A stretch of DNA of 64,000 bases from Cellulomonas sp. KRMCY2 (GTDB lineage: Bacteria; Actinomycetota; Actinomycetes; Actinomycetales; Cellulomonadaceae): the NCBI RefSeq assembly GCF_000526515.1, contig NZ_JAGF01000001.1, positions 2,790,001 to 2,854,000 of the forward strand, given 5' to 3'. The position numbers and the translations under genes were made by a program. This document shows positions 1 through 64,000 of this stretch, piece after piece. The notes under the pieces were generated by a model. The model ran no database searches. It worked only from the letters and a program-made list of their open reading frames with translations, and was not told where the DNA came from. The first letter of the stretch is position 1; each line of letters begins with the position of its first letter.

Positions 1-1008
1 GTGCACGTCCGCTGCGCCGACGTTCGGGTTCGACGTCGGACGCACGACCGCCGCGCCGGTCGGCAGGGTCTCGGCGTGGTCGGGGGCGTGCGCGGTCATC
101 GCGTTGCCCTGGTAGTAGTTCACGCCGATGAAGTCGACGGGGGTGCTGATGACCTCGAGGTCGCCGTCCCGCACGGGCAGTACGGTGCCCGCCGCCGCGA
201 AGGAGTCGATGGCCGTCTGCGGGTAGCTGCCCAGCACGACCGGATCGAAGAACAGCCGGTTGATCAGGGCATCGATCCGGTCCGCCGCGTCGACGTCCGC
301 CGGGTCGCGGGGGTCGGCGGGGTCGGCGACAGTGGTGTTGAACGTGATGCCGAGCGTCGCCGTCGGGTCGGCCGCGCGCAGGGCACGCGTGGCCTGGCCG
401 TGGGCGAGCAGCAGATGGTGGGCCGCGGAGACGGCCGCCTGCGGCTCCTGGCGACCGGGGGCGTGCTGCCCGCCGGCGTAGCCGAGGAAGGCAGCGCACC
501 ACGGCTCGTTGAACGTGGTCCAGTGCCGGACCCGGTCACCCAGTGCGCCATGCATCGCCAGGGCGTAGTCCGTGAAGTGGTCGACCACGTCGCGTTCGGC
601 CCACCCGCCGCGGTCCTCGAGGTACTGGGGCAGGTCCCAGTGGTAGAGCGTCAGCCAGGGCGTGACGCCTGCGGCGAGCAGCCCGTCGACGAGGCGGGAG
701 TAGAAGTCCAGCCCGGCCTGGTTGAGCCGGCCGGCCTCGGGGAAGACCCGCGGCCAGGCGGTCGAGAACCGGTAGGCCCCGAGACCGAGATCGGCCATCA
801 GGGCGACGTCCTGCGGCCACCGGTGGAAGTGGTCGCAGGCCACGTCGCCGGTGTCGCCACCGACGACCGCGCCCGGGACGCGGCAGAAGGTGTCCCAGAT
901 GGAGTCGGTCCGGCCGTCGTCGTGCACCCCGCCCTCGATCTGGAAGGCGGCTGTCGCCGCACCCCAGACGAAGCCCGCGGGGAAGACCAGGTCGTCGGTG
1001 TTCGTCAT
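1..1008 (-). CDS. bglC: GH1 beta-glucosidase, C-terminus beyond window
   Basis: Family 1 glycosidase that would hydrolyse imported cellobiose or cellodextrins in the cytoplasm. Seen: the N-terminal GH1 signature FVWGAATAAFQIEGG near residues 13-27 and the acid/base motif TFNEPW with Glu168. The frame stays open to base 1, giving 336 codons against about 450-480 for the family, so the part carrying the nucleophile motif (TENG) lies outside the window. The ATG at 1008 overlaps the stop of the upstream permease gene by 4 bases (ATGA), showing translational coupling in a cebE-cebF-cebG-bglC order as in Streptomyces. The symbol rests on that synteny. Confidence 0.9.
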   Translation of the reverse strand, partial: MTNTDDLVFPAGFVWGAATAAFQIEGGVHDDGRTDSIWDTFCRVPGAVVGGDTGDVACDHFHRWPQDVALMADLGLGAYRFSTAWPRVFPEAGRLNQAGLDFYSRLVDGLLAAGVTPWLTLYHWDLPQYLEDRGGWAERDVVDHFTDYALAMHGALGDRVRHWTTFNEPWCAAFLGYAGGQHAPGRQEPQAAVSAAHHLLLAHGQATRALRAADPTATLGITFNTTVADPADPRDPADVDAADRIDALINRLFFDPVVLGSYPQTAIDSFAAAGTVLPVRDGDLEVISTPVDFIGVNYYQGNAMTAHAPDHAETLPTGAAVVRPTSNPNVGAADVH

Positions 1009-1910
1009 CCCTTGACAGCTCCCTGCATGATGCCGGACACGAGGTGCTTGCCCGCGACGGCGAAGACGATGATCAGGGGGACGGTCGCCGCGACGACACC
1101 GGTCATGATCAGGGCGTAGTCCTTGAAGTAGCTGGCCTGCAGCAGCTGCAGCGCGACGGGCAGGGTCGGGTTGGACGACCCGAGCACGATGAACGGCCAG
1201 AAGAACTGCGTCCACGACCCCACGAAGGTGAACAGCGCCAGCATGGCGGCGGCGGGACGCGCCGCCGGCATCGCCACGTGCCAGAACGTGCGGATCATCG
1301 AGCAGCCGTCGATGCGGGCCGCCTCGATGAGCTCGAACGGCAGCGCCTCCTCGAGGTACTGGGTCATCCAGAAGACACCGAAGGCCGTCACCATGCCGGG
1401 CACGATCACCGCGACGAGCTTGCCGGTCCACTCGAGCTTGCTCATCACGATGAACAGCGGCACGACGCCGAGCTGGGTCGGGACGGCCATCGTCGCGATG
1501 ATGAAGGTGAGCAGCCCGCGGCGGCCGCGGAAGCGCAGCTTGGCGAACGAGTAGCCGGCGAGCGTCGAGAAGAAGACGATCGAGATGGAGGTGACCGCGG
1601 CGACGATGACGCTGTTCAGCACCGCGGGCCAGAACTTGATGTCGGAGGTGACGACCCGCTTGAGGTTCTCCAGCAGGTGCCCCTCGGGGATCAGCGAAGG
1701 GATCGGGTTCTGGGCGATCGTCGCGGCGTCCGAGGAGGCGAGCAGCACGGCGTAGTAGATCGGATAGGCGGACACCAGGATGACGAGCGTCAGGAGCACG
1801 TACGTCACCCAGCCCGGCCGGCGGTTGATCCCGCCCAGGCCGCGCTTGCGCGCCGCTGCGCGGGCCGCACCGGCACCTGCGGTCTGACGGATCATGGGCA
1901 CGGAGGTCAT
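1005..1910 (-). CDS. cebG: Sugar ABC transporter permease, CebG/MalG type
   Basis: Inner-membrane permease of a carbohydrate ABC importer, 301 residues. Six hydrophobic segments are visible after a basic N-terminus. The EAA loop that docks the ATPase reads EAARIDGCSMIRTFWHVAMP. The ATG at 1910 overlaps the end of the upstream permease by 4 bases, and its stop overlaps the glucosidase start. No ATP-binding subunit is encoded here. In Streptomyces the shared MsiK ATPase serves CebEFG, and the same is inferred here. The substrate assignment (cellobiose or cellodextrin) rests on the neighbouring glucosidase, the binding protein and the operators upstream. Confidence 0.85.
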   Translation of the reverse strand: MTSVPMIRQTAGAGAARAAARKRGLGGINRRPGWVTYVLLTLVILVSAYPIYYAVLLASSDAATIAQNPIPSLIPEGHLLENLKRVVTSDIKFWPAVLNSVIVAAVTSISIVFFSTLAGYSFAKLRFRGRRGLLTFIIATMAVPTQLGVVPLFIVMSKLEWTGKLVAVIVPGMVTAFGVFWMTQYLEEALPFELIEAARIDGCSMIRTFWHVAMPAARPAAAMLALFTFVGSWTQFFWPFIVLGSSNPTLPVALQLLQASYFKDYALIMTGVVAATVPLIIVFAVAGKHLVSGIMQGAVKG

Positions 1911-2911
1911 CGCGAGCCCCCCTTCTGCGAGGTGGACGCGATGCGTCGGGTGATGGCGAAGTTGATCAGGCCGATCGCCACGATGATCAGGAACAGGATC
2001 CAGGCCACTGCCGAGGCCCGGCCGAAGCTCTTCTGCGAACCCCAGCCCAGCTCGTACAGGAACATCGTCACTGTCATCCACTGGCGGTCGGCGCCGCCCT
2101 GGCCGAGCTGGTCGAACATGCGTGGCTCGTCGAAGATCTGCAGGCCGCCGATGGTCGAGGTGATGACCACGAAGATGATGGTCGGCCGCAGCATGGGCAC
2201 GGTGACCGAGAGGAACTGGCGCAGCCGGTTGGCGCCGTCGATCACGGCCGCCTCGTACAGGTCCCGGGGGACCGCCTGCATCGCGGCGAGGAAGATCAGG
2301 GTGTTGTAGCCGGTCCAGCGGAAGTTGACCATCGTCGCGATGGCCAGGTGGCTGGACAGCGGGTCGGCGTGCCAGCGCACCGGCGCGATGCCCAGGTTGC
2401 CGAGGATCGCGTTGAACATGCCGGCCTGGTCGCCGAAGAGCTTGGAGAAGATCAGCGCGGCCGCGACCGGCGCGACGACGTAGGGGAGCAGGACGCCCAT
2501 CCGCCAGAACGTCCTGGCCCGGAGGTTCGCATCGAGCACGGCGGCCAGGATGATCGCGATGATCACCTGCGGCACCGACGACAGCAGGAAGATGCTGAAG
2601 GTGTTGCGCAGGGCCGTCATGAACCGCGGCTGGCCCAGGACGTCGACGTAGTTCTGGAAGCCGACGAAGTCCCCCTGGCCACCGATCAGGTGCCAGTCGT
2701 GCATCGAGACGAACGCCGTGTAGACGAGCGGGAAGAGCCCGACGATCGCGAAGACGATGAAGAACGGCGAGATGTACAGGTAGGGCGAGAGCTTGACGTC
2801 CCAGCGGCCGCGCCGGTTGCGACGCACCCATCGGGCTGAGCCGTACGGGTCCGTCGGTGACTCGAGGACCACGTCCTCGGTCTGGGGCCTGGCGGGGCTG
2901 GGGGCAGCCAT
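1907..2911 (-). CDS. cebF: Sugar ABC transporter permease, CebF/MalF type
   Basis: First permease of the cellodextrin importer, 334 residues. It has a charged cytoplasmic N-terminus of about 45 residues, then six hydrophobic segments. The EAA loop is EAAVIDGANRLRQFLSVTVP. It pairs with the downstream permease to form the MalFG-like channel. It follows the binding-protein gene after a 127-base gap that contains a strong hairpin. The ATG at 2911 has an AGGAG-like element just upstream on the minus strand. Confidence 0.85.
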   Translation of the reverse strand: MAAPSPARPQTEDVVLESPTDPYGSARWVRRNRRGRWDVKLSPYLYISPFFIVFAIVGLFPLVYTAFVSMHDWHLIGGQGDFVGFQNYVDVLGQPRFMTALRNTFSIFLLSSVPQVIIAIILAAVLDANLRARTFWRMGVLLPYVVAPVAAALIFSKLFGDQAGMFNAILGNLGIAPVRWHADPLSSHLAIATMVNFRWTGYNTLIFLAAMQAVPRDLYEAAVIDGANRLRQFLSVTVPMLRPTIIFVVITSTIGGLQIFDEPRMFDQLGQGGADRQWMTVTMFLYELGWGSQKSFGRASAVAWILFLIIVAIGLINFAITRRIASTSQKGGSR

Positions 2912-2966
2912 GGTCCACTCCTGCGTCGTCGGAGGTCTGGTGCGGTCGTCGGGCCGTGCGACATCA

Positions 2967-3007
2967 CTCAGGCTGGGTCACCGGGTCGACCGGTGACCCA
3001 GCCTGAG
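2967..3007 (-). terminator. Strong hairpin between binding-protein and permease genes
   Basis: A perfect 18-bp inverted repeat (2967-2984 with 2990-3007) around a 5-base loop. It lies between the stop of the binding-protein gene (3039) and the start of cebF (2911). No run of T follows on the minus strand, so it is not a classical intrinsic terminator. In sugar ABC operons such stems usually stabilise the upstream message or partly terminate, giving more binding protein than permease. That role is inferred. Confidence 0.6.
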
Positions 3008-3038
3008 ATCAGTCTCCTACTGGATCAGCCGAGCAGGA

Positions 3039-4367
3039 TCAGCCGAGGCCGAGCTCGGAGTAGGCGGTCACTGCCTTGTCCCAGGACGACGTGGCGTCAT
3101 CCGTCTGGTCGACGTCGACGCGGGTCAGGGCGTCGGCGACGGTCGTGTGGATCGCGAAGTAGTTCGGGCCCTTGAACGGCGTGGCCGTGATCGCGGCCGC
3201 ACGGTTCGCCAGGATCTGGCCGACCGGGGCGTCGTTGAAGAACGGGTTGGTCAGGGCGAGCAGCTCTTCGCTGTCCAGAGCCTCGACCTGGCTCGGGAAG
3301 GTGCCCTTGGCGACGAAGGCCTTGATCTGCTGCTCCGGAGCGGTCAGCCAGTTGGCCAGTGCCATGGCCTCCTCCGGGTGCTCGCTCTGCGCCGGGACGG
3401 TCAGGTACGAGCCGCCCCAGTTGCCGCCGCCGCCGGGGAAGACGTCAGCGAAGTCCCAGGTGGTGACGCCGGCGGCGTTGCCCTCGACGACACCCAGCAT
3501 CCAGCCCGGGCACGCCATCGTGGCGAAGGCGCCGCTCTGGAACGCAGCGTTCCAGTCGTCGCTCCACTGCGCGAGGTGCGCGGAGAGGCCGTCGTCGACG
3601 CTCGCCGCGAGGACGGAGTCGTAGATGTCCTTGACGGTCGCGTGGTCGATGCCGATGACCGTGCCGTCGTCCTCCTCGTAGGCGTTCTCGACCTGGTTGA
3701 TCATCGCCTGGTAGGTGGCGCCGGCCGAGTCGAACCATGCGGCGTCAGAGGCAGCGACGAACTCCTTGCCGACCTCGAAGTAGTGGTCCCAGTCGCCCTC
3801 GAGCAGCGTGGCGACCTCGGCGCGGTCCGCCGGCAGACCGGCGGCCTCGAACAGGTCGGTCCGGTAGCACAGGCCCTCGGGGCCGACGTCGGTGCCGTAG
3901 CCGAAGAGCATGCCGTCCGCGGTCGTGGCAGCGGCGGTCTTCCAGTCCAGCCAGCGGCCCTCGACCGACGGGTCGGACAGGTCGACGAACTTGTCGGGGA
4001 ACTGCATGAGCTCGGTCAGCCAGTCGACCTCGATGGCCTCGATGTCGGACAGGCCGGAGCCGGCCGCAAGGCGCGTGTTGAGGTTGTCGCGGGCCTCGTT
4101 GGCCGTGGCCGCCTTGACCTGCTCGACGGTGATGTTGGGGTTGAGCTCCATGTACTCGGTGATGAGGTCCTCGTACCCGAACTCGTTGAAGGTCGCGACG
4201 GTGAGGGTGATCTCCTCGTCGGTCCCCCCATCGGCCGGGGCCTCGGTCTCGGTGTCGGTGCCCGTGTCGGTCTCGTCCTCCGTGCCGCTGCTGCAGCCGG
4301 TGACGACGAGCGCGATGCCGGCGATGCCGGCAGTGAGCGCAAGTGCCCGCTTCCTGGTCGTGCGCAC
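3039..4367 (-). CDS. cebE: Cellodextrin-binding lipoprotein, CebE type
   Basis: Extracellular solute-binding lipoprotein (family 1 fold) that delivers sugar to CebFG, 442 residues. The GTG start at 4367 was chosen because AAGGAG lies about 7 bases upstream and it places a basic n-region, a hydrophobic core and the lipobox VTGC (Cys25) correctly. An acidic Thr/Glu/Asp linker (about residues 28-45) follows the lipid anchor. The stretch YGTDVGPEGLCYRTDLFEAA resembles CebE-type proteins. Longer in-frame extensions upstream lack a ribosome site and would bury the signal peptide. It is first in the operon, and two LacI-type palindromes lie 89-145 bases upstream. Cellobiose/cellotriose specificity is inferred from context. 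Confidence 0.85.
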   Translation of the reverse strand: MRTTRKRALALTAGIAGIALVVTGCSSGTEDETDTGTDTETEAPADGGTDEEITLTVATFNEFGYEDLITEYMELNPNITVEQVKAATANEARDNLNTRLAAGSGLSDIEAIEVDWLTELMQFPDKFVDLSDPSVEGRWLDWKTAAATTADGMLFGYGTDVGPEGLCYRTDLFEAAGLPADRAEVATLLEGDWDHYFEVGKEFVAASDAAWFDSAGATYQAMINQVENAYEEDDGTVIGIDHATVKDIYDSVLAASVDDGLSAHLAQWSDDWNAAFQSGAFATMACPGWMLGVVEGNAAGVTTWDFADVFPGGGGNWGGSYLTVPAQSEHPEEAMALANWLTAPEQQIKAFVAKGTFPSQVEALDSEELLALTNPFFNDAPVGQILANRAAAITATPFKGPNYFAIHTTVADALTRVDVDQTDDATSSWDKAVTAYSELGLG

Positions 4368-4455
4368 TGGTGACTCCTTCGTCGTAACGGCGGCTGCTCT
4401 GCCGCCCCGTCCTGGCCTGGCGTCGGACGTCCCGAGCCAGGCATGGCGCATCCGC

Positions 4456-4469
4456 TGGGACCGGTCCCA
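4456..4469. promoter_or_regulatory. LacI/CebR-type operator upstream of cebE
   Basis: A perfect 14-bp palindrome, TGGGACCGGTCCCA, centred about 95 bases upstream of the cebE start. It has the outer TGGGA/TCCCA arms of the CebR/CelR operator (TGGGAGCGCTCCCA) with CCGG instead of GCGC at the centre. A second copy lies 43 bases away, about four helical turns, which suits cooperative binding by a tetrameric or looping repressor. Confidence 0.7.
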
Positions 4470-4498
4470 TCCTGCAAGGCTGTTCGCCCGTCCCTCGC

Positions 4499-4512
4499 TG
4501 GGACCGGTCTCA
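4499..4512. promoter_or_regulatory. Second LacI-type operator upstream of cebE
   Basis: TGGGACCGGTCTCA differs from the first operator at one position (C to T in the right arm). The centre-to-centre distance to the site at 4456-4469 is 43 bases. Confidence 0.6.
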
Positions 4513-4646
4513 TCGCGGTATCCCCACCGTCGCGCTCCGGGCCATCCGGTGTCAAACGTCGTGACCGAACCGTGACCCGGGCGTGCTCGACGGGGTCCTC
4601 GTGTAGCCGCGTCTCGCGGGGTCCGCCTGAGCCTCAAGTCCTACAT

Positions 4647-4660
4647 GGGGAGCGCTCCCA
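4647..4660. promoter_or_regulatory. CebR/CelR-like operator near yihY-like gene
   Basis: GGGGAGCGCTCCCA contains the 12-bp palindrome GGGAGCGCTCCC (4648-4659) and matches the Streptomyces CebR / Thermobifida CelR consensus at 13 of 14 positions. It lies 93 bases before the BrkB-family start and about 280 bases before cebE, so it could act on either promoter. Confidence 0.6.
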
Positions 4661-4739
4661 TGGCCGGGATCGCCCGCAATCCGTCGGCCGGCCGACCCTC
4701 CCGCGCGACAGGCGGCGCGGCTCGCGCGATGCTCGTGCG

Positions 4740-5795
4740 ATGAGCAGCGAGACCCCTGGGCTCCGCGCCGTCGACAAGGTCGATGCGCCCGAGCCCGACG
4801 ACCCGCGCAAGCCCGACTCGCCGCAGGACCTGACGGCGCCGGCCTGGCGCTACGTGCTCGGCAGGACGCTGCGCGAGTTCCTGCGCGACCAGGGCACGGA
4901 CCTCGCCGCTGCGCTGACCTACTGGGCGGTGCTCGCCGTCGCCCCGGCGGCCCTCGCTCTGGTCTCGTTGCTGGGTGTGTTCGGCAACGGGCCGGAGATC
5001 GTCGACCGTGTGCTGGCGGCGGCCCCGGGCGGAGTGCTCGACGGCGTCGAGCCGCTCGTCAAGGAGCTGGCGGTGAACCGGGGCGCGGGCGTCGGGCTCG
5101 TCGTCGGGCTGGTCGTCGCCCTGTGGTCGGCCTCGGGGTACGTCAACGCGTTCGGCCGGGCGATGAACCGGATCTACGAGGTCGACGAGGGCCGGCCGAT
5201 CTGGAAGCTACGGCCGGTCATGCTCCTGGTCACGCTCGTCGTGCTCGTCCTGGTGGCTGTGACCTGCGTCGCGATGGTGCTCTCCGGCCCGGTCGCCGAG
5301 ACGATCGGGGCCGCGATCGGCCTGAGCGACGCGACGGTCGCGGTCTGGGACCTCGCCAAGTGGCCGGTGGTCGTCGCGCTCGCCGTCACGATCGTCGCTG
5401 TCCTCTTCTACGCGACGCCCAACGTGCGGCAGCCGCGGTTCCGGTGGATCAGTGTCGGCGCGGTGGTCGCCATCCTGGTGTGGGCGGCGGCGACTGTCGG
5501 GTTCGGCTTCTATGTCGGCAGCTTCGGCAGGTACGAGACGACGTACGGCGCGCTCGGTGGGGTGATCGTCTTCCTGCTCTGGTTGTGGATCACCAACAAC
5601 GCCCTGCTCTTCGGTGCCGAGCTCGACGCCGAGCTCGAGCGAGGGCGCCAGCTCCAGGCGGGGATCACGGCGGAGGAGAGCATCCAGCTTCCGCCGAGGG
5701 ACACCGCTGCGAGCGCCAAGCGCCAGGCCAAGCGGGACTACGACATCGCCCGCGGGCGCGCACTGCGCCGCGGCCGGGGTCGCCGACCCACCTGA
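4740..5795 (+). CDS. YihY/BrkB family membrane protein
   Basis: Integral membrane protein of the YihY/virulence factor BrkB family, 351 residues. The biochemical role of the family is unsettled. Seen: a hydrophilic acidic N-terminus (about 40 residues), the family stretch ALTYWAVLAVAPAALALVSL, five further hydrophobic segments, the region FYATPNVRQPRFRW, and TTYGALGGVIVFLLWLWITN near the end, followed by a basic C-terminal tail (about 40 residues). The ATG at 4740 is preferred because family similarity begins soon after it. No clear ribosome site is visible. It is divergent from the cellodextrin operon and may be affected by the operator at 4647-4660. Confidence 0.85.
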   Translation: MSSETPGLRAVDKVDAPEPDDPRKPDSPQDLTAPAWRYVLGRTLREFLRDQGTDLAAALTYWAVLAVAPAALALVSLLGVFGNGPEIVDRVLAAAPGGVLDGVEPLVKELAVNRGAGVGLVVGLVVALWSASGYVNAFGRAMNRIYEVDEGRPIWKLRPVMLLVTLVVLVLVAVTCVAMVLSGPVAETIGAAIGLSDATVAVWDLAKWPVVVALAVTIVAVLFYATPNVRQPRFRWISVGAVVAILVWAAATVGFGFYVGSFGRYETTYGALGGVIVFLLWLWITNNALLFGAELDAELERGRQLQAGITAEESIQLPPRDTAASAKRQAKRDYDIARGRALRRGRGRRPT

Positions 5796-5918
5796 TCGGC
5801 CGACCTGCCTGATCGGAGTCCGCCACGCAGTCGCGAGGCGTTCGTCGTGCGGGGCCCGCGCGCTCGGGGTAAGAAGTGTGGGTCAGGCCAGTCGCCGATC
5901 CCGAGGAGCCACGCGTCC

Positions 5919-6311
5919 ATGGACCACTTCACGATTGCCGCCGTCGCCGAGCAGGGTGCCGACTTCCGCCGCGTGCTGTGGACGGGTCACCATGCCCAGC
6001 TGGTCATCATGACGATCCCGCCGGGTGGGGAGATCGGCGAGGAGGTCCACGAGGACACCGACCAGATCCTCACCTTCGTCAGCGGCATCGGCGAGGCGGT
6101 CGTCTCCGGCCAGACCCGCAAGGTCGTCGCCGGCGACCTTGTGGCTGTCCCGGCCGGGCGGACGCACAACTTCCTCAACACCGGCGAGAACCCGCTGATC
6201 CTCTACACCGTGTACGGCCCGCCGCACCACGCGGCCGACGCCGTGCACGCGACCAAGGCGGAGGCGGAGGCCAAGGAGGCGGCAGGGGAGGACGAGCCAC
6301 CGACGCACTGA
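5919..6311 (+). CDS. Small cupin domain protein
   Basis: Single-domain cupin of 130 residues, probably a metal-binding sugar-epimerase-like or mannose-6-phosphate-isomerase-like fold. The first cupin motif is visible as PPGGEIGEEVHEDTDQILTF followed by GIGEAVVSG. The second is VPAGRTHNFLNTGENPLILY, with putative metal ligands Glu, His and a C-terminal His. An Ala/Glu/Lys-rich tail follows. The ATG at 5919 is preceded by CGAGGAG at 5902-5908. Its substrate cannot be told. Transcription probably ends in the repeated stem-loops at 6306-6340. Confidence 0.8.
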   Translation: MDHFTIAAVAEQGADFRRVLWTGHHAQLVIMTIPPGGEIGEEVHEDTDQILTFVSGIGEAVVSGQTRKVVAGDLVAVPAGRTHNFLNTGENPLILYTVYGPPHHAADAVHATKAEAEAKEAAGEDEPPTH

Positions 6312-6340
6312 CGGCTCAGTGACGCACTGACGGCTCAGTG
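6306..6340. terminator. Tandem stem-loops between convergent genes
   Basis: The 16-base unit CACTGACGGCTCAGTG, a 6-bp stem with a 4-base loop, occurs twice (6306-6321 and 6325-6340) as part of a 19-base direct repeat. The first copy overlaps the cupin stop codon, and the methyltransferase stop on the other strand (6316-6318) lies inside it. Probably a bidirectional terminator. Confidence 0.55.
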
Positions 6341-6825
6341 CCGGATCGCTGTCGGGGCCGCCGGCTGGGCAGGCCGAGGAAGCGCGGCGTGCTGCGCCGG
6401 TAGTCCTCGTACGAGGGTCCGAAGCGGCCGACGAGGTGGGCCTCCTCGCGCCGGACCTTCACGCTGAGCACGACCGCCAGGGCCGCCCAGGCCACGAGCG
6501 GCTCCGGGCGCCGGCGCAGCAGCGCCCACCCCGCGCCGGCCAGCAGCAGCCCGGCGTAGATCGGGTTGCGGCTCAGCGCGTAGGGCCCGGAGCGCAGCAG
6601 CGGCAGGTCCGTCGGGGTCGCGACCCGTGGGGTCAGCCGCCGGCCGTGCGGGCGAGCACCCCAGACGGCGAGCGCCGCCCCCGAGGCCGTCGCGAGCGTT
6701 GCCGCCGCTGTGACCGGCGTGGGCAGCGGCCACCGGGCCCGGCCGGGGAACGCCAGTGCAGCCAGTGCGAAGGCCTGCGCTGCGACGATCCGGTCGGCTG
6801 GGTCGATGCGGTTCAGGACGGCCAT
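6316..6825 (-). CDS. Isoprenylcysteine carboxyl methyltransferase-like membrane protein
   Basis: Membrane methyltransferase of the ICMT/phospholipid methyltransferase superfamily, 169 residues, with about four hydrophobic segments. Diagnostic residues are in the C-terminal half: LLRSGPYALSRNPIYAGLLL (the RNP-Y cofactor loop), then KVRREEAHLVGRFGPSYEDY, the conserved RREE and YxxY elements. The bacterial substrate is unknown. The ATG at 6825 gives a hydrophobic first segment soon after the start. It lies 107 bases downstream of arsR on the same strand and could be cotranscribed. It is convergent with the cupin gene and overlaps its terminator repeats. Confidence 0.8.
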   Translation of the reverse strand: MAVLNRIDPADRIVAAQAFALAALAFPGRARWPLPTPVTAAATLATASGAALAVWGARPHGRRLTPRVATPTDLPLLRSGPYALSRNPIYAGLLLAGAGWALLRRRPEPLVAWAALAVVLSVKVRREEAHLVGRFGPSYEDYRRSTPRFLGLPSRRPRQRSGTEPSVRH

Positions 6826-6932
6826 CGGCCCAGCCTGCCACCGGGTGCGGCCCGGCCGATGCCGAAGCGCAGCGGGACGGCACCCAGCGGGACGGCACGC
6901 CGACGCGCGACGAGGCCGAGCGGACCGGTCAC

Positions 6933-7391
6933 CTACGGACGCACGGCGGCGGACGACAGCACCCGGGCCACGTCGTCGAGGGCGCCGGGCACCAGGGAGT
7001 AGTACGCCCACACCCCGCGCTTCTCGCGCGTCAGGAGCCCCGCCTCGACGAGCGTCTTGAGGTGGTGCGACACGGTCGGCTGGGCGAGTCCGAGCGGTTC
7101 GGTCAGGTCGCAGACGCAGGCCGTCCCGCCGTCGCGTGCGGCCACGAGCGACAGGACACGCAGCCGCGCCGGGTCGGCGATCGCCTTGAGCACCCCGGCA
7201 AGGCCGACGGCGTCCGCTGCGGAGATCGGCTCGCGCACCAGGGGAGCGCAGCACGCGACGGCGGGGATCGGTGCCGGCGGCAGGACGGCGTCCGGACCAT
7301 CGGGTCGGCAGGTGATCGCGACCGGTGCGGTGCTCGTCGGACGTGCTGTGCTCGTGGGACGTGCTGTGCTCGTCGGACGTGCTGTGCTCAT
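6933..7391 (-). CDS. arsR: ArsR/SmtB family arsenic-responsive repressor
   Basis: Winged-helix metalloregulator of 152 residues that would repress itself and arsM until As(III) binds. Seen: the recognition region LGLAQPTVSHHLKTL, the Cys-x-Cys-Asp-Leu metal site in TACVCDL, and an N-terminal Cys-Cys pair in ACCAPL that may add thiolate ligands. The N-terminus carries an unusual (TSTARP)n repeat from 18-base DNA repeats. The ATG at 7391 is supported by a leaderless promoter on the minus strand: -35 TCGACA (7427-7422), 17-base spacer, -10 CATACT (7404-7399), and 7 bases to the start codon. A start at 7409 would lie upstream of that -10. Divergent from arsM. Confidence 0.88.
   Translation of the reverse strand: MSTARPTSTARPTSTARPTSTAPVAITCRPDGPDAVLPPAPIPAVACCAPLVREPISAADAVGLAGVLKAIADPARLRVLSLVAARDGGTACVCDLTEPLGLAQPTVSHHLKTLVEAGLLTREKRGVWAYYSLVPGALDDVARVLSSAAVRP
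7335..7391 (-). repeat. 18-base tandem repeat in arsR N-terminus
   Basis: About three near-identical 18-base units (core GTGCTCGTCGGACGTGCT on the plus strand) encode repeated Thr-Ser-Thr-Ala-Arg-Pro in the first 20 residues of ArsR. It reads as a disordered extension and is a likely site of slippage-driven length change. Confidence 0.75.
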
Positions 7392-7412
7392 GGGAACCAG
7401 TATGCCCAAGAC

Positions 7413-7466
7413 ATTGACAACTGTCGATGGCTAGTGCCAGAGTTCCACCTATCGACAGTCATCGAT
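7413..7466. promoter_or_regulatory. Paired ArsR operators between arsR and arsM
   Basis: ATTGACAACTGTCGAT (7413-7428) is an imperfect dyad overlapping the -35 of arsR. ATCGACAGTCATCGAT (7451-7466) matches its reverse complement at 13 of 16 positions and lies 16 bases before the arsM start. Together they form an inverted pair suited to repression of both genes by dimeric ArsR. Confidence 0.6.
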
Positions 7467-7481
7467 GTCTGGGAGGGCACC

Positions 7482-8240
7482 ATGGAAGACACCCGGGTCG
7501 AGCAGGTCAGGGAGCGCTACGCGGCTGCGGCGCTGACCGTGCTGAACCGGTCGGAGCAGGCGTCGTGCTGCGGCGACGGCTGCTGTGACACGACGGCCGA
7601 GACGCTCGACGAGTCAGGCGCCGGGCTGTACGGGCCCGGGTACACCGACGAGCTGCCGGAGGCCGCGGTCCTGGCGAGCCTCGGCTGCGGCAACCCGCTC
7701 GTCGTCGCCGACCTGAACGTCGGCGAACGCGTCCTGGACCTGGGCTCGGGCGGTGGCATCGACGTGCTGCTCTCCGCGCGCCGCGTGGGGCCGACCGGCT
7801 TCGCGTACGGGGTCGACATGACCGCCGAGATGCTCGAGCTCGCGCGGGCGAACGCGGTCGAGGCGGGTGCCACCAACGTCGAGTTCCTCGAGGGGCGCAT
7901 CGAGGCCGTCCCGCTGCCGGACGCGTCGGTCGACGTCGTCATCTCGAACTGCGTCATCAACCTCTCGGTGGACAAGCCGGCCGTGCTCGCCGAGATGTTC
8001 CGCGTCCTGGTCCCGGGCGGACGGGTCGGTGTCTCCGACGTCGTCGCCGAGGACCACATGACAACGGCCGACCGGGCCGCGCTGGGTGACTTCGCCGGCT
8101 GCGTCTCCGGGGCGCTGACCCGCAGCGAGTACCTCGAAGGCCTCGCTGCCGCGGGCTTCGTCGATGCCGAGGTGCAGTTCACGCACGAGGCCGCGACGGG
8201 CCTGCACGGCGCCGTCGTCCGGGCCGTCAAGCCCGCCTGA
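7482..8240 (+). CDS. arsM: Arsenite S-adenosylmethionine methyltransferase
   Basis: Cytosolic enzyme that methylates As(III) with SAM to mono-, di- and trimethylarsenicals, a detoxification route. 252 residues. Seen: the N-terminal cysteine cluster ASCCGDGCC, the GYTDELP element typical of ArsM, SAM motif I VLDLGSGGGIDVLL, and downstream cysteines in VISNCVINL and FAGCVSG that supply arsenic-binding thiols. The ATG at 7482 follows GGGAGGG, a good ribosome site. Divergent from arsR across the paired operators. Its last 14 bases overlap the lysoplasmalogenase gene tail to tail. No efflux pump gene (acr3/arsB) or arsC lies nearby, so methylation is the only arsenic function seen here. Confidence 0.95.
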   Translation: MEDTRVEQVRERYAAAALTVLNRSEQASCCGDGCCDTTAETLDESGAGLYGPGYTDELPEAAVLASLGCGNPLVVADLNVGERVLDLGSGGGIDVLLSARRVGPTGFAYGVDMTAEMLELARANAVEAGATNVEFLEGRIEAVPLPDASVDVVISNCVINLSVDKPAVLAEMFRVLVPGGRVGVSDVVAEDHMTTADRAALGDFAGCVSGALTRSEYLEGLAAAGFVDAEVQFTHEAATGLHGAVVRAVKPA

Positions 8241-8928
8241 CGCCGGCGGCGATCAGGCCCTGGCCGACGACGTAGGTCGCCATGACCCAGAAGCCGTGCC
8301 CGGTCAGGTCGTAGCCCAGGGCGAAGGCGTCGAGGGCGATCAGGCCGTCGGAGACGAGGAAGACCGCGCCTCCGACGGCCGCCAGGCGGTTCACCCCGGT
8401 CGACAGCGCCGCCATCGTCGTCAGGCACAGCCCGTAGACCACGGCGGGCACCAGCAGGTCGCCGGTGCCGGGAAGGCAGGCGACGAGCAGCAGGCCGAGC
8501 ACCCCCGCGTAGGGCGCGGCGCGCACCGGGTGCCGCAGGACGCTGCGCCGGCGGTACGGCCAGAAGGCCGCGATGTACGCCACCTGCGCGAGCAGGAAGC
8601 AGCCGATCATCACCACGAAGCGGGAGTCCTGCGGCGCGAGGTCGGGCAGGGTGTCGCCGAGCCAGGACAGACCCAGCGCCAGCATGCTCAACCGCACCGG
8701 ACGGGAGCGCGACCGGCCGCGGGTGGCCGACCAGAGGGTCAGGGCCAGCAGCGGCATCAGGGCCCACTGGGTCGGGTTCGTCACGGCGTCGAGTCCCGCG
8801 AGCTGGCCGAGCAGGTGGACGACGACCACGAGCGCGAAGCAGGCGAACGCTGCGACGGTGGCGGCGCCGGTCGGCTCGGTGCTCGCGGGGCTGGTGCGGG
8901 TCGGCCACCTGCGACCGGTCGAGGTCAC
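8227..8928 (-). CDS. Lysoplasmalogenase, YhhN family
   Basis: Integral membrane protein of 233 residues from the YhhN (TMEM86) family, which hydrolyses the vinyl-ether bond of lysoplasmalogens in characterised members. About seven or eight hydrophobic segments. Conserved family pieces are LSWLGDTLPDL, FLLAQVAYIAAF and AVFLVSDGLIALD, the last two with the acidic residues thought to be catalytic. The GTG at 8928 was chosen for the AGGAG six bases upstream. The gene is divergent from the regulator at 9051, with a perfect inverted-repeat operator between them, so it may be a target of that regulator. Confidence 0.85.
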   Translation of the reverse strand: MTSTGRRWPTRTSPASTEPTGAATVAAFACFALVVVVHLLGQLAGLDAVTNPTQWALMPLLALTLWSATRGRSRSRPVRLSMLALGLSWLGDTLPDLAPQDSRFVVMIGCFLLAQVAYIAAFWPYRRRSVLRHPVRAAPYAGVLGLLLVACLPGTGDLLVPAVVYGLCLTTMAALSTGVNRLAAVGGAVFLVSDGLIALDAFALGYDLTGHGFWVMATYVVGQGLIAAGVRRA

Positions 8929-8988
8929 GTCGTCTCCTGTCCCGTCCGGACGTCGTCGTCCGAGGTCGGGAGCGTACCGCCGATCACG

Positions 8989-9034
8989 CCGCAACATCTC
9001 TTGCGCAATAGCCCTTGCGCAAGAGATGTTGCGG
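8989..9034. promoter_or_regulatory. Perfect 20-bp inverted-repeat operator
   Basis: Arms 8989-9008 and 9015-9034 are exact reverse complements, with a 6-base spacer. Each arm contains the 8-bp palindrome TTGCGCAA. The right arm begins with TTGCGC (9015-9020), which sits 17 bases before a -10 hexamer TACTGT (9038-9043), so the operator covers the -35 and spacer of the downstream regulator. Probably bound by that regulator and controlling both divergent genes. Confidence 0.75.
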
Positions 9035-9050
9035 AACTACTGTCGTCCGC

Positions 9051-9674
9051 ATGAGCACCGAGAACCACCACCCCGGGGACGTCGCAGCCGCGCAGGAGCA
9101 GACCTTCCGCACGGGCGACCCGGCCCGGATCCGCGCCCTGGCGCACCCGGTCCGGCTGGACCTGATCACGTTCCTCGAGGAGGTCGGCGAGGCGACGGCG
9201 ACGCAGTGCGCCGATCGGCTCGGCGAGACCGTGGCGAACTGCTCCTTCCACCTGCGCACCCTCGCCAAGGCCGGCTTCATCGAGGCGGCCCCGGCCCGCG
9301 GGCGGGAGAAGCCGTGGCGGCCCACGCCCCGGGGGCGGCGGATCGAGGTCGACCCCGACGAACCCGGTTCGCAGATCGCGATCGCCGAGCTCGTGAGCCT
9401 CGCGATGCTGCGCGAGGCCGAGCGGGTACGTGGCTTCCTGCCGCGCCTGGGGCGCCGGCCCGAGGCGTGGAAGGACACCGTCACGGTGACCATGTCGATG
9501 TTCTGGGCGACCGCGGACGAGATGCGTGAGCTCGTGACGGCCGTGAACGACTTGGCCGATCGCTTCGAGGGCCGTGACGACGACCCGTCACTGCGGCCGG
9601 AGGGTGCTCGCATCGGGCGGCTCTTCGCGACCGTCAACCCCGACGACTTCCCGACCTCCGACGAGGTGAGCTGA
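9051..9674 (+). CDS. Winged-helix (HTH_20/ArsR-like) transcriptional regulator
   Basis: DNA-binding regulator of 207 residues. The N-terminal winged helix is visible in ARIRALAHPVRLDLITFLEE and the recognition region CADRLGETVANCSFHLRTLA, followed by the wing REKPWRPTPRGRR. The C-terminal half is mostly helical and amphipathic and may dimerise or bind a ligand. No metal-site cysteines stand out. Leaderless: -10 TACTGT (9038-9043) ends 7 bases before the ATG. Its promoter overlaps the 20-bp inverted repeat, implying autoregulation. Relatives often sit beside an MFS exporter. Here only a 79-residue protein follows, 1 base after the stop. Confidence 0.85.
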   Translation: MSTENHHPGDVAAAQEQTFRTGDPARIRALAHPVRLDLITFLEEVGEATATQCADRLGETVANCSFHLRTLAKAGFIEAAPARGREKPWRPTPRGRRIEVDPDEPGSQIAIAELVSLAMLREAERVRGFLPRLGRRPEAWKDTVTVTMSMFWATADEMRELVTAVNDLADRFEGRDDDPSLRPEGARIGRLFATVNPDDFPTSDEVS

Positions 9675-9675
9675 C

Positions 9676-9915
9676 ATGACCGCACTGGGCTACCAGACCC
9701 GTACGACGTCCGTCCGACTGCCGCTGCTGCGCCTGGGCCGTTACCGCGGCTCCGTCGTGCTCGAGCTGACCGAGCTGACCGGGCGGCTCGAGCAGGGGAT
9801 CGAGCGCCACCGTCGGTGGCGCGCGGCCGATCGGTTCGCCGCGGCCCGATCCGTCGAGCGCGCCGAGCAGCACCGGGCCGCGGCCATCGCGCAGCGGATG
9901 AGCGTCGGCCTCTGA
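9676..9915 (+). CDS. Hypothetical 79-residue basic protein
   Basis: Not recognised. The ATG at 9676 comes 1 base after the stop of the upstream regulator gene, with GAGGTGAG about 11 bases before it, so it is probably cotranslated. The protein is rich in Arg, Leu and Glu with two likely amphipathic helices (SVVLELTELTGRLEQGIE, then an Ala/Arg-rich helix), and has no membrane segment or cysteine. It could be a coiled-coil partner of the regulator. Coding status rests on position and the operon-like spacing. Confidence 0.5.
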   Translation: MTALGYQTRTTSVRLPLLRLGRYRGSVVLELTELTGRLEQGIERHRRWRAADRFAAARSVERAEQHRAAAIAQRMSVGL

Positions 9916-9955
9916 GCACGCTCGGCCTCCGACGCCCCCGGCCCCTCGTGCACTA

Positions 9956-9969
9956 AGGACTTAGGTCCT
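9956..9969. promoter_or_regulatory. DevR/DosR-like box upstream of nirK operon
   Basis: AGGACTTAGGTCCT resembles the mycobacterial DevR core GGGACTWWAGTCCC (11 of 14). Its centre is about 43 bases upstream of the predicted start of transcription at 10006, the normal place for an activator overlapping the -35. Related boxes occur at 37349 and twice at 49948-49988. Confidence 0.55.
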
Positions 9970-9992
9970 AGGTGCGGGAGAGACGCCTTTTC

Positions 9993-10006
9993 TACGGTTA
10001 CAGGTG
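9993..10006 (+). promoter_or_regulatory. Leaderless promoter of nirK operon
   Basis: A -10 hexamer TACGGT (9993-9998) ends 7 bases before the GTG at 10006. No ribosome site is present, so translation probably starts at the first base of the message. No good -35 is visible, fitting dependence on an activator bound at 9956-9969. Confidence 0.5.
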
Positions 10007-11136
10007 TGAAAATGCCCGCCCGGCTGGCACTGCTCGCGCCGGGCGGCCTCGCCCTCGTCGCCGGGCTCGACGCCGCCCTGCTGCTGCTCGGTCTGCCGGC
10101 GCCGGTGACGACCGACCGCCTGCCGCAGGTGCACGGCGGACTGCTCGTCCTCGGCTTCGTCGGCACGGTCATCGCCCTCGAACGGTCCGTGGCGCTGCGG
10201 CGCCGGTGGGGCCACGCGGCCCCGGGCGCGCTGGGACTCGGCGCGATCGTCCTGCTGACCGCAGCCCCGCTCGCCGTCGGGCAAGGGCTGCTCGTCCTCG
10301 GGACCGTCATCCAGCTGGCCGTCTACGCGGCGCTGTGGCAGCGCCAGGCGTCCGAGGCGCTCGCGCTGCAGGTGCTCGGCGCGGTCCTCGTCGCCGGGTC
10401 GGCACTGCTGTGGTGGGGTGGCGCGCCCGTGGCCACCGTGCTGCCGTGGTTCGCCGGCTACCTCGTCCTGACGATCGCGGGTGAGCGACTCGAGCTCGCC
10501 AGGGTCGGCGCGCTGCAGCCAGGCGCCGAGCGGACCGTGCTGGGCCTCGGTCTGGTGCTGTTCACCGCCGTCGTGGCGACGACCCTGTGGCCCCAGGTCG
10601 GGCACCCGCTGCTCGGCGGGGCCCTGCTCGCGCTGGTGGGCTGGCTCGTCGTGCACGACGTCGCACGCCGCACGGTGCGGTCGACGGGTCTGCCGCGCTA
10701 CATGGCGTGGTGCCTTCTCGCCGGCTACGGCTGGCTCGTCGTCGCAGGTGGCACCTGGCTGCTGCTCGGACCGGTGCCGGAGGGCCCGGGGTACGACGCG
10801 GTGGTCCACGCGGTGTTCCTCGGCTTCACGATGTCCATGATCATGGCGCATGCGCCGGTGATCCTGCCGGCTGTGCTGACCCGCCCGCTGCCCTACCGAC
10901 CGGCCTTCTACGGGCCGGCCGCGTTGCTGCACGTGTCGTTGCTGCTGAGAGTGGCCGGCGGTGACCTGTACGGGCAGGGCTGGGCGCTGCAGACCGGAGG
11001 CGCGCTGAACGTCGTCGCCCTCCTGCTGTTCGTCGCGCTCGCTGCCTGGTCGACGGTCCGGGGGGCGAGGACCGCACCGCAGGCGGGCCGCACGGTCGGT
11101 CCGGTGCCCGAGCAGCGGGTCGAGGTGGTCCGGTGA
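10006..11136 (+). CDS. NnrS-like polytopic membrane protein
   Basis: Membrane protein of 376 residues with about ten to twelve hydrophobic segments and histidines inside or near them: LPQVHGGLLVLGFVGT, AVVHAVFLGFTMSMIMAHAP and LLHVSLLLRVAGG. This resembles the NnrS haem/copper membrane family linked to denitrification and NO stress, but I call it NnrS-like only. The GTG at 10006 is supported by a leaderless promoter; an ATG at 10012 is an alternative. The stop overlaps the start of the nirK fusion by 4 bases (GTGA), so the two are coupled. A role in NO handling or NirK maturation is inferred from that linkage. Confidence 0.7.
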   Translation: MKMPARLALLAPGGLALVAGLDAALLLLGLPAPVTTDRLPQVHGGLLVLGFVGTVIALERSVALRRRWGHAAPGALGLGAIVLLTAAPLAVGQGLLVLGTVIQLAVYAALWQRQASEALALQVLGAVLVAGSALLWWGGAPVATVLPWFAGYLVLTIAGERLELARVGALQPGAERTVLGLGLVLFTAVVATTLWPQVGHPLLGGALLALVGWLVVHDVARRTVRSTGLPRYMAWCLLAGYGWLVVAGGTWLLLGPVPEGPGYDAVVHAVFLGFTMSMIMAHAPVILPAVLTRPLPYRPAFYGPAALLHVSLLLRVAGGDLYGQGWALQTGGALNVVALLLFVALAAWSTVRGARTAPQAGRTVGPVPEQRVEVVR

Positions 11137-13772
11137 GGACCCGCTGGCACGTCCGCGTCAACGCCCTGGTGCTGGGCTGGCTGGTCGCTGCCGCCGTGGT
11201 CGCGACGGCGCACCGCAGCATCCCGCAGGCGCCGTGGCTGATGGTCCACCTGCTGCTGCTCGGCGCGGTGAGCACCGCGATCCTGATCTGGAGCGCGCAC
11301 TTCGCCGAGGCCGTACGGCGCAGGCCGTTGCGTGGGGCGTACCTCGGTCAGGGCCGGCGTCTGGCTCTGCACACGGCCGGGGCGCTCGCCGTCGTGGGCG
11401 GCCTGCTCACCGGCACCTGGTCCGTGGTCGTCGGTGGTTCGGTGCTCGTCGGGGTCGCCGGCCTGTGGCATGCGGCGGTGCTCGTCGACCAAGGGCGGGG
11501 TGCGCTCGGTGTCCGGCTCGGCTGGACGGCCTGGTACTTCGTCGTCGCGTCACTCGCCCTGCCGGTCGGCGCCGGGCTCGGGATCGTGCTCGCACGCTCG
11601 GACCTGGCCGGCGACGTTGCGGCGCGCACCTACGTCGCGCACGTGGTGGTGATGCTTCTCGGCTGGGTCGGTCTGACGGTGGTCGGAACCATGGTCACCC
11701 TGTGGCCGACGATGCTGCGCGTCCAGCTCGCCGGCGACGCCCTGACCGGCGCTCGGCACGGGCTCGCGGTGCTCGGCGCGGGGTTGCTCGTCGTCCTCGG
11801 CGGTACCGCCACCGGACTTCTCGCCGTGGCGGCCGGCGGCCTGGTCCTCTACCTGCTCGGGCTCCTGCGCACGTCCTGGCCGCTCCTGGTCGAGACCAGG
11901 CGCCGTCTGCCGGACTCCTTCGCGTCCCGGTCGGTCGGCCTCGCCTGGGCATGGCTCGCGCTGTCGGTCGCACTGTGGGCCGTGCTGATCGGCAGCGCGT
12001 CCGGCTGGGCGGTCGCGCAGGTGCGCATCGGTGGGCTGCTCGGCCCGCTCGCCGTCGGCTTCGCCGCACAGGTGCTGCTCGGCTCGCTGAGCCACCTCGG
12101 CCCGATGGTGCTCGGTGGCGGGCCGTCCGCGGTCCGCGCGACGCGGGCCGTCGTCGAGCGGGGCGGCACAGCGCGTCTCGTCCTGGTCAACGTCGGCCTG
12201 GCGCTCTACCTCCTGCCGACACCGAGCCTCGTCCGGATCGGCACGTCGATGCTCGTGCTCGGTGCGCTCGCCGCGACGCCCGTCCTCCTGGTCCGTGCGG
12301 CCGTCGTCGCGCGGCGGCTGCGCGGGACGCCACAGACCGGCGCCGCTGCTGCGCCCCACGAGGGCCGGCCACCGGTCGAGCTGCTCACTGCCCGCCGCCG
12401 TCCGACCGGCCCGGCGCTCGCCGCCGTCGGTGCCCTGGCCCTCGTCGTCGCCGGTGGGGTGGCGGCCGACCCGGCAGCGGTCGGGCTCGGGACCGCGCCC
12501 GATGCGGGCGTCGAGGCCAGCGGACGCGTGGTCGAGGTCGAGGTCGAGGCGCGCGACCTGCGCTTCTCGCCGTCCTCGATCGAGGTGGCCGCCGGGGACG
12601 GGCTCGTCCTGGTCGTGACGAACGTCGACGACACGGTGCACGACCTGGTCCTCGACACGGGTGCCGGCTCGGGGCGGCTGGCCGCCGGTGCCACGGCCCG
12701 GGTCGACGTCGGCGTCGTCGGTCGCGGGATCGACGGCTGGTGCTCCGTGGCCGGTCACCGGCAGATGGGGATGGTGCTCGAGGTCGTCGTCACCGGGGCG
12801 GCCGGGCACCCGGCCGACGCCGGCGCCGTCGACGCGGCCGACGGCGCCATGGACCACGACGCGACCGGCACCGGCTCCTCGGCCGCCGACGACCTCGACC
12901 TCATGGCAGCGCCGGCTGAGGGCTTCACGGCCTACGACCCGGTCCTGGCGCCGGCGTCCGACCAGACCGTGCACCGGGTGACCCTCGAGGTCACGGAGGT
13001 GGAGCAGGAGGTCGCGCCCGGCGTGACGCAGACCCGGTGGACGTTCGGCGGCACGGCACCAGGACCGACGCTGCACGGCCGGGTCGGCGACACGTTCGAG
13101 ATAACCCTGGTCAACGACGGCTCGCTCGGCCACTCGATCGACTTCCACGCCGGTTCGCTCGCCCCGGACGAGCCGATGCGCACGATCGAGCCGGGCGACG
13201 AGCTGACCTACACCTTCACGGCCACGCGGTCGGGCATCTGGATGTACCACTGCTCGACGATGCCGATGTCCCTGCACATCGCGAACGGCATGTTCGGTGC
13301 GGTCGTCATCGACCCGCCCGGTCTGCCCGAGGTGGATCGCGAGTACCTGCTCGTCCAGTCCGAGCTGTACCTCGGTGAGCAGGGCGGGATCGCCGACGCC
13401 GCCAAGATCATGGCCGAGGCGCCGGACGCCGTCGCGTTCAACGGCTACGCCGCCCAGTACGACCACGACCGTCTGCCGGCCAGGGTGGGGGAGCGGGTCC
13501 GGATCTGGGTGCTCGATGCCGGGCCCAACCGGCCCAGTGCCTTCCACGTGATCGGCGGCCAGTTCGACACGGTGTACCTCGAGGGCGCCTACCTGCTGGG
13601 CGGGCCGGAGGCCGGTGCGTCGACCGGCGGGTCGCAGGTCCTGGGTCTGAGCCCGGCGCAGGGCGGGTTCGTCGAGCTGAGCCTGCCGCAGGCGGGCAGC
13701 TACCCGTTCGTCTCGCACCTGATGGTCGACGCCGAGCGCGGTGCGCACGGCTTCCTGGCGGTCACCGACTGA
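11133..13772 (+). CDS. nirK: Membrane-cupredoxin-copper nitrite reductase fusion (NirK)
   Basis: An 879-residue protein joining three parts. Residues 1 to about 450 hold around 11-12 hydrophobic segments, similar in style to the upstream NnrS-like protein. Residues about 465-555 form a cupredoxin with type-1 copper ligands His503, Cys537, His542 and a Met (545 or 547). Residues about 600-879 are the two-domain copper nitrite reductase (nitrite to NO). Copper ligands are visible: His667 and His672 in GHSIDFHAG with catalytic Asp670, His706-Cys707 in MYHCSTMPMSLH, His715, Met720, and His862 in FVSHLMV. The catalytic His805 lies in AFHVIGGQFD. The cupredoxin may pass electrons from membrane quinol or cytochrome to NirK on the outer face (inferred). 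Coupled to the upstream gene by a GTGA overlap. Confidence 0.9.
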   Translation: MRTRWHVRVNALVLGWLVAAAVVATAHRSIPQAPWLMVHLLLLGAVSTAILIWSAHFAEAVRRRPLRGAYLGQGRRLALHTAGALAVVGGLLTGTWSVVVGGSVLVGVAGLWHAAVLVDQGRGALGVRLGWTAWYFVVASLALPVGAGLGIVLARSDLAGDVAARTYVAHVVVMLLGWVGLTVVGTMVTLWPTMLRVQLAGDALTGARHGLAVLGAGLLVVLGGTATGLLAVAAGGLVLYLLGLLRTSWPLLVETRRRLPDSFASRSVGLAWAWLALSVALWAVLIGSASGWAVAQVRIGGLLGPLAVGFAAQVLLGSLSHLGPMVLGGGPSAVRATRAVVERGGTARLVLVNVGLALYLLPTPSLVRIGTSMLVLGALAATPVLLVRAAVVARRLRGTPQTGAAAAPHEGRPPVELLTARRRPTGPALAAVGALALVVAGGVAADPAAVGLGTAPDAGVEASGRVVEVEVEARDLRFSPSSIEVAAGDGLVLVVTNVDDTVHDLVLDTGAGSGRLAAGATARVDVGVVGRGIDGWCSVAGHRQMGMVLEVVVTGAAGHPADAGAVDAADGAMDHDATGTGSSAADDLDLMAAPAEGFTAYDPVLAPASDQTVHRVTLEVTEVEQEVAPGVTQTRWTFGGTAPGPTLHGRVGDTFEITLVNDGSLGHSIDFHAGSLAPDEPMRTIEPGDELTYTFTATRSGIWMYHCSTMPMSLHIANGMFGAVVIDPPGLPEVDREYLLVQSELYLGEQGGIADAAKIMAEAPDAVAFNGYAAQYDHDRLPARVGERVRIWVLDAGPNRPSAFHVIGGQFDTVYLEGAYLLGGPEAGASTGGSQVLGLSPAQGGFVELSLPQAGSYPFVSHLMVDAERGAHGFLAVTD

Positions 13773-13796
13773 TCGTCGGCAGCCCGGCCACCACCG

Positions 13797-14882
13797 TCAC
13801 CGGGGATAGGTCTCGAGGCCCGCCACGTCGACAGTCAGGCGGACCGCGGCACCGGGTCGCAGGGCCCCGGCCCGGTCGGGCCCGACGTCGGTCGCACGGA
13901 CCTCGGCGACCGCCGGTGGCGTCCCTGCGACCTCGACCCGCAGGTGCTCGCCCCAGGGCGTGATCGTCGCCACGGTGCCCGCCCAGCCGGGCAGGTCGAT
14001 GTCCGACGGCGGCGCGACCGTCAGGTGGATCGCCGAGGGCCGGACGGCGACGTGCACCGCCCCGGGCGGGCTCCCGCTCCGTGGCACCCGCAGGACGACA
14101 CCACCGGCGAGGGTCAGGCGGTCGACGTCGCCCTCGCGGTCCAGGCGACCCGCCATGAGGTTGACGCCGAGCAGCCGGGCGACGTACTGCGTCGCCGGCT
14201 GCCGGACCACGTCGGCCGGCGGTCCTTGCTGGACGATGCGGCCGTCCTCGAGCACGGCGAGACGGTCGGCGAGCACCAGGGCGTCGACGAGGTCGTGCGT
14301 GACCAGCAGGCACGGCCCGGCGAAGGCGCCGAGATGGTCGGCCAGCGCGCGCTGCACCTCGCCCCGCGCCTGGGCGTCGAGCGCCGCGAGCGGCTCGTCG
14401 AGGAGCAGGGCGCGCGGATCGGTCGCCAGCGCACGTGCGATCGCCACCCGTTGCGCCTGACCGCCCGACAGGTGCGCGGGGCGCCGGTGGCCGAGGTCGC
14501 CGACACCCAGGCGGTCCAGCCACTGCCGGGCCAGCCGGTCGGCCTGACCGCGCCGCGCACCTGCCGCGCGCGGTCCGAACGCCACGTTCTCGACGACGGA
14601 CAGGTGCGGGAACAGCCGGTGGTCCTGGAAGACGGTGCCGATGCGGCGTTCCGCCGCCGGCCGGACGTACCGCGCCGCGACGTCGTCGAGCACCGTCCCG
14701 CCGAGTGTCAGCCGCCCGCCGGCCAGTGGCTCGAGCCCGCCGATCGTGCGCAGCACCGTCGACTTGCCGGCACCGTTCGGTCCGAGCAGGGCGACGACCT
14801 CCCCGGGGGCGACGGACAGGTCGAGGTCGGCGGTGAAGGGCCCTCGGCGGACGGTCCCGGCCAGGTGCAGCGTGCTGGTCAT
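13797..14882 (-). CDS. modC: Molybdate ABC transporter ATP-binding protein
   Basis: ATPase that powers molybdate import through ModB, 361 residues. Walker A is GPNGAGKST, the Q-loop is [12 protein letters not shown], the signature is [15 protein letters not shown], Walker B is [12 protein letters not shown], and the H-loop is LLVTHD. The C-terminal third (about residues 285-361) is a TOBE domain that binds oxyanion and adjusts activity. The ATG at 14882 overlaps the modB stop by 4 bases. The gene ends 24 bases from the nirK stop, tail to tail. Confidence 0.92.
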
Positions 14883-15729
14883 CGGACCGGTCCCGTGGCC
14901 GGGACCGCACCCGCGCCGGCACCGACCCAGCGCTCCCGCAGGCCGACGAGCACCGCGATGCAGACCAGCAGGAGCACGAGGCTCAGCGCGATCGCTGCAT
15001 CCGGGTCCTGGTCCAGGGCGTGGTAGACGCTCAGCGGCAGGGTCTGCGTGCGGCCGGGGAAGCTGCCCGCGAACGTGACAGTCGCACCGAACTCACCCAG
15101 GGCGCGGGCCCAGGCGAGCACCGCACCGGCGGCGACCGACGGTGCGATCAGTGGCAGGGTCACCCGGCGCAGCACCGTGAGCCGCGAGGCGCCGAGACAC
15201 GCCGCCGCCTCCTCGAAGCGCTGGTCGGCCCCCGCAGGGCACCCTCGACGGTCACGACGAGGAACGGCATCGCGACGAAGGTCTGGGCCAGCACGACGGC
15301 GGCCGGTGTGAACGGCAGCGAGACGCCGAACCACCCGTCCAGCCAGGTGCCGACGATGCCGGCGCGTCCGAAGACGACGAGCAGGGCGACGCCGCCGACG
15401 ACGGGCGGCAGGACGAGCGGCACGGTGACCACGGCGCGCAGCAGCGTGCGTCCCGGGAGCCGGCCGCGCGCGAGCACCCACGCGAGCGGGACGCCGAACG
15501 CCACGGCGCCGACAGTCGCCAGTGCCGAGGTCCACAGCGACAGGACCAGCGACTGACGCACGGCCGGCTCGCCGAGGATCGCGCCGAGCTCGGACCACGG
15601 CGCGCGCACCACGAGGCCGACCAGCGGCAGGGCGAGGAACGCCAGGCCGACGGCGGCCGGTGCCACCGCCAGGGCTGGGGCGTGACTGGTCAGGACCCGG
15701 GCCCCGCCCGCCCGGTGCTGGGTCGTCAC
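14879..15729 (-). pseudogene. modB: Molybdate ABC transporter permease ModB, frameshifted
   Basis: Permease of the molybdate importer, split over two frames. The N-terminal part reads from the GTG at 15729 to [10 protein letters not shown] near 15237. The C-terminal part continues in the next frame from [17 protein letters not shown] to [10 protein letters not shown] and stops at 14879. The break falls at a run of five C (15229-15233; G on the coding strand). One more G would restore a full ModB of about 280 residues with the EAA loop [20 protein letters not shown]. All else (start overlapping modA by GTGA, stop overlapping modC by ATGA) is intact, which argues for a sequencing indel or a very recent mutation. 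If real, molybdate import by this system is lost. Confidence 0.85.
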
Positions 15730-16661
15730 GGGATGACGAATCCGGCGTCGCGCAGGGCCCGGGTACCGCGTGGCGAGAGCACGTGGTCGACGAACGCGCG
15801 GGCCACCGGGTCCTGGGCGGCGGCAGGCAGCACCACGATCGGGTAGTCCGTCGTGGTGTTGAGGCGCGCCGGGATCTCGATCCCGTGGATCTCGCCGTCG
15901 AGCACGGCCAGCGAGGTCGGGCGGACGTCGGAGGCGTACACGAGCCCCGCATCGACCTCACTGAGGATGACCTTCGTCAGCACCCCGCCGACGTCCTGCT
16001 CGAGGGTCACCGGGTCGCGGTCGATCCCGGCAGCCGCGAGCACGTCGCGCGCGACGGATCCGCAGGGCACCTGCACCTGGCACATCGCGAACGTGACGTC
16101 GCGACGGGCCAGGTCCTCGATCGACGTGACCTCGCCGGGGTTGGTGGTCGGCACGGCGATCGCGAGGGTGTTCTGGGCGAACACGACCGGCTCCGCGTCA
16201 TCGATGCCGGGCGTCCCCACCGCACGTAGCCCGCCGAGTGCGATCGCCATCGTGGACTCGCTCGCGGTGGCGAGGACGTCGGCGGGTGCGCCGGCGGCGA
16301 CCTGGGCGGCCAGGCCCGAGCTCGGCCCGAGGCCGATCGTGACGGTGACGCCGGGGTTGGCGGCCTCGAAGCTGTCCGCGAGCACCGCGAACACGTCGGC
16401 GAGCGAGCTCGCGGCGAGCACCGTGATCTCGCCGCCGAGCGGCGTCGGTCTCGGCGCAGGGGTCGGTCGGGTCTCGGGAGAGGGTGTCGGCACCGCAGTG
16501 GGGGAGTCGGCGGCCGGGGCGGCTGCGGTCGAGGTGCCGCCGACCGTCGTCCCGGGCGCCTGCCGGTCGCCGACGACGCCGGACCAGAGCACGGCGCCCG
16601 CGACCCCCAGCGCGACGACGGCGAGCGTCGCGAGCGCAGCGGTCCGGCGTCGCCGGGTCAT
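15726..16661 (-). CDS. modA: Molybdate-binding protein
   Basis: Extracytoplasmic molybdate/tungstate-binding component, 311 residues. The ModA fold is visible from about residue 80: [40 protein letters not shown], and the C-terminal [20 protein letters not shown]. The N-terminus is a basic stretch and a single hydrophobic segment (about 8-32) without a lipobox cysteine, then a Pro/Thr/Ala linker (about 38-75). The protein is therefore probably tethered by an uncleaved anchor or released by signal peptidase I rather than lipidated. The ATG at 16661 overlaps the molbindin stop by 4 bases. Confidence 0.9.
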
Positions 16662-17056
16662 CGCAGCCGCTCGACGGCGACGCTGGTGGACTTGACCGCC
16701 GCGACGGCGAGCACGCCCGGTTCGAGCCCGAGCTCGTCGGCGGCCTCACGGCTGATCAGCGAGACGATCCGGTGCGGACCCGCCTGGATCTCCACCTGGG
16801 CCATCACGGTGTCCCGCACGACGCGCGTGACGAGACCCGTGAACCGGTTGCGCACCGAGTGGTCCCCGCTGCCGCGGTCCGCCTGCTCGTGCCGCGCCAG
16901 GCCCTGGGCGAACGCGGCGAGCTCCTGACCGTCGACGACCTGGCGACCCGACTCGTCGTGCGTCGTGCTCAGACGGCCTGCCTCGGACCAGCGTCGCACC
17001 GTGTCGGTGCTCACACCGAGCAGGTCCGCGGCCTCGCGGATGCGGTAGTCGACCAT
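16658..17056 (-). CDS. MerR-type HTH plus TOBE molbindin regulator
   Basis: Small molybdate-sensing protein of 132 residues. Residues 1-55 form an excisionase/MerR-like helix-turn-helix (YRIREAADLLGVSTDTVRRW). Residues about 65-130 form one TOBE/Mop molybdate-binding domain (NRFTGLVTRVVRD to AVAAVKSTSVAVE). As the first gene of the mod operon it probably represses or activates it by oxyanion level. Leaderless: on the minus strand -10 TAGACT (17068-17063) ends 6 bases before the ATG. Its stop overlaps the modA start (ATGA). Confidence 0.88.
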   Translation of the reverse strand: MVDYRIREAADLLGVSTDTVRRWSEAGRLSTTHDESGRQVVDGQELAAFAQGLARHEQADRGSGDHSVRNRFTGLVTRVVRDTVMAQVEIQAGPHRIVSLISREAADELGLEPGVLAVAAVKSTSVAVERLR

Positions 17057-17167
17057 GCTCGGAGTCTACGCATCTGCGGCTCCGGACGACCTCGCCGGCC
17101 GCGTCTGCGGGTCGAGTCCTGCCCTGTGCGACTCGGGCGTCGTCGTCGTGCGGCTTATCGTGACCCC

Positions 17168-18370
17168 ATGCCAGGGCCTGTCCCGTCCGTGCCGCCGCTC
17201 GTCGACCCAGGACCTCCGCTCACCTCGGAGCAGATGCGTCGGTGGTCGCGTCACGTGCTGCTGCCGCAGATCGGTGACATCGGGCAACGGCGGCTGCGCA
17301 ACGCGCGGGTCTGCGTCGTGGGTGCCGGCGGGCTGGGATCACCGGTGCTGCTGTACCTGGCCGCGGCGGGCGTGGGGCGGTTGGGGATCGTCGACGAGGA
17401 CGACGTCGAGCTCAGCAACCTGCAACGACAGGTGATCCATGGCACCGCCGACGTCGGCCGCCCGAAGGTCGACAGTGCGCGCGACGCCGTGCACGCCGTC
17501 GACGACACGGTCGAGGTGGTCACGCACCACCTGCGGCTCGACCCGACCAACGTCGACGAGGTACTCGGCGGCTACGACCTGGTCGTCGACGGCACCGACA
17601 ACTTCCCCACCCGGTACCTGGTCAACGATGCGTGCGTCCGGCTCGGGCTGCCCGAGGTGTGGGGGTCGGTCTTCCGGTTCGACGCGCAGGTCGCGGTGTT
17701 CTGGGGCCGTCCACCGGCCGGCAGCGGCGTCGCTCCGGTCGAGCTGCGCGACCTGTTCCCGGCGCCGCCGCCGGCCGGGAGCGTGCCGTCGTGCGCGGAG
17801 GGCGGTGTTCTCGGGGCCCTGTGCGGGCAGGTCGGCTCGGTCATGGCCACCGAGGCCGTCAAGCTCGTGGCGGGCGTCGGCCGGCCCCTGCTGGGTCGCG
17901 TCCTGGTCCTCGATGCGCTGGCTGCCCGGTGGACCGAGGTCCCACTGGTCGGGCACGAGCGCGCTCGCGGGCGCCCGGAGGTTCAGCCCGAGCGGCCGTC
18001 CGCCGTCGCCGCCGCACCCGCCGCACCCGCGGCACCCGTCGCAACCCTCACCGCCCGCGCGCTGGCGGACCGCCTGCTGGCGCGGGATGCCGGCCTGGAC
18101 GCGTTCGAGCTGATCGACGTCCGGGAGCCGGCCGAGCACGCGATCGTGGCGATCCCGGGTGCCCGGCTCGTCCCGCTCGGCGAGCTCCTGCACGGCTCCG
18201 GCTCGGCCGATCTGCCTCGGGACCGTCCGCTCGTGCTGCACTGTCACAGCGGCATCCGCTCCGAACGCGCCGCGCGGGCCCTGCAGGCTGCCGGGTTCGA
18301 CGTCTCGCACCTGGCCGGCGGGATCCTCGCGTGGGTCACGGACGTCGACCCGACGCTGCCCACCTACTGA
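17168..18370 (+). CDS. moeZ: MoeZ-type sulfurylase: ThiF/MoeB domain plus rhodanese
   Basis: Enzyme of 400 residues that adenylates the C-terminal Gly of a sulfur-carrier protein such as MoaD and transfers sulfur to it. Residues about 20-270 are the E1-like ThiF/MoeB domain with VVGAGGLGSPVLLYLAAAGV (nucleotide loop), LSNLQRQVIH, DGTDNFPTRYLVND, and Cys209 in SCAEGG. A Pro/Ala linker leads to a rhodanese domain (about 295-400) with the persulfide cysteine Cys359 in LHCHSGIRS. The zinc CxxC pairs of E. coli MoeB are not visible. Leaderless promoter: -10 TATCGT (17156-17161), 6 bases before the ATG. Divergent from the mod operon. It could also serve thiamine or cysteine sulfur carriers. Confidence 0.9.
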   Translation: MPGPVPSVPPLVDPGPPLTSEQMRRWSRHVLLPQIGDIGQRRLRNARVCVVGAGGLGSPVLLYLAAAGVGRLGIVDEDDVELSNLQRQVIHGTADVGRPKVDSARDAVHAVDDTVEVVTHHLRLDPTNVDEVLGGYDLVVDGTDNFPTRYLVNDACVRLGLPEVWGSVFRFDAQVAVFWGRPPAGSGVAPVELRDLFPAPPPAGSVPSCAEGGVLGALCGQVGSVMATEAVKLVAGVGRPLLGRVLVLDALAARWTEVPLVGHERARGRPEVQPERPSAVAAAPAAPAAPVATLTARALADRLLARDAGLDAFELIDVREPAEHAIVAIPGARLVPLGELLHGSGSADLPRDRPLVLHCHSGIRSERAARALQAAGFDVSHLAGGILAWVTDVDPTLPTY

Positions 18371-18451
18371 CCGGTACCCTGACCCTGCCCGGGGGCACGG
18401 CGTCTCGCCGTGGGTTCGTCGGACCCCTGGCAGGCACGGCCTGGACGGCTC

Positions 18452-18487
18452 TGGAACGGTGATAGCGGGCGCGTTATCATGCGTGGC
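18452..18487 (+). promoter_or_regulatory. Leaderless promoter and dyad of HTH-MNT/HEPN operon
   Basis: -35-like TGGAAC (18452-18457), 17-base spacer, -10 TATCAT (18475-18480), then 7 bases to the ATG at 18488. A near-palindrome, TGATAGCGGGCGCGTTATCA (18460-18479), covers spacer and -10, which suits autorepression by the encoded HTH protein. Confidence 0.6.
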
Positions 18488-18949
18488 ATGGACGACGACT
18501 TCGGAGCTCGGCTGCGTGCGGCCCGCCACCGCCGTGGCTTGACGCAGCGCGACCTCGCGCGGGCCTCCGGAGTGCATCAGCCGACCATCGCCGCGATCGA
18601 GACGGGCCGGAGGCAGCCCACCCCACACGTGCGAGCCGCTCTGGACTCTGCCGTCCGTGTCCGGCCTTCGGAGGCGTTGGCCGCTCACCGCGAGGAGCTG
18701 CGTTCGGCGATCGCTCGCCACCACGGCAGCGACCCGAGGGTCTTCGGCTCCGCCGCACGTGGCGACGACAGCCCGGACTCGGACCTGGACCTGATGGTGA
18801 CCTTCGGGCCGGGGACAACTGACCTGGTCGACCTCCTGGACCTCGTGGACGAGCTGGAGCAGATCACCGGGGTCAAGGTCGACGTCATCTCCGGACGAGC
18901 CACCGGCCCGGTCGTCGACCATGCCCTGCGCGAGGCTGTACCGCTGTGA
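18488..18949 (+). CDS. mntA: XRE HTH plus MNT nucleotidyltransferase antitoxin
   Basis: Fusion of 153 residues. Residues 1-65 are an XRE helix-turn-helix (RLRAARHRRGLTQRDLARAS, VHQPTIAAIETGRRQPT). Residues about 75-153 are a minimal nucleotidyltransferase with FGSAARGDDSPDSDLDLMV, the GSx10DxD metal site. In MntA-HepT modules the MNT protein AMPylates the HEPN toxin and neutralises it. The added HTH suggests the antitoxin also represses its own promoter. The ATG at 18488 was chosen because a -10 ends 7 bases before it; ATG 18479 is the alternative. The HEPN gene follows on the same strand. Confidence 0.82.
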   Translation: MDDDFGARLRAARHRRGLTQRDLARASGVHQPTIAAIETGRRQPTPHVRAALDSAVRVRPSEALAAHREELRSAIARHHGSDPRVFGSAARGDDSPDSDLDLMVTFGPGTTDLVDLLDLVDELEQITGVKVDVISGRATGPVVDHALREAVPL

Positions 18950-19010
18950 GCGACGAGTGCTTCGGGGCCCGGCGGGCCCGGCCGGCCCTGACGGTTCACC
19001 GGCGTACCAG

Positions 19011-19373
19011 GTGAACGCCGACGGTGGGCACGACGGGCGGGTGGAGCGTCGCCTGTCCGACCTGGTCCAGATGGCCCACGTCGCCCAGGGGATCGTGGCC
19101 AAGGGTCTGGGTGCATACCTCGCCGACGGGATCGACGGGCAGACCCTCCGGCTGGCCGGACGCCAGCTCGTCGTCCAGGTCGCCACCGTGGTGGAGAAGC
19201 TCCCCGACTCGTTCAAGGACCAGCACCCCGACGTCGAGTGGGTCAAGATCCAACGGATGCGGAACCTCGTCGCGCATCACTACGACAAGGTGCTTGACGA
19301 GTTCGTCTGGGAGTCACTCCGCACACGCATCCCGGACCTGGTCGACCAGCTCGGCGCCGGTGAGGCGCAGTAG
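19011..19373 (+). CDS. hepT: HEPN domain toxin, HepT/DUF86 family
   Basis: All-helical HEPN protein of about 120 residues and likely RNase toxin. The catalytic Rx4-6H motif with the AMPylatable tyrosine is visible as MRNLVAHHYDKV (R-x4-H-x-Y). Other family helices are RRLSDLVQMAHVAQG and LAGRQLVVQVATVVEKLPDS. The start is uncertain. GTG 19011 (62 bases after the MNT stop) gives a normal length; GTG 18957 and GTG 19041 are in the same frame. The GTG that overlaps the MNT stop (18946) is in another frame and stops after 22 codons, so it is not the start. Confidence 0.8.
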   Translation: MNADGGHDGRVERRLSDLVQMAHVAQGIVAKGLGAYLADGIDGQTLRLAGRQLVVQVATVVEKLPDSFKDQHPDVEWVKIQRMRNLVAHHYDKVLDEFVWESLRTRIPDLVDQLGAGEAQ

Positions 19374-19384
19374 CGGCGACCTCC

Positions 19385-20062
19385 CTACCGGCCCGCCTCT
19401 GCGCGGTGGAGCTCGGCGACGCACAGGTCGGGCAGGACGAACGGAAGGATCCTGGTCGCCGTGACCTCGGTCCCGACGCGTTCGAGTGCGCCCTGGATCA
19501 GGCCGAGGTGCGCGCCGCAGACGATGTCGGGCTGCACCTCGGCGAGCTCACGGAACGGGCAGTGGTGCAGTCGGATGCTGGCGGCGTCGGGCGACAGCTC
19601 GGGGGCGAACCCGTTGGCCCGCAGCATCGCCAGGACGGGTGCCAGCAGCTCGATGCGGGGGCGCGGTGTCGACGGGCTCTGCGGTGTCGACGCCTCGCTC
19701 CGCGCCCACTGTCGGCCTGCTTCGGCGGCCTGACCGGCCGGGTCCGGGGCGACGGCGGCCAGGCGTGCGGCCAGCACCTGGGCGAGGAGCTGGTACCGGC
19801 GATCGCCCTCGGGGGCGCCGGTGGGCTCGTACAGCTCGCGCGGCCGTCCCGGCGAGCTCCGGGTGTCGGTGCGACGGGTCACGTGCCCGGTGCGGACGAG
19901 CGCGTCGAGATGCGCGCGGACGGTGTTGGGGTGCAGGCCCGTCAGCGGAGCCAGGTCGCTGATCGCAAGACCGCCGTCGTGGGCGCGCAGGATCTCCAGG
20001 AGTGCGGCCCGCCGGGCGCCGGGCGGACGACGCAGGGTGGGTTCGGAGCGCGGTACGGGCAC
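19385..20062 (-). CDS. SufR-like HTH regulator with C-terminal Cys/His cluster
   Basis: Regulator of about 225 residues. The N-terminal winged helix is visible in ALLEILRAHDGGLAISDLAP and LTGLHPNTVRAHLDALVRTG. The C-terminal part has RLHHCPFRELAEVQPDIVCG, then AHLGLIQGAL and a late cysteine in LPDLCVAEL, a Cys/His pattern like that of the Fe-S repressor SufR (COG2345). An Fe-S or NO-responsive sensor is therefore inferred. A close paralogue lies at 25477. The GTG at 20062 was preferred (GGAAAA eight bases upstream); GTG 20077 is in frame. Divergent from the DUF2249 gene over an AT-rich dyad. Confidence 0.78.
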   Translation of the reverse strand: MPVPRSEPTLRRPPGARRAALLEILRAHDGGLAISDLAPLTGLHPNTVRAHLDALVRTGHVTRRTDTRSSPGRPRELYEPTGAPEGDRRYQLLAQVLAARLAAVAPDPAGQAAEAGRQWARSEASTPQSPSTPRPRIELLAPVLAMLRANGFAPELSPDAASIRLHHCPFRELAEVQPDIVCGAHLGLIQGALERVGTEVTATRILPFVLPDLCVAELHRAEAGR

Positions 20063-20064
20063 GT

Positions 20065-20097
20065 TTGCATTTTCCACGGTTGAGGGGGTAAAAACAA
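20065..20097. promoter_or_regulatory. AT-rich dyad and promoter upstream of DUF2249 gene
   Basis: TTGCATTTTCC (20065-20075) and GGTAAAAACAA (20087-20097) form an imperfect inverted repeat (8 of 11). On the plus strand TTGCAT can act as -35 and TAAAAA (20089-20094) as -10 with an 18-base spacer. A likely operator of the divergent SufR-like regulator; the AT content stands out locally. Confidence 0.5.
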
Positions 20098-20139
20098 CAC
20101 CGGCGCACCGGCGCCGACTGCGACAGTTCAGGAGCCACC

Positions 20140-20505
20140 ATGACAACGCTGCCGATCGTCAGTGCCGAGAGCCCGACGACCGCCGAGAAGGACGCCGGGG
20201 GCTGCGGCTGCGGTGGCTGCGGCTGTGGCGGCGGGCAGGCGCCGGAGACCCAGGCCCAGCAGGTCCAGCCGGGCGACCTGGACGTCCGGTCGCTCGCCCC
20301 GGCGCAGCGCCACGAGCGGATCTTCGCCGCGGTCGCCGCGCTCGAGCCGGGCGAGGCCTTCGTCCTGACCAACGACCACGACCCCAAGCCGCTGCGCTAC
20401 CAGCTCGACGCCGAGCAGCCGGGACAGATCGGCTGGGAGTACCTTGCGGAGGGCCCCGAGGTGTGGCGCGTGCAGATCAGCCGCGTCGCGGGGCACTGCT
20501 GCTGA
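20140..20505 (+). CDS. DUF2249 protein with N-terminal Cys-Gly cluster
   Basis: Small cytosolic protein of 121 residues. The C-terminal 75 residues match the DUF2249 fold (LDVRSLAPAQRHERIFAAVA, LTNDHDPKPLRYQLDAE, WEYLAEGPEVWRVQISR). In front is a glycine-cysteine cluster GGCGCGGCGCGGG with Cys22, 24, 27 and 29, and the chain ends in His-Cys-Cys, so metal or Fe-S binding is plausible. DUF2249 proteins often occur beside NO-related genes; function is unproven. Good ribosome site AGGAG before the ATG. Divergent from a SufR-like regulator and upstream of moeA. Confidence 0.82.
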   Translation: MTTLPIVSAESPTTAEKDAGGCGCGGCGCGGGQAPETQAQQVQPGDLDVRSLAPAQRHERIFAAVAALEPGEAFVLTNDHDPKPLRYQLDAEQPGQIGWEYLAEGPEVWRVQISRVAGHCC

Positions 20506-20537
20506 CCGAGCACTGCTGCTGACCGAGCACTGCTGAC
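20492..20537 (+). repeat. Short tandem repeat after DUF2249 gene
   Basis: The unit GCACTGCTGCTGACCGA occurs twice in direct succession, followed by a partial third copy. The first copy encodes the last residues (His-Cys-Cys) of the DUF2249 protein and its stop. It looks like local slippage duplication. Confidence 0.6.
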
Positions 20538-20560
20538 CGGACGGGGAGCGAGGCCACCTG

Positions 20561-21811
20561 GTGCGCACCGTCGACGAGCACCGCGCGGCCGCGCTGGCCC
20601 TGGTGGCACCGCTCGCCACCGTACGGCTGGCGATCGACGTGGCTGACTGTCACGTCCTGGCTCAGGACGTGACAGCGCCGTCGGCCCTGCCGCGCTGGGA
20701 CAGCTCCGCGATGGACGGCTACGCGGTGCGCGCTGCCGACCTCGCCGGTGCCGCGCCGCAGCACCCGGTGCGTCTGCGGGTGCTGGCCGACCTGCCGGCC
20801 GGCAGCGATGCCGAGCCCGAGGTCCGGCCGGGGACCGCCGCCCGGATCATGACCGGTGCCCCGGTGCCGCCCGGTGCCGATGCGATCGTGCCGGTCGAGC
20901 GCACCGACGGCGGCACCGATGTCGTGGGTGTCGAGGAGCAGCCGGTCCCGGGCGCGCACATCCGCAGGGCGGGCGAGGACGTCGCGGCCGGAGACCTGGT
21001 GCTCGCCGCGGGCACGCTGCTCGGGCCGGCTCAGATCGCGGCGGCGGCGTCGGTGGGCTGCGCGGACCTGCTGGTGCACCGGCGGCCGCGGGTCGCGGTG
21101 CTGTCCACCGGGAGCGAGCTGGTCACCCCCGGTGCAGCGTTGCGCCGCGGCCAGATCCCGGACTCGAACTCCTACCTGCTGGCCGCTGCTGTGCGGGCCG
21201 CCGGGTGTGAGCCGATCCGGATCGGTGCGGTGCCGGACGACCCGGCGGCCCTGCGCGGCGTGCTCGACGCCCAGGACGGCACCGTCGATCTCGTCATCAC
21301 CTCGGGCGGGGTGAGCATGGGCGCCTACGACGTGGTCAAGGAGGTGCTCGCGGCCGAGCCCGGGATGAACTTCGTGCAGGTCGCCATGCAACCGGGCAAG
21401 CCCCAGGGCATCGGACGGCTCGGCCGCGGCACGCCCGTCCTCGCGCTGCCCGGCAACCCGGTCAGTGCCTTCGTCTCGTTCGAGGTCTTCGTGCGGCCGG
21501 TGCTGCTGCGCCTGCGCGGACTCGACGACGTCCGGCGCCAGGAGGTCGGAGCCGTCGTCGTGGACGGGTGGCGCAAGCAGCCGGGACGGGCGCAGTACAT
21601 GCCGGTCGTGCTGGAGTCCGCGACGCCTGCCGGTCCCGGTCCCGGTCCCGAGCACAGCACCGAGCCGCTGGTGCGTCGCGCGGCGGCCGGCGGGTCGGGC
21701 TCGCACCTCGTGGTCGGTCTCGCCCGCGCGCAGGGGCTGGCGGTCGTCGGGATCGAGGTCGAGCACGTCCGGCCCGGCGATAGGGTGCGCGTCATGCGAG
21801 TCGACAGATGA
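20561..21811 (+). CDS. moeA: Molybdopterin molybdenumtransferase MoeA
   Basis: Inserts molybdate into adenylated molybdopterin, the last step of basic Mo-cofactor synthesis. 416 residues, the usual length. Visible family motifs: LPRWDSSAMDGYAV, GTAARIMTGAPVPPGADAIV, RAGEDVAAGD, VAVLSTGSELVTPG, PDSNSYLLAA, ITSGGVSMGAYD and LPGNPVSAFVSFEVFVRP. GTG start at 20561. Its stop overlaps the moaC start (ATGA), beginning a tightly coupled run moeA-moaC-mobA-moaD. Confidence 0.95.
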   Translation: MRTVDEHRAAALALVAPLATVRLAIDVADCHVLAQDVTAPSALPRWDSSAMDGYAVRAADLAGAAPQHPVRLRVLADLPAGSDAEPEVRPGTAARIMTGAPVPPGADAIVPVERTDGGTDVVGVEEQPVPGAHIRRAGEDVAAGDLVLAAGTLLGPAQIAAAASVGCADLLVHRRPRVAVLSTGSELVTPGAALRRGQIPDSNSYLLAAAVRAAGCEPIRIGAVPDDPAALRGVLDAQDGTVDLVITSGGVSMGAYDVVKEVLAAEPGMNFVQVAMQPGKPQGIGRLGRGTPVLALPGNPVSAFVSFEVFVRPVLLRLRGLDDVRRQEVGAVVVDGWRKQPGRAQYMPVVLESATPAGPGPGPEHSTEPLVRRAAAGGSGSHLVVGLARAQGLAVVGIEVEHVRPGDRVRVMRVDR

Positions 21812-22278
21812 CCTTCACCCACCTGGACGACGCCGGCCATGCGCGCATGGTCGACGTGACGCACAAGCGGCCGACCGTCCGCGAGGCCACGGCGACGGGT
21901 TCGGTGCGATGTGCGCCGCAGGTGGTCGAGGCCCTGCGCTCGGGCGACGTCCCCAAGGGCGACGTGCTGGCCGTCGCGCGGATCGCCGGCATCAGCGCCG
22001 CGAAGCGGACCGCCGAGCTGTTGCCGCTGGCGCACGTGATCGGGGTGCACGGTGTCACCGTCGACCTCGAGGTGGCCGACGACGGCGTGCACGTGACCGC
22101 GACGGTGCGGACCGCCGATCGTACCGGGGTCGAGATGGAGGCTCTCACCGCCGTCGCCGTCGCCGCCCTCGCGGTCGTGGACATGGTCAAGGGGATGGAC
22201 AAGGGCACCTCGATCGCCGATGTCCGGCTGGTCGCGAAGTCCGGCGGCAGGTCCGGCGACTGGCGGCGAGAGGCATGA
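21808..22278 (+). CDS. moaC: Cyclic pyranopterin monophosphate synthase MoaC
   Basis: Converts the MoaA product, 3',8-cyclo-7,8-dihydro-GTP, into cyclic pyranopterin monophosphate. 156 residues. Seen: MVDVTHKRPTVREA, AKRTAELLPLAH, GVEMEALTAVAVAALAVVDM and VKGMDKGTSI, with the catalytic Lys and Asp regions intact. It overlaps moeA and the next gene by ATGA at both ends. Confidence 0.95.
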   Translation: MTFTHLDDAGHARMVDVTHKRPTVREATATGSVRCAPQVVEALRSGDVPKGDVLAVARIAGISAAKRTAELLPLAHVIGVHGVTVDLEVADDGVHVTATVRTADRTGVEMEALTAVAVAALAVVDMVKGMDKGTSIADVRLVAKSGGRSGDWRREA

Positions 22279-23192
22279 CGCGCGGCTTCGACGCGATCGT
22301 CCTGGCCGGGGGACAGGGGCGTCGGCTCGGCGGCGTGAGCAAGGCCGAGGTCCTGGTGGCCGGACGTCCGATGGTCGACCACGTGCTCGAGGCCGCGTCC
22401 GGGGCGCGGCGGATCGTCATCGTCGGGCCGGACGACCTGCTCCGACCCGGCGTCGCGACGGTCCTGGAGGACCCGCCCCTCGGCGGGCCGGTCGCCGGGA
22501 TCGACGCCGGACTGACCCACCTGCGGGCGTCGGGCGCCGGCGGCGACCTGGTCCTCGTGCTCGCGTGCGACGTGCCGCTCGTCGCCGCAGCCGTGCCGCG
22601 GCTGCTGGCCGCGCTCGACGCCGAGCACGCGGCGGACGGAGCGCACCTGGTCGATGCCTCGGGCCACGCGCAGATCCTCGCCGTGTTCCGGCGGGCCGCC
22701 CTGGCCGCGGCGCTGGCGGCTCTCGCGGCCGACGGCGGGGTGCACGGTGTCTCGATGCGCAGGCTCGTCGGCGGGCTGCGGATGGTCCAGGTCGCCGACC
22801 CGGACGGCCAGGGCGCCGACGCGGACACGTGGGACGATGTGCAGCGTCTGGACAGCCTCATGACCCGGAAGGTCACCGTGAGCGACAGCAGCCCCCACAC
22901 GCCCAGCGGCAGCGAGCTGCACCGATGGCTGGTGAGCACCGGCCAGGACCTCGGCGTCAACCCTGACGCGCTCGAGGTCGAGTCCCTGCTCGACCTCTCG
23001 CGGGAGGTGGCCAACGGGGTCGCCCGCCCCGCCGTGCCGTTGACCAGCTTCCTGGTGGGGTACGCCGTCGGTGCCGGTGGCGGCGACCGCGCGACGTTCG
23101 ACCGGGTCGTCGCCCGGGTGACCGAGCTGGCCCGAGGGTGGTCGGTCGAGCAGGCCCCGGACGACCCGGCCGGCGGCCAGGACACCGCGTGA
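22275..23192 (+). CDS. mobA: MobA-like nucleotidyltransferase fused to DUF6457
   Basis: Protein of 305 residues. Residues 1 to about 195 are a MobA-type molybdenum cofactor guanylyltransferase: LAGGQGRRLGGVSKAEVLVA (nucleotide loop and catalytic Lys), EDPPLGGPVAGIDAGL and LACDVPLVAAAVPRLL. Residues about 220-295 are a DUF6457 domain (LHRWLVSTGQDLGVNPDA, SREVANGVARPAVPLTSFLV). The fusion suggests DUF6457 acts in Mo-cofactor maturation. ATG overlaps the moaC stop; the stop overlaps moaD (GTGA). The target nucleotide (GTP or CTP) cannot be told. Confidence 0.88.
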   Translation: MTRGFDAIVLAGGQGRRLGGVSKAEVLVAGRPMVDHVLEAASGARRIVIVGPDDLLRPGVATVLEDPPLGGPVAGIDAGLTHLRASGAGGDLVLVLACDVPLVAAAVPRLLAALDAEHAADGAHLVDASGHAQILAVFRRAALAAALAALAADGGVHGVSMRRLVGGLRMVQVADPDGQGADADTWDDVQRLDSLMTRKVTVSDSSPHTPSGSELHRWLVSTGQDLGVNPDALEVESLLDLSREVANGVARPAVPLTSFLVGYAVGAGGGDRATFDRVVARVTELARGWSVEQAPDDPAGGQDTA

Positions 23193-23437
23193 GCGGAGCC
23201 GTCACGGTCCGCTACTTCGCCGCGGCCGCCGAGGCTGCCGGCCTCGAGACCGAAGAGCTCGTCGCCGCGACCGCCGGTGAGCTGCGCGCGGCGATGACCG
23301 CTGCGCACGGACCGGGGCTCGGGCGGGTCCTGACCCGCTGCTCGCTCCTCGCAGCAGGGACTCGCCTGGCCGACGACGCCGCACCGGTGGCACCGGGCGT
23401 CACCGTCGACGTGCTCCCGCCGTTCGCCGGCGGCTGA
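23189..23437 (+). CDS. moaD: Molybdopterin synthase sulfur carrier subunit MoaD
   Basis: Ubiquitin-like sulfur carrier of 82 residues ending in the Gly-Gly that becomes the thiocarboxylate. Seen: VTVRYFAAAAEAAGLETEEL and the end VTVDVLPPFAGG. The GTG at 23189 overlaps the stop of the mobA-like gene (GTGA). Its Gly-Gly end is the likely substrate of the MoeZ protein at 17168, and it pairs with MoaE (24467-24898). Confidence 0.92.
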   Translation: MSGAVTVRYFAAAAEAAGLETEELVAATAGELRAAMTAAHGPGLGRVLTRCSLLAAGTRLADDAAPVAPGVTVDVLPPFAGG

Positions 23438-23465
23438 CCGGGGCCGGCGGCTGCTCTGCCTGCTG

Positions 23466-24470
23466 TCAGCCGCCGATCGCGCTCATCGGCCGGTCGGGCT
23501 GCAAGAAGCTCGGGTCGTCGATGTCGTGGCCCGGCTTCTTGCCGGCCAGGCCGGTCCGGATCGCCGCGGCCAGCGCATCGTCGTCGGCCCCCTCGCGCAG
23601 CAGCGTGCGCAGGTCGGTCTCGGTCCGGGCGAACAGGCAGGACCGCAGCTGGCCGTCTGCGGTCAGCCGGACCCGGTCGCACGAGCCACAGAACGGAGCG
23701 GTCACCGAGGCGATCACGCCGACGGTCGCCGGTCCGCCGTCGACGTACCAGAGCTCGGCGGGCGCCGAGCCCCGGCCTGGTACCTCGGTGAGCTCGAACG
23801 CGGTGCGCAGCGCGGCGAGGATCTCGGTCTGGGTGACCATCTGAACGCGATCCCAGGTGTGCCCGGCGTCCAGCGGCATCTGCTCGATGAACCGCATCTG
23901 GTAGCCGTGGTCGACAGCGAAGCGCACCAGCGGGACCAGTGCGTCGTCGTTCACGCCACGCATCGCGACGGCGTTGAGCTTGATCGGCGCGAAGCCGACC
24001 GAGTCCGCCGCGGCGATGCCGGCGAGGGTGTCGTGCAGGCGGTCGCGCCGGGTCAGGGCCGTGAAGCGCTCGCGGTCGAGCGTGTCGAGGCTGATGTTGA
24101 CCCGGGTGAGCCCGGCGTCGTGCAGCGGGGCCGCGAGCGCCGGCAGGCGCAGGGCGTTGGTGGTCAGGGAGACCTCGGGTGAGCCGTTCGGCCCGTCGAG
24201 CGCGGCGATGCGACGCACGACGTCGACGACGTCGGGACGCAGCAGGGGCTCACCACCGGTCAGCCGGACCTCCGTGATGCCCTGGCCGACGGCGACCCGC
24301 GTGATCCGGACCAGCTCGTCGGTGCTGAGCATCGTCGAGCCGGGCAGCCACGGGACGCCCTCGGCAGGCATGCAGTAGGTGCAGCGCAACGAGCAGCGGT
24401 CGGTCAGCGAGATCCGCAGGTCACGGTGCACGCGACCGAACCCGTCGACCAGCGGTGCGAGCGCGCTCAT
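23466..24470 (-). CDS. moaA: GTP 3',8-cyclase MoaA
   Basis: Radical SAM enzyme that starts Mo-cofactor synthesis from GTP. 334 residues. The N-terminal cluster CxxxCxxC is Cys26, Cys30, Cys33 (CSLRCTYC). The second cluster that binds GTP is in FCGSCDRVRLTADGQLRSCL. TGGEPLLRPD and VNISLDTLD are the SAM and barrel elements. It ends in Gly-Gly, needed by MoaA. The ATG at 24470 overlaps the moaE stop by ATGA. Last gene of mogA-moaE-moaA on the minus strand, convergent with moaD. Confidence 0.95.
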   Translation of the reverse strand: MSALAPLVDGFGRVHRDLRISLTDRCSLRCTYCMPAEGVPWLPGSTMLSTDELVRITRVAVGQGITEVRLTGGEPLLRPDVVDVVRRIAALDGPNGSPEVSLTTNALRLPALAAPLHDAGLTRVNISLDTLDRERFTALTRRDRLHDTLAGIAAADSVGFAPIKLNAVAMRGVNDDALVPLVRFAVDHGYQMRFIEQMPLDAGHTWDRVQMVTQTEILAALRTAFELTEVPGRGSAPAELWYVDGGPATVGVIASVTAPFCGSCDRVRLTADGQLRSCLFARTETDLRTLLREGADDDALAAAIRTGLAGKKPGHDIDDPSFLQPDRPMSAIGG

Positions 24471-24898
24471 GCCGAACCGACCCACACGTGCGAGCCGTCG
24501 GCCAGCACCTCGCGCTTCCACACCGGGAGCTCGGCCTTGACCGCCTCGACCAGATCGCTGCACACAACGAAGGCCAGGGCACGGTGCGCCGTGGACACCA
24601 CCGCGACGACCGCCGCCTCGCCGACGACGAGCCGTCCGACGCGGTGGCTCACCGCGACGCCGAGCACGCCGTCGCGCCCCGCTGCCTCGCGCGCCAGGCG
24701 CTCGAGCACCGCAGCGGCGTCGGGGTGCGCCGAGTACTCCAGGGCGACCACCTCGCCGTCGACGGACGGGTCGTTGTCGCGGACCTGCCCGACGAAGCAC
24801 GCCACCGCCCCGGCGCCCGGGTCGCCGACCGCCACGAGGTGCGCCGTGACGTCGAGCGGGCCGTCGCTGACCTGGGCGAGCGGGTGTGCGGGGCTCAT
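24467..24898 (-). CDS. moaE: Molybdopterin synthase catalytic subunit MoaE
   Basis: Large subunit of molybdopterin synthase, 143 residues; transfers two sulfurs from MoaD thiocarboxylate to precursor Z. Seen: VACFVGQVRDND, VVALEYSAHPDAAAVLERLA, VSHRVGRLVVGEAAVVAVVS and the catalytic lysine region LPVWKREVLADG. ATG at 24898 overlaps the mogA stop (ATGA); its own stop overlaps moaA. Confidence 0.95.
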   Translation of the reverse strand: MSPAHPLAQVSDGPLDVTAHLVAVGDPGAGAVACFVGQVRDNDPSVDGEVVALEYSAHPDAAAVLERLAREAAGRDGVLGVAVSHRVGRLVVGEAAVVAVVSTAHRALAFVVCSDLVEAVKAELPVWKREVLADGSHVWVGSA

Positions 24899-25413
24899 CG
24901 GTGGTCACCGCCGGCCAGCTGGTCGAGCACGTGGTCCAGCAGGGGGAGCAGCACCGAGACGCCCTGCTCGACGCCGGCGGTCGAGCCGGGAAGGTTGACC
25001 ACCACGGCGCCGGCGTCGGTCACCCCGGCCAGGCCTCGGGACAGGACGGCGGAGGCGACCTGCTCGGCGCCCGAGCGGCGCAGGGCCTCGGCGAGACCGG
25101 GGAGCTCGCGGTCGAGCACGGGCCGGGTGCCCTCGGGTGTCCTGTCCCGCGGGCCGACACCCGTCCCGCCGCTGGTCAGGACCACCCGAGCGCCTGTGGC
25201 CAGGGCGGTCCGGAGCGCGCCGGCGACGCTCTCGGCGCCGTCCGGGACGATCACCGGCGCACCGACCCGGTAGCCCGCCGCGCGCAGCAGCTCCGCCGCA
25301 CGCGCGCCGGATCGATCGGTCGCCTCGCCCCGCGCACAACGGTCCGAGGCCACCACGACGGCGGCCAGGACAGGGGCCCGGTCGGCAGCGGGGTCGGTGA
25401 CCGGTGGGTTCAT
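24895..25413 (-). CDS. mogA: Molybdopterin adenylyltransferase MogA/MoaB
   Basis: Adenylates molybdopterin before MoeA-driven metal insertion. 172 residues. Seen: AVVVASDRCARGEATDRSG, the family loop VVLTSGGTGVGPRDRTPEGT and VVNLPGSTAGVEQGV. First gene of a three-gene minus-strand operon with moaE and moaA, each overlapping the next by 4 bases. Only 63 bases separate it from the divergent SufR-like regulator at 25477, so that protein may control the operon. Confidence 0.92.
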   Translation of the reverse strand: MNPPVTDPAADRAPVLAAVVVASDRCARGEATDRSGARAAELLRAAGYRVGAPVIVPDGAESVAGALRTALATGARVVLTSGGTGVGPRDRTPEGTRPVLDRELPGLAEALRRSGAEQVASAVLSRGLAGVTDAGAVVVNLPGSTAGVEQGVSVLLPLLDHVLDQLAGGDHR

Positions 25414-25476
25414 CGCGCCACCGTACCCACCAAAGGTCCCACAATGCTCGGTCGACCGCCGTGGATAATCCCCGCC

Positions 25477-26241
25477 ATGGTCGACCATCGCGTGAGCGCG
25501 TACCGCGCGCTCGCCTCGGAGAGTCGCGTGCAGATCCTGCACGTGCTGCAGCAGGGCGGTGCGCCGCTGCCGGTCGACGAGATCGCACCAGCCGTCGGTC
25601 TGCACGTCAACACGGCGCGTGAGCACCTCGACCGGTTGGTGGCCAGCGGGTTCGTGCACCGGGAGCCCGAGGTCAGGACGACCCGGGGCCGGCCGCGGAT
25701 GCTCTACCGCTCCGTCGACCGTGCCGCGGCGGCGACCGTCGACGGACGGGCCCGCGAGCAGCTCGCCCGCATGCTCGTCGACGGCTACGGCCGCGCGATG
25801 GAGTCGCCGGCCGAGGCGGCACAGGCTGCGGGGGAGCGCTGGGCGGGTGAACTTGCGCCGGGTCGCGCCGTCGCGAGACCCGCCGTGACGGTCGTGCCGG
25901 ACCAGGGCGCTGCGCCGAACGAGGGCACTGCGCCGAACGAGGGCTGCGCACCGCCGGAGCGCCGGGTCGACCACGTGGCCGCCTGGGTCCAGCTCGCCGC
26001 GGTGGAGCAGCACTTCGAGGACCTCGGCTTCGAGCCGGAGGCCGACATCGGCGCGCTGCAGGTGCACCTGCGCCGGTGCCCGTTCATCGAGCTCGCGCGC
26101 GAGCGGACCGAGGTCGTGTGCGGGGTGCACCTCGGCCTCGCCCGTGGGGTGCTCGCCCACCAGGGCGGCCCGCTGGTCGCCGACCGGCTCGAGGCGTTCG
26201 TCGGGCCGCGGCACTGCGTGCTGCACCTGCGCGAGGCCTGA
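25477..26241 (+). CDS. SufR-like HTH regulator upstream of narK
   Basis: Paralogue of the regulator at 19385, 254 residues. Winged helix: YRALASESRVQILHVLQQGG and VGLHVNTAREHLDRLVASGF. The C-terminal cluster is LRRCPFIELARERTEVVCGV, HLGLARGVL and a late Cys in GPRHCVLHL, the same Cys/His spacing, implying Fe-S or redox sensing. A spacer near residues 145-165 has repeats of Asn-Glu-Gly-x-Ala-Pro. Leaderless: -10 GATAAT (25464-25469) ends 7 bases before the ATG. It lies between the mogA operon and narK and is a good candidate for a nitrate-respiration or Mo-cofactor regulator. Confidence 0.8.
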   Translation: MVDHRVSAYRALASESRVQILHVLQQGGAPLPVDEIAPAVGLHVNTAREHLDRLVASGFVHREPEVRTTRGRPRMLYRSVDRAAAATVDGRAREQLARMLVDGYGRAMESPAEAAQAAGERWAGELAPGRAVARPAVTVVPDQGAAPNEGTAPNEGCAPPERRVDHVAAWVQLAAVEQHFEDLGFEPEADIGALQVHLRRCPFIELARERTEVVCGVHLGLARGVLAHQGGPLVADRLEAFVGPRHCVLHLREA

Positions 26242-26316
26242 CCGGGACCGGACCGAGCAGGGTTCCCGCGTGGTCTCGCCTGCGGCCTCCGTGCTTCGCC
26301 ACTAGGGTCGGACTGT

Positions 26317-26372
26317 TGTGACGCACACCACAGTTCCGCGCATTTGACCCGGCGTTCGCCGCTTCAATACCA
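26317..26372 (+). promoter_or_regulatory. CRP/FNR-type site and promoter of narK
   Basis: TGTGACGCACACCACA (26317-26332) matches the CRP-family pattern TGTGA-N6-TCACA at 9 of 10 defined bases. A -35-like TTGACC follows at 26344-26349 and a weak -10 (AATACC region) near 26366. The CRP-type site would lie about 54 bases upstream of transcription start. Start mapping is a guess from spacing. Confidence 0.5.
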
Positions 26373-26438
26373 CCGACGGACGTTGACAGACTGATGCCGT
26401 CGCGGCGGCCCGCTGCCCTGGTACGACCCGGAGGAACG

Positions 26439-27746
26439 ATGACGTTCAAGCTGGAGCCCCGCGTCGACCTCGCGCGGTGGGACCCCGAGGACCCGGAGCA
26501 CTGGGACTCGACGTTCGCCTGGCGCACGTTGTGGATCACCACCTACAACCTCATGCTGGCGTTCTGCGTCTGGTACCTGGTCAGCGCGATCGCCCCGCGG
26601 CTCAACGACATCGGCTACGACCTCACGCGCGCCGAGCTCTACTGGCTGGTGGCCGTCCCCGGCCTGGCCGGCGGGTCGATGCGGCTCATCTACATGTTCC
26701 TGCCCCCGGTCCTGGGCACCCGCACGCTGGTCGGCGGCACCGCGACCCTCATGCTGCTGCCGATGGTCGGCTGGGCGTTCGCGGTCCGCGACCCCGGGAC
26801 GCCCTACGCGGTGCTCCTGCTGCTCGCCACCGCGGCCGGCGTCGGCGGTGGCGCCTTCTCCGGGTTCATGCCCTCGACCAGCTACTTCTTCCCCAAGCGG
26901 ATGGCCGGGACGGCGCTGGGCCTGCAGGCCGGGATCGGCAACTTCGGGGTCAGCCTCATCCAGTTCCTCGCACCCTGGATCGTGGGCTTCGGCCTGCTCG
27001 GCACCACCGTCCTGACGCCGCAGCAGCGGGCCGACGGCAGCGAGATCTGGCTGCACAACGTCGGGCTCGTGCTGATCCCCTGGGTGATCCTCGGCGCGAT
27101 CCTGGCCGGCGTCTTCCTGCGCAGCGTCCCGATCACCGCGAACTTCCGCCAGCAGCTCGACATCTTCCGCGAGAAGCACACCTGGGTCATGACCGCGATC
27201 TACCTGATGACCTTCGGGGCCTTCAGCGGGTTCGCCGCCCAGCTCGGCCTGATCATCGTCAACGAGTACGGCAGCTTCGCCGATGCCCCGGACCCCCTCA
27301 AGTTCGCCTTCCTCGGCCCGCTCATCGGCTCCGCCACACGGGCCGCCTGGGGGCCGCTGTGCGACCGGTTCGGCGGGGCGATCTGGACCCTCGTCGCCGG
27401 GATCGGCATGACGATCAGCACGGTCTTCACGCTCTTCTTCCTCAGCCCCACGGCCGTCGGCCAGTTCACCTGGTTCCTGACCGGGATGCTGGGTGTCTTC
27501 TTCTTCGCCGGGATCGGCAACGCCGGGACCTTCAAGCAGATGCCGATGATCTTCCCCAAGCGGCAGGCCGGTGGGGTCATCGGCTTCACCGCCTCGATCG
27601 CCGCCTTCGGCCCGTTCCTCGTCGGCATCGCGCTCTCGATGGTGACGCCGCGCGCGTTCTTCATCGGGTGCGCGGTGTTCTTCACCTTCTGCACCGCCCT
27701 GACCTGGCACTACTACGCACGCCCTGGGGCACCGAAGCCCAGCTGA
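26439..27746 (+). CDS. narK: Nitrate/nitrite MFS transporter, NarK family
   Basis: Twelve-segment transporter of 435 residues for nitrate uptake and/or nitrite export. Seen: the nitrate signature pieces GVGGGAFSGFMPSTSYFFPK and GIGNAGTFKQMPMIFPKRQA, and AGIGNFGVSLIQFLAPW, typical of NarK/NarU. The ATG at 26439 follows GGAGG by 5 bases. It lies 55 bases before narG and is read in the same direction; a CRP-like box is upstream. Confidence 0.93.
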   Translation: MTFKLEPRVDLARWDPEDPEHWDSTFAWRTLWITTYNLMLAFCVWYLVSAIAPRLNDIGYDLTRAELYWLVAVPGLAGGSMRLIYMFLPPVLGTRTLVGGTATLMLLPMVGWAFAVRDPGTPYAVLLLLATAAGVGGGAFSGFMPSTSYFFPKRMAGTALGLQAGIGNFGVSLIQFLAPWIVGFGLLGTTVLTPQQRADGSEIWLHNVGLVLIPWVILGAILAGVFLRSVPITANFRQQLDIFREKHTWVMTAIYLMTFGAFSGFAAQLGLIIVNEYGSFADAPDPLKFAFLGPLIGSATRAAWGPLCDRFGGAIWTLVAGIGMTISTVFTLFFLSPTAVGQFTWFLTGMLGVFFFAGIGNAGTFKQMPMIFPKRQAGGVIGFTASIAAFGPFLVGIALSMVTPRAFFIGCAVFFTFCTALTWHYYARPGAPKPS

Positions 27747-27801
27747 CCGGTCGATGGGCCGGCCCGGGAGCCGGCGAGAAGCCCACGCGAAGGAGCAGCA
27801 G

Positions 27802-30800
27802 ATGAACCCGACAGCCATCCCGACGCAGGGGGCAGCACCCGCGGGTCTCGACGGCCCGGCATCGGACCTCCTGCTGCGCCTGGGCCGGTACCTGCGCAAG
27901 GGCGAGGTCTCGGCCGACCTGCGCACGCTGCACCAGATCGGTGGACGGGACGCGGACGTCTTCTACCGGGACCGCTGGAGCCACGACAAGGTGGTCCGCT
28001 CGACCCACGGGGTCAACTGCACCGGGTCGTGCTCGTGGAAGGTGTACGTCAAGGACGGGATCATCACCTGGGAGTCGCAGCAGACGGACTACCCGACGGT
28101 CGGTCCGGACAGCCCCGAGTACGAGCCCCGGGGCTGTCCCCGCGGTGCGGCGTTCAGCTGGTACACGTACTCCCCGACCCGGGTCCGGTACCCGTACGTG
28201 CGTGGGCTGCTGCTCGACATGTACCGCGAGGCCAAGGCCCGCACGGGCGACCCCGTCGAGGCGTGGCGCAGCATCGTCGACGACCCCGAGCTCTCGCGGC
28301 GCTACAAGGCGGCCCGCGGCAAGGGCGGCCTCGTGCGGGCCACCTGGGACGAGGCGACCGAGATGGTCGCGGCCGCGCACGTGCACACGATCAAGGCCTA
28401 CGGGCCGGACCGCATCGCGGGCTTCTCGCCGATCCCCGCGATGTCGATGGTGTCGCACGGTGCCGGCGCGCGCTTCTACTCGCTCATCGGCGGCGCGATG
28501 CTCTCGTTCTACGACTGGTACGCCGACCTGCCGGTCGCCTCGCCGCAGGTCTTCGGCGACCAGACCGACGTGCCGGAGTCGGGGGACTGGTGGGACGCCG
28601 GCTACCTGATCATGTGGGGCTCGAACGTCCCGGTGACCCGCACCCCGGACGCGCACTGGATGACCGAGGCGCGGTACCGCGGGCAGAAGGTCGTGGTGGT
28701 CTCACCGGACTACGCGGACAACGTCAAGTTCGCCGACGAGTGGCTCGCCGCCCAGCCCGGGACCGACGGCGCGCTCGCGATGGCCATGGGTCACGTGACG
28801 CTCAAGGAGTTCTTCGTCGACCGGCAGGTCCCGTACTTCACCGACTACGTCAAGAGGTACACCGACCTGCCGTTCCTGGTCCGCCTCGAGGAGCGCGACG
28901 GTGCGTACGTCGCCGGCAAGTTCCTGACCGAGTCCGACCTGGCCGCCTCGGGGCCGGTTCCGACGTCGGAGAACGCGGAGTTCAAGACGGTGCTGATCGA
29001 CGCCCGTACCGGGCAGGCGGTCGTGCCGAACGGGTCGCTCGGCCACCACTACGGCGAGGCGGGTGCCGGGAAGTGGAACCTCGACCTCGGCGACGTCGAC
29101 CCGCTGCTGAGCCTGATCGACGCACCGGAGAGTGCCGACCGGGTCGCCGACGCGGATGCGGCCGCCGGCCGACCGGCGGTCCAGACGGTCGAGGTCGACC
29201 TGCCGCGGTTCGACACGCTGGACGGCGCTGCCGCGGTGATCCGTCGCGGCGTGCCGGTCCGTCGGGTCGCCGGGCACCTGGTCACCACCGTCTTCGACCT
29301 GCTGCTCGCGCAGTACGGCGTGGGCCGCGACGGTCTGCCGGGCCGGTGGCCCACCGGGTACGACGACGCGTCCCAGCCGTGCACGCCCGCCTGGCAGGAG
29401 CAGTTCACCGGGGTCCCGGCGGCCAAGGCCGAGCGGATCGGCCGGGAGTTCGCGGCCAACGCCGAGGAGTCCAGGGGTCGGTCGATGATCCTCATGGGCG
29501 CCGGCACCAACCACTGGTTCCACTCCGACACCATCTACCGCGCCTTCCTGACCCTGACCACGCTGACCGGCTGCCAGGGCGTCAACGGCGGCGGCTGGGC
29601 GCACTACGTCGGCCAGGAGAAGGTCCGCCCGCTGACGGGGTACACCCAGTACGCCAACGCACTGGACTGGTCGCGCCCGCCGCGGAACATGATCCAGACG
29701 GCGTACTGGTACCTGCACACCGACCAGTACCGCTACGACGCGTTCGGCGCCGACACGCTCGCCGCGGCCACGGCCGGGGGTCAGCTGGCCGGGAAGACGA
29801 CCGCCGACGTGATCGCGCAGTCGGCCCGGATGGGCTGGATGCCCTCGTACCCGACGTTCGACCGCAGCCCGCTGCAGGTCGCCGACGACGCCGAGGCCGC
29901 CGGCCTGCCGGTGGCGCAGTACGTGCCGGCCGAGCTCAAGGCCGGTCGTCTCCGCTTCGCCTCGGAGGACCCGGATGCACCGGAGAACTTCCCGCGCGTG
30001 CTGACGATCTGGCGGGCGAACCTGCTGGGCAGCTCGGCCAAGGGCAACGAGTACTTCCTCAAGCACCTGCTCGGCACGGACTCCAACCTGCGGGCGACCG
30101 AGGCCCCGCCCGAGGCGCGGCCGCGGGACGTCGTCTGGCACGACGAGGCACCCACGGGCAAGCTCGACCTGCTGCTGTCCATGGACTTCCGGATGACGAG
30201 CACGACGATCTACTCCGACATCGTGCTGCCGGCCGCGACCTGGTATGAGAAGCACGACCTCAACACCACAGACATGCACCCGTTCGTGAACTCGTTCAGC
30301 CCGGCGATCGCCCCGCCGTGGCAGACCCGGACCGACTTCGACATCTTCCACACGATCGCCCGCGCGTTCTCCGAGCTCGCGGCGACCCACCTGGGCGTCC
30401 GCAAGGACGTCGTCGCCGTGCCGCTCACGCACGACACGCCGGACGAGATGGCCAACCCGCACGGGCGGGTCGAGGACTGGAAGGCCGGTGACTGCGAGCC
30501 GGTGCCGGGCCGGACCATGCCCAAGCTCGTCGTCGTCGAACGTGACTACGGGGCCGTCGCCGCGAAGATGGCGGCGCTCGGTCCGCTCGTCGACACCCTC
30601 GGTCTGACGACCAAGGGCGTGACCTTCACCGTCGACAAGGAGGTCGAGTACCTGCGGCACAAGAACGGCACCGCGCGCAAGACCCGCAACGGGGTCGCGG
30701 ATGGACGGCCGCTGCTGAGCCGAGACGTGCACGCCTGCGAGGCGATCCTCGCGTTGTCCGGCACCACGAACGGCCGGCTCGCCGTGCAGGGGTTCCACAC

Positions 30801-31584
30801 GCTCGAGAAGCGCACCGGAACCCTGATGGCCGACCTGGCTGCCGAGCACGAGGGCAAGCAGGTGACCTTCGCCGACACCCAGGCCGGCCCGACGACTGTC
30901 ATCACCTCGCCGGAGTGGTCCGGCACGGAGCACGGCGGGCGTCGGTACTCGCCGTTCACCATCAACGTCGAGCGGCTCAAGCCGTGGCACACACTGACCG
31001 GCCGGATGCACTTCTTCCTCGACCACGACTGGATGGCCGAGATCGGCGAGAACATGCCGGTCTTCCGGCCTCCGCTGAACATGCCGGCCCTGTTCGGCGA
31101 GCCGGAGATCGGCGAGACCGGGGCGCTGGGCGTCACGGTCCGGTACCTGACCCCGCACAACAAGTGGTCGATCCACTCCGAGTACCAGGACAACCTGTTC
31201 ATGCTCTCGTTGTCCCGCGGTGGCCCGACGATCTGGATGAGCAACCTCGACGCCGACAAGGTCGGGATCAAGGACAACGACTGGATCGAGGCCGTCAACC
31301 GCAACGGCATCGTCGTCGCCAGGGCGGTGGTCTCGCACCGGATGCCCGAGGGCACGGTGTACATGCACCACGCCCAGGACCGGCTGATCGACGTCCCGCG
31401 GTCCGAGACCAACGGGAAGCGCGGCGGCATCCACAACTCCCTGACCCGGTTGATGATCAAACCGAGCCATCTCATCGGCGGCTACGCCCAGCTGTCCTTC
31501 GCATTCAACTACCTCGGCCCGACCGGCAACCAGCGCGACGAGGTCACGATGATCCGTCGCCGTTCGCAGAAGGTCGAGTACTGA
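27802..31584 (+). CDS. narG: Respiratory nitrate reductase alpha subunit
   Basis: Catalytic subunit of membrane-bound nitrate reductase, 1260 residues, binding Mo-bisMGD and one [4Fe-4S] cluster; reduces nitrate to nitrite on the cytoplasmic side. The FS0 ligands are His69, Cys73, Cys77 and Cys112 (HGVNCTGSC, RGCPRG), the NarG-type His/Cys3 set. The region SGDWWDAGYLIMWGSNVPVT corresponds to that holding the Mo-ligand Asp in E. coli NarG. Other cofactor motifs: GWAHYVGQEKVRPLTGY and FRMTSTTIYSDIVLPAATWY. ATG at 27802 with AAGGAG nine bases upstream. No Tat signal, as normal for NarG. Operon narKGHJI. Confidence 0.97.
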   Translation: MNPTAIPTQGAAPAGLDGPASDLLLRLGRYLRKGEVSADLRTLHQIGGRDADVFYRDRWSHDKVVRSTHGVNCTGSCSWKVYVKDGIITWESQQTDYPTVGPDSPEYEPRGCPRGAAFSWYTYSPTRVRYPYVRGLLLDMYREAKARTGDPVEAWRSIVDDPELSRRYKAARGKGGLVRATWDEATEMVAAAHVHTIKAYGPDRIAGFSPIPAMSMVSHGAGARFYSLIGGAMLSFYDWYADLPVASPQVFGDQTDVPESGDWWDAGYLIMWGSNVPVTRTPDAHWMTEARYRGQKVVVVSPDYADNVKFADEWLAAQPGTDGALAMAMGHVTLKEFFVDRQVPYFTDYVKRYTDLPFLVRLEERDGAYVAGKFLTESDLAASGPVPTSENAEFKTVLIDARTGQAVVPNGSLGHHYGEAGAGKWNLDLGDVDPLLSLIDAPESADRVADADAAAGRPAVQTVEVDLPRFDTLDGAAAVIRRGVPVRRVAGHLVTTVFDLLLAQYGVGRDGLPGRWPTGYDDASQPCTPAWQEQFTGVPAAKAERIGREFAANAEESRGRSMILMGAGTNHWFHSDTIYRAFLTLTTLTGCQGVNGGGWAHYVGQEKVRPLTGYTQYANALDWSRPPRNMIQTAYWYLHTDQYRYDAFGADTLAAATAGGQLAGKTTADVIAQSARMGWMPSYPTFDRSPLQVADDAEAAGLPVAQYVPAELKAGRLRFASEDPDAPENFPRVLTIWRANLLGSSAKGNEYFLKHLLGTDSNLRATEAPPEARPRDVVWHDEAPTGKLDLLLSMDFRMTSTTIYSDIVLPAATWYEKHDLNTTDMHPFVNSFSPAIAPPWQTRTDFDIFHTIARAFSELAATHLGVRKDVVAVPLTHDTPDEMANPHGRVEDWKAGDCEPVPGRTMPKLVVVERDYGAVAAKMAALGPLVDTLGLTTKGVTFTVDKEVEYLRHKNGTARKTRNGVADGRPLLSRDVHACEAILALSGTTNGRLAVQGFHTLEKRTGTLMADLAAEHEGKQVTFADTQAGPTTVITSPEWSGTEHGGRRYSPFTINVERLKPWHTLTGRMHFFLDHDWMAEIGENMPVFRPPLNMPALFGEPEIGETGALGVTVRYLTPHNKWSIHSEYQDNLFMLSLSRGGPTIWMSNLDADKVGIKDNDWIEAVNRNGIVVARAVVSHRMPEGTVYMHHAQDRLIDVPRSETNGKRGGIHNSLTRLMIKPSHLIGGYAQLSFAFNYLGPTGNQRDEVTMIRRRSQKVEY

Positions 31585-31620
31585 CGTGGCCGGGACGAGC
31601 GCACCAGGGAGCGCGACCTC

Positions 31621-33357
31621 ATGAGAGTCATGGCTCAGATGTCGATGGTGATGAACCTCGACAAGTGCATCGGCTGTCACACCTGCTCGGTGACCTGCAA
31701 GCAGGCGTGGACCAACCGGACCGGCACGGAGTACGTCTGGTTCAACAACGTCGAGACCAGACCGGGTCAGGGCTACCCACGGACCTATGAGGACCAGGAG
31801 AAGTGGCAGGGCGGCTGGACGCTGAACCGGCGTGGCCGGCTGCAGCTCAAGGCCGGCGGCCGGCTGCGGAACCTGCTGACCATCTTCTCGAGCCCCAAGC
31901 TGCCGTCGATCGACGAGTACTACGAGCCCTGGACCTACGACTACGAGAACCTGACGACCGCGCCGCTGCAGGAGCACACGCCGGTGGCCCGGCCGAAGTC
32001 GCTGATCAGCGGCAAGGACATGAACATCACGTGGAGCGCGAACTGGGACGACGACCTTGCCGGCGGGCCGGAGCTCACCAGGGCCGACCCGTTGCTGGCG
32101 AAGATCTCGGACAAGGTCAAGCTCGAGTTCGAGCAGACGTTCATGTTCTACCTGCCGCGGATCTGCGAGCACTGCCTCAACCCGTCGTGCGCGGCGTCGT
32201 GCCCGTCGGGCGCCATCTACAAGCGGTCCGAGGACGGCATCGTCCTGGTCGACCAGGACAAGTGCCGGGGCTGGCGCAAGTGCGTCACGGGCTGCCCGTA
32301 CAAGAAGATCTACTTCAACCACCGCACCGGCAAGGCCGAGAAGTGCACGTTCTGCTACCCCCGCATCGAGGTGGGTCTGCCGACGGTGTGCTCGGAGACC
32401 TGCGTCGGCCGGCTGCGGTACATCGGCCTGGTCCTCTACGACGCCGACCGCGTCCTGGCAGCGGCCGCAGTGACCGACCCGCAGGACCTGCTCGCCGCCC
32501 AGCGCAGCGTCTTCCTCGACCCCTTCGACCCCGAGGTGATCCGGGAGGCCGAACGGGCCGGGATCGCACGCGACTGGATCGACGCGGCCCAGCGCTCGCC
32601 GATCTGGAAGCTCATCAACACCTACGAGGTGGCCCTGCCGCTGCACCCCGAGTATCGGACGATGCCGATGGTCTGGTACATCCCGCCGCTGTCCCCGGTG
32701 GTCGACGTCGTGGCCGAGACCGGGGTGGACGCCGAGGACGCGGGCAACCTGTTCGCGGCCATCGACACCCTGCGGATCCCGGTCGAGTACCTCGCCGAGC
32801 TCTTCACGGCGGGTGACGCGGCACCCGTCACCGCCGTGCTCAAGCGGCTCGCGGCGATGCGCTCGTACCTGCGCGACATCACCATGGGTCGCGACGCCGA
32901 CCCGGCGATCCCGGCCGCCGTCGGGATGGACCCGGACGACATGTACGAGATGTACCGGCTGCTCGCGATCGCCAAGTACGAGGAGCGGTACGTCATCCCC
33001 AGTGCGCACGCCGAGCAGGCGCACAGCCTCGAGGAGCTCGCCACCGAGTGCAGCCTCAACTACGAGGGCGGCCCCGGCATGGGTGGGTCCGGTCCGTTCG
33101 GTGAGGGCTCCGGGCCGGGCTTCAACGAGCCCGTTGCGGTGGAGAACTTCCTGATGCTGCAGACCAGGCAGACGACGGACACCGTCGCCGACCCGACCAG
33201 CCGCAAGGCGAAGGTCAACCTGCTCGGCTGGGACGGCAAGGGGACACCGGACGGTCTCTTCCCGCCCAAGGCCGGGCGGGCAGGTCCCGGTGGCCAGGCC
33301 GGTCCGGATGATCCGGGCGACCCGCAGGGACCGCCCGGACCGGAGCAGACGCCGTGA
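31621..33357 (+). CDS. narH: Respiratory nitrate reductase beta subunit
   Basis: Electron-transfer subunit, 578 residues, with three [4Fe-4S] and one [3Fe-4S] cluster between NarI haems and NarG. Cysteine sets: Cys16, 19, 22, 26 (CIGCHTCSVTC), CEHCLNPSCAASCPSG, CRGWRKCVTGCPY and CTFCYPRIEVGLPTVCSETC. The Trp in CRGWRKC replaces a cysteine and marks the normal 3Fe cluster. The last 40 residues are a Gly/Pro-rich tail beyond the usual NarH end. The stop overlaps the narJ GTG start (GTGA). Confidence 0.97.
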   Translation: MRVMAQMSMVMNLDKCIGCHTCSVTCKQAWTNRTGTEYVWFNNVETRPGQGYPRTYEDQEKWQGGWTLNRRGRLQLKAGGRLRNLLTIFSSPKLPSIDEYYEPWTYDYENLTTAPLQEHTPVARPKSLISGKDMNITWSANWDDDLAGGPELTRADPLLAKISDKVKLEFEQTFMFYLPRICEHCLNPSCAASCPSGAIYKRSEDGIVLVDQDKCRGWRKCVTGCPYKKIYFNHRTGKAEKCTFCYPRIEVGLPTVCSETCVGRLRYIGLVLYDADRVLAAAAVTDPQDLLAAQRSVFLDPFDPEVIREAERAGIARDWIDAAQRSPIWKLINTYEVALPLHPEYRTMPMVWYIPPLSPVVDVVAETGVDAEDAGNLFAAIDTLRIPVEYLAELFTAGDAAPVTAVLKRLAAMRSYLRDITMGRDADPAIPAAVGMDPDDMYEMYRLLAIAKYEERYVIPSAHAEQAHSLEELATECSLNYEGGPGMGGSGPFGEGSGPGFNEPVAVENFLMLQTRQTTDTVADPTSRKAKVNLLGWDGKGTPDGLFPPKAGRAGPGGQAGPDDPGDPQGPPGPEQTP

Positions 33358-34022
33358 ACCGGGCAGCGCGGCTCGCCGCTGCCCGGGCCGCGGTGAGCCG
33401 GGAGCACGCGATCGTGCACCGGGTCGCCGCCCTGCTGCTGGAGTACCCGAGCGTCGAGCTGCTCGAGCTCCTGCCGCAGCTGCGGTCGGCGGTCGAGGAG
33501 GTGGGGGACCGGTTCCGGCTGCCCTTGCTGCAGGTCGTCGACCACCTGGCCGACCGGCCGCTGACCGAGCTCGAGGCGCAGTACGTCACGACGTTCGACC
33601 TGCGGCGCAAGTGCGCGCTCTACCTGACGTACTACGCCTACGGCGACACCCGGAAGCGCGGGGTCGCCCTGGTCGAGTTCAAGCAGGCCTACCGGGCCGC
33701 CGGCTTCGAGCTGGCCGAGGCCGAGCTGCCGGACCATCTGGCCGTGGTGCTGGAGTTCGCGGCGACCGGTGATGCCGAGTCCGGGATCCGGCTGCTCCTC
33801 GAGCACCGTGCGGGCCTCGAGCTGCTCCGGCTCGCTCTGCTGGACGCCGGCTCGCCCTACGTCGGCGCGCTCGCGGCGGTCAGCGCGACGCTGCCGGCGC
33901 TCGCCGGCGACGACCGCGAAGCGGTCGCCCGCCTCGCAGCCGAGGGACCACCGGGTGAGGACGTCGGTCTCGAGCCGTTCGCCCCGCCGTCGTACATGCC
34001 AGCCATGGGAGCCCGCCGATGA
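33354..34022 (+). CDS. narJ: Nitrate reductase assembly chaperone NarJ
   Basis: Cytosolic chaperone of 222 residues needed to insert the Mo cofactor in NarG and attach NarGH to NarI; not part of the final enzyme. TorD-like helical fold with LTELEAQYVTTFDLRRKCAL and YLTYYAYGDTRKRG, the conserved NarJ signature. GTG start at 33354 overlaps narH; its stop overlaps narI (ATGA). Confidence 0.94.
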   Translation: MNRAARLAAARAAVSREHAIVHRVAALLLEYPSVELLELLPQLRSAVEEVGDRFRLPLLQVVDHLADRPLTELEAQYVTTFDLRRKCALYLTYYAYGDTRKRGVALVEFKQAYRAAGFELAEAELPDHLAVVLEFAATGDAESGIRLLLEHRAGLELLRLALLDAGSPYVGALAAVSATLPALAGDDREAVARLAAEGPPGEDVGLEPFAPPSYMPAMGARR

Positions 34023-34783
34023 CCACGACACTCGACACGATCCTGTGGGTCGTCGTCCCGTACCTGTGCCTGGCGGTCTTCGCGCTCGGGCACGTGTGGC
34101 GCTACCGCTACGACAAGTTCGGCTGGACCACGCGGTCCTCCCAGCTCTACGAGAGCAGGATCCTGCGCTGGGCCAGCCCGCTGTTCCACTTCGGCATCCT
34201 TGCGGTCTTCCTCGGCCACGTGATGGGCCTGGGCATCCCCAAGTCCTGGACCGAGGCGGTCGGGATGTCACCCGAGCTCTACCACCTCATGGCGGTGGGC
34301 ATCGGGAGCGTCGCTGGGGTCTGCACGGTCGTCGGCATGGCACTGCTGATCTACCGCCGTCGCACCGTCGGCCCGGTGTTCAGCGCCACGACGCGGATGG
34401 ACAAGGTCATGTACCTCATGCTCGCGATCGTGGTCTTCCTCGGGATGTGGAACACCTTCGCCGGGTCGATCCTCAACCTCGGCGGCGAGTACGACTACCG
34501 GGACGGCGTCTCGGTGTGGTTCCGCGGCATCTTCCGCTTCGCGCTGCACCCCGAGCTCATGGCCGTCGCACCGCTCGGCTTCCAGCTGCACGGGCTGGCG
34601 GCCTTCCTGCTCTTCGCCCTGTGGCCGTTCACCCGGCTCGTGCACGTGTTCAGCGCCCCGGTGGGCTACCTGTGGCGGCCCTACGTGGTGTACCGCTCGA
34701 CATCCGACCGGATGGGCAGCCGCACGCCGAGGCGCGGCTGGGAGCGCGTCGAACGCCGGAAGGAGACATCCTCCCGGCTGTGA
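34019..34783 (+). CDS. narI: Respiratory nitrate reductase gamma subunit
   Basis: Membrane cytochrome b of nitrate reductase, 254 residues, with five hydrophobic segments; oxidises menaquinol and passes electrons to NarH. Haem-ligand histidines are in SPLFHFGILAVFLGHVMG and in GFQLHGLAAFLLFALWPF / TRLVHVFSAP. A basic C-terminal tail of about 30 residues follows. ATG overlaps the narJ stop. The next gene is convergent, 15 bases away. Confidence 0.95.
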   Translation: MTTTLDTILWVVVPYLCLAVFALGHVWRYRYDKFGWTTRSSQLYESRILRWASPLFHFGILAVFLGHVMGLGIPKSWTEAVGMSPELYHLMAVGIGSVAGVCTVVGMALLIYRRRTVGPVFSATTRMDKVMYLMLAIVVFLGMWNTFAGSILNLGGEYDYRDGVSVWFRGIFRFALHPELMAVAPLGFQLHGLAAFLLFALWPFTRLVHVFSAPVGYLWRPYVVYRSTSDRMGSRTPRRGWERVERRKETSSRL

Positions 34784-34798
34784 GGAGCGTCGACCGCC

Positions 34799-36163
34799 TC
34801 AGGCCTCCGGCGCTGCGATGACGTCGATCACGCCGGTGTACATGCCCATCGCGCACGAGTAGTAGAGGCGACCCGGCTCCTGCGGTGTGAAGGTCAGGAC
34901 GTTCACGCCGGAGTCGAGCAGCACGGTGCCCAGGCCGAGCTCCGGGGCGTACAGGGCACTGGCACAGCTCGGGGCGACCGAGTCGATCTCCCACCGCACC
35001 TCGGTGCCGGCCAGGACGGTGGCCTCGGCCGGCTCGTAGCCGTCGGCCGCCTGGACGGTGCGGAGCACCTGGACGCCGTCCCCGAGCGTGACGTTCGCCG
35101 AGACGGCCGTCGCGGTCGGGCCGGTGCCACCGGTGCGGCCGGGCGCGAGGATCGTCACCGCGCCGGAGAGGTTCACCGCGGCGAAGGCCAGCACGGCGAC
35201 CCCGGCGAAGCGGAAGAACCGTGGGGCGAACGAGCCCCGCACGACGGAGGTGAGCCCGCCGATGCCGAGCAGGCCCGGCACGGTCCCGAGCGCGAACAGG
35301 GCCATCACGAGCCCCGCGCGCACCGGGCTGCCGGTCGACAACGCATACAGCTGGACGGCCTGGGTGAACCCGCACGGCAGCAGGAAGGTCAGGCCGCCGA
35401 GCACGGCGGACCGGACGTCGCCGTAGCCGCCGGTCGAGGCGCCGTCGAGCCCGAGGCGGGCTGCGAGCCCGGCCGGCAGGGCGAGCGTGCGACCGGCGAG
35501 GCGGGGGGAGACCCTGGTCAGCTGGAGCCCGACCGCGACCATCGCGAGCGAGACGACGATCGTGACCAGGGCGAGCGTGCCGCCACTGAGGCGGACGACC
35601 GAGCCGAGCGCGCCGAGCGTCGCACCGAGCACCCCGAAGCCGAGCACCCGGCCGGCGTTGAAGGCCAGGTGCGGGCGCATCCGCTGGGCGCTCGAGGCGT
35701 TCGGGTGGCGCTCGGCGTGCCGCGCCGAGACCGCGAGCACCAGCCCGCCGACCAGCGCCATGCACGTCGAGACCCCGGCCGTCAGACCCAGCAGGACGAC
35801 GACGGCGAGGCTGCCGCCCGATGCCGCGGCGCTCAGGCCCCCGGCGAGCTCACCGAGACCGGCGGCCCGCACGAGGATCGCGAGCACCGCGATCACGACG
35901 ACAGCTGCGGCGACGTCGGACCAGACCCGTCGGTCCCGGCTGATCCAGGCCCGGTCGTCCTCGCCCAGCGCGTACCCGGCGTGCGCGACCGCATCGACCA
36001 GGGCGGGCCGGGGAACCCTGCCCGACGTCGTGACCCGGGCCGTCCCGCGGGTGGCGGAGACGCGGACGTGCTCGACGCCGTCGACCGCGCGCAGGGCCTT
36101 GCCCACGCGCACCTCGCAGGCGCGGCAGGTCATCCCGCGCACGGGGAGGTCGAGCTCGGCCAC
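34799..36163 (-). CDS. HMA-TauE/SafE-cupredoxin copper-handling fusion
   Basis: Three-part protein of 454 residues. Residues 1-68 are a heavy-metal-associated domain with Cys13 and Cys16 (MTCRAC). Residues about 78-345 have seven or more hydrophobic segments of the sulfite-exporter TauE/SafE or UreH/DsbD-like type (LLGLTAGVSTCMALVGGLVL, GLTFLLPCGFTQAVQLYALS, with membrane cysteines). Residues about 360-454 are a cupredoxin-like domain with PSCASALYAPELG and GRLYYSCAMGMYTG. A role in copper delivery or export is inferred; position beside narI and in the island with copper NirK fits NirK maturation. ATG at 36163, minus strand, convergent with narI. Confidence 0.85.
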   Translation of the reverse strand: MAELDLPVRGMTCRACEVRVGKALRAVDGVEHVRVSATRGTARVTTSGRVPRPALVDAVAHAGYALGEDDRAWISRDRRVWSDVAAAVVVIAVLAILVRAAGLGELAGGLSAAASGGSLAVVVLLGLTAGVSTCMALVGGLVLAVSARHAERHPNASSAQRMRPHLAFNAGRVLGFGVLGATLGALGSVVRLSGGTLALVTIVVSLAMVAVGLQLTRVSPRLAGRTLALPAGLAARLGLDGASTGGYGDVRSAVLGGLTFLLPCGFTQAVQLYALSTGSPVRAGLVMALFALGTVPGLLGIGGLTSVVRGSFAPRFFRFAGVAVLAFAAVNLSGAVTILAPGRTGGTGPTATAVSANVTLGDGVQVLRTVQAADGYEPAEATVLAGTEVRWEIDSVAPSCASALYAPELGLGTVLLDSGVNVLTFTPQEPGRLYYSCAMGMYTGVIDVIAAPEA

Positions 36164-36278
36164 AGGTGCTCCTTGGTGTGTCGATGAGGCCCCCTACGGT
36201 AAGTCCCGGTGGATGCCGGGGGAATGGGACCCGGCCGTGGCCGGCAGGTGCAGGCGGAACAGTTCGCCGTCGGTTATG

Positions 36279-36292
36279 GTTGAAGCGTCAAC
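36279..36292. promoter_or_regulatory. MarR-like dyad upstream of VOC gene
   Basis: GTTGAAGCGTCAAC is a 14-base near palindrome (12 of 14), 22 bases before the VOC-family start. Such TTGA/TCAA boxes are typical of MarR-family operators. No MarR gene lies in the window. Confidence 0.4.
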
Positions 36293-36313
36293 AACTCCCG
36301 ACCGGAGGCCGCC

Positions 36314-37207
36314 GTGAACCGAACCGCCGTCAACCCGACCGCCGCGAACCGAACCGCTGAGGAGCTCATCGCCGACGACACCGCGATGGGACCCGTCACG
36401 CTGCACGTCGCCGACCTCGACGCGATGACCGCCTACTACCGTGACGTGATCACGCTGCAGGTGCTCGGCGCCGAGGCGTCGAGCGTGACCTTGGGACGCG
36501 GTGCCGTCCCGCTGGTCGTGCTGCGCCACGGTCCCCGGCTGGCGACCTCGTCGCCCAACCAGGCAGGCCTGTTCCACACCGCCGTCCTCTTCGACAACCC
36601 CACGGCGCTCTCCGGTGCGCTGGCCTCCGTCGCGCGGCACGGTGCGGACACCTACACGGGCAGCGCCGACCACCTGGTGAGCCTCGCGTTCTACCTGACC
36701 GACCCGGAGGGCAACGGCGTCGAGCTCTACGTCGACCGTCCGCGCGAGGCGTGGGACTGGCGCGGCGGGCAGGTCCAGATGGCGACCCTGCCGCTCGATC
36801 CGCAGGCCTTCATCGCCCGGCACCTGACGCCAGCGGCGGAGCAGAGCCCGCAGGATGCGGCCGCCGTCGTCGGGCACGTCCACCTCCAGGTCGGGGACGT
36901 CGCGACGGCACGCGCGTTCTACGTCGACGCCCTCGGCTTCAGCCCGACGTTCGAGATGCCCAGTGCGCTGTTCGTCTCGGCCGGCGGCTACCACCACCAC
37001 CTCGCGATGAACACCTGGCGCAGCGCGGGGGCCGCCCGGCGGGCCGTCACGCTCGGCCTCGGCGAGGTGACGATCGACCTGCCCACCGCCGAGGATCTCG
37101 GCCGGTTGGCGGAGCGGCTGCGCAGCAAGGGCGTCACGGTGCGCGACGACGGTGCGTCCCTCCTGGTCGAGGACCCCTGGGCGAACCTGGTCCGGCTCCG
37201 CGCCTGA
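36314..37207 (+). CDS. VOC-family double-domain metalloenzyme
   Basis: Protein of 297 residues with two vicinal-oxygen-chelate domains, like CatE-type 2,3-dioxygenases or glyoxalase-like proteins. Metal ligands are suggested by VTLHVADLDAMTAYYRDV (His) and PEGNGVELYVDRP (Glu) in the first half, and GHVHLQVGDVATARAFYVDA with YHHHLAMNTWRSAG in the second. The first 17 residues are repetitive (Asn-Arg-Thr-Ala / Asn-Pro-Thr-Ala), from short DNA repeats. GTG at 36314 after GGAGG. The substrate is unknown. Confidence 0.85.
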   Translation: MNRTAVNPTAANRTAEELIADDTAMGPVTLHVADLDAMTAYYRDVITLQVLGAEASSVTLGRGAVPLVVLRHGPRLATSSPNQAGLFHTAVLFDNPTALSGALASVARHGADTYTGSADHLVSLAFYLTDPEGNGVELYVDRPREAWDWRGGQVQMATLPLDPQAFIARHLTPAAEQSPQDAAAVVGHVHLQVGDVATARAFYVDALGFSPTFEMPSALFVSAGGYHHHLAMNTWRSAGAARRAVTLGLGEVTIDLPTAEDLGRLAERLRSKGVTVRDDGASLLVEDPWANLVRLRA

Positions 37208-37348
37208 CGAGCGGCCGCCGGTGGTCGCCCGGCGAACCTGGTGTCCGTGGTCCTGATGTCCCGCTCGCAGGATGTCCCCTTGTGGGCCACACGTCCTGAC
37301 TCGAGCGGTTGCTCGGCGGCAGTTCGACACTCTCGCCGCGCGGACCAA

Positions 37349-37362
37349 GGGACCTTCGGCCC
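37349..37362. promoter_or_regulatory. DevR/DosR-like box upstream of alcohol dehydrogenase
   Basis: GGGACCTTCGGCCC, in the 251-base gap before the zinc alcohol dehydrogenase. Nearly identical to the two boxes before the flavodoxin gene (one mismatch). A possible -10, TATTGC (37383-37388), would put the box centre about 40 bases upstream of transcription start. Confidence 0.5.
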
Positions 37363-37458
37363 AGGCCCGCGGTCGAAGCGGGTATTGCGTGGGACCTACG
37401 GGGCAGACCTCCACATGCCTGTCCCCATCGCAATGACGCGACCTGGAGGACGACTCTC

Positions 37459-38514
37459 ATGAAGGCACTCGTGTACCACGGACCTGGCCGGCGCAGCTGG
37501 GATGACGTACCGGACCCGCACGTGATCAACCCCTCGGACGCCGTCGTCCGGATCGACACCACGACGATCTGCGGAACCGACCTGCACATCCTCAAGGGCG
37601 ATGTCGCAGCGGTGACCGAAGGCCGGATCCTCGGCCACGAAGGCGTCGGCACGATCGTCGAGGTCGGCCCGGCGGTGCGCAACCACGCCGTCGGCGACCG
37701 CGTGATCATCTCCTGCATCAGCTCGTGCGGGGTCTGCAGCTACTGCCGAAGCGGCAACCCGTCGCACTGCCTCGCCGACGAGGGCACCTCAGGGATCGGC
37801 TGGATCCTCGGCCACCTGATCGACGGCACGCAGGCCGAGCTCGTGCGCATCCCGTTCGCCGACACCTCGCTCTACGCCGTGCCGGCAGGCGTGCGCGACG
37901 AGGCAGCCGTGCTGCTCTCGGACATCCTGCCGACCGGCTTCGAGATGGGCGTGCAGTACGGCCAGGTCAAGCCCGGCGACACGGTCGCCGTGGTGGGTGC
38001 CGGGCCGGTCGGGCTCGCTGTCATGGCGACGGCCGGCCTGTACGGCGCCGCTCAGGTCGTCGCGATCGACCTGGACGAGAACCGCATCGCGAAGGCCAGG
38101 ACCATGGGCGCGACGCACGGCGTGTGCTCGAAGGACGCGGACTGGAAGGAGCAGGTCCTCGCCCTGACCGACGGCTACGGCGTGGACGTCGCGATCGAGG
38201 CCGTCGGCATCCCGGCGACCTTCCGGATGTGCACCGACCTGGTGCGTCCCGGCGGGCACGTCGCGAACGTCGGCGTTCACGGTCGAGCGGTCGAGCTGCC
38301 GCTGCAGGACCTGTGGATCAAGAACATCACGATCAGCATGGGCCTGGTCAACACCGACACCCTGGGCATGCTGCTCAAGCTCGTCGCGCAGAACAAGCTG
38401 CCGGTCGACGCCTTCGTCACGCACCGGTTCGGGCTCGACGACGTGATGGGTGCCTACGACACCTTCGGCGACGCCGCGACGAGCAAGGCGCTCAAGGTCG
38501 TGATCAGCCGCTGA
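37459..38514 (+). CDS. Zinc-dependent alcohol dehydrogenase
   Basis: Medium-chain dehydrogenase/reductase of 351 residues, NAD(P)-linked. Catalytic zinc ligands Cys38 (TTICGTDLH), His60 and Glu61 (GHEGVG). Structural zinc cysteines 90, 93, 96 and 104 (CGVCSYCRSGNPSHC). Rossmann motif VVGAGPVGLAVMATAGLYGA. Resembles the isopropanol/secondary alcohol or glutathione-independent branch (GHLIDGTQAELVRIPFAD). ATG at 37459, ribosome site GGAGGA. A DevR-like box upstream suggests induction under low oxygen (inferred). Confidence 0.92.
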   Translation: MKALVYHGPGRRSWDDVPDPHVINPSDAVVRIDTTTICGTDLHILKGDVAAVTEGRILGHEGVGTIVEVGPAVRNHAVGDRVIISCISSCGVCSYCRSGNPSHCLADEGTSGIGWILGHLIDGTQAELVRIPFADTSLYAVPAGVRDEAAVLLSDILPTGFEMGVQYGQVKPGDTVAVVGAGPVGLAVMATAGLYGAAQVVAIDLDENRIAKARTMGATHGVCSKDADWKEQVLALTDGYGVDVAIEAVGIPATFRMCTDLVRPGGHVANVGVHGRAVELPLQDLWIKNITISMGLVNTDTLGMLLKLVAQNKLPVDAFVTHRFGLDDVMGAYDTFGDAATSKALKVVISR

Positions 38515-38542
38515 CCGACGGGTCGCAACCGCCCGGTTCGCC

Positions 38543-38573
38543 GGGTCCCGTGCCGCACCAGGCACCGGGGCCC
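38543..38573. terminator. Stem-loop between convergent genes
   Basis: Arms 38543-38554 and 38561-38573 pair over about 12 bases with one bulge and a 6-base loop. It sits between the alcohol dehydrogenase stop (38514) and the end of the RamB-like gene (38650), so it may serve both strands. No T-run. Confidence 0.5.
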
Positions 38574-38649
38574 GACGACCGCGGGCCCCAGGCAGGCGGG
38601 TGCGGGCCGACGGTGGACAGGCGCGAGCCGACGGCGCCCGTCGTCCCGC

Positions 38650-40170
38650 TCACCGACCTGCGTGGTGGTCGAGGAACGCGTACACCTCCGCCTCGTCGAC
38701 GCCGGGGAACGTCCCGCTCGGCAGCGGGGCCAGGACGTGCGCGTGCACGGCGGCACTCGGCCATGCGCTCGGCGCCCACTGCTCGGTGAGGCCCGGGTCG
38801 GGCAGCCGGCAGCACGTCGGGTCGGGACAGGTCGACCGTGTCCGGGCGGTGGTCTCGCGGCCCCGGAACCACTTCGCCGAGGCGAACGGCACGCCGACGC
38901 TGATCGAGAAGCCTCCGGTCGAGGAGGCACCGGTCTGGGTCGAGGACCAGTACGTGCCGATCGGTGTGTCGGTGTACTGGTGGTACTCCGTCGTGCGGTC
39001 CTTGCGTGTGAAGGCCTGACGTGCCGGCCACTGGCGACACACCAGCTGGCCCTCGATGGCTCCCGTACCGTCGCTGGGGAAGGGCAGGCCGTCGTTCTCG
39101 TAGCCCTTGTACAGGGCGCCGTCGTCGCCCACCCGCAGGAAGTGCAGGCGGATCCCGAGGTGCGCGGTGAGCAGGTTGGTCATGCGCTGCGCCGCGGTCT
39201 CATGGGTCGCCCCGAACGCGTCGCGGAAGTCCTCGACCGCGAGGTCGCGCGCCTTCTTGGCCTCGCTCAGGAACGTCACTGCTGTCGACCTCGGCAGCAG
39301 GCAGGCGGCGGCGAAGTAGTTGATCTCGACCCGCTGCCGCAGGAAGTCCGCATAGCTCGTCGGTCGTCGGTGGCCGAGCACCCGGTGAGCGATCGCCTGC
39401 AGCGCGAGCGACCGCAGACCGTGCCCGCCCGGGATGGACGCCGGCGGCAGGTAGATGCGGCCGTTGGCGAGGTCCGTCACGGTGCGCGTCGAGTGCGGCA
39501 GGTCGTCGACGTGGATCAGGGTGAAGCCGAGGTGCTCGGCCATCCGGGCGACGCTGCGGTGCGTCAGCGCGCCCGCGGTGTAGCCACCGGTCCGGAGCAT
39601 CTGCTCGGCGGCGGCCTCGATCTCGGGCAGGTGGTTGTCGCGCTCCCGCATCCACCGGCGCAGCTCCGTGGTGGCCCTGCGCGCCTCCTGGGGCGTCGCG
39701 ATGGCCGCATCGGCCCGCCGGACGAGCTCGGTGTGCAGACCGACCAGCGACTCGAGCGCCTCGATCGACAGGGTGCGGCCGGGTCGGACGACGGGCAGCC
39801 CGAGGGAGGCGTACACGGTGTGCCGCTGAGCCTGCTCGAGGGCGATCTCGAGCGCCGCGCGCCGCGTCGGTGGGGTCGGGCTCAGCAGGTCGCCGACCTC
39901 GACACCGACGGCTGACGCGATGGACTGGAGCAGCGAGATCCGCGGCTCGCGGTGCCCGTTCTCGACCAGCGACAGGTGGCTCGGGGTCACCCCGACGGCC
40001 TTGCCCAGGTCGTCGAGGGTCATCGAGCGTGCGGCGCGGAAGTGGCGGATCTGCCGGCCGAGCGTCAGCAGGTCGCCACCGACGGCCGGCGTCGGCAGGA
40101 CCGCGTCCTGGAGGTCGATGACGGCCGGTCGGGAGCGTTGCAGCTCGTCGGCGGGTGGAGCGTCGGCCAT
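38650..40170 (-). CDS. RamB-like XRE regulator with IrrE/DUF2083 region
   Basis: Regulator of 506 residues of the short-chain-fatty-acid regulator type (RamB, PrpR, MccR). XRE helix-turn-helix about residues 35-95: GRQIRHFRAARSMTLDDLGK, VGVTPSHLSLVENGHREPRI. Middle: an ImmA/IrrE-like region (IAHRVLGHRRPTSYADFLRQ, RVEINYFAAACLLP, with degenerate zinc site). C-terminal DUF2083 with CPDPTCCRLPDP, a cysteine set that may bind Fe-S or zinc. RamB controls acetate and gluconeogenic genes in Corynebacterium; this gene is divergent from pckG, which makes pckG the likely target. ATG at 40170. Confidence 0.85.
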   Translation of the reverse strand: MADAPPADELQRSRPAVIDLQDAVLPTPAVGGDLLTLGRQIRHFRAARSMTLDDLGKAVGVTPSHLSLVENGHREPRISLLQSIASAVGVEVGDLLSPTPPTRRAALEIALEQAQRHTVYASLGLPVVRPGRTLSIEALESLVGLHTELVRRADAAIATPQEARRATTELRRWMRERDNHLPEIEAAAEQMLRTGGYTAGALTHRSVARMAEHLGFTLIHVDDLPHSTRTVTDLANGRIYLPPASIPGGHGLRSLALQAIAHRVLGHRRPTSYADFLRQRVEINYFAAACLLPRSTAVTFLSEAKKARDLAVEDFRDAFGATHETAAQRMTNLLTAHLGIRLHFLRVGDDGALYKGYENDGLPFPSDGTGAIEGQLVCRQWPARQAFTRKDRTTEYHQYTDTPIGTYWSSTQTGASSTGGFSISVGVPFASAKWFRGRETTARTRSTCPDPTCCRLPDPGLTEQWAPSAWPSAAVHAHVLAPLPSGTFPGVDEAEVYAFLDHHAGR

Positions 40171-40341
40171 CGGATGACAGTAGCGAAAGATGTCGGGTTC
40201 TTCGCGGGTCGGGCGGGTTGAAGCCGTGCCAGGATCGAGCCACCGTGGACACTGCACGATCCGCGGCGTGGGGACGTGCCCATCCGGTGGCCGGCGCAGC
40301 GCCCGGTGAGCCGGAGCGGCGGCCGAAGCGAGAGGCAGACC

Positions 40342-42219
40342 ATGACCGACCTTCAGGACCGTCCCGACCTCGTCCTGCCGGGCGCCGGGCCGCGGGGCGG
40401 GTGCGCGAACCCGACCGGCGCCCGGCCGACCGCCCATCAGACCCTCCTCGCCTGGGTCGACGAGATCGCCGGGCTCACGCGGCCGGAGGCCGTCGTGTGG
40501 TGCGACGGCTCGCCCGGGGAGTACGAGGTGCTGTGCGACCTCCTCGTCGAGCGTGGCACGTTCATCCGCCTCGACCCCACCCGGAGGCCGCGCAGCTTCC
40601 TCGCCCGGTCGACCCCCGACGACGTCGCCCGCGTCGAGAGCCGGACCTTCATCTGCTCGGCGCTGCAGGAGGACGCCGGGCCCACGAACAACTGGCGCGA
40701 GCCGGGTGTCATGCGCGGCGAGCTGGACGCGGTCTTCGCCGGGTCGATGGGCGGCCGAACGATGTACGTCGTGCCGTTCTCGATGGGGCCGGTCGGCTCG
40801 CCCCTCGCGCAGTACGGCGTCGAGATCACCGACTCCCCCTACGTCGTCGTCTCGATGCACATCATGACCCGGGTGGGCCGGGCCGTCCTCGATCACCTGG
40901 GCACCGACGGCACGTTCGTCCGCGCGGTGCACAGCGTCGGCATGCCCCTGGTCGACGACGCCGGGAGTCCGCGGGACGACGTCCCGTGGCCGTGCAGCGC
41001 GACGAAGTACATCACCCACTTCCCCGAGACCAGGGAGATCTGGTCCTTCGGCTCGGGCTACGGCGGCAACGCCCTGCTCGGCAAGAAGTGCTTCGCGCTG
41101 CGGATCGCCTCGGTCATCGGCCGGGAGGAGGGCTGGCTGGCCGAGCACATGCTCATCCTGCGCGTCACGTCCCCGCAGGGGCGGGTGTTCCACCTCGCAG
41201 CGGCGTTCCCGTCTGCCTGCGGAAAGACCAATCTCGCCATGCTCGACCCGACGGTGCCGGGCTGGACGGCCGAGACCCTCGGCGACGACATCGCCTGGAT
41301 GGCGCCGGGCGCGGACGGCCGGCTGCGCGCGATCAACGCGGAGGCGGGCTTCTTCGGCGTCGCGCCGGGGACGGGGGAGTCGACGAACCCCACGGCGGTC
41401 CGGATGGTCGCGAGCGACACGATCTTCACGAACGTGGCCCTGACCGACGACGGTGACGTGTGGTGGGAGGGCCTGACCGACGACGAGCCGGCCCATCTGA
41501 CGGACTGGCAGGGTCGTGACTGGACCCCGGCCGGCGGGCGACCAGCGGCGCACCCCAACGCCAGGTTCACCGTCGCGGCGGAGCGCTGCCCGTCGATCGC
41601 CGACTCGTGGCAGGACCCCCAGGGGGTGCCGATCGACGCGATCCTCTTCGGTGGCCGGCGCGCGACGAACGTGCCCCTCGTCGCCCAGGCACGCGACTGG
41701 GCGCACGGTGTCTTCCTCGGCGCGACGATCTCCTCCGAGCAGACCGCGGCTGCCGAGGGGACGGTCGGTGCGCTGCGGCGCGACCCGTTCGCGATGCTCC
41801 CGTTCTGCGGCTACAACATGGCCGACCACTGGACGCACTGGCTGAGCATGGGCGAACGGCTCGGCCGGGACGCCCCGGAGATCTTCTGCGTGAACTGGTT
41901 CCGCAAGGGGGCCGACGGGCGGTACCTGTGGCCGGGCTACCGGGAGAACTCCCGGGTGATCGAGTGGATCCTGCGCCGGGTCGAGGGGACGGCCGACGCG
42001 GTCGGGACCGCCGTCGGCCTCGTGCCGACGCAGGCTTCGCTGGCGCTGGACGGGCTGGCGCTGCCGGCTGAGGACCTGGCCGAGCTCCTGCGCGTCGACC
42101 CCGATGCCTGGCGGGCCGAGTGCGACCTGACGCAGGAGTGGTTCGGCCAGTTCGGCGACCGGTTGCCGACCGCCATGACCGAGCAGCTCGAGGGCGTCCG
42201 CGCGCGGCTCGTCGGCTAG
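40342..42219 (+). CDS. pckG: Phosphoenolpyruvate carboxykinase (GTP)
   Basis: Cytosolic enzyme converting oxaloacetate and GTP to PEP, GDP and CO2: gluconeogenesis and anaplerotic balance. 625 residues, normal length. P-loop and reactive cysteine in [13 protein letters not shown] (Cys293). Other motifs: [41 protein letters not shown], and [22 protein letters not shown] at 40342, ribosome site GAGAGG. Divergent from the RamB-like gene; the last four bases overlap the DUF6328 gene tail to tail. Confidence 0.97.
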
Positions 42220-42785
42220 CGCCGGCCCTCACCGCGGCGGACGAGGCCGGCCGGGGCGACGAACCACGCGATCACGAGGAAGGTCAGCAGCGCGCCCGCC
42301 GCGACGACTGCAGTCGTCCGGCCGGCGACCAGGTCGAACACGAGCAGGACCACGCCGCTGACGACCAGGGCCAGCGCCACCAGGGCGACCCGCATGATGT
42401 GGTCGGCTGCGGTGACCAGGGCCCACCGCGCGTGCTTGCGGAAGAGCCACCGGTGCAGGCTCACCGGGGCGACCATCAACCCGGTCGTCACCGCAGCCAG
42501 CAGGACCAGGCCGAGGTACAGCCGGCGCTGCTGGTCGCTGAGCTCAGTGAACCGCTGCTGGAACGGCACCGTCAGCAGGAAGCCGGTCAGGATCTGGATC
42601 CCGGTCTGCGTGACGCGCAGCTCCTGCAGGATCTCGTTCCAGTTGCGGTCGAGCTTCTCGGTCGGCGTCTCGTGCCGCTCACCGTCCGGCAGCGGTCGGT
42701 CTCCGGCCGGGGGTCCGACGTCGCGCCCCTGCTCCGCCTGTGACGGCTGCTCCGCCTGTGACGGGGGCGGTGTGACTGACTCCAT
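42216..42785 (-). CDS. DUF6328 family membrane protein
   Basis: Protein of about 189 residues. A hydrophilic Pro/Gln/Glu-rich N-terminus (about 55 residues) precedes the family motif [20 protein letters not shown] and [20 protein letters not shown], then four hydrophobic segments. Function unknown. The ATG at 42785 is used; a GTG at 42851 is in the same frame and would place a 13-bp hairpin within the coding region. No ribosome site is clear for either. Confidence 0.8.
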
Positions 42786-43131
42786 GCGGACATGGTGCGC
42801 CCCCGCTCGCAACGAGGCGAGCGGGGGCGAGCGGTGCCGTCTCACCCGCACAGGGAGTGGCGAGCACCATTCGACCCGAGGGCCGGATCATCGCTCTCGC
42901 GGTGACTCTGAAGCATTGACCAGAACATAGCCTGCCTTTGACCTTCGCGCACCGGAGACGACGAGATCCGTCGCGCCTTCTGTGACTGCCACAGGTCCTG
43001 CTGCGTGACCGGATCGGTTCGTCCCACCTAGTGGCCACTGCCGGTCCACCGGACGATCATCATCGGACCACCGACCGAGACCGGATCGAGACCGGACCGT
43101 GACCGTAACGAGACCGACGGGGCGAGGCGGG
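42786..43131. other. Gene-free region with a strong hairpin
   Basis: 346 bases between the DUF6328 start and the NYN-gene stop, both minus strand. Near the DUF6328 start, arms 42798-42810 and 42817-42829 form a perfect 13-bp stem with a 6-base loop, 12 bases before the ATG. It may act as a terminator, an attenuator or part of a longer coding start. Near 43070-43125 the sequence repeats GAGACCGGA/GAGACCG-type words. I see no open frame with coding character and no tRNA. Confidence 0.5.
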
Positions 43132-43722
43132 TCAGAGGTAGCGCAGCGGGTCGAACTCGGCCAGCGGGATGATCCGCAGACGCGGCAGGTGCACGTTGAA
43201 GGCCTGGACATCGGACTCGAGGTCGAAGATCTGCAGCCCGCCCTCGGTCAGCTGCTGCAGTGCGCTGCTGGTGAACTCCTTGAAGGCCAGCATGCCCACG
43301 TTGCGCCCCGGCGCGAGCAGCGCAGCGAGCTGAGGGGCGAAGTCGCCGTCGTGGCTGGCCAGCAGGACGTCGCCCACCCGGTCGGCCAGTGCGTCGAGAG
43401 TGCGCTGGATGCCGATGTCGACGACCTTCTCGTACGACTCGCCGGCGAGCGGGATCGGCTGGAAGCCGATCGCGACGAGGGCCTGCACGAAGGACATCGG
43501 CATCGTGCCGTTCGAGGCGTTGAGGAAGAAGAGCCCCTTGACCTCGTCCCCGCCCCACACCGACCTGGCGAACTCGAGCACGCGCTCCCAGCGCGGCCGC
43601 TCCTCGGGTGCGGGCCGGGCACCGAGGATCGAGCCGCCGAGGGTCGCGTCGATGTTCTCGCCGTCGACCAGCACGTACGTCATGCGTGGGTTCGAGGTCT
43701 CGGTGCCGGTCGTTGTGGTCAC
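43132..43722 (-). CDS. NYN domain (LabA/DUF88) putative ribonuclease
   Basis: Protein of 196 residues with a PIN-like NYN fold, probably an RNA-processing nuclease. Acidic metal-binding positions are visible in TYVLVDGENIDATLGGS, LDALADRVGDVLLASHDGDF and DIGIQRTLD. The C-terminal part (QAFNVHLPRLRIIPLAEFDP) is outside the core. GTG at 43722 is used; ATG 43683 just before the first strand is an alternative. Neither has a ribosome site. Confidence 0.8.
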   Translation of the reverse strand: MTTTTGTETSNPRMTYVLVDGENIDATLGGSILGARPAPEERPRWERVLEFARSVWGGDEVKGLFFLNASNGTMPMSFVQALVAIGFQPIPLAGESYEKVVDIGIQRTLDALADRVGDVLLASHDGDFAPQLAALLAPGRNVGMLAFKEFTSSALQQLTEGGLQIFDLESDVQAFNVHLPRLRIIPLAEFDPLRYL

Positions 43723-44025
43723 CGGGCCAGCGTAGGTGTCGCGCCTCCGGTGTACCTAGGCGACGGGCGCAGGCCCGCGCGGCTCACCCGGGCAGGTCGG
43801 GACCGCCGGCGTCCGCGACGGCGGGCCAGGTGGCAACCCATCGATTCATCGGATGTCTTGACCGCGCCAGCAACTCGGGCCAATCTGGTCACGCCGGGGG
43901 CTCGTGGGAGCGCTCCGAGTCCCGTCGCACCGTCGCCGCGGGACCTCCTCCCACGGCGACACGGCGCGCTCGCCGAGATCCATCACCCGGCCGCCCAGCG
44001 GCCGGCCCGACACCGGGAGACCCGT
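43723..44025 (+). promoter_or_regulatory. Promoter region of GH6 cellulase
   Basis: A 303-base region without a gene. A -35-like TTGACC (43858-43863) and a weak -10 CAATCT (43881-43886, 17-base spacer) lie just before a CebR-type operator at 43905-43918, which would sit at about +10 to +25 and block transcription. GGGAGA before the ATG is the ribosome site. Confidence 0.5.
43905..43918. promoter_or_regulatory. CebR/CelR operator upstream of cellulase
   Basis: TGGGAGCGCTCCGA matches the actinobacterial CebR/CelR consensus TGGGAGCGCTCCCA at 13 of 14 bases. Centre about 115 bases upstream of the GH6 start. Shares the motif with sites near cebE (4456, 4499, 4647). Confidence 0.75.
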
Positions 44026-45585
44026 ATGGCAACACATCAGTCCCGTCGCCGATGGGGCATCGCCGCCCTGTCTGCCTGTGCACTCCTGCTCGGCACCGCC
44101 TCGGCGGCCACGGCAGCCAATGACGTGCTCGACCCGTCGAGCGACCTGTTCGTCGACTTCCACAGCTCGACCGTCGAGGCTGCCGCCGGGTTGACCGGCC
44201 AGGCCCAGGCCGACGCCCTGCTGCTGGGGAGCTTCCCCGGCAGCTCGTGGCTGACCCAGGGCACTCCCACCGAGGTCCAGGCCGAGGCCCACGAGATCGT
44301 CACAGCCGCGGCGGACCAGGGCCAGGTGCCGACCCTCGTGGCCTACAACGTGCCCTTCCGTGACTGTGCCCAGTACTCGGCCGGCGGTGCCACGAGCCAG
44401 GCGGAGTACGAGGCGTGGATCGACGGCCTCGCCGCCGGCATCGGCGACCAGGAGGCCGTCGTCATCCTCGAACCGGACGGTCTGGGGATCATCCCCTGGT
44501 ACACGACCATCGACGGCGGGCTCGAGTGGTGCCAGCCGGTCGAGGCCGACCAGGCGACGGCCGCGGCCGAGCGGTTCGCGATGCTCAACCACGCGGTCGA
44601 CGTGTTGACCGCGCTGCCGAACACCGCGGTGTACCTCGACGGGACCCACACCGGCTGGCTCAGCGTCGGTGACGTCACCGACCGGCTGATCAAGGCCGGA
44701 GTGACCCGCGCCGACGGCTTCTTCCTCAACGCCTCGAACTACCAGGAGACCGAGAAGCTGCAGAAGTACGGCACCTGGGTCTCCCAGTGCATCCAGCTCG
44801 ACCAGGAGTCCTGGTTCGAGCGGCAGTGGTGCGGGAGCCAGTACTACCCGGCCACCCCCACCGACTTCAGCACCTGGGGCCTGACCGACGCCGCCTACGA
44901 CCAGGCGTACGCCGACACCGGGCTGACCCGGGACCCCGCCGCGATGGCGCACTTCGTGATCGACACGAGCCGCAACGGCCAAGGACCCTGGACGGCGCCG
45001 GCCGGCGTCTACCCGAGCCCGGAGGAGTGGTGCAACCCGCTGGACCGCGGGCTCGGCCTGCGCCCGACGACGGACACCGGCGACCCGCTGATCGACGCCT
45101 ATCTGTGGATCAAGGTGCCGGGCGAGTCCGACGGCCAGTGCCTGCGCGGCACGGCCGGGCCGCAGGACCCGGCTCGCGGCATGGTCGACCCCCCGGCCGG
45201 CGGCTGGTTCGTGGAGCAGGCGGCCGAGCTGATCGCGTTCGCCGTCCCGCCGGTGACCCGGCCCACCTGTGAGGTCTCGTACACCGTCCACGGCACGTGG
45301 CCGCGCGGCTTCAACACCCAGGTGTGGCTCAAGAACACCGGTACGACGACGATCGACGGCTGGCAGCTGGCGTTCGCCTTCGGCGGCGGTCAGACGGTCG
45401 ACCACATGTGGAGCGCCTCGTACGAGCAGGTCGGTCAGGTCGTCACGGCGAGCAACCTGACGTGGAACGCGACGATCCGGCCGGGCGCCCGCACCACGTT
45501 CGGGTTCATCGGGCGTACCGACGGCGGTCCGAACCCCGAACCGCTGCTCTTCCTGCGCAACGGCGCGGCCTGCACGGTCGCCTGA
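44026..45585 (+). CDS. Secreted GH6 cellulase with C-terminal CBM2
   Basis: Secreted 1,4-beta-glucanase of 519 residues. Signal peptide about 1-30 (RRRWGIAALSACALLLG, cleavage near ATA-AND). GH6 catalytic domain about 35-405: first signature VAYNVPFRDCAQYSAGGA with Asp113, second VVILEPDGLGIIPW with catalytic Asp151. CBM2 cellulose-binding domain 415-519, bounded by Cys415 and Cys517, with aromatic residues in GTWPRGFNTQVWLKNTG and DGWQLAFAFGGGQ. The usual Pro/Thr linker is nearly absent (only about 10 residues). Order is catalytic-CBM, unlike C. fimi CenA. Endo or exo mode cannot be told. ATG with GGGAGA; CebR-type operator upstream; large terminator after it. Confidence 0.95.
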   Translation: MATHQSRRRWGIAALSACALLLGTASAATAANDVLDPSSDLFVDFHSSTVEAAAGLTGQAQADALLLGSFPGSSWLTQGTPTEVQAEAHEIVTAAADQGQVPTLVAYNVPFRDCAQYSAGGATSQAEYEAWIDGLAAGIGDQEAVVILEPDGLGIIPWYTTIDGGLEWCQPVEADQATAAAERFAMLNHAVDVLTALPNTAVYLDGTHTGWLSVGDVTDRLIKAGVTRADGFFLNASNYQETEKLQKYGTWVSQCIQLDQESWFERQWCGSQYYPATPTDFSTWGLTDAAYDQAYADTGLTRDPAAMAHFVIDTSRNGQGPWTAPAGVYPSPEEWCNPLDRGLGLRPTTDTGDPLIDAYLWIKVPGESDGQCLRGTAGPQDPARGMVDPPAGGWFVEQAAELIAFAVPPVTRPTCEVSYTVHGTWPRGFNTQVWLKNTGTTTIDGWQLAFAFGGGQTVDHMWSASYEQVGQVVTASNLTWNATIRPGARTTFGFIGRTDGGPNPEPLLFLRNGAACTVA

Positions 45586-45600
45586 CCGCCGCCCGCGCCC

Positions 45601-45650
45601 CGCGCCCCGGCCGGGACGACCCCAGTGGGGGCATCCGCGGCCGGGGCGCG
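45601..45650 (+). terminator. Large nested hairpin after cellulase
   Basis: Arms 45601-45613 and 45638-45650 are a perfect 13-bp inverted repeat; inside, CCCC-AGT-GGGG forms a second stem. It begins 16 bases after the cellulase stop. No T-run, as is common in GC-rich actinobacterial terminators. Confidence 0.7.
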
Positions 45651-45707
45651 CGGCCGGTCCGTCGGACGCGTGGCGGTAGCCTGAGTGCGAGGCTCAGGAG
45701 GCCCGCG

Positions 45708-46537
45708 ATGGCCGTGCCGCTGCCCGGAGCCCGCTCTGGTGGGGGCCTCTGGCCACCTCCGACGTCCAGACGCTGCGCCGGATCGCGGTCCAGTCGGGCA
45801 CAGCGGCCGGCCTCGTGGTCGTGGTCGCGCCGTACCTGAGCGTGCGGCCCGAGAGCGAGCGGGGCCTGTATGCGCTGCTGGGCGCCCTGCTCGTGGCCAA
45901 GAGCATCGCGCTGCTGCTCGGACGCCGGTGGCCCGCGCCGGTCGTCCAGCTCGTGGCGGTCGTGCCGGACGTGGTCATCACGGTGATCCTGCTGACCCTG
46001 TCGAGCCAGGTGGGTGTGCTGCCGATGCTCCTGCTCGTCTGCGTCCGCTCCGCGGTGACCGTGCGGGTGATCGCCGAGCGCGGTGACCACGTGATGCGTC
46101 GGCTCGACGAGCGCGCCAGCAGCGACGGGATGACCGGGCTGCTCAACCGCCGGGGCTTCGTCGACGCCCTGGACGCACTGTGGGCCGCCGACCGGCACGG
46201 CCCGCTCACTGTGACGTTCTTCGACCTCGACCACTTCAAGGCCATCAACGACACCTACGGTCACACGACGGGGGACGCCGTCCTGCGGGCCGTTGCGGGC
46301 GTCCCGAGCAGGTCGAGCGGCCAGGACGACGTCGTGGGACGGACAGGTGGCGAGGAGCTTGCGATGGCGACGGCAGGCCGGGACGCCCACGCCGCCCACC
46401 GGCGAGCCGTCGAGATCGTCGAGCGGGTCGCCGGGCTGCGGGTCCCGTCCGCCGCGAAGGACGAGGGTCGCAACCGGGCCCTGGTCGCCGCCCGTCCCCT
46501 GGCCGCGGCCGGCGCCTCAGGGACCGATCAGGGGTAG
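45708..46537 (+). pseudogene. GGDEF diguanylate cyclase-like gene, frameshifted and truncated
   Basis: Would encode a membrane diguanylate cyclase. Strong ribosome site AGGAGG and ATG at 45708 begin MAVPLPGARSGG, but the continuing protein (LATSDVQTLRRIAVQSGTAA, then four or so hydrophobic segments) is in the next frame; one more G in the run of five at 45741-45745 would join them. Read without repair, the frame from GTG 45815 gives 240 residues. The GGDEF core is present (FFDLDHFKAINDTYGH, RTGGEELAMA), but after GLRVPS the sequence jumps to AAKDEGRNRALV, lacking about 30 residues that hold the SxGVA strand and the ADxALY helix. Activity is doubtful even if the frameshift is a sequencing error. 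Confidence 0.7.
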
Positions 46538-47856
46538 AGCCCGCGGGTGCGGTGCGCGACGGCCACCCGCTGGACGCTGAGCATCAGTGCGGCGTCGCGC
46601 ATCGGCAGGCTCTCGCGCCGGGCGACCTCGGCCACACCGGCGTAGGCGTGCAGCATCCGTTCCTCGAGCCGCAGCTCGATCTCGGCCTCGGTCCACCAGT
46701 ACGCCTGCTGCGCCTGCACCCACTCGAAGTACGACACGACGACGCCGCCGGCGTTGGCCAGGATGTCCGGCACGACGACGACCCCGCGGTCGGCCAGGAT
46801 CGCGTCGGCGCGCGCCGTCGTCGGACCGTTGGCGCCCTCGACCACCCAGCGGGCCTTGACGTCCCCGGCGTTGTCGTGGGTGAGAACGCCTTCGACGGCC
46901 GCCGGCACGAGCACGTCGACGTCCAGGCCGAGCAGCTCCTCGTTGCCGATCGGGTCGCCGCCCTCGAACCCGACGACCGAGCCGGTGGTGCGCACGTGCG
47001 TGAGCAGCCGCGGGACGTCCAGGCCACCGCTGCGGTACACCCCGCCGTACTGGTCGCTGACAGCCTCGACCCGGCTCCCGGCGTCGGAGTAGAAGTCGGC
47101 CGCGTGCGAGCCGACCTTGCCGAAGCCCTGGATGGCCACGCTCACGTCCGGCAGGTCGAGACCCGCCTCGCGCAGCGCGGCTCGCGTCGAGTGCACCACA
47201 CCGCGGGACGTGGCCGTCGCGCGGCCGAGGGACCCACCCACCTCGAGCGGCTTGCCCGTGACGACCCCGGGGATCGTGTATCCCTTGTTCACCGAGTAGG
47301 TGTCCATCACCCACGCCATGGTCTGGGCGTCGGTGCCGATGTCCGGGGCCATGATGTCCCGCTCCGGACCGATCATCGGCATGATCTCGCTGGTGTAGCG
47401 CCGGGTCACCCGCTCGAGCTCGGGCTGGCTGTAGTTGCGCGGGTCGATCGCGACGCCGCCCTTGGCGCCCCCGTAGGGCAGCTCGACGACTGCGCACTTC
47501 CAGGTCATCCACATGGCCAGCGCACGGACCTCGTCGACGTCGACGGCCGGGTGGTACCGCAGCCCGCCCTTGCCCGGTCCGCGGGAGACGTTGTGCTGGA
47601 CGCGGAAGCCGTGGAAGAGCTCGGTCGACCCGTCGTCCCGGCGCAGCGGGATGGCGACGTTGATCTCCCGGCGCGGTGTCGCGAGCATCGCATGCATCCC
47701 GGCGTCGTAGCCGAGACGCCCGATCGCGCCCGCGAGCTGCTCCTGCGCCGTTGCCAGCGGCCCTGCGTGGGTGGGCCGGGCGGTGACCGGTGCGACGTCG
47801 GGCAGGTGGTCGGGCACGTGGTCGGGCACGGCGTCGGGCGCAGTGGTGTCAGGCAT
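46528..47856 (-). CDS. Glutamate dehydrogenase (Glu/Leu/Phe/Val family)
   Basis: Interconverts glutamate and 2-oxoglutarate plus ammonium with NAD(P). 442 residues. Substrate site GFRVQHNVSRGPGKGGLRYH with catalytic lysine in PYGGAKGGVAIDP; catalytic Asp region DIMAPDIGTD; Rossmann motif VAIQGFGKVGSHAADFYSDA; NAGGVVVSYFEWVQ near the end. The N-terminus has a repeated Pro-Asp-x-Val/Leu-Pro-Asp stretch from a 12-base DNA repeat. ATG 47856 with AGGAGG is a strong start. Convergent with the GGDEF gene. Confidence 0.93.
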   Translation of the reverse strand: MPDTTAPDAVPDHVPDHLPDVAPVTARPTHAGPLATAQEQLAGAIGRLGYDAGMHAMLATPRREINVAIPLRRDDGSTELFHGFRVQHNVSRGPGKGGLRYHPAVDVDEVRALAMWMTWKCAVVELPYGGAKGGVAIDPRNYSQPELERVTRRYTSEIMPMIGPERDIMAPDIGTDAQTMAWVMDTYSVNKGYTIPGVVTGKPLEVGGSLGRATATSRGVVHSTRAALREAGLDLPDVSVAIQGFGKVGSHAADFYSDAGSRVEAVSDQYGGVYRSGGLDVPRLLTHVRTTGSVVGFEGGDPIGNEELLGLDVDVLVPAAVEGVLTHDNAGDVKARWVVEGANGPTTARADAILADRGVVVVPDILANAGGVVVSYFEWVQAQQAYWWTEAEIELRLEERMLHAYAGVAEVARRESLPMRDAALMLSVQRVAVAHRTRGLYP

Positions 47857-47956
47857 TCCGAGCAGCCTCCTGGTGTGGTGGAGCACGCAGCGGCCCGTAC
47901 CGGGTACGACATCGGGCCCCGGCCCACTCTTCCACCTCGCCCCCCGACGCGGTGAA

Positions 47957-47972
47957 CCCGCCGTGCGGCGGG
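47957..47972 (-). terminator. Stem-loop after VanY-like gene
   Basis: CCCGCCGTGCGGCGGG, a 6-7 bp GC stem, starts 2 bases beyond the stop of the minus-strand peptidase gene. Confidence 0.5.
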
Positions 47973-47974
47973 CC

Positions 47975-49051
47975 TCAGCCCACGTACTCGAAGTGCCAGT
48001 ACTCGGGGTTGGACCCGCCCTCGCGCGCCCAGTCCGGTGCGGCCCAGCCGTACGACGGCGCGTTGGCGACGAGCCAGTCGTACCGGGCCGAGCCGAAGGC
48101 ATAGGCCTGCCACTCCCAGGTGTCGATGGCCAGGCCGGTGCCGTGGTTGGACGTGCCGGGCTGCGCGGCGAGGCTTCCGTAGTAGTCGCGCATCTGGACC
48201 TGGTCGTCGTAGGAGCGGTAGCTCAGGTCGACCGCGATGTTCTCGCCGAACTCGGTCCGGAAGGCCTCGTTCAGCCGGGTCAGCGCGTCCGTGGCATCGG
48301 CGCGCAGCCACTGCTGGTTGCCCTGGGAGTCCTGGCACCAGCCCAGCGGGCTCATCTGGGAGGCCGGGATGCGACCGTTGCCGCCGTCCCCGCTCTGGCT
48401 CGGTGTGGACGTGTAGAACACCGGGCTGCCGTCGTCCTTGGGTGGCTCGTACGAGCCAGGCCCGCCGCAGTCCGGACCCGCCCCGGTGCTCGGCGGACCA
48501 CCGAGGGCGGGCTGCGCGGCCGCCTCGGCAGCCTCCTGGGCGGCGCGGGCGTCCTGATCGGCCTGCCACGCGCTCTGGGCCTCGGTGACAGTGGCGGAGG
48601 CCGCGAGCATCGCCGCGACGGCCCCGGTGAGCGCGTCAGGCTCCGGGTCGCCGGCCGCCTCGAGCTGTCCGCGGACGGCGTCCATCGTCTGGGCGAGCGC
48701 GAACCGGAGGCCGTCGTCGGCCACCTGGCCGGCCGACGCCGCCAGGACGGCGTCCGCTGCGGTCAGCTGGGCCTGTGCGTCGGCCGAGACGGTCGCCCAC
48801 CGCGAGGCGAGCTCGGCGGCGTCCGCCCGGGCCTGTGCCTGTGCCTCGGAGTCAGCCAGCTCGGCGGCGAGCTCGGCAGCCTCACGATCGGCGTCGGCGT
48901 CGGCGGCCGCGTCGGCGGCGGCCGCGCGCGCGTCCTGTGCCTGCCCGGCGCGGACGGTGGCGGCCGTCGCGCCCCCGGCCAGGACGACCACCAGGGCGAC
49001 GACGAGCATCACCAGCACACGCCGGGTGAGCCACGGCGGACGACGGACCAT
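47975..49051 (-). CDS. VanY-like D-Ala-D-Ala carboxypeptidase (M15)
   Basis: Membrane-anchored peptidoglycan carboxypeptidase of 358 residues. N-terminal basic stretch and hydrophobic anchor (about 10-35), then a long Ala/Asp/Glu/Gln helical region (about 38-185) that looks like coiled coil, a Gly/Pro linker, and the M15 domain about 240-358. Zinc ligands His303 and Asp310 in SNHGTGLAIDTW and His353 in EYWHFEYVG; LSYRSYDDQVQMR is the conserved Arg/Tyr element. Acts outside the cell on stem peptides. ATG at 49051. Confidence 0.9.
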   Translation of the reverse strand: MVRRPPWLTRRVLVMLVVALVVVLAGGATAATVRAGQAQDARAAAADAAADADADREAAELAAELADSEAQAQARADAAELASRWATVSADAQAQLTAADAVLAASAGQVADDGLRFALAQTMDAVRGQLEAAGDPEPDALTGAVAAMLAASATVTEAQSAWQADQDARAAQEAAEAAAQPALGGPPSTGAGPDCGGPGSYEPPKDDGSPVFYTSTPSQSGDGGNGRIPASQMSPLGWCQDSQGNQQWLRADATDALTRLNEAFRTEFGENIAVDLSYRSYDDQVQMRDYYGSLAAQPGTSNHGTGLAIDTWEWQAYAFGSARYDWLVANAPSYGWAAPDWAREGGSNPEYWHFEYVG

Positions 49052-49115
49052 CCCAGAAGTGTGCGCACCGGCGGCGGCGTTGTCGAAAGCACGTCCCGTC
49101 GCAGGACGCCGCGAC

Positions 49116-49916
49116 TCAGCCTTCGACGGTGCTCAGACCGTCGATCGCGGCGACCTCCTCGTCGCCGAGCGTGAAGCCGAGCACGTCGAGGTTGGCCTCG
49201 ATGCGCTGCGGGTTCGTCGACTTCGGGATCACCACGACACGGTGGTGCAGGTGCCAGCCGAGCACCACCTGCTGGACCGTCACGCCGTGCCGTGCGGCGA
49301 TCTCGGCCAGCACCGGGTTCGCGGCGTCGGTGCGCTTGAGCGGGCTGTAGCCCTCGAGGACGACGCCACGCAGGGCGAGACCGGCGACGAGGCGGGCGTC
49401 GAGGTCCCGCGGGCTCCACGGGACCTGGTCGAGCGCCGGTGCCTCCCCGGTCGCATCGATCAGCTCGTCGATCTGCGCGAGCGAGTAGTTGCTCACGCCG
49501 ATCGCCCGCACGAGTCCCTCGTCGCGCAGCTCGCGGAAGGCCTGCCAGGTGCTCGGCGTCGCCTGCCCGTTCGGCGGCCAGTGCACGAGCCACAGGTCGA
49601 CGTGGTCGGTGCCGAGCAGCCGGAGGCTCCGCTCGAGCGTCTCGCGCTCGCGGCCCGCCGCCTCGGGGGGCAGCTTGGTCGTGACGAACACCTCGTCGCG
49701 CGGGACGCCGGAGTCTGCCAGGCCGCGGCCCACCTGCTCCTCGTTGGCGTAGCCGGTCGCGGTGTCGACGTGCCGGTAGCCGACCTCGAGGGCGTGGCGG
49801 ACGGCGTGCCGGGCCAGGTCGCCGTCGGACTGCCAGGTGCCGAGCCCGAGGAGCGGGATCGGGACGGAGCCGGTCGGCGTGCGCAGGTCGATGGACGGGA
49901 TCTGAGGGCTGTTCAC
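49116..49916 (-). CDS. Aldo/keto reductase
   Basis: NADPH-dependent oxidoreductase of 266 residues with an (alpha/beta)8 barrel. Catalytic tetrad Asp, Tyr, Lys, His in HVDTATGYANEEQVG, FVTTKLP and WLVHWPPNG. Cofactor site near VVVIPKSTNPQRIEANLDV. GTG at 49916 is the likely start. Similar to 2,5-diketogluconate reductases; natural substrate unknown. Divergent from the flavodoxin gene across the repeated DevR-like boxes. Confidence 0.9.
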   Translation of the reverse strand: MNSPQIPSIDLRTPTGSVPIPLLGLGTWQSDGDLARHAVRHALEVGYRHVDTATGYANEEQVGRGLADSGVPRDEVFVTTKLPPEAAGRERETLERSLRLLGTDHVDLWLVHWPPNGQATPSTWQAFRELRDEGLVRAIGVSNYSLAQIDELIDATGEAPALDQVPWSPRDLDARLVAGLALRGVVLEGYSPLKRTDAANPVLAEIAARHGVTVQQVVLGWHLHHRVVVIPKSTNPQRIEANLDVLGFTLGDEEVAAIDGLSTVEG

Positions 49917-49947
49917 CAGACCATTCTGCTGGACGCGCAGGACCTGT

Positions 49948-49988
49948 GGGACCTGCGGCCCACGCGGGATCTGCGGGACCTGCGGCCC
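49948..49988. promoter_or_regulatory. Two DevR/DosR-like boxes upstream of flavodoxin
   Basis: GGGACCTGCGGCCC occurs at 49948-49961 and 49975-49988, inside a 27-base-spaced direct repeat. Each differs by one base from the box upstream of the alcohol dehydrogenase. They lie 79-119 bases before the flavodoxin ATG, in the gap between divergent genes. Confidence 0.55.
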
Positions 49989-50066
49989 ACGCGGGCGCCC
50001 GGGCCGTGCGTGAGGCTGGGACATGGCCGGTACGACGACATCCGGTCCGTGCCAGGAGGTGCTCAT

Positions 50067-50585
50067 ATGAAGGTTCTCGTCGCAGTCGCCTCGCGGCACG
50101 GGTCCACACGTGAGATCGGTGACGCGATCGCCGAGGTCCTGGACGCCGCAGGCTTCGACACTGCAGTGATGGACCCCGACGACGTCGAGGACCTCGCGCC
50201 TTACGGTGCCGTCGTGCTCGGCTCGTCGGTCTACGTCGGTCGCTGGGCCGCGTCTGCGCGGGCCCTGGTCGACCGGCTCGTCGTGGCCATCGCCGGGCGG
50301 CCCATCTGGCTGTTCTCCTCCGGACCGGTGGGCAACCCGCCGGCCCCGACCGGCGACCCGGAGGAGATCCCGACCCTGATGACCCGGCTGGGTGCCCGGG
50401 GCCACCGGACCTTCGCCGGCCGGCTGGACAAGTCCGCGCTGCCCCTGGCCGAGCGTGCCGTGGTGGCGCTCGTGCAGGCCGAGCAGGGCGACTTCCGGGC
50501 CTGGCGGGACGTGCAGGACTGGGCCTCGGCGATCGCCGCCGAGCTCCACGCCGAGGAGATCCGTCAGGTCAGGCTCGCGCGCTGA
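50067..50585 (+). CDS. Flavodoxin domain protein (HemG-like)
   Basis: FMN-binding protein of 172 residues, similar to the menaquinone-dependent protoporphyrinogen oxidase (HemG) group. FMN phosphate loop VAVASRHGSTREIGDAIAEV; ring-binding loops VVLGSSVYVGRW and WLFSSGPVGNPPA. Such proteins are common in hypoxia regulons of actinobacteria; that link here rests on the upstream boxes. ATG at 50067 with AGGAGG. Convergent with the ABC operon, 6 bases between the stops. Confidence 0.88.
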   Translation: MKVLVAVASRHGSTREIGDAIAEVLDAAGFDTAVMDPDDVEDLAPYGAVVLGSSVYVGRWAASARALVDRLVVAIAGRPIWLFSSGPVGNPPAPTGDPEEIPTLMTRLGARGHRTFAGRLDKSALPLAERAVVALVQAEQGDFRAWRDVQDWASAIAAELHAEEIRQVRLAR

Positions 50586-50591
50586 ACGCAG

Positions 50592-51286
<695 letters not shown>

Positions 51287-51290
<4 letters not shown>

Positions 51291-52336
51291 CGGCTCTCCC
51301 CGTGCTGCTCGTCGGCCGGGACGCCGTGGTGGTCCGGGACGGGATGCTCGCCGGTGTCCGGTGACCCGGCCTGGTGCCGTCCGGCGCTGCGAGCCGGCTG
51401 CCGGCTCGCGGCCGGGCGGCGGGTGCCGTCGGGCCAGATGCCGACGTGGTCGGCCTCGAGCTCGAGCCGCACGCGGTCGCGCAGGCCGAGGGTGCTCCGG
51501 TAGTCGGCGGGCAGCTGGAGCCTGCCGACCCGGTCGAGCATCGCGTACTCCTCGGCGATCACCGCCGAGGCACCGTGCTCGTCGATCTCGGTGCGGCGCA
51601 CGACCTCCGAGGCGGTGCGGCCGTCCCGGATCGCCACGGTGCGCTGCACCTGGGTGGAGACGTCGGTGTCGTGGGTCACGATCACGACCGTCGCCCCGAG
51701 GTCCGTGTTGGCCGAGCGGAGGGCGGCGAACACGTCCTCGCCGGTCGCGGAGTCGAGCTCACCGGTCGGCTCGTCGGCGAAGAGCACCTGTGGGCGGTTC
51801 GCCAGGGCCACCGCGATCGCGACGCGCTGCTGCTCGCCGCCCGACAGCTCGTCGGGACGCCGTCCGGCCTTGTCGCCGACGCCGAGCGCCTCGAGCAGCT
51901 CACCGGTCCGCTGGGCGCGCGCCCGGCTGCGGGTCCCGGCGAAGGACATCGGCAGCGCCACGTTCTCGGCGACGGTCAGGTAGGGCAGCAGGTTGCGGGA
52001 GGTCTGCTGCCACACGAAGCCGACGACGCCGCGGCGATAGGTCAACCGGTCGGACGCGGACATCCGCAGCAGGTCCCAGCCGGCGACGCGTGCCCGGCCG
52101 GCGGTCGGCACGTCCAGGCCCGACAGCACGTTGAGCAGCGTCGACTTGCCCGACCCCGACGCGCCGACGATCGCGATCATCTCGCCGGCGTCGACGAGCA
52201 GGTCGAGGCCCTGCAGCGCCTGGACCTCGATCTGCTCGACCTGGTAGATGCGCACGAGGTTGTCGCAGACGATCAGCGCATCCGCGCCGTACTCACGGTG
52301 GGCCCGTGCGGTGCCGGGTTCGATCGTGGTCGTCAT
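51287..52336 (-). CDS. ABC exporter ATPase with C-terminal AbrB-like domain
   Basis: Second ATPase of the exporter, 349 residues. Walker A GASGSGKSTLLN, signature LSGGEQQRVAIAVAL, Walker B VLFADEPTGELD. After the ATPase, residues about 266-302 match an AbrB/SpoVT swapped-hairpin domain: MLDRVGRLQLPADYRSTLGL then RDRVRLELEADHVGIWP. This is normally a DNA-binding antitoxin or transition-state fold; here it may serve dimerisation or regulation. A disordered His/Pro-rich tail of 47 residues follows. ATG 52336 overlaps the upstream permease stop. Confidence 0.88.
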
Positions 52337-55209
52337 GGCGTCTCTCCTACTCGTAGGACCTCGCTGAGGCGGTCGCGCCGATGGGTCAGGACCTCGACGC
52401 CTGCGGCCAGGACGAGCAGCACGAGGGCGCCGGCCGCCAGCGCGACGACGACCGTGGGCGAGATGCTCGGATCGGGGATGCCCAGGCCGCCGGCGAGCAC
52501 GTCCAGACCGAGGGCGGGCGCGAGGAGCACGACGATGGTCACGCCGGCCACCGTCCCGCCGAGGACCGCGGCGACCACCACCGGAGCCAGCTCCGCCAGG
52601 GCGAGCCACCACCCGAGCCGCCGGTTCATCTCCAGGGTGCGGAGCATGGACAGGGCGCGACCGCGCTCGCGTGCACCGCCGAGCACTGTCGCGACCAGGG
52701 CGACGGCGGCGAGCAGGGCCACGGCCGCGACCGCACCGACCATCATCTGCTCGACCCCGGACAGCAGGGCGAGGTCGCGCCGGGCCTCGAGCCACTGCGC
52801 GCGGGACAGGACGTCCTGGGTCGGGAGCCCGACCGATGCCGCGGCCTCGTCGGCCCCGGGACCGACGACCAGGACGGTGTCGGCCACCGGAGCCTCGTCC
52901 GTGTGCGGGTCGAGGTTCGACAGGTCGATGTAGACGAACGGTCCGTCGAGGTAGCCGCGCGGCGTCCGGTCGGTCGTGCCCACGACGACGAGCTCGACGT
53001 AGTTCGGGCCGTAGTACATCGCCAGCTGGTCGGTGACCAGACGCTCGGCCAGCGCTGCGTCCACGACAACCGGCAGCGGGTCCGTCGCGGGCACGTCGGT
53101 CGCCAGTGCCGTCAGGCCGTCCGGCACGACGGCCCCGGACGCATCGACCTGCTGGGCCGGTGCCGTGGGTAGCGCCTCGGCGACCTCGAGGTAGCTGCGG
53201 TCGATCGCCAGGACCGTGACGATCTCGGTGCTCGTTCCCAGCTTGAGCGTGACGCTGCGGCTCACGTCGGCCGAGGTGACGCCGGTCACCCCCGGCTGCC
53301 GGGCGAGGTCCCCGACGACCTCGGCGCTGGTGGGCGCGTCGACGCGGACGTCCGCGCCGATCCGCTCCCAGGAGGCCTCGACCTGACCGTCGCGCACGGT
53401 CCCGACCAGCAGCCCGCCGCCCACCGCGAGCGCGACGCCGAGCGTCAGGGCGAGCAGTGGCAGCGCGGCGACGGCGCGCTCGGCGCGTACGGCACCGAGG
53501 AGTCCGAGGACCCCGGGCGAGCGTCGGCCCAGGGCGCCGGCCGCGCGGACCGGCCACGGCTGGACCCGCAGCACGACGACGGTGACGGCGATCGCGAGCA
53601 GCAGCGGGGCGGCGGCGAGGAACGGGTCGACGCCGTCCGTCGTGGTCTGCAGCAGGCCACGACCGCGCAGCGACAGGAGGGCTGCGGCAGCGAGCAGGAC
53701 GGCGGCCGCCTCAGCGACGAGCCGACGGGCCCGCCGGCGCCGGCGCAGCGCGGCGCGGTCCTGCCGGTTGGCCGGCTCGCGGCGCCCGGTCCAGGCACCA
53801 CGGGCGTGCCACATGCCCTGCAGCGGAGCCGCGACGACGGCGACCGCAGCGACGACGACCACCGGCCACGCGTCACGCACCTCGCCCGGGACGGCGAGCC
53901 CGGCCCCGACGATGCCGAGTGCTGTGCCACCGGCCGTGACCAGGACGGACTCCGCGAGCAGCCGGACCCCGACGGCGACGACCGAGGAGCCGCGGGCACG
54001 CTCGAGGGAGATGGTCGCGGCGCGGCGGCCGACCAGCAGCCGGGAGAGCAGGACGATGACCACGCCGCCGACGCCGATCACCCCGGCGATCATGACCGAC
54101 ATCTGGGCGAGGGCCGCCCTGGCCTGCGACGGGTAGGCCTGCAGGACCTCGTCGAGGCGCGTCACGACTGTCAGCGAGGCTCCCGAGCCTCCGGTCAGCT
54201 CGGCGGTGCTCGAGGCGAGACTGCCGACCGCGTCGGTCACCTGGGTGGCGACCTGGTTGGTGAAGGACGTCGGGTCGACGTGCACGCGCACGGTGCCGGC
54301 GAACGCGCTGCCCAGCGAGCCGGAGGCGGCGGTGATGCCGTCCGGCGCGGCCAGGACCGTCAGCCGGGTGAAGGCGGCCCGGTTGCTCCGCTCCGGGGTG
54401 AACACCGGGGCGAGGACCTCGGGCATCGGGTCCGCGCCGGCGACGGCTGCACCGCCGGGTGTGTCGGCCGGACCGACGAGCCCGACCACCAGGAGATCGA
54501 CGGAGGGTACGGCGGGCCCGTCGTCGGTGCGCGGGATCCATGCCGCCTGGGTGTCGACAGTGAGCACCATGCCGATCTCGAGTGCGGCGGCCTGCGCGCC
54601 GGCCCGCGAGACGACGACCTCGACCGGCGCACCGGCCTGCGCCGGCGTGCGGGCGGCGGGCATCGCCCCGTCGATGATCGTCAGGCCGGGATCCCCGTCC
54701 TGCGGGAGGAGGCCGATCTGGATGTCGACGTCGCCGTCGGCGTCCGTCGAGCGGTCCGGCACGTCGTCCCGGGTCACGAGGTTCGTCGGGGGACCGAGGA
54801 TCGTCGTTGTCGTGCCGGCGTACACGTCCTGCAGGGCCTGCGGCAGACGGGCGTGGAGGTCCTGGCCGAGCTCGAGGAAGAGGTCGGTCCGCGCGACCCG
54901 CACCGACGCCGTGCTCAGGGTCGCGCCGTCGCCGACGGCCGAGGTGAGGACGATGTCCGCCCGTGGTCCGGCGGCGCGGACGGCCTCACGGGCCCCGCTG
55001 TCGACGGTTCCGAGCACCAGGCGCGGTCCGGCGACCGCGAGGAGCGTGCTCGTCGCGATCAGCGCGGCGACGGCGAGCACCAGCCACGCGTCGCGACGCG
55101 CGCGGCGTCGCACGATCAGCCCGCCGGAGCCCACGACCGAGCGCAGGGCGACGATCGCACGGGCGGCCCGGGCAGTCCCGGCCGCCCGGCCGTCGGCGGC
55201 GCGGCTCAT
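52333..55209 (-). CDS. Large FtsX-like ABC permease (958 residues)
   Basis: Permease of the MacB/LolC type. One hydrophobic segment near residues 42-62, a large extracellular domain to about 360, a block of hydrophobic segments from about 365 to 610, a second extracellular domain, and a final three or four segments (about 790-945) typical of FtsX domains (LLAAVALVATVLGGARERGR, SMLRTLEMNRRLGWWLALAE). Probably extrudes lipids, lipoproteins, peptides or signals at the membrane. ATG 55209 overlaps the upstream permease stop by 4 bases. Confidence 0.85.
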   Translation of the reverse strand: MSRAADGRAAGTARAARAIVALRSVVGSGGLIVRRRARRDAWLVLAVAALIATSTLLAVAGPRLVLGTVDSGAREAVRAAGPRADIVLTSAVGDGATLSTASVRVARTDLFLELGQDLHARLPQALQDVYAGTTTTILGPPTNLVTRDDVPDRSTDADGDVDIQIGLLPQDGDPGLTIIDGAMPAARTPAQAGAPVEVVVSRAGAQAAALEIGMVLTVDTQAAWIPRTDDGPAVPSVDLLVVGLVGPADTPGGAAVAGADPMPEVLAPVFTPERSNRAAFTRLTVLAAPDGITAASGSLGSAFAGTVRVHVDPTSFTNQVATQVTDAVGSLASSTAELTGGSGASLTVVTRLDEVLQAYPSQARAALAQMSVMIAGVIGVGGVVIVLLSRLLVGRRAATISLERARGSSVVAVGVRLLAESVLVTAGGTALGIVGAGLAVPGEVRDAWPVVVVAAVAVVAAPLQGMWHARGAWTGRREPANRQDRAALRRRRRARRLVAEAAAVLLAAAALLSLRGRGLLQTTTDGVDPFLAAAPLLLAIAVTVVVLRVQPWPVRAAGALGRRSPGVLGLLGAVRAERAVAALPLLALTLGVALAVGGGLLVGTVRDGQVEASWERIGADVRVDAPTSAEVVGDLARQPGVTGVTSADVSRSVTLKLGTSTEIVTVLAIDRSYLEVAEALPTAPAQQVDASGAVVPDGLTALATDVPATDPLPVVVDAALAERLVTDQLAMYYGPNYVELVVVGTTDRTPRGYLDGPFVYIDLSNLDPHTDEAPVADTVLVVGPGADEAAASVGLPTQDVLSRAQWLEARRDLALLSGVEQMMVGAVAAVALLAAVALVATVLGGARERGRALSMLRTLEMNRRLGWWLALAELAPVVVAAVLGGTVAGVTIVVLLAPALGLDVLAGGLGIPDPSISPTVVVALAAGALVLLVLAAGVEVLTHRRDRLSEVLRVGETP

Positions 55210-58200
55210 CGTTCGTCACCCAGCCGCAGCACGGATGCCGGGTCGGCGGTCCGCTGCATCCGACCCACGACCAGCACGACCAGGGCCAGCACGCCGACGA
55301 CCTCCAGGGCGAGGAGGGCGATGTCCGCCCAGGGCAGGACGACCTCGACCGCGGGCACCGGCGGCAGACCGTCGGCGGAGACGGCGACCAGCGGCCCGAC
55401 GAGCCAGCCGAGCAGCGCGCCGAGACCGATGCCGAAGGCCGTCCCCAGCACGCACAGCAGGAGCGACTCGACACCGACCACCGCGATCAGGCGACGCCGG
55501 GACAGACCGATCGCACGCAGCTGGGCGAACTCCACCTCTCGTGCGCGCAGGGTCGCCGTGGCGTGCACGGCGAAGCCCACCGCGGCCAGGATCGCGGCGG
55601 CGAGCGTGACGAGCCACAGCGCGCCCTGCGTCGCGACGCGCAACGGGTGCTCCTGCATGTCCCGGGTCAGCTGCACCTGCCCGACCGCGTGGCCCGCGCC
55701 CGGCAGGTCCGCACCGTTCGTGGGCAGCGACGCGAGGTATGCCGCGGCATCCTCCGGCGGGACGTCGACCCACCACTCGTCGACGGCCGCGTGCGCGACA
55801 CCCGACTGGGCGAGGGCGCGGGCGAGCAGGGTGTGGTCGACGACGACGGTGTCCTGACCGTCAGCCGTCGGTACCCGCGGCGTCGTCCCGGCGACGACGA
55901 TCTGCACCAGGGTCCCGTCCAGGACCAGGGCGAGGCGGTCGCCCGGCCCGACGTCCAGGCGGTCGGCGAGGCGCGAGGTCAGGACGGCCGGGACGTCGGT
56001 GACCGCGGCCCATCCCATCTGCACCACCGTCGCGGGTCGGCGCTCCAGACCGGGCGGGATCGAGACGCGCATGCCGACCTGCCACCCCGGCGGGGTCGTC
56101 ACGGACATCGGGACCGAGCCGCGCGACTGCGCGTACCACTGCGCGGACTCGTCGACCGCGATCGGGGTGGCGACATGGTCGGGGTCGCCGTCCGTCGCTG
56201 TCGGGTCGGCGGGCGCCGTCTCGGCCGCAGGTTCGAGGACCGCGAGGTCCTTGATCGTCAGGTCGACGACCCGGCCGGGGTTGCCGGCTCCGAGCTCCTC
56301 GTCGACGACCAGGACGACCGCCTGCAGGCCGACCAGGCGCAGCGGTGTCATCGGCCGCGCGACGCCCGTGGCCTCGGGCAGCAGGCCGCGGACCTCGTGC
56401 GGCTCACCGTCGATCGGGACGCTGCCGAGGTCGATGGTCGTCAGCAGCCCGTCGGCGTCCTCGACGATCCCACGGAGCATGGCTCCGACGCCCGGCAGGC
56501 CGCCACCGGTGGCCCCGGCGCGGACGGTCGCCGAGATCCCCCGGACGTCACCGGTGAGGTCGATCCCGGTGGCGCGGGCCACCGGCTGATCGAGCAGCCC
56601 GGCGATGGCCGAGCCGCCCTCCGCGGCGAGCCGACCATCGATCAGCTCCGAGCGGGCGTCGCCGGTCAGGCCGAGGACGAGGGTGGGGGTGCCGTCCGGG
56701 AGCCGGAACGAGTCGAACGCGTCCGGGGACGCGAGCCCGCCGGCCCGGCGGACCACCGGCTGCGGCGCCCCGGTCAGCCCGACGCCGAGGGCAGCGGCCT
56801 GCAGGGCCGGGTCACCGGGCCCGTCGGCGACCCGCACCTGGGTCCCCACCGCGAACTCGGCCTGGTCGGCCTGGGACTGCCGCCAGGTCGCGAGGAAGGA
56901 CTGGCTGAACGTGCCGACGGACAGCGCCAGGGTCAGGAGCAGGACGGCGGCGGTGGCCCGCTCGGTCCGTCGCCCGACCTCCCAGGCTGCGAGCGGAGCG
57001 ACGACGCCACGTCCGCGCGACCCGATCCGCTCGGCCAGGTGCGACGCGGTCGGGATGAGCCGGACGCACAGCAGGGCACCCGCGAGCAGGGCGATGGCCG
57101 GGCCGGCGGCCAGGACCGGGTCGACGGCGAGCGACGACCCACCGCCCAACGGGCTGCGGTACACCTGCAGCTGCCAGTACGCGATGCCCGCGAGCACCAG
57201 CAGGGCGAGGTCGACCCCTGACCGCTGCAGCATCGAACGACGGCTCGGGCGGCCGCGGACCTGCTCACCCTCGACGAAGGTGCCGCCCCGGCGCAGCAGC
57301 GGCGAGACCAGCACGCCCGCGAAGAGCACAGCGACCCCGGCGGCCGTCGTCCAGGCCGAGGGCGGGATCCCCGGGTCGGTGCTCATCCCGGCCGCGACCA
57401 TCGCGGGCTGCCGGGCCACGACCTGGTGGACCCACCGGGCCAGCGGGGGCGCCGCGGCAGCGGTGAGCAGCCCGAGGCCGACCGCCTCGAGACCCGCGAG
57501 GGACAGCAGCTGACGGCCGGAGGCGCCGCGGGCGCGCATCAGGCGCTGCTCGGTCAGCCGGCTGTCGGTCAGCAGCCGGGCGGTCTGCAGCAGGGCCGCG
57601 ACGGCCAGCACCAGGAGCAGCAGAGTCACCACGACGACCGTCGCCCTCGTCACGACCAGGGCGGTCGCGACGTCCTTGACGACGGCATGCAGGCCGGTCG
57701 TCAGCCGGACCTGGTCCGCGACGAGCCCGACGTCGGCCGGCACGTCGTCCTGCGCCGTGGCGAGCCGGTCGAGCAGCGGGACCACCTGGCCGACGGCCGT
57801 CGAGCCGAAGTCGGCGCGGTAGCGCAGCACGGCGAGGTCGAGCCGGATGCCGAGCTCGTCGATGGCGGCGGGTGCCAGGACGAGCGGGCCGAAGGCGTCG
57901 GTCGTCACCCGCCCACCCGTGCCGGGGACGGTGAAGCTCGGGTCGTGACCGGCGCCCACGAGGGGGTCGGCCTGCCAGTACGTGCTGCCCGGGTCGGCGG
58001 TCCGGTAGATCCCGACCACGGCGACGAGGACCTGCGTCGAGCTCGAGCCCGGTGCGGTCCAGAACGTGTCGCCGACGCCGAGTCCCAGGACGCCGGCAGC
58101 CTCCTGGGCGAGGGCGACGGGCAGCGCCGTCGTCGCCGCATCGAGCTGCACCTGGCTCGTCGTCGGCCAGGCTCCGGCCCGCAGCGCGGTGTGCTCGCGC

Positions 58201-58589
58201 AGGTCGTCGAGGTCAGCGAAGTACGTCAGCGCCGGACTGTCGTCCGTGCGGCGGACGACGTACAGCTCCGAGACGGCTGCGCCGGTCTCGGTGACCGTCC
58301 CGACCCGCAGGAGATCCTGCACCGCCGGGCCGACGGCCGAGCGGAGCTCTGCTGTGGTGACGGCCGGCCGGACTGCTGTCACGACGACCTCGGTGTCCGT
58401 CGCGGGGGCAGCGGCGAGGGAGCTCCGGACGGCGTCCTGCTCGGTGGCCGAGACGAGCAGGACGAGTGCCGTCACCAGCGTGCAGGCGAGGGTTGCCACG
58501 GTCGCCACCACCGCGAGCAGGCGCCACTGCGTCGCCGAGCGGCGAGCCGTGGTCCGCAGCCGCCACGGCCGCAGGCGCAGGGTGCTCAT
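55206..58589 (-). CDS. Large FtsX-like ABC permease (1127 residues)
   Basis: First gene of the four-gene exporter. A hydrophobic segment near residues 25-50, a long extracellular region to about 305, hydrophobic segments between about 310 and 560, a second extracellular region to about 990, and three C-terminal segments with the FtsX motif ATLRAREVEFAQLRAIGLSR. The extracellular parts are richer in Pro/Gly/Asp than the rest. ATG at 58589. Together the two permeases and two ATPases suggest a heteromeric exporter; substrate unknown. Confidence 0.85.
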   Translation of the reverse strand: MSTLRLRPWRLRTTARRSATQWRLLAVVATVATLACTLVTALVLLVSATEQDAVRSSLAAAPATDTEVVVTAVRPAVTTAELRSAVGPAVQDLLRVGTVTETGAAVSELYVVRRTDDSPALTYFADLDDLREHTALRAGAWPTTSQVQLDAATTALPVALAQEAAGVLGLGVGDTFWTAPGSSSTQVLVAVVGIYRTADPGSTYWQADPLVGAGHDPSFTVPGTGGRVTTDAFGPLVLAPAAIDELGIRLDLAVLRYRADFGSTAVGQVVPLLDRLATAQDDVPADVGLVADQVRLTTGLHAVVKDVATALVVTRATVVVVTLLLLVLAVAALLQTARLLTDSRLTEQRLMRARGASGRQLLSLAGLEAVGLGLLTAAAAPPLARWVHQVVARQPAMVAAGMSTDPGIPPSAWTTAAGVAVLFAGVLVSPLLRRGGTFVEGEQVRGRPSRRSMLQRSGVDLALLVLAGIAYWQLQVYRSPLGGGSSLAVDPVLAAGPAIALLAGALLCVRLIPTASHLAERIGSRGRGVVAPLAAWEVGRRTERATAAVLLLTLALSVGTFSQSFLATWRQSQADQAEFAVGTQVRVADGPGDPALQAAALGVGLTGAPQPVVRRAGGLASPDAFDSFRLPDGTPTLVLGLTGDARSELIDGRLAAEGGSAIAGLLDQPVARATGIDLTGDVRGISATVRAGATGGGLPGVGAMLRGIVEDADGLLTTIDLGSVPIDGEPHEVRGLLPEATGVARPMTPLRLVGLQAVVLVVDEELGAGNPGRVVDLTIKDLAVLEPAAETAPADPTATDGDPDHVATPIAVDESAQWYAQSRGSVPMSVTTPPGWQVGMRVSIPPGLERRPATVVQMGWAAVTDVPAVLTSRLADRLDVGPGDRLALVLDGTLVQIVVAGTTPRVPTADGQDTVVVDHTLLARALAQSGVAHAAVDEWWVDVPPEDAAAYLASLPTNGADLPGAGHAVGQVQLTRDMQEHPLRVATQGALWLVTLAAAILAAVGFAVHATATLRAREVEFAQLRAIGLSRRRLIAVVGVESLLLCVLGTAFGIGLGALLGWLVGPLVAVSADGLPPVPAVEVVLPWADIALLALEVVGVLALVVLVVGRMQRTADPASVLRLGDER

Positions 58590-58848
58590 CGCCGCACCGC
58601 GCGGACGCGTCTGCCACTGGCTCGCATGTCACCTCGTCGTGTCACCTGCTGCGCTGCCGTGCGGACAGGTCCGCGTGCATCATGCCGCACCGCTGGACGC
58701 GCTCCCACGACCGGCCGAGGCTGTCACCGAATCGTTACGTCCATCGGGCCGGCCGACCAGCAGGGCGAGCCTGACGAGCACGCACCCGACCGCGTCCGCC
58801 CGGCGCCCTCGCGGAGCCGTGTGACCCCGGATCATCGGTCCAGGTGTG

Positions 58849-59904
58849 TCAGGCGGAGTCGCGCACCACGACCTCGGCCCCGAAGATCCGGGGCTCGAAG
58901 GACGTCGTCTTGCCGGCGATCTGCTCGAGCAGGAGCTCACCGGCGACCCGGCTCATCTCGACCACCGGGTTGCTCATCGTGGTGAGCTGGGGCGAGGTCG
59001 ACGTGGCGACGCCGAGGTCGTCGAAGCCGATCACCTTGACGTCACCGGGCACCGCCCGGCCGCGCCGTGCGAGCACGCCGAGGGCGCCGGCCGCCATCAG
59101 GTCGGATGCGGCGAACAGGCCGTCGATGTCGGGGTGCGCGTCGAGCAGGCGCTCCATGGCCACCGCTCCACCGGCCGACGTGAAGTCGCCACGCACCATC
59201 GCCTCGTCGGACAGCCGGGCATCCTGCAGGGCCTGGCGCCAGCCGGCCAGCCGGTCGACGCCGGCTGCCATGTCGAGGGGTCCGGCGATCGTGCCGATCC
59301 TGGTGCAGCCGACGGCGATGAGGTACTCGGTGGCCCGCCGTCCGCCGAGGTAGTTGTTGACGTCGACGTACTGCATCGGTCGTGGTGCCGCCCAGGGCCG
59401 GCCGACGAACACGCACGGCAGGTGGGACTGGGCCAGGACGGAGTCGAGGGCGTCGTCGCGGTGGTGCGAGACGATCACCGCTCCGTCGACGTGCCGGTTG
59501 TGCAGGTAGCGGGCGGTGCGCTGGGTCTCCTCCCCACCCCGGGCGATGAGGAGGATGAGCTGGATCTCGGTCTGCGCGAGGGCTGCGCTGAGCCCCTGGA
59601 GGGTGCCGGCGAAGTAGGGGTCGTTCAGGACCGTCTCGTCCGGCTCCGGGACCACCAGGGCGATCGAGTCCGTGCGCCGGGTCACCAGGGTGCGCGCTGC
59701 CCGGTTCGGGGTGTAGCCGAGCTCGGCGACGGCCGCGTCGACCGCGGCCTGCGCCTCGGGGCTGACCTTGAGGCCGCCGTTGATGGCGCGTGACGCGGTG
59801 GACCGTGAGATGCCGGCGCGCTCGGCGACCTCCTCGAGCGTCGGTGCGTGCGGCGGGACGTCCGCGGCCATGCCTGTCCCGGTAGACCGGACGTCGGGCG
59901 TCAT
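58849..59904 (-). CDS. LacI family regulator, CebR-like
   Basis: Sugar-responsive repressor of 351 residues. HTH at about 12-60: TLEEVAERAGISRSTASRAI and NGGLKVSPEAQAAVDAAVAE, with hinge region LGYTPNRAARTLVTRR. Periplasmic-binding-protein-like effector domain about 70-345 (GRRATEYLIAVGCTRIGTIA, DGLFAASDLMAAGALGVLAR, IGFDDLGVATSTSPQLTTM). ATG 59904 with AGGAGG ten bases upstream; ATG 59871 is downstream in frame. It is the only LacI gene in the window and lies beside a GH1 remnant and a CebR-like site, so it is the best candidate for binding the TGGGA-type operators. Effector would be cellobiose or a related sugar (inferred). Confidence 0.88.
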   Translation of the reverse strand: MTPDVRSTGTGMAADVPPHAPTLEEVAERAGISRSTASRAINGGLKVSPEAQAAVDAAVAELGYTPNRAARTLVTRRTDSIALVVPEPDETVLNDPYFAGTLQGLSAALAQTEIQLILLIARGGEETQRTARYLHNRHVDGAVIVSHHRDDALDSVLAQSHLPCVFVGRPWAAPRPMQYVDVNNYLGGRRATEYLIAVGCTRIGTIAGPLDMAAGVDRLAGWRQALQDARLSDEAMVRGDFTSAGGAVAMERLLDAHPDIDGLFAASDLMAAGALGVLARRGRAVPGDVKVIGFDDLGVATSTSPQLTTMSNPVVEMSRVAGELLLEQIAGKTTSFEPRIFGAEVVVRDSA

Positions 59905-60034
59905 CGGCGAGGTCCCTCCTGTGTTCCTGCTGGCGTCAGCGGGGCTGACGGAATGTCATTGTGCGCGGCAGCTCGTGCATACCAGAGACCGGAGGCCTTC
60001 GGCGTCCGACGCTTCTCGCGGCCCTCGAGGTGCG

Positions 60035-60122
60035 CCGCACCCTCGACCCGGTACGCAGCGGTCGAGGCACCCCGCACGAAGCCCTCCGGGACGGAGAGAC
60101 GTGTGGAGGGCGGGCGCTTCAT
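60035..60122 (-). pseudogene. Remnant of a GH1 beta-glucosidase N-terminus
   Basis: From the ATG at 60122 the frame reads TRLSVPEGFVRGASTAAYRV then EGAAHLEGRE, clearly the N-terminal signature of GH1 glucosidases, but the conserved Trp and Gln are both replaced by Arg. After about 30 codons similarity stops; the frame continues in unrelated sequence and ends at 59901 before the LacI gene. It has no room for the catalytic domain. It fits an eroded bgl gene that once stood beside its LacI regulator. Confidence 0.75.
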
Positions 60123-60200
60123 CGTCGTGTCCTCGCCTGCAGGACGGCAGGCAGTCTCGGGCCGCGATGCCGTTGGAGCGGTGGTGGCCGGCCGCCGCCA

Positions 60201-60214
60201 TGAGAGCGGTTCCA
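60201..60214. promoter_or_regulatory. CebR-like operator upstream of GH1 remnant
   Basis: TGAGAGCGGTTCCA matches TGGGAGCGCTCCCA at 11 of 14 positions and lies 79 bases upstream of the remnant start and about 300 bases upstream of the LacI gene. It could be a decayed or autoregulatory site. Confidence 0.4.
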
Positions 60215-60306
60215 CCCTGTCGCCATCCTTGTGGCCCGAAGGTCGCTGTGTCAACGCTGCGACGTGGTGAGATCCGGCGTGGCTGCGCTCCCGCCCCAGG
60301 TGCCCG

Positions 60307-60801
60307 TCACCGGGCCAGCCACCCGGCGCCGATCTGCGCCTCGGCGTCCATCGCAGCGCGGACCGCGCCGGCGGCGGCCTGCTCGACGGCGGCACCGAAC
60401 AGCGGTACCGACGCCCGGAGCTCACCCTCGAAGTGGTAGGTCGTCGCACCGTCCGGCTCGGGCACGAGGCGCATGATCCCGGTGAGACGGACCGGGGCGC
60501 CGGTGATCTCCAGCACCACCGTCCCGCGCCTCGGACCAGGCTCGGGCGCCTCCCAGGCCTCGATCTGCCGCACCTCGAGGCTCGCGCCGACCACGGAGCG
60601 CAGATGGGTCGGGATGGCCGACGTCGGCATCTGCCGCCGGGTGGTGACCGTGAACGCACCGCTGGCATCGCCGACCACGTCCGCGTCGTGCGACAGGGCG
60701 CCCGAGGCGCGGACCTTGGCCTCCACGAAATCCTCGTCGGCCAGCATCGCGGCGACGCGCTCGACGTCGGCCTCGTAGCGGGCCAGGACTGACAGGTGCA
60801 C
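60307..60801 (-). CDS. DUF2505 domain protein
   Basis: Cytosolic protein of 164 residues, DUF2505 family, with a START/SRPBCC-like lipid-binding fold expected. Seen: VLARYEADVERVAAMLADED and VVLEITGAPVRLTGIMRLVP, YHFEGELRASVPLFGAAVEQ. Function unknown. GTG 60801 with GGAGG ten bases upstream. Divergent from the sensor kinase. Confidence 0.82.
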   Translation of the reverse strand: MHLSVLARYEADVERVAAMLADEDFVEAKVRASGALSHDADVVGDASGAFTVTTRRQMPTSAIPTHLRSVVGASLEVRQIEAWEAPEPGPRRGTVVLEITGAPVRLTGIMRLVPEPDGATTYHFEGELRASVPLFGAAVEQAAAGAVRAAMDAEAQIGAGWLAR

Positions 60802-60871
60802 CGGTGCCTCCAGCGTGGGACGTGCACTGAGGCTAACAAGCCATGGGTGTGCTTCACCTAGGCTTTCGGAC

Positions 60872-62344
60872 GTGTCCACCCTCAGTGACCTCGTCGCACG
60901 ACATGCGGACCTCGCACCGGGCGACGGCGAGTGGCTGCACCTGCTCGTCGGTGACTGGCAGCTGATCTCCGATCTCGCCTTCGCCGACCTGGTCCTGTGG
61001 CTGCCCACCCGGAGCGGTGACTGGGTCGCGGTGGCCCAGGCGCGGCCCTCGACCGGGGCGACGGTGCACTACGACGACGTCGTCGGCAGCAACGCCCCGG
61101 ACGGCCAGCGGCCGCAGCTCGAGCGGGCCTTGTCGGAGGTCGCGATCCAGCGCTCGCGCGAGCCCCGGTGGTTCGGCACGTACGCGGTGCGCGAGGAGGC
61201 GGTCCCGGTCGTGCACGACGGCCGGGCGATCGCCGTCGTGGCTCGGCAGACGAACCTCGGCGGGGCACGCACACCGAGCCGTCTCGAGCTCAACTACGTG
61301 GAGTCGGCCGACGACCTGGTCGCGATGATCGCCAAGGGGGAGTTCCCTTCGCCCAACGCGCCGACCGGCCCGCGTCGTGGTGCGCCGCGGGTGGGCGACG
61401 GGCTGATCAGGCTCAACTCCGAGGGCGAGGTCCTCTATGCGAGCCCGAACGCGCTCAGCTGCTTCCACCGACTGGGCGTGCTCGGCTCGCTGGTCGGCCG
61501 CTCGCTGGCAGAGGTCACCACCGAGCTGCTCGAGGAGAGCACCCCGATGGACGAGTCGCTGCCGCTGGTCGTGATGGGCCGCGCACCGTGGCGCACGGAC
61601 ATCGAGGCCCGCGGGGTGTGCCTGTCGTTGCGGGCCGTACCGCTGACCGAGAACCAGAGCCGCATCGGTGCGGTGCTCCTGTGCCGCGACGTCTCCGAGC
61701 TGCGCCGCCGGGAACGCGAGCTGATCACCAAGGACGCGACCATCCGGGAGATCCACCACCGGGTCAAGAACAACCTGCAGACGGTGGCGGCACTGCTCCG
61801 GCTCCAGGCCCGGCGCATGACGTCGACCGAGGCACGCGAGGCACTCGAGGAGGCCGTGCGGCGGGTCACCACGATCGCCCAGGTGCACGAGACGCTCTCG
61901 CAGACCCTCGACGAGACCGTCGACTTCGACTCCCTGGTCGATCGCAGCCTGCGCCTCGCCGCGGACGTCGCCTCGGCCGGCGCCTCGGTGCGCACCGTGC
62001 GGACCGGGACCTTCGGGATGGTCCCGGCGCAGGACGCCACTGCGCTCGCGCTCATCCTGACCGAGCTCGTGACGAACGCGGTCCAGCACGGCTTCGCCGG
62101 TGGCGGGACGGGGACGGTCGAGATCGTCGCCGAGCGGACCGACTCCCACCTGCACGCCATGGTGGCCGACGACGGGCTCGGTCTGCCGGTCGGGGGCAAG
62201 GGACCGATGACCGGGCTCGGTACGCAGATCGTCAGCACCCTGATCCGCAACGAGCTCCAGGGCACGATCACCTGGGTGGCGCGCGAGGGCGGCGGGACAC
62301 AGGTGGAGCTCGACATCGACCTGCGGGTGCCCCGACCGACCTGA
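60872..62344 (+). CDS. pdtaS: PdtaS-like sensor histidine kinase
   Basis: Cytosolic two-component kinase of 490 residues, partner of an ANTAR RNA-binding regulator (PdtaR) encoded elsewhere. N-terminal GAF domain about 10-155, PAS domain about 175-280 (RLNSEGEVLYASPNALSCFH), HisKA_2 with phosphoacceptor His295/His296 in IREIHHRVKNNLQTVAALLR, and HATPase about 365-485 (LILTELVTNAVQHGFAGG, MVADDGLGLP). GTG 60872 supported by a leaderless promoter: -10 TAGGCT (60859-60864), 7 bases upstream. No membrane segment, as in M. tuberculosis PdtaS. Confidence 0.92.
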   Translation: MSTLSDLVARHADLAPGDGEWLHLLVGDWQLISDLAFADLVLWLPTRSGDWVAVAQARPSTGATVHYDDVVGSNAPDGQRPQLERALSEVAIQRSREPRWFGTYAVREEAVPVVHDGRAIAVVARQTNLGGARTPSRLELNYVESADDLVAMIAKGEFPSPNAPTGPRRGAPRVGDGLIRLNSEGEVLYASPNALSCFHRLGVLGSLVGRSLAEVTTELLEESTPMDESLPLVVMGRAPWRTDIEARGVCLSLRAVPLTENQSRIGAVLLCRDVSELRRRERELITKDATIREIHHRVKNNLQTVAALLRLQARRMTSTEAREALEEAVRRVTTIAQVHETLSQTLDETVDFDSLVDRSLRLAADVASAGASVRTVRTGTFGMVPAQDATALALILTELVTNAVQHGFAGGGTGTVEIVAERTDSHLHAMVADDGLGLPVGGKGPMTGLGTQIVSTLIRNELQGTITWVAREGGGTQVELDIDLRVPRPT

Positions 62345-62461
62345 GCCGGCGGCGGACGGACGACGACCCCGGGACCGGGCCAGGGGGAGGCCGGTACCGA
62401 GGTCGTCGGGTGAAGAGGTCGTCGGGTGAAGCAGAGGGGGCTGGTCAGCCGCGGCGAGACG

Positions 62462-62710
62462 TCAGCTGGCGCGGCGGGCGCGTGCGGTACGGCGCTTGAG
62501 TGCGCGGCGCTCGTCCTCGGACAGGCCACCCCAGACGCCGGCGTCCTGGCCGGACTCGAGCGCCCACTTCAGGCAGGTGTCGACGACGGGGCAGCGGCGG
62601 CAGACAGCCTTGGCCTCGTCGATCTGCTGCAGGGCAGGGCCGGTGTTCCCGATCGGGAAGAAGAGCTCCGGGTCCTCGTCCAGGCATGAAGCGCGGTGGC
62701 GCCAGTCCAT
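62462..62710 (-). CDS. whiB1: WhiB1-type Fe-S transcriptional regulator
   Basis: Protein of 82 residues binding a NO-sensitive [4Fe-4S] cluster. Cysteines 9, 37, 40 and 46 are the four ligands; GVWGGLSEDERRALKRR is the Gly/Trp turn and basic DNA-binding tail. Sequence MDWRHRASCLDEDPELFFPI is typical of WhiB1. ATG 62710, ribosome site AGGAG. The 5' region has a 14-bp palindrome (62740-62753), and a CRP-like sequence lies farther upstream at 62862-62877; M. tuberculosis whiB1 is CRP-controlled. Confidence 0.95.
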   Translation of the reverse strand: MDWRHRASCLDEDPELFFPIGNTGPALQQIDEAKAVCRRCPVVDTCLKWALESGQDAGVWGGLSEDERRALKRRTARARRAS

Positions 62711-62739
62711 TGGTTTCTCCTCGAGCACACGGCAGGCCA

Positions 62740-62753
62740 CCCCCGATCGGGGG
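62740..62753. promoter_or_regulatory. Palindrome in whiB1 5' region
   Basis: CCCCCGATCGGGGG, a perfect 14-bp palindrome, 30-43 bases upstream of the whiB1 start. Could be a DNA-binding site or an mRNA stem. Farther upstream, at 62862-62877 on the minus strand, TGTGACGAACACCTCA partly resembles a CRP site. Confidence 0.4.
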
Positions 62754-62942
62754 GAAGGCTTCAGGTGGGGGTTGAACGGAACGTCCTATGACTGAGATCA
62801 AGCCTCACACGGTCCCGGCGAGGGCACAAGGGGTAACGGGAAGGTTTCGGGCCGATAACGATGAGGTGTTCGTCACATCGGTTCGACCCCACCCTTCCGC
62901 GCGGTGGCTGATACGGCCGAGCAGGCGTCCTAGTCTCGTCGC

Positions 62943-63401
62943 GTGCCGAATCACCGGACCCGTGGTGTCGAGTCAGCGGCCGACCGGCCGGAGGTCGCCC
63001 CGCGCGCCGGAGCGTTCCGGACGGTCGCGCTGGTGATGGTCATGCTCGAGGCGCTGGCCCTGGTCGCCGTCGCCGGCAGGTGGCTGGTCGAGGTCGTCGC
63101 GGCCGGCAGCCGGAACCTCGCCGTCGGGCTGTTCGTCGCCGCGTTCTGCCTGGGTGTCGCGGCCATGCTGGTCGTCGCGGCGCGTGCGGTGCTGCGTGGT
63201 CGTCGCGGTGGGCGCTCACCCCTGGTCGCCTGGCAGCTGCTGCAGGGTGCGACCTCGGTCGCCGTCCTCCAGGCCGCGCAGGGGCCGGTCGCGGCCGTGG
63301 CCTGGGTCGCGCTCGGCGTCGCGACGGCCGCTCTCGTCGCGCTCCTGACCATGATGGCCACCGGGTCCGAGCCGGCATCGGCAGCCCCACTGGTCCGGTG
63401 A
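62943..63401 (+). CDS. Small four-segment membrane protein
   Basis: Hypothetical protein of 152 residues: a basic hydrophilic N-terminus (about 25 residues), then four hydrophobic segments (MVMLEALALVAVAGRWLVEV, LAVGLFVAAFCLGVAAMLVV, WQLLQGATSVAVLQAAQG, VAAVAWVALGVATAALVALL). Common next to whiB1 in actinobacteria but of unknown role. GTG 62943 with a leaderless promoter, -10 TAGTCT (62931-62936), 6 bases upstream. Confidence 0.75.
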   Translation: MPNHRTRGVESAADRPEVAPRAGAFRTVALVMVMLEALALVAVAGRWLVEVVAAGSRNLAVGLFVAAFCLGVAAMLVVAARAVLRGRRGGRSPLVAWQLLQGATSVAVLQAAQGPVAAVAWVALGVATAALVALLTMMATGSEPASAAPLVR

Positions 63402-63416
63402 CGGGCGACCGGCCGG

Positions 63417-64000
63417 TCAGCCACCGGGCACGGGCGGTGCGGGGCCGGCCACCTGCACCGGTGTGACGTGGCCGCGGTGGACCAGGACGCCGAGGCCCGC
63501 GCGGCTCGGATGGTCCGGGTCGACGGCCAGGGAGAGATCGACGCCGGCCACGTCCTGCGACCCGGCGGTCAGGGGAGCGAGGACGAGCACCGGCGCAGCG
63601 CTGCGCAGCGCGGCAGCTGCCCCACGGTAGGCCGCCGCGGCGCGATCGGTCCGCGTCGCGCCGATCACCCGGGGCACTGAGGTCTCACCCGCCTCGGCGG
63701 TGATCACCCAGCTCGCCAGGAGCTCGTCGAGGGCGGGGTCGACCCGGGCCAGGTGCTCGAGATCGTCCACCAGGACCACTCGACGGAGCCGCGGACGGCC
63801 GGTGACTCCGGTCGCCAGCCGGTCGAGCAGGTCGCGGGCCTGCACCGTGCTCCGGGCCACGTCGGACACGGTCCGCGGATCGACGTCGGCGAGCGGCCCG
63901 CCGCGCGCCACGACCCCGACCAGCCAGCCGGCTCGGTGCAGCGCCGGTGCGAGGGTGGCGAGCGCGGTGGACCGTCCCGACCGAGGTGGTCCGACGACCA
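63417..64000 (-). CDS. FtsK/SpoIIIE-type ATPase, C-terminal part
   Basis: Only the last 194 codons are inside the window. At the edge, VVGPPRSGRSTALATLAPAL is a Walker A-like loop, and RRVVLVDDLEHLARVDPALD is Walker B. The rest resembles the final ATPase domain of multi-domain FtsK/SpoIIIE proteins such as EccC of type VII secretion or septal translocases. A short Pro-rich end follows. Which of these it is cannot be decided from this part. Confidence 0.7.
   Translation of the reverse strand, partial: VVGPPRSGRSTALATLAPALHRAGWLVGVVARGGPLADVDPRTVSDVARSTVQARDLLDRLATGVTGRPRLRRVVLVDDLEHLARVDPALDELLASWVITAEAGETSVPRVIGATRTDRAAAAYRGAAAALRSAAPVLVLAPLTAGSQDVAGVDLSLAVDPDHPSRAGLGVLVHRGHVTPVQVAGPAPPVPGG

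What the first reader, a model, noticed from the sequence alone, without database searches (positions are those of the whole stretch)
10006..13772. NirK carried on a membrane domain and cupredoxin, coupled to an NnrS-like gene
Residues about 1-450 are polytopic membrane, 465-555 a cupredoxin with a full type-1 copper set (His503, Cys537, His542, Met), and 600-879 a NirK with all type-1 and type-2 ligands. The upstream gene overlaps by GTGA and is also polytopic with intramembrane histidines. Together they could form a self-contained quinol-to-nitrite unit at the outer membrane face, without a separate cytochrome or azurin donor.
Basis: partly seen in the sequence, partly recalled or inferred. 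Interest (0 to 1): 0.75.

Follow-up and report, generated by a model that had tools for sequence, protein, structure and literature searches.

The report
Nitrite reductase on oxidase-like membrane scaffold
This bacterium's copper nitrite reductase is built onto a membrane protein that, like the gene in front of it, is predicted to resemble the core of a respiratory oxidase with haem-binding positions, which suggests how such enzymes might get electrons straight from the membrane.

Summary
The domain order (about 400 residues of membrane, cupredoxin, NirK) is already in print for Actinobacteria, with the membrane part "of unknown function" (PMC4770552, passages). New here is what the membrane parts look like. 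The upstream protein (P1) is predicted to have 12 transmembrane helices and the heme-copper-oxidase (HCO) subunit I fold: the 11 leading Foldseek hits come from entries holding an oxidase or quinol-NOR (best E 1.2e-3). The NirK membrane domain (P2mem) also has 12 helices, an internal repeat and a modest collinear match to P1; two stand-alone relatives hit the COX1 profile below its cut-off. Invariant histidines fall where HCOs hold low-spin haem: helices II and X in P1, II and VI in P2mem. The conserved histidines of the HCO binuclear centre are missing. Most likely both are b-haem modules passing electrons from menaquinol through the cupredoxin to NirK. Haem and quinol binding are inferred, not shown, and direct profile matches of P1 to HCO or NnrS are at control level. 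P1 lies directly upstream in 73 of 78 testable close relatives, but in a broad sample only 2 of 7 genomes with the fused gene have it. Verdict: known architecture, new functional reading.

The parts
9956..9969 (.). AGGACTTAGGTCCT palindrome, 36 bases before the GTG start of P1; resembles the DosR/DevR box (consensus recalled)
   Evidence: Sequence. GGAC-N4-GTCC is found upstream of P1 in 16 of 77 sequences (the window and 15 relatives), among them the window and the 7 closest relatives with P1, at -48 to -66 of the P1-homologous start; 0.8% of shuffles. Against the recalled consensus it has 3 mismatches, which is chance level in the window
10006..11136 (+). P1: 12-TM membrane protein, predicted HCO subunit I fold; candidate bis-His haem site H43 (TM II) and H268 (TM X); E59, E160, H282 at one equivalent position of the three middle helices
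11133..13772 (+). P2: membrane domain - TM13 - cupredoxin - NirK, one polypeptide of 879 aa
11133..12323 (+). P2 residues 1-397 (P2mem): 12-TM domain with an internal repeat of about 133 residues; invariant H39 (TM II) and H170 (TM VI)
12408..12467 (+). P2 residues 426-445: 13th transmembrane helix leading to the redox domains, predicted outside
   Evidence: K+R in loops 21 inside, 3 outside
12528..12794 (+). P2 residues 466-554: cupredoxin, type-1 copper set H503 C537 H542 M547
12969..13769 (+). P2 residues 613-879: NirK core with type-1 (H667, C707, H715, M720) and type-2 (H672, H706, H862) ligands

Best explanation
The pair is a membrane-bound nitrite reductase. P1 and the membrane domain of P2 are distant paralogues with the 12-helix HCO subunit I fold. 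Each lacks the oxygen/NO-reducing centre but keeps one bis-histidine site that most likely holds a low-spin b haem near the outer face: H43/H268 (helices II and X, the HCO low-spin pair) in P1, and H39/H170 (helices II and VI, the equivalent pair one arc further round) in P2. Electrons from menaquinol would pass through these haems to the cupredoxin copper, then to the NirK type-1 and type-2 coppers, where nitrite becomes NO. It resembles oxidase subunits I + II, with a cupredoxin on the outer side of a haem core, but with electrons flowing outward. Shown by computation: domains, ligands, helices, P1 fold, conserved residues, gene coupling. Inferred: haem, quinol binding, electron path and direction, and joint action of P1 and P2.
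For: P1 model pLDDT 94.1; its 11 leading PDB hits (prob 0.99-1.00; TM-score by query 0.69 for 3mk7 cbb3, 0.63 for 1occ, 0.52 for qNOR 8zgp) come from entries holding an oxidase or quinol-NOR; the best probability in the other 39 rows shown is 0.69 (a rhodopsin, TM-score 0.30). P2mem: 12 TM, internal repeat prob 85, collinear with P1 at E 1.3e-4, prob 54, reversed controls 0.1 and 0.2 (with narrower alignments 44 and 6). The COX1 profile hits P2mem relatives in 2 of the 9 genomes of that sample that have one, at 4.5e-6 and 2.0e-5, below cut-off. H39 and H170 are invariant in the 59-row P2mem alignment and H43 and H268 in 78 P1 rows; H43 and H268 also in 7 remote P1 relatives. hhalign puts P2 H170 on the first His of the CcoN helix X HVH (prob 14.8, E 0.0018). 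P2mem goes with NirK-type genes: 27 of 43 against 10 of 253 genomes at E 1e-30. P1 directly upstream in 73 of 78 testable loci, once in one open frame. Nitrate reductase alpha, beta and gamma genes lie in the same window.
Against: No coordinates were available, so ligand distances were not measured. No Foldseek E-value for P1 is at or below 0.001. Direct profile comparison of P1 with CcoN, COX1 and NnrS is at the level of reversed controls (prob 0.1-0.7 against 0.1-0.3), including the alignment that puts H268 on the second CcoN helix X His (prob 0.4, E 0.14); P2mem with COX1 gives 5.6 against 1.7 reversed, and with NnrS 0.6 against 0.4. H170 also aligns with a helix II His of CcoN (prob 3.3). 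One P2mem member hits ccoN at 0.0039, but one member also hits an unrelated family (7TMR-DISM) at 0.0011. No quinol site was identified. P1 is absent from 5 of 7 genomes with fused P2 in the broad sample. The own genome has a bc-type cytochrome b and a COX1, so a conventional donor exists.
Confidence: 0.42

Rival explanations
1. The membrane domain is mainly an anchor or stability domain, and NirK is fed by the cytochrome bcc complex through the fused cupredoxin, as assumed for Intrasporangium calvum.
For: Own genome has a cytochrome b of bc type; the I. calvum paper places NirK downstream of bc1 (PMC6349771, passages); P1 is dispensable.
Against: An anchor would not need two invariant intramembrane histidines, also kept in stand-alone relatives. 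The passages seen do not test the donor directly.
Confidence: 0.27
2. P1 and P2mem act like NnrS: they bind haem and/or copper to handle NO, copper loading or haem sensing near NirK, not to donate electrons.
For: P1 shares two invariant His positions with 11 NnrS sequences; an NnrS gene neighbours nirK in Sinorhizobium pSymA; the own genome shows one PF00115 match, a COX1, and no NorB or qNor, so NO must be dealt with otherwise; no constant partner was seen beside stand-alone P2mem genes.
Against: Pfam NnrS does not match; hhalign to NnrS is at control level. Covalent fusion to the cupredoxin suggests an electron path.
Confidence: 0.22
3. The membrane part reduces the NO made by NirK, as a divergent NO reductase.
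For: HCO fold of P1; no canonical NOR found in the own genome with PF00115.
Against: No His conserved at 80% or more in TM7 of either protein, none in TM6 of P1, none in TM10 of P2mem.
Confidence: 0.04

Closest known systems
Actinobacterial NirK with membrane and cupredoxin extension (Propionibacterium acnes type; Helen et al. 2016, PMC4770552, passages)
   Same: Same domain order, about 900 aa, C-x4-H-x4-M cupredoxin
   Different: That paper calls the membrane part of unknown function; the passages seen do not mention the upstream partner, an HCO fold or haem-type histidines
HCO superfamily subunit I (CcoN, COX1, qNOR)
   Same: 12-helix fold of P1 by Foldseek; P1 His at the helix II and X positions; cupredoxin outside, as in subunit II (recalled)
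   Different: No conserved binuclear-centre His; P2mem has its pair in helices II and VI; sequence similarity very weak or absent
NnrS (PF05940)
   Same: Invariant His at the same two positions as P1 (H67 and H312 in S. meliloti NnrS); beside nirK in Sinorhizobium
   Different: No Pfam match; NnrS has a second conserved His in helix II and an invariant H334, where P1 has no His in the weak alignment
Hyphomicrobium denitrificans three-domain NirK (2dv6)
   Same: Best Foldseek match of P2 (E 1.7e-30): N-terminal cupredoxin on NirK
   Different: No membrane domain in that chain; rmsd 13 A over 445 columns, so domain placement differs or is not resolved

Membership tests
Copper nitrite reductase (NirK) | Type-1, type-2 and catalytic Asp/His residues | tested here: met
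   invariant in 86 rows except M720 (90% or more)
Copper nitrite reductase (NirK) | Score over the NCBIfam TIGR02376 cut-off | tested here: not met
   161.9 against 296.3 bits; the 50 structure matches shown are NirK entries
Copper nitrite reductase (NirK) | Trimer and nitrite reductase activity | not testable with these tools
   -
HCO superfamily subunit I (P1) | 12-TM subunit I fold | tested here: met
   Model and Foldseek, prob 0.99-1.00, E 1.2e-3 to 0.21
HCO superfamily subunit I (P2mem) | 12-TM subunit I fold | tested here: inconclusive
   12 helices, repeat, collinearity with P1 and two weak COX1 hits; its own fold search showed only NirK rows
HCO superfamily subunit I (P1) | Low-spin haem ligands in helices II and X | tested here: met
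   H43 and H268 by helix and Gly offset; haem itself not tested. P2mem has helices II and VI instead
HCO superfamily subunit I (P1 and P2mem) | Binuclear centre (His of helices VI and VII, proximal His in X) | tested here: not met
   No His conserved at 80% or more in TM7 of either, in TM6 of P1 or in TM10 of P2mem
NnrS (PF05940) | Match to the Pfam model | tested here: not met
   No match up to E 1 or up to E 10 among 24 members
NnrS (PF05940) | Invariant His in TM II (Gly-7) and TM X (Gly-5) | tested here: met
   P1 only (11 NnrS sequences)
DosR/DevR regulon | DosR-type box | tested here: inconclusive
   Conserved palindrome but 3 mismatches to the recalled consensus, chance level in the window

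The most novel reading that the evidence does not exclude
An HCO-fold electron donor running outward: two paralogous 12-helix oxidase-like scaffolds, each with one b haem, one in the usual low-spin pore (P1, helices II/X) and one in an inter-arc pore that oxidases leave without haem (P2, helices II/VI; pore anatomy recalled), make a menaquinol:cupredoxin oxidoreductase welded to NirK, with the E59/E160/H282 set of P1 as a symmetric inner-side quinol, proton or metal site.
Probability: 0.3. Interest if true: 0.82.

Novelty: new variant of a known kind. Interest (0 to 1): 0.6.

Why it matters
How NirK receives electrons in single-membrane bacteria is, to my knowledge, open, and the actinobacterial membrane extension was described as of unknown function. 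A haem-bearing oxidase-like scaffold would be a direct quinol-to-nitrite route, would extend the HCO fold to a donor role, and gives point predictions (four histidines) that one spectrum can test.

Tried and rejected
Modelling P1 and P2 together through the natural single-frame case L094: MAFFT kept placing P1 rows on P2mem or the reverse, so that job was not sent and P1 was modelled alone. Direct profile-profile kinship of P1 with HCO or NnrS: at control level. PDB sequence search with both membrane profiles: one chance hit at E 2.3, and none. A constant replacement for P1 in P1-less loci: none among ten neighbours scanned (two Cryobacterium loci share an MMPL gene). A constant partner of stand-alone P2mem: none among 20 neighbours scanned, several of which had no Pfam match; 4 of 20 loci have a split NirK gene next door (L128, L129, L133, L137). 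P2mem on plasmids: none at E 1e-5. PF02167 in the own genome: none, but only one of 14 control genomes rang, so it says nothing. PF05940 in the own genome and in 198 Actinomycetota: none over cut-off, but the controls rang nowhere. Promoter/terminator scan: nothing. NO reductase reading: disfavoured for lack of the conserved metal ligands.
Full report
What is there. P1 (10006-11136) and P2 (11133-13772) overlap by GTGA. P2 has a 12-helix membrane domain (P2mem), a 13th helix, a cupredoxin and a NirK core, both copper parts with complete ligand sets. Loop charges put both amino termini inside and the redox domains outside (P1: 16 K+R inside, 1 outside; P2: 21 and 3). The window also holds genes for nitrate reductase alpha, beta and gamma subunits, so nitrite is probably made nearby.

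Known part. Helen et al. 2016 (PMC4770552, passages) state that the roughly 900-residue NirK of Propionibacterium acnes has a 400-residue predicted membrane domain of unknown function plus a cupredoxin, that all actinobacterial NirK in their set have the cupredoxin, and that not all have the membrane domain. Paper searches combining NirK or NnrS with membrane, fusion, quinol and HCO terms listed no title or abstract that assigns a function to that domain. One search listed 30 of 155 papers and one search listed 15 of 61, on HCO pore anatomy, found none. Only open-licence papers are held, and only listings and passages were seen.

Fold. P1 was modelled from 78 sequences (pLDDT 94.1, pTM 0.90) with 12 helices. 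Foldseek against the PDB gives 11 leading hits with probability 0.99-1.00, from entries holding cbb3, aa3 or mitochondrial oxidases or a quinol-NOR; that each chain is subunit I is inferred from its length or recalled. TM-score by P1 length is 0.69 for 3mk7 and 0.63 for 1occ. No hit reaches E 0.001. P2 (pLDDT 92.1, pTM 0.70) has helices at 2-25, 33-62, 69-93, 96-123, 128-153, 160-195, 203-227, 230-257, 263-288, 292-327, 345-360 and 365-397 (a short helix 330-341 not counted). Its own fold search returned only NirK entries in the 50 rows shown, so the HCO fold of P2mem rests on indirect evidence: an internal repeat of about 133 residues (prob 85) and collinear similarity to P1 (E 1.3e-4, prob 54; reversed profiles 0.1 and 0.2) with a broad alignment, against 44 and 6 with a narrower one; and COX1-profile hits at P2mem genes in 2 genomes (G059 4.5e-6, G085 2.0e-5), of 9 in that 41-genome sample that have a P2mem match. 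A third weak COX1 hit (G070, 1.8e-4) is not shown to be a P2mem gene. One of 24 members hits ccoN at 0.0039, but one member hits an unrelated family at 0.0011, so such hits weigh little. Direct hhalign of P1 with CcoN, COX1 and NnrS is at the level of reversed controls.

Histidine positions. In CcoN helix X two conserved histidines lie 7 and 5 residues before a conserved Gly (H333, H335, G340; 4 sequences); that they bind the high- and low-spin haems is recalled. P1 has H43 = G50-7 in helix II and H268 = G273-5 in helix X, which matches the HCO low-spin pair. P2mem has H39 = G44-5 in helix II and H170 = G177-7 in helix VI: the same pair type, one arc on. NnrS has H67 = G74-7 (invariant), H69 = G74-5 (82%) and H312 = G317-5 (invariant; 11 sequences). 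Choosing these glycines is partly after the fact. Which pore each residue faces follows from symmetry and recalled HCO anatomy, not from coordinates. P1 also has E59, E160 and H282 at Gly+9 of the three middle helices: E59 and H282 are invariant and E160 is over 90% in 78 rows, and all three are invariant in a 10-row alignment with 7 remote relatives.

Distribution. In named genomes 409 stretches matched a pattern, 313 encode relatives and the best 80 were kept. P1 lies upstream in 73 of 80; two of the seven without it (L030, L046) have under 130 bases of upstream sequence, leaving 73 of 78. In L082 P1 is partial. Gaps are -11 to +136 bases in 72; L094 (Georgenia) has both in one open frame, a single case that could be a sequencing error. 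This set is biased to close relatives. In a sample of 296 Actinomycetota genomes P2mem matches in 43 and P1 in 10; the fused gene is in 7, with P1 in 2 of these. P1 and P2mem share 6 genomes. Stand-alone P2mem is thus a separate family. P2mem presence goes with a NirK-type match: 41 of 43 against 77 of 253 at E 1e-3 (this includes other multicopper oxidases), 27 of 43 against 10 of 253 at 1e-30; without the 7 fused genomes 20 of 36. Relatedness of genomes was not corrected for. G016 has P1, P2mem and cupredoxin-NirK as three frames in the same order.

Reading. The simplest account is a haem-bearing, oxidase-like electron entry fused to its acceptor. It is an inference from fold and invariant residues. 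The main rivals are supply by the bcc complex and an NnrS-like NO or copper role.

Noticed in passing
window 9956-9969: Palindrome GGAC-N4-GTCC upstream of P1, kept in the 7 closest relatives with P1 and in several Cellulomonas; possibly a hypoxia/NO regulator site
   Followed up: partly
P1 residues 59, 160, 282 (window 10180-10182, 10483-10485, 10849-10851): Conserved Glu, Glu, His at equivalent positions of the three middle helices, the two Glu followed by conserved Arg
   Followed up: partly
window 26394-34783: MFS transporter (narK-like by position) followed by nitrate reductase alpha, beta and gamma genes; moaA-like gene at 23466-24908 on the minus strand
   Followed up: partly
window 13797-16661 (-): Genes that read like a molybdate ABC transporter, convergent with P2 (from the translations, not scanned)
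   Followed up: no
window 6756-8240: ArsR-like and arsenite-methyltransferase-like genes (from the translations, not scanned)
   Followed up: no
L207 5712-7469, L208 5606-7363: P1 relatives with an extra N-terminal stretch of about 230 residues; L208 scanned, no Pfam match
   Followed up: partly
L085 5653-5973: DUF2249 gene directly before the P1-less fused gene in Cryobacterium; DUF2249 also near NnrS and nirK in Sinorhizobium pSymA
   Followed up: no
L130 1060-3147 and 5818-7119: Stand-alone P2mem about 2.7 kb from a gene with a nitrous-oxide-reductase propeller repeat
   Followed up: no
whole own genome: Single PF00115 match (a COX1), so no NorB or qNor seen although NirK should make NO
   Followed up: partly
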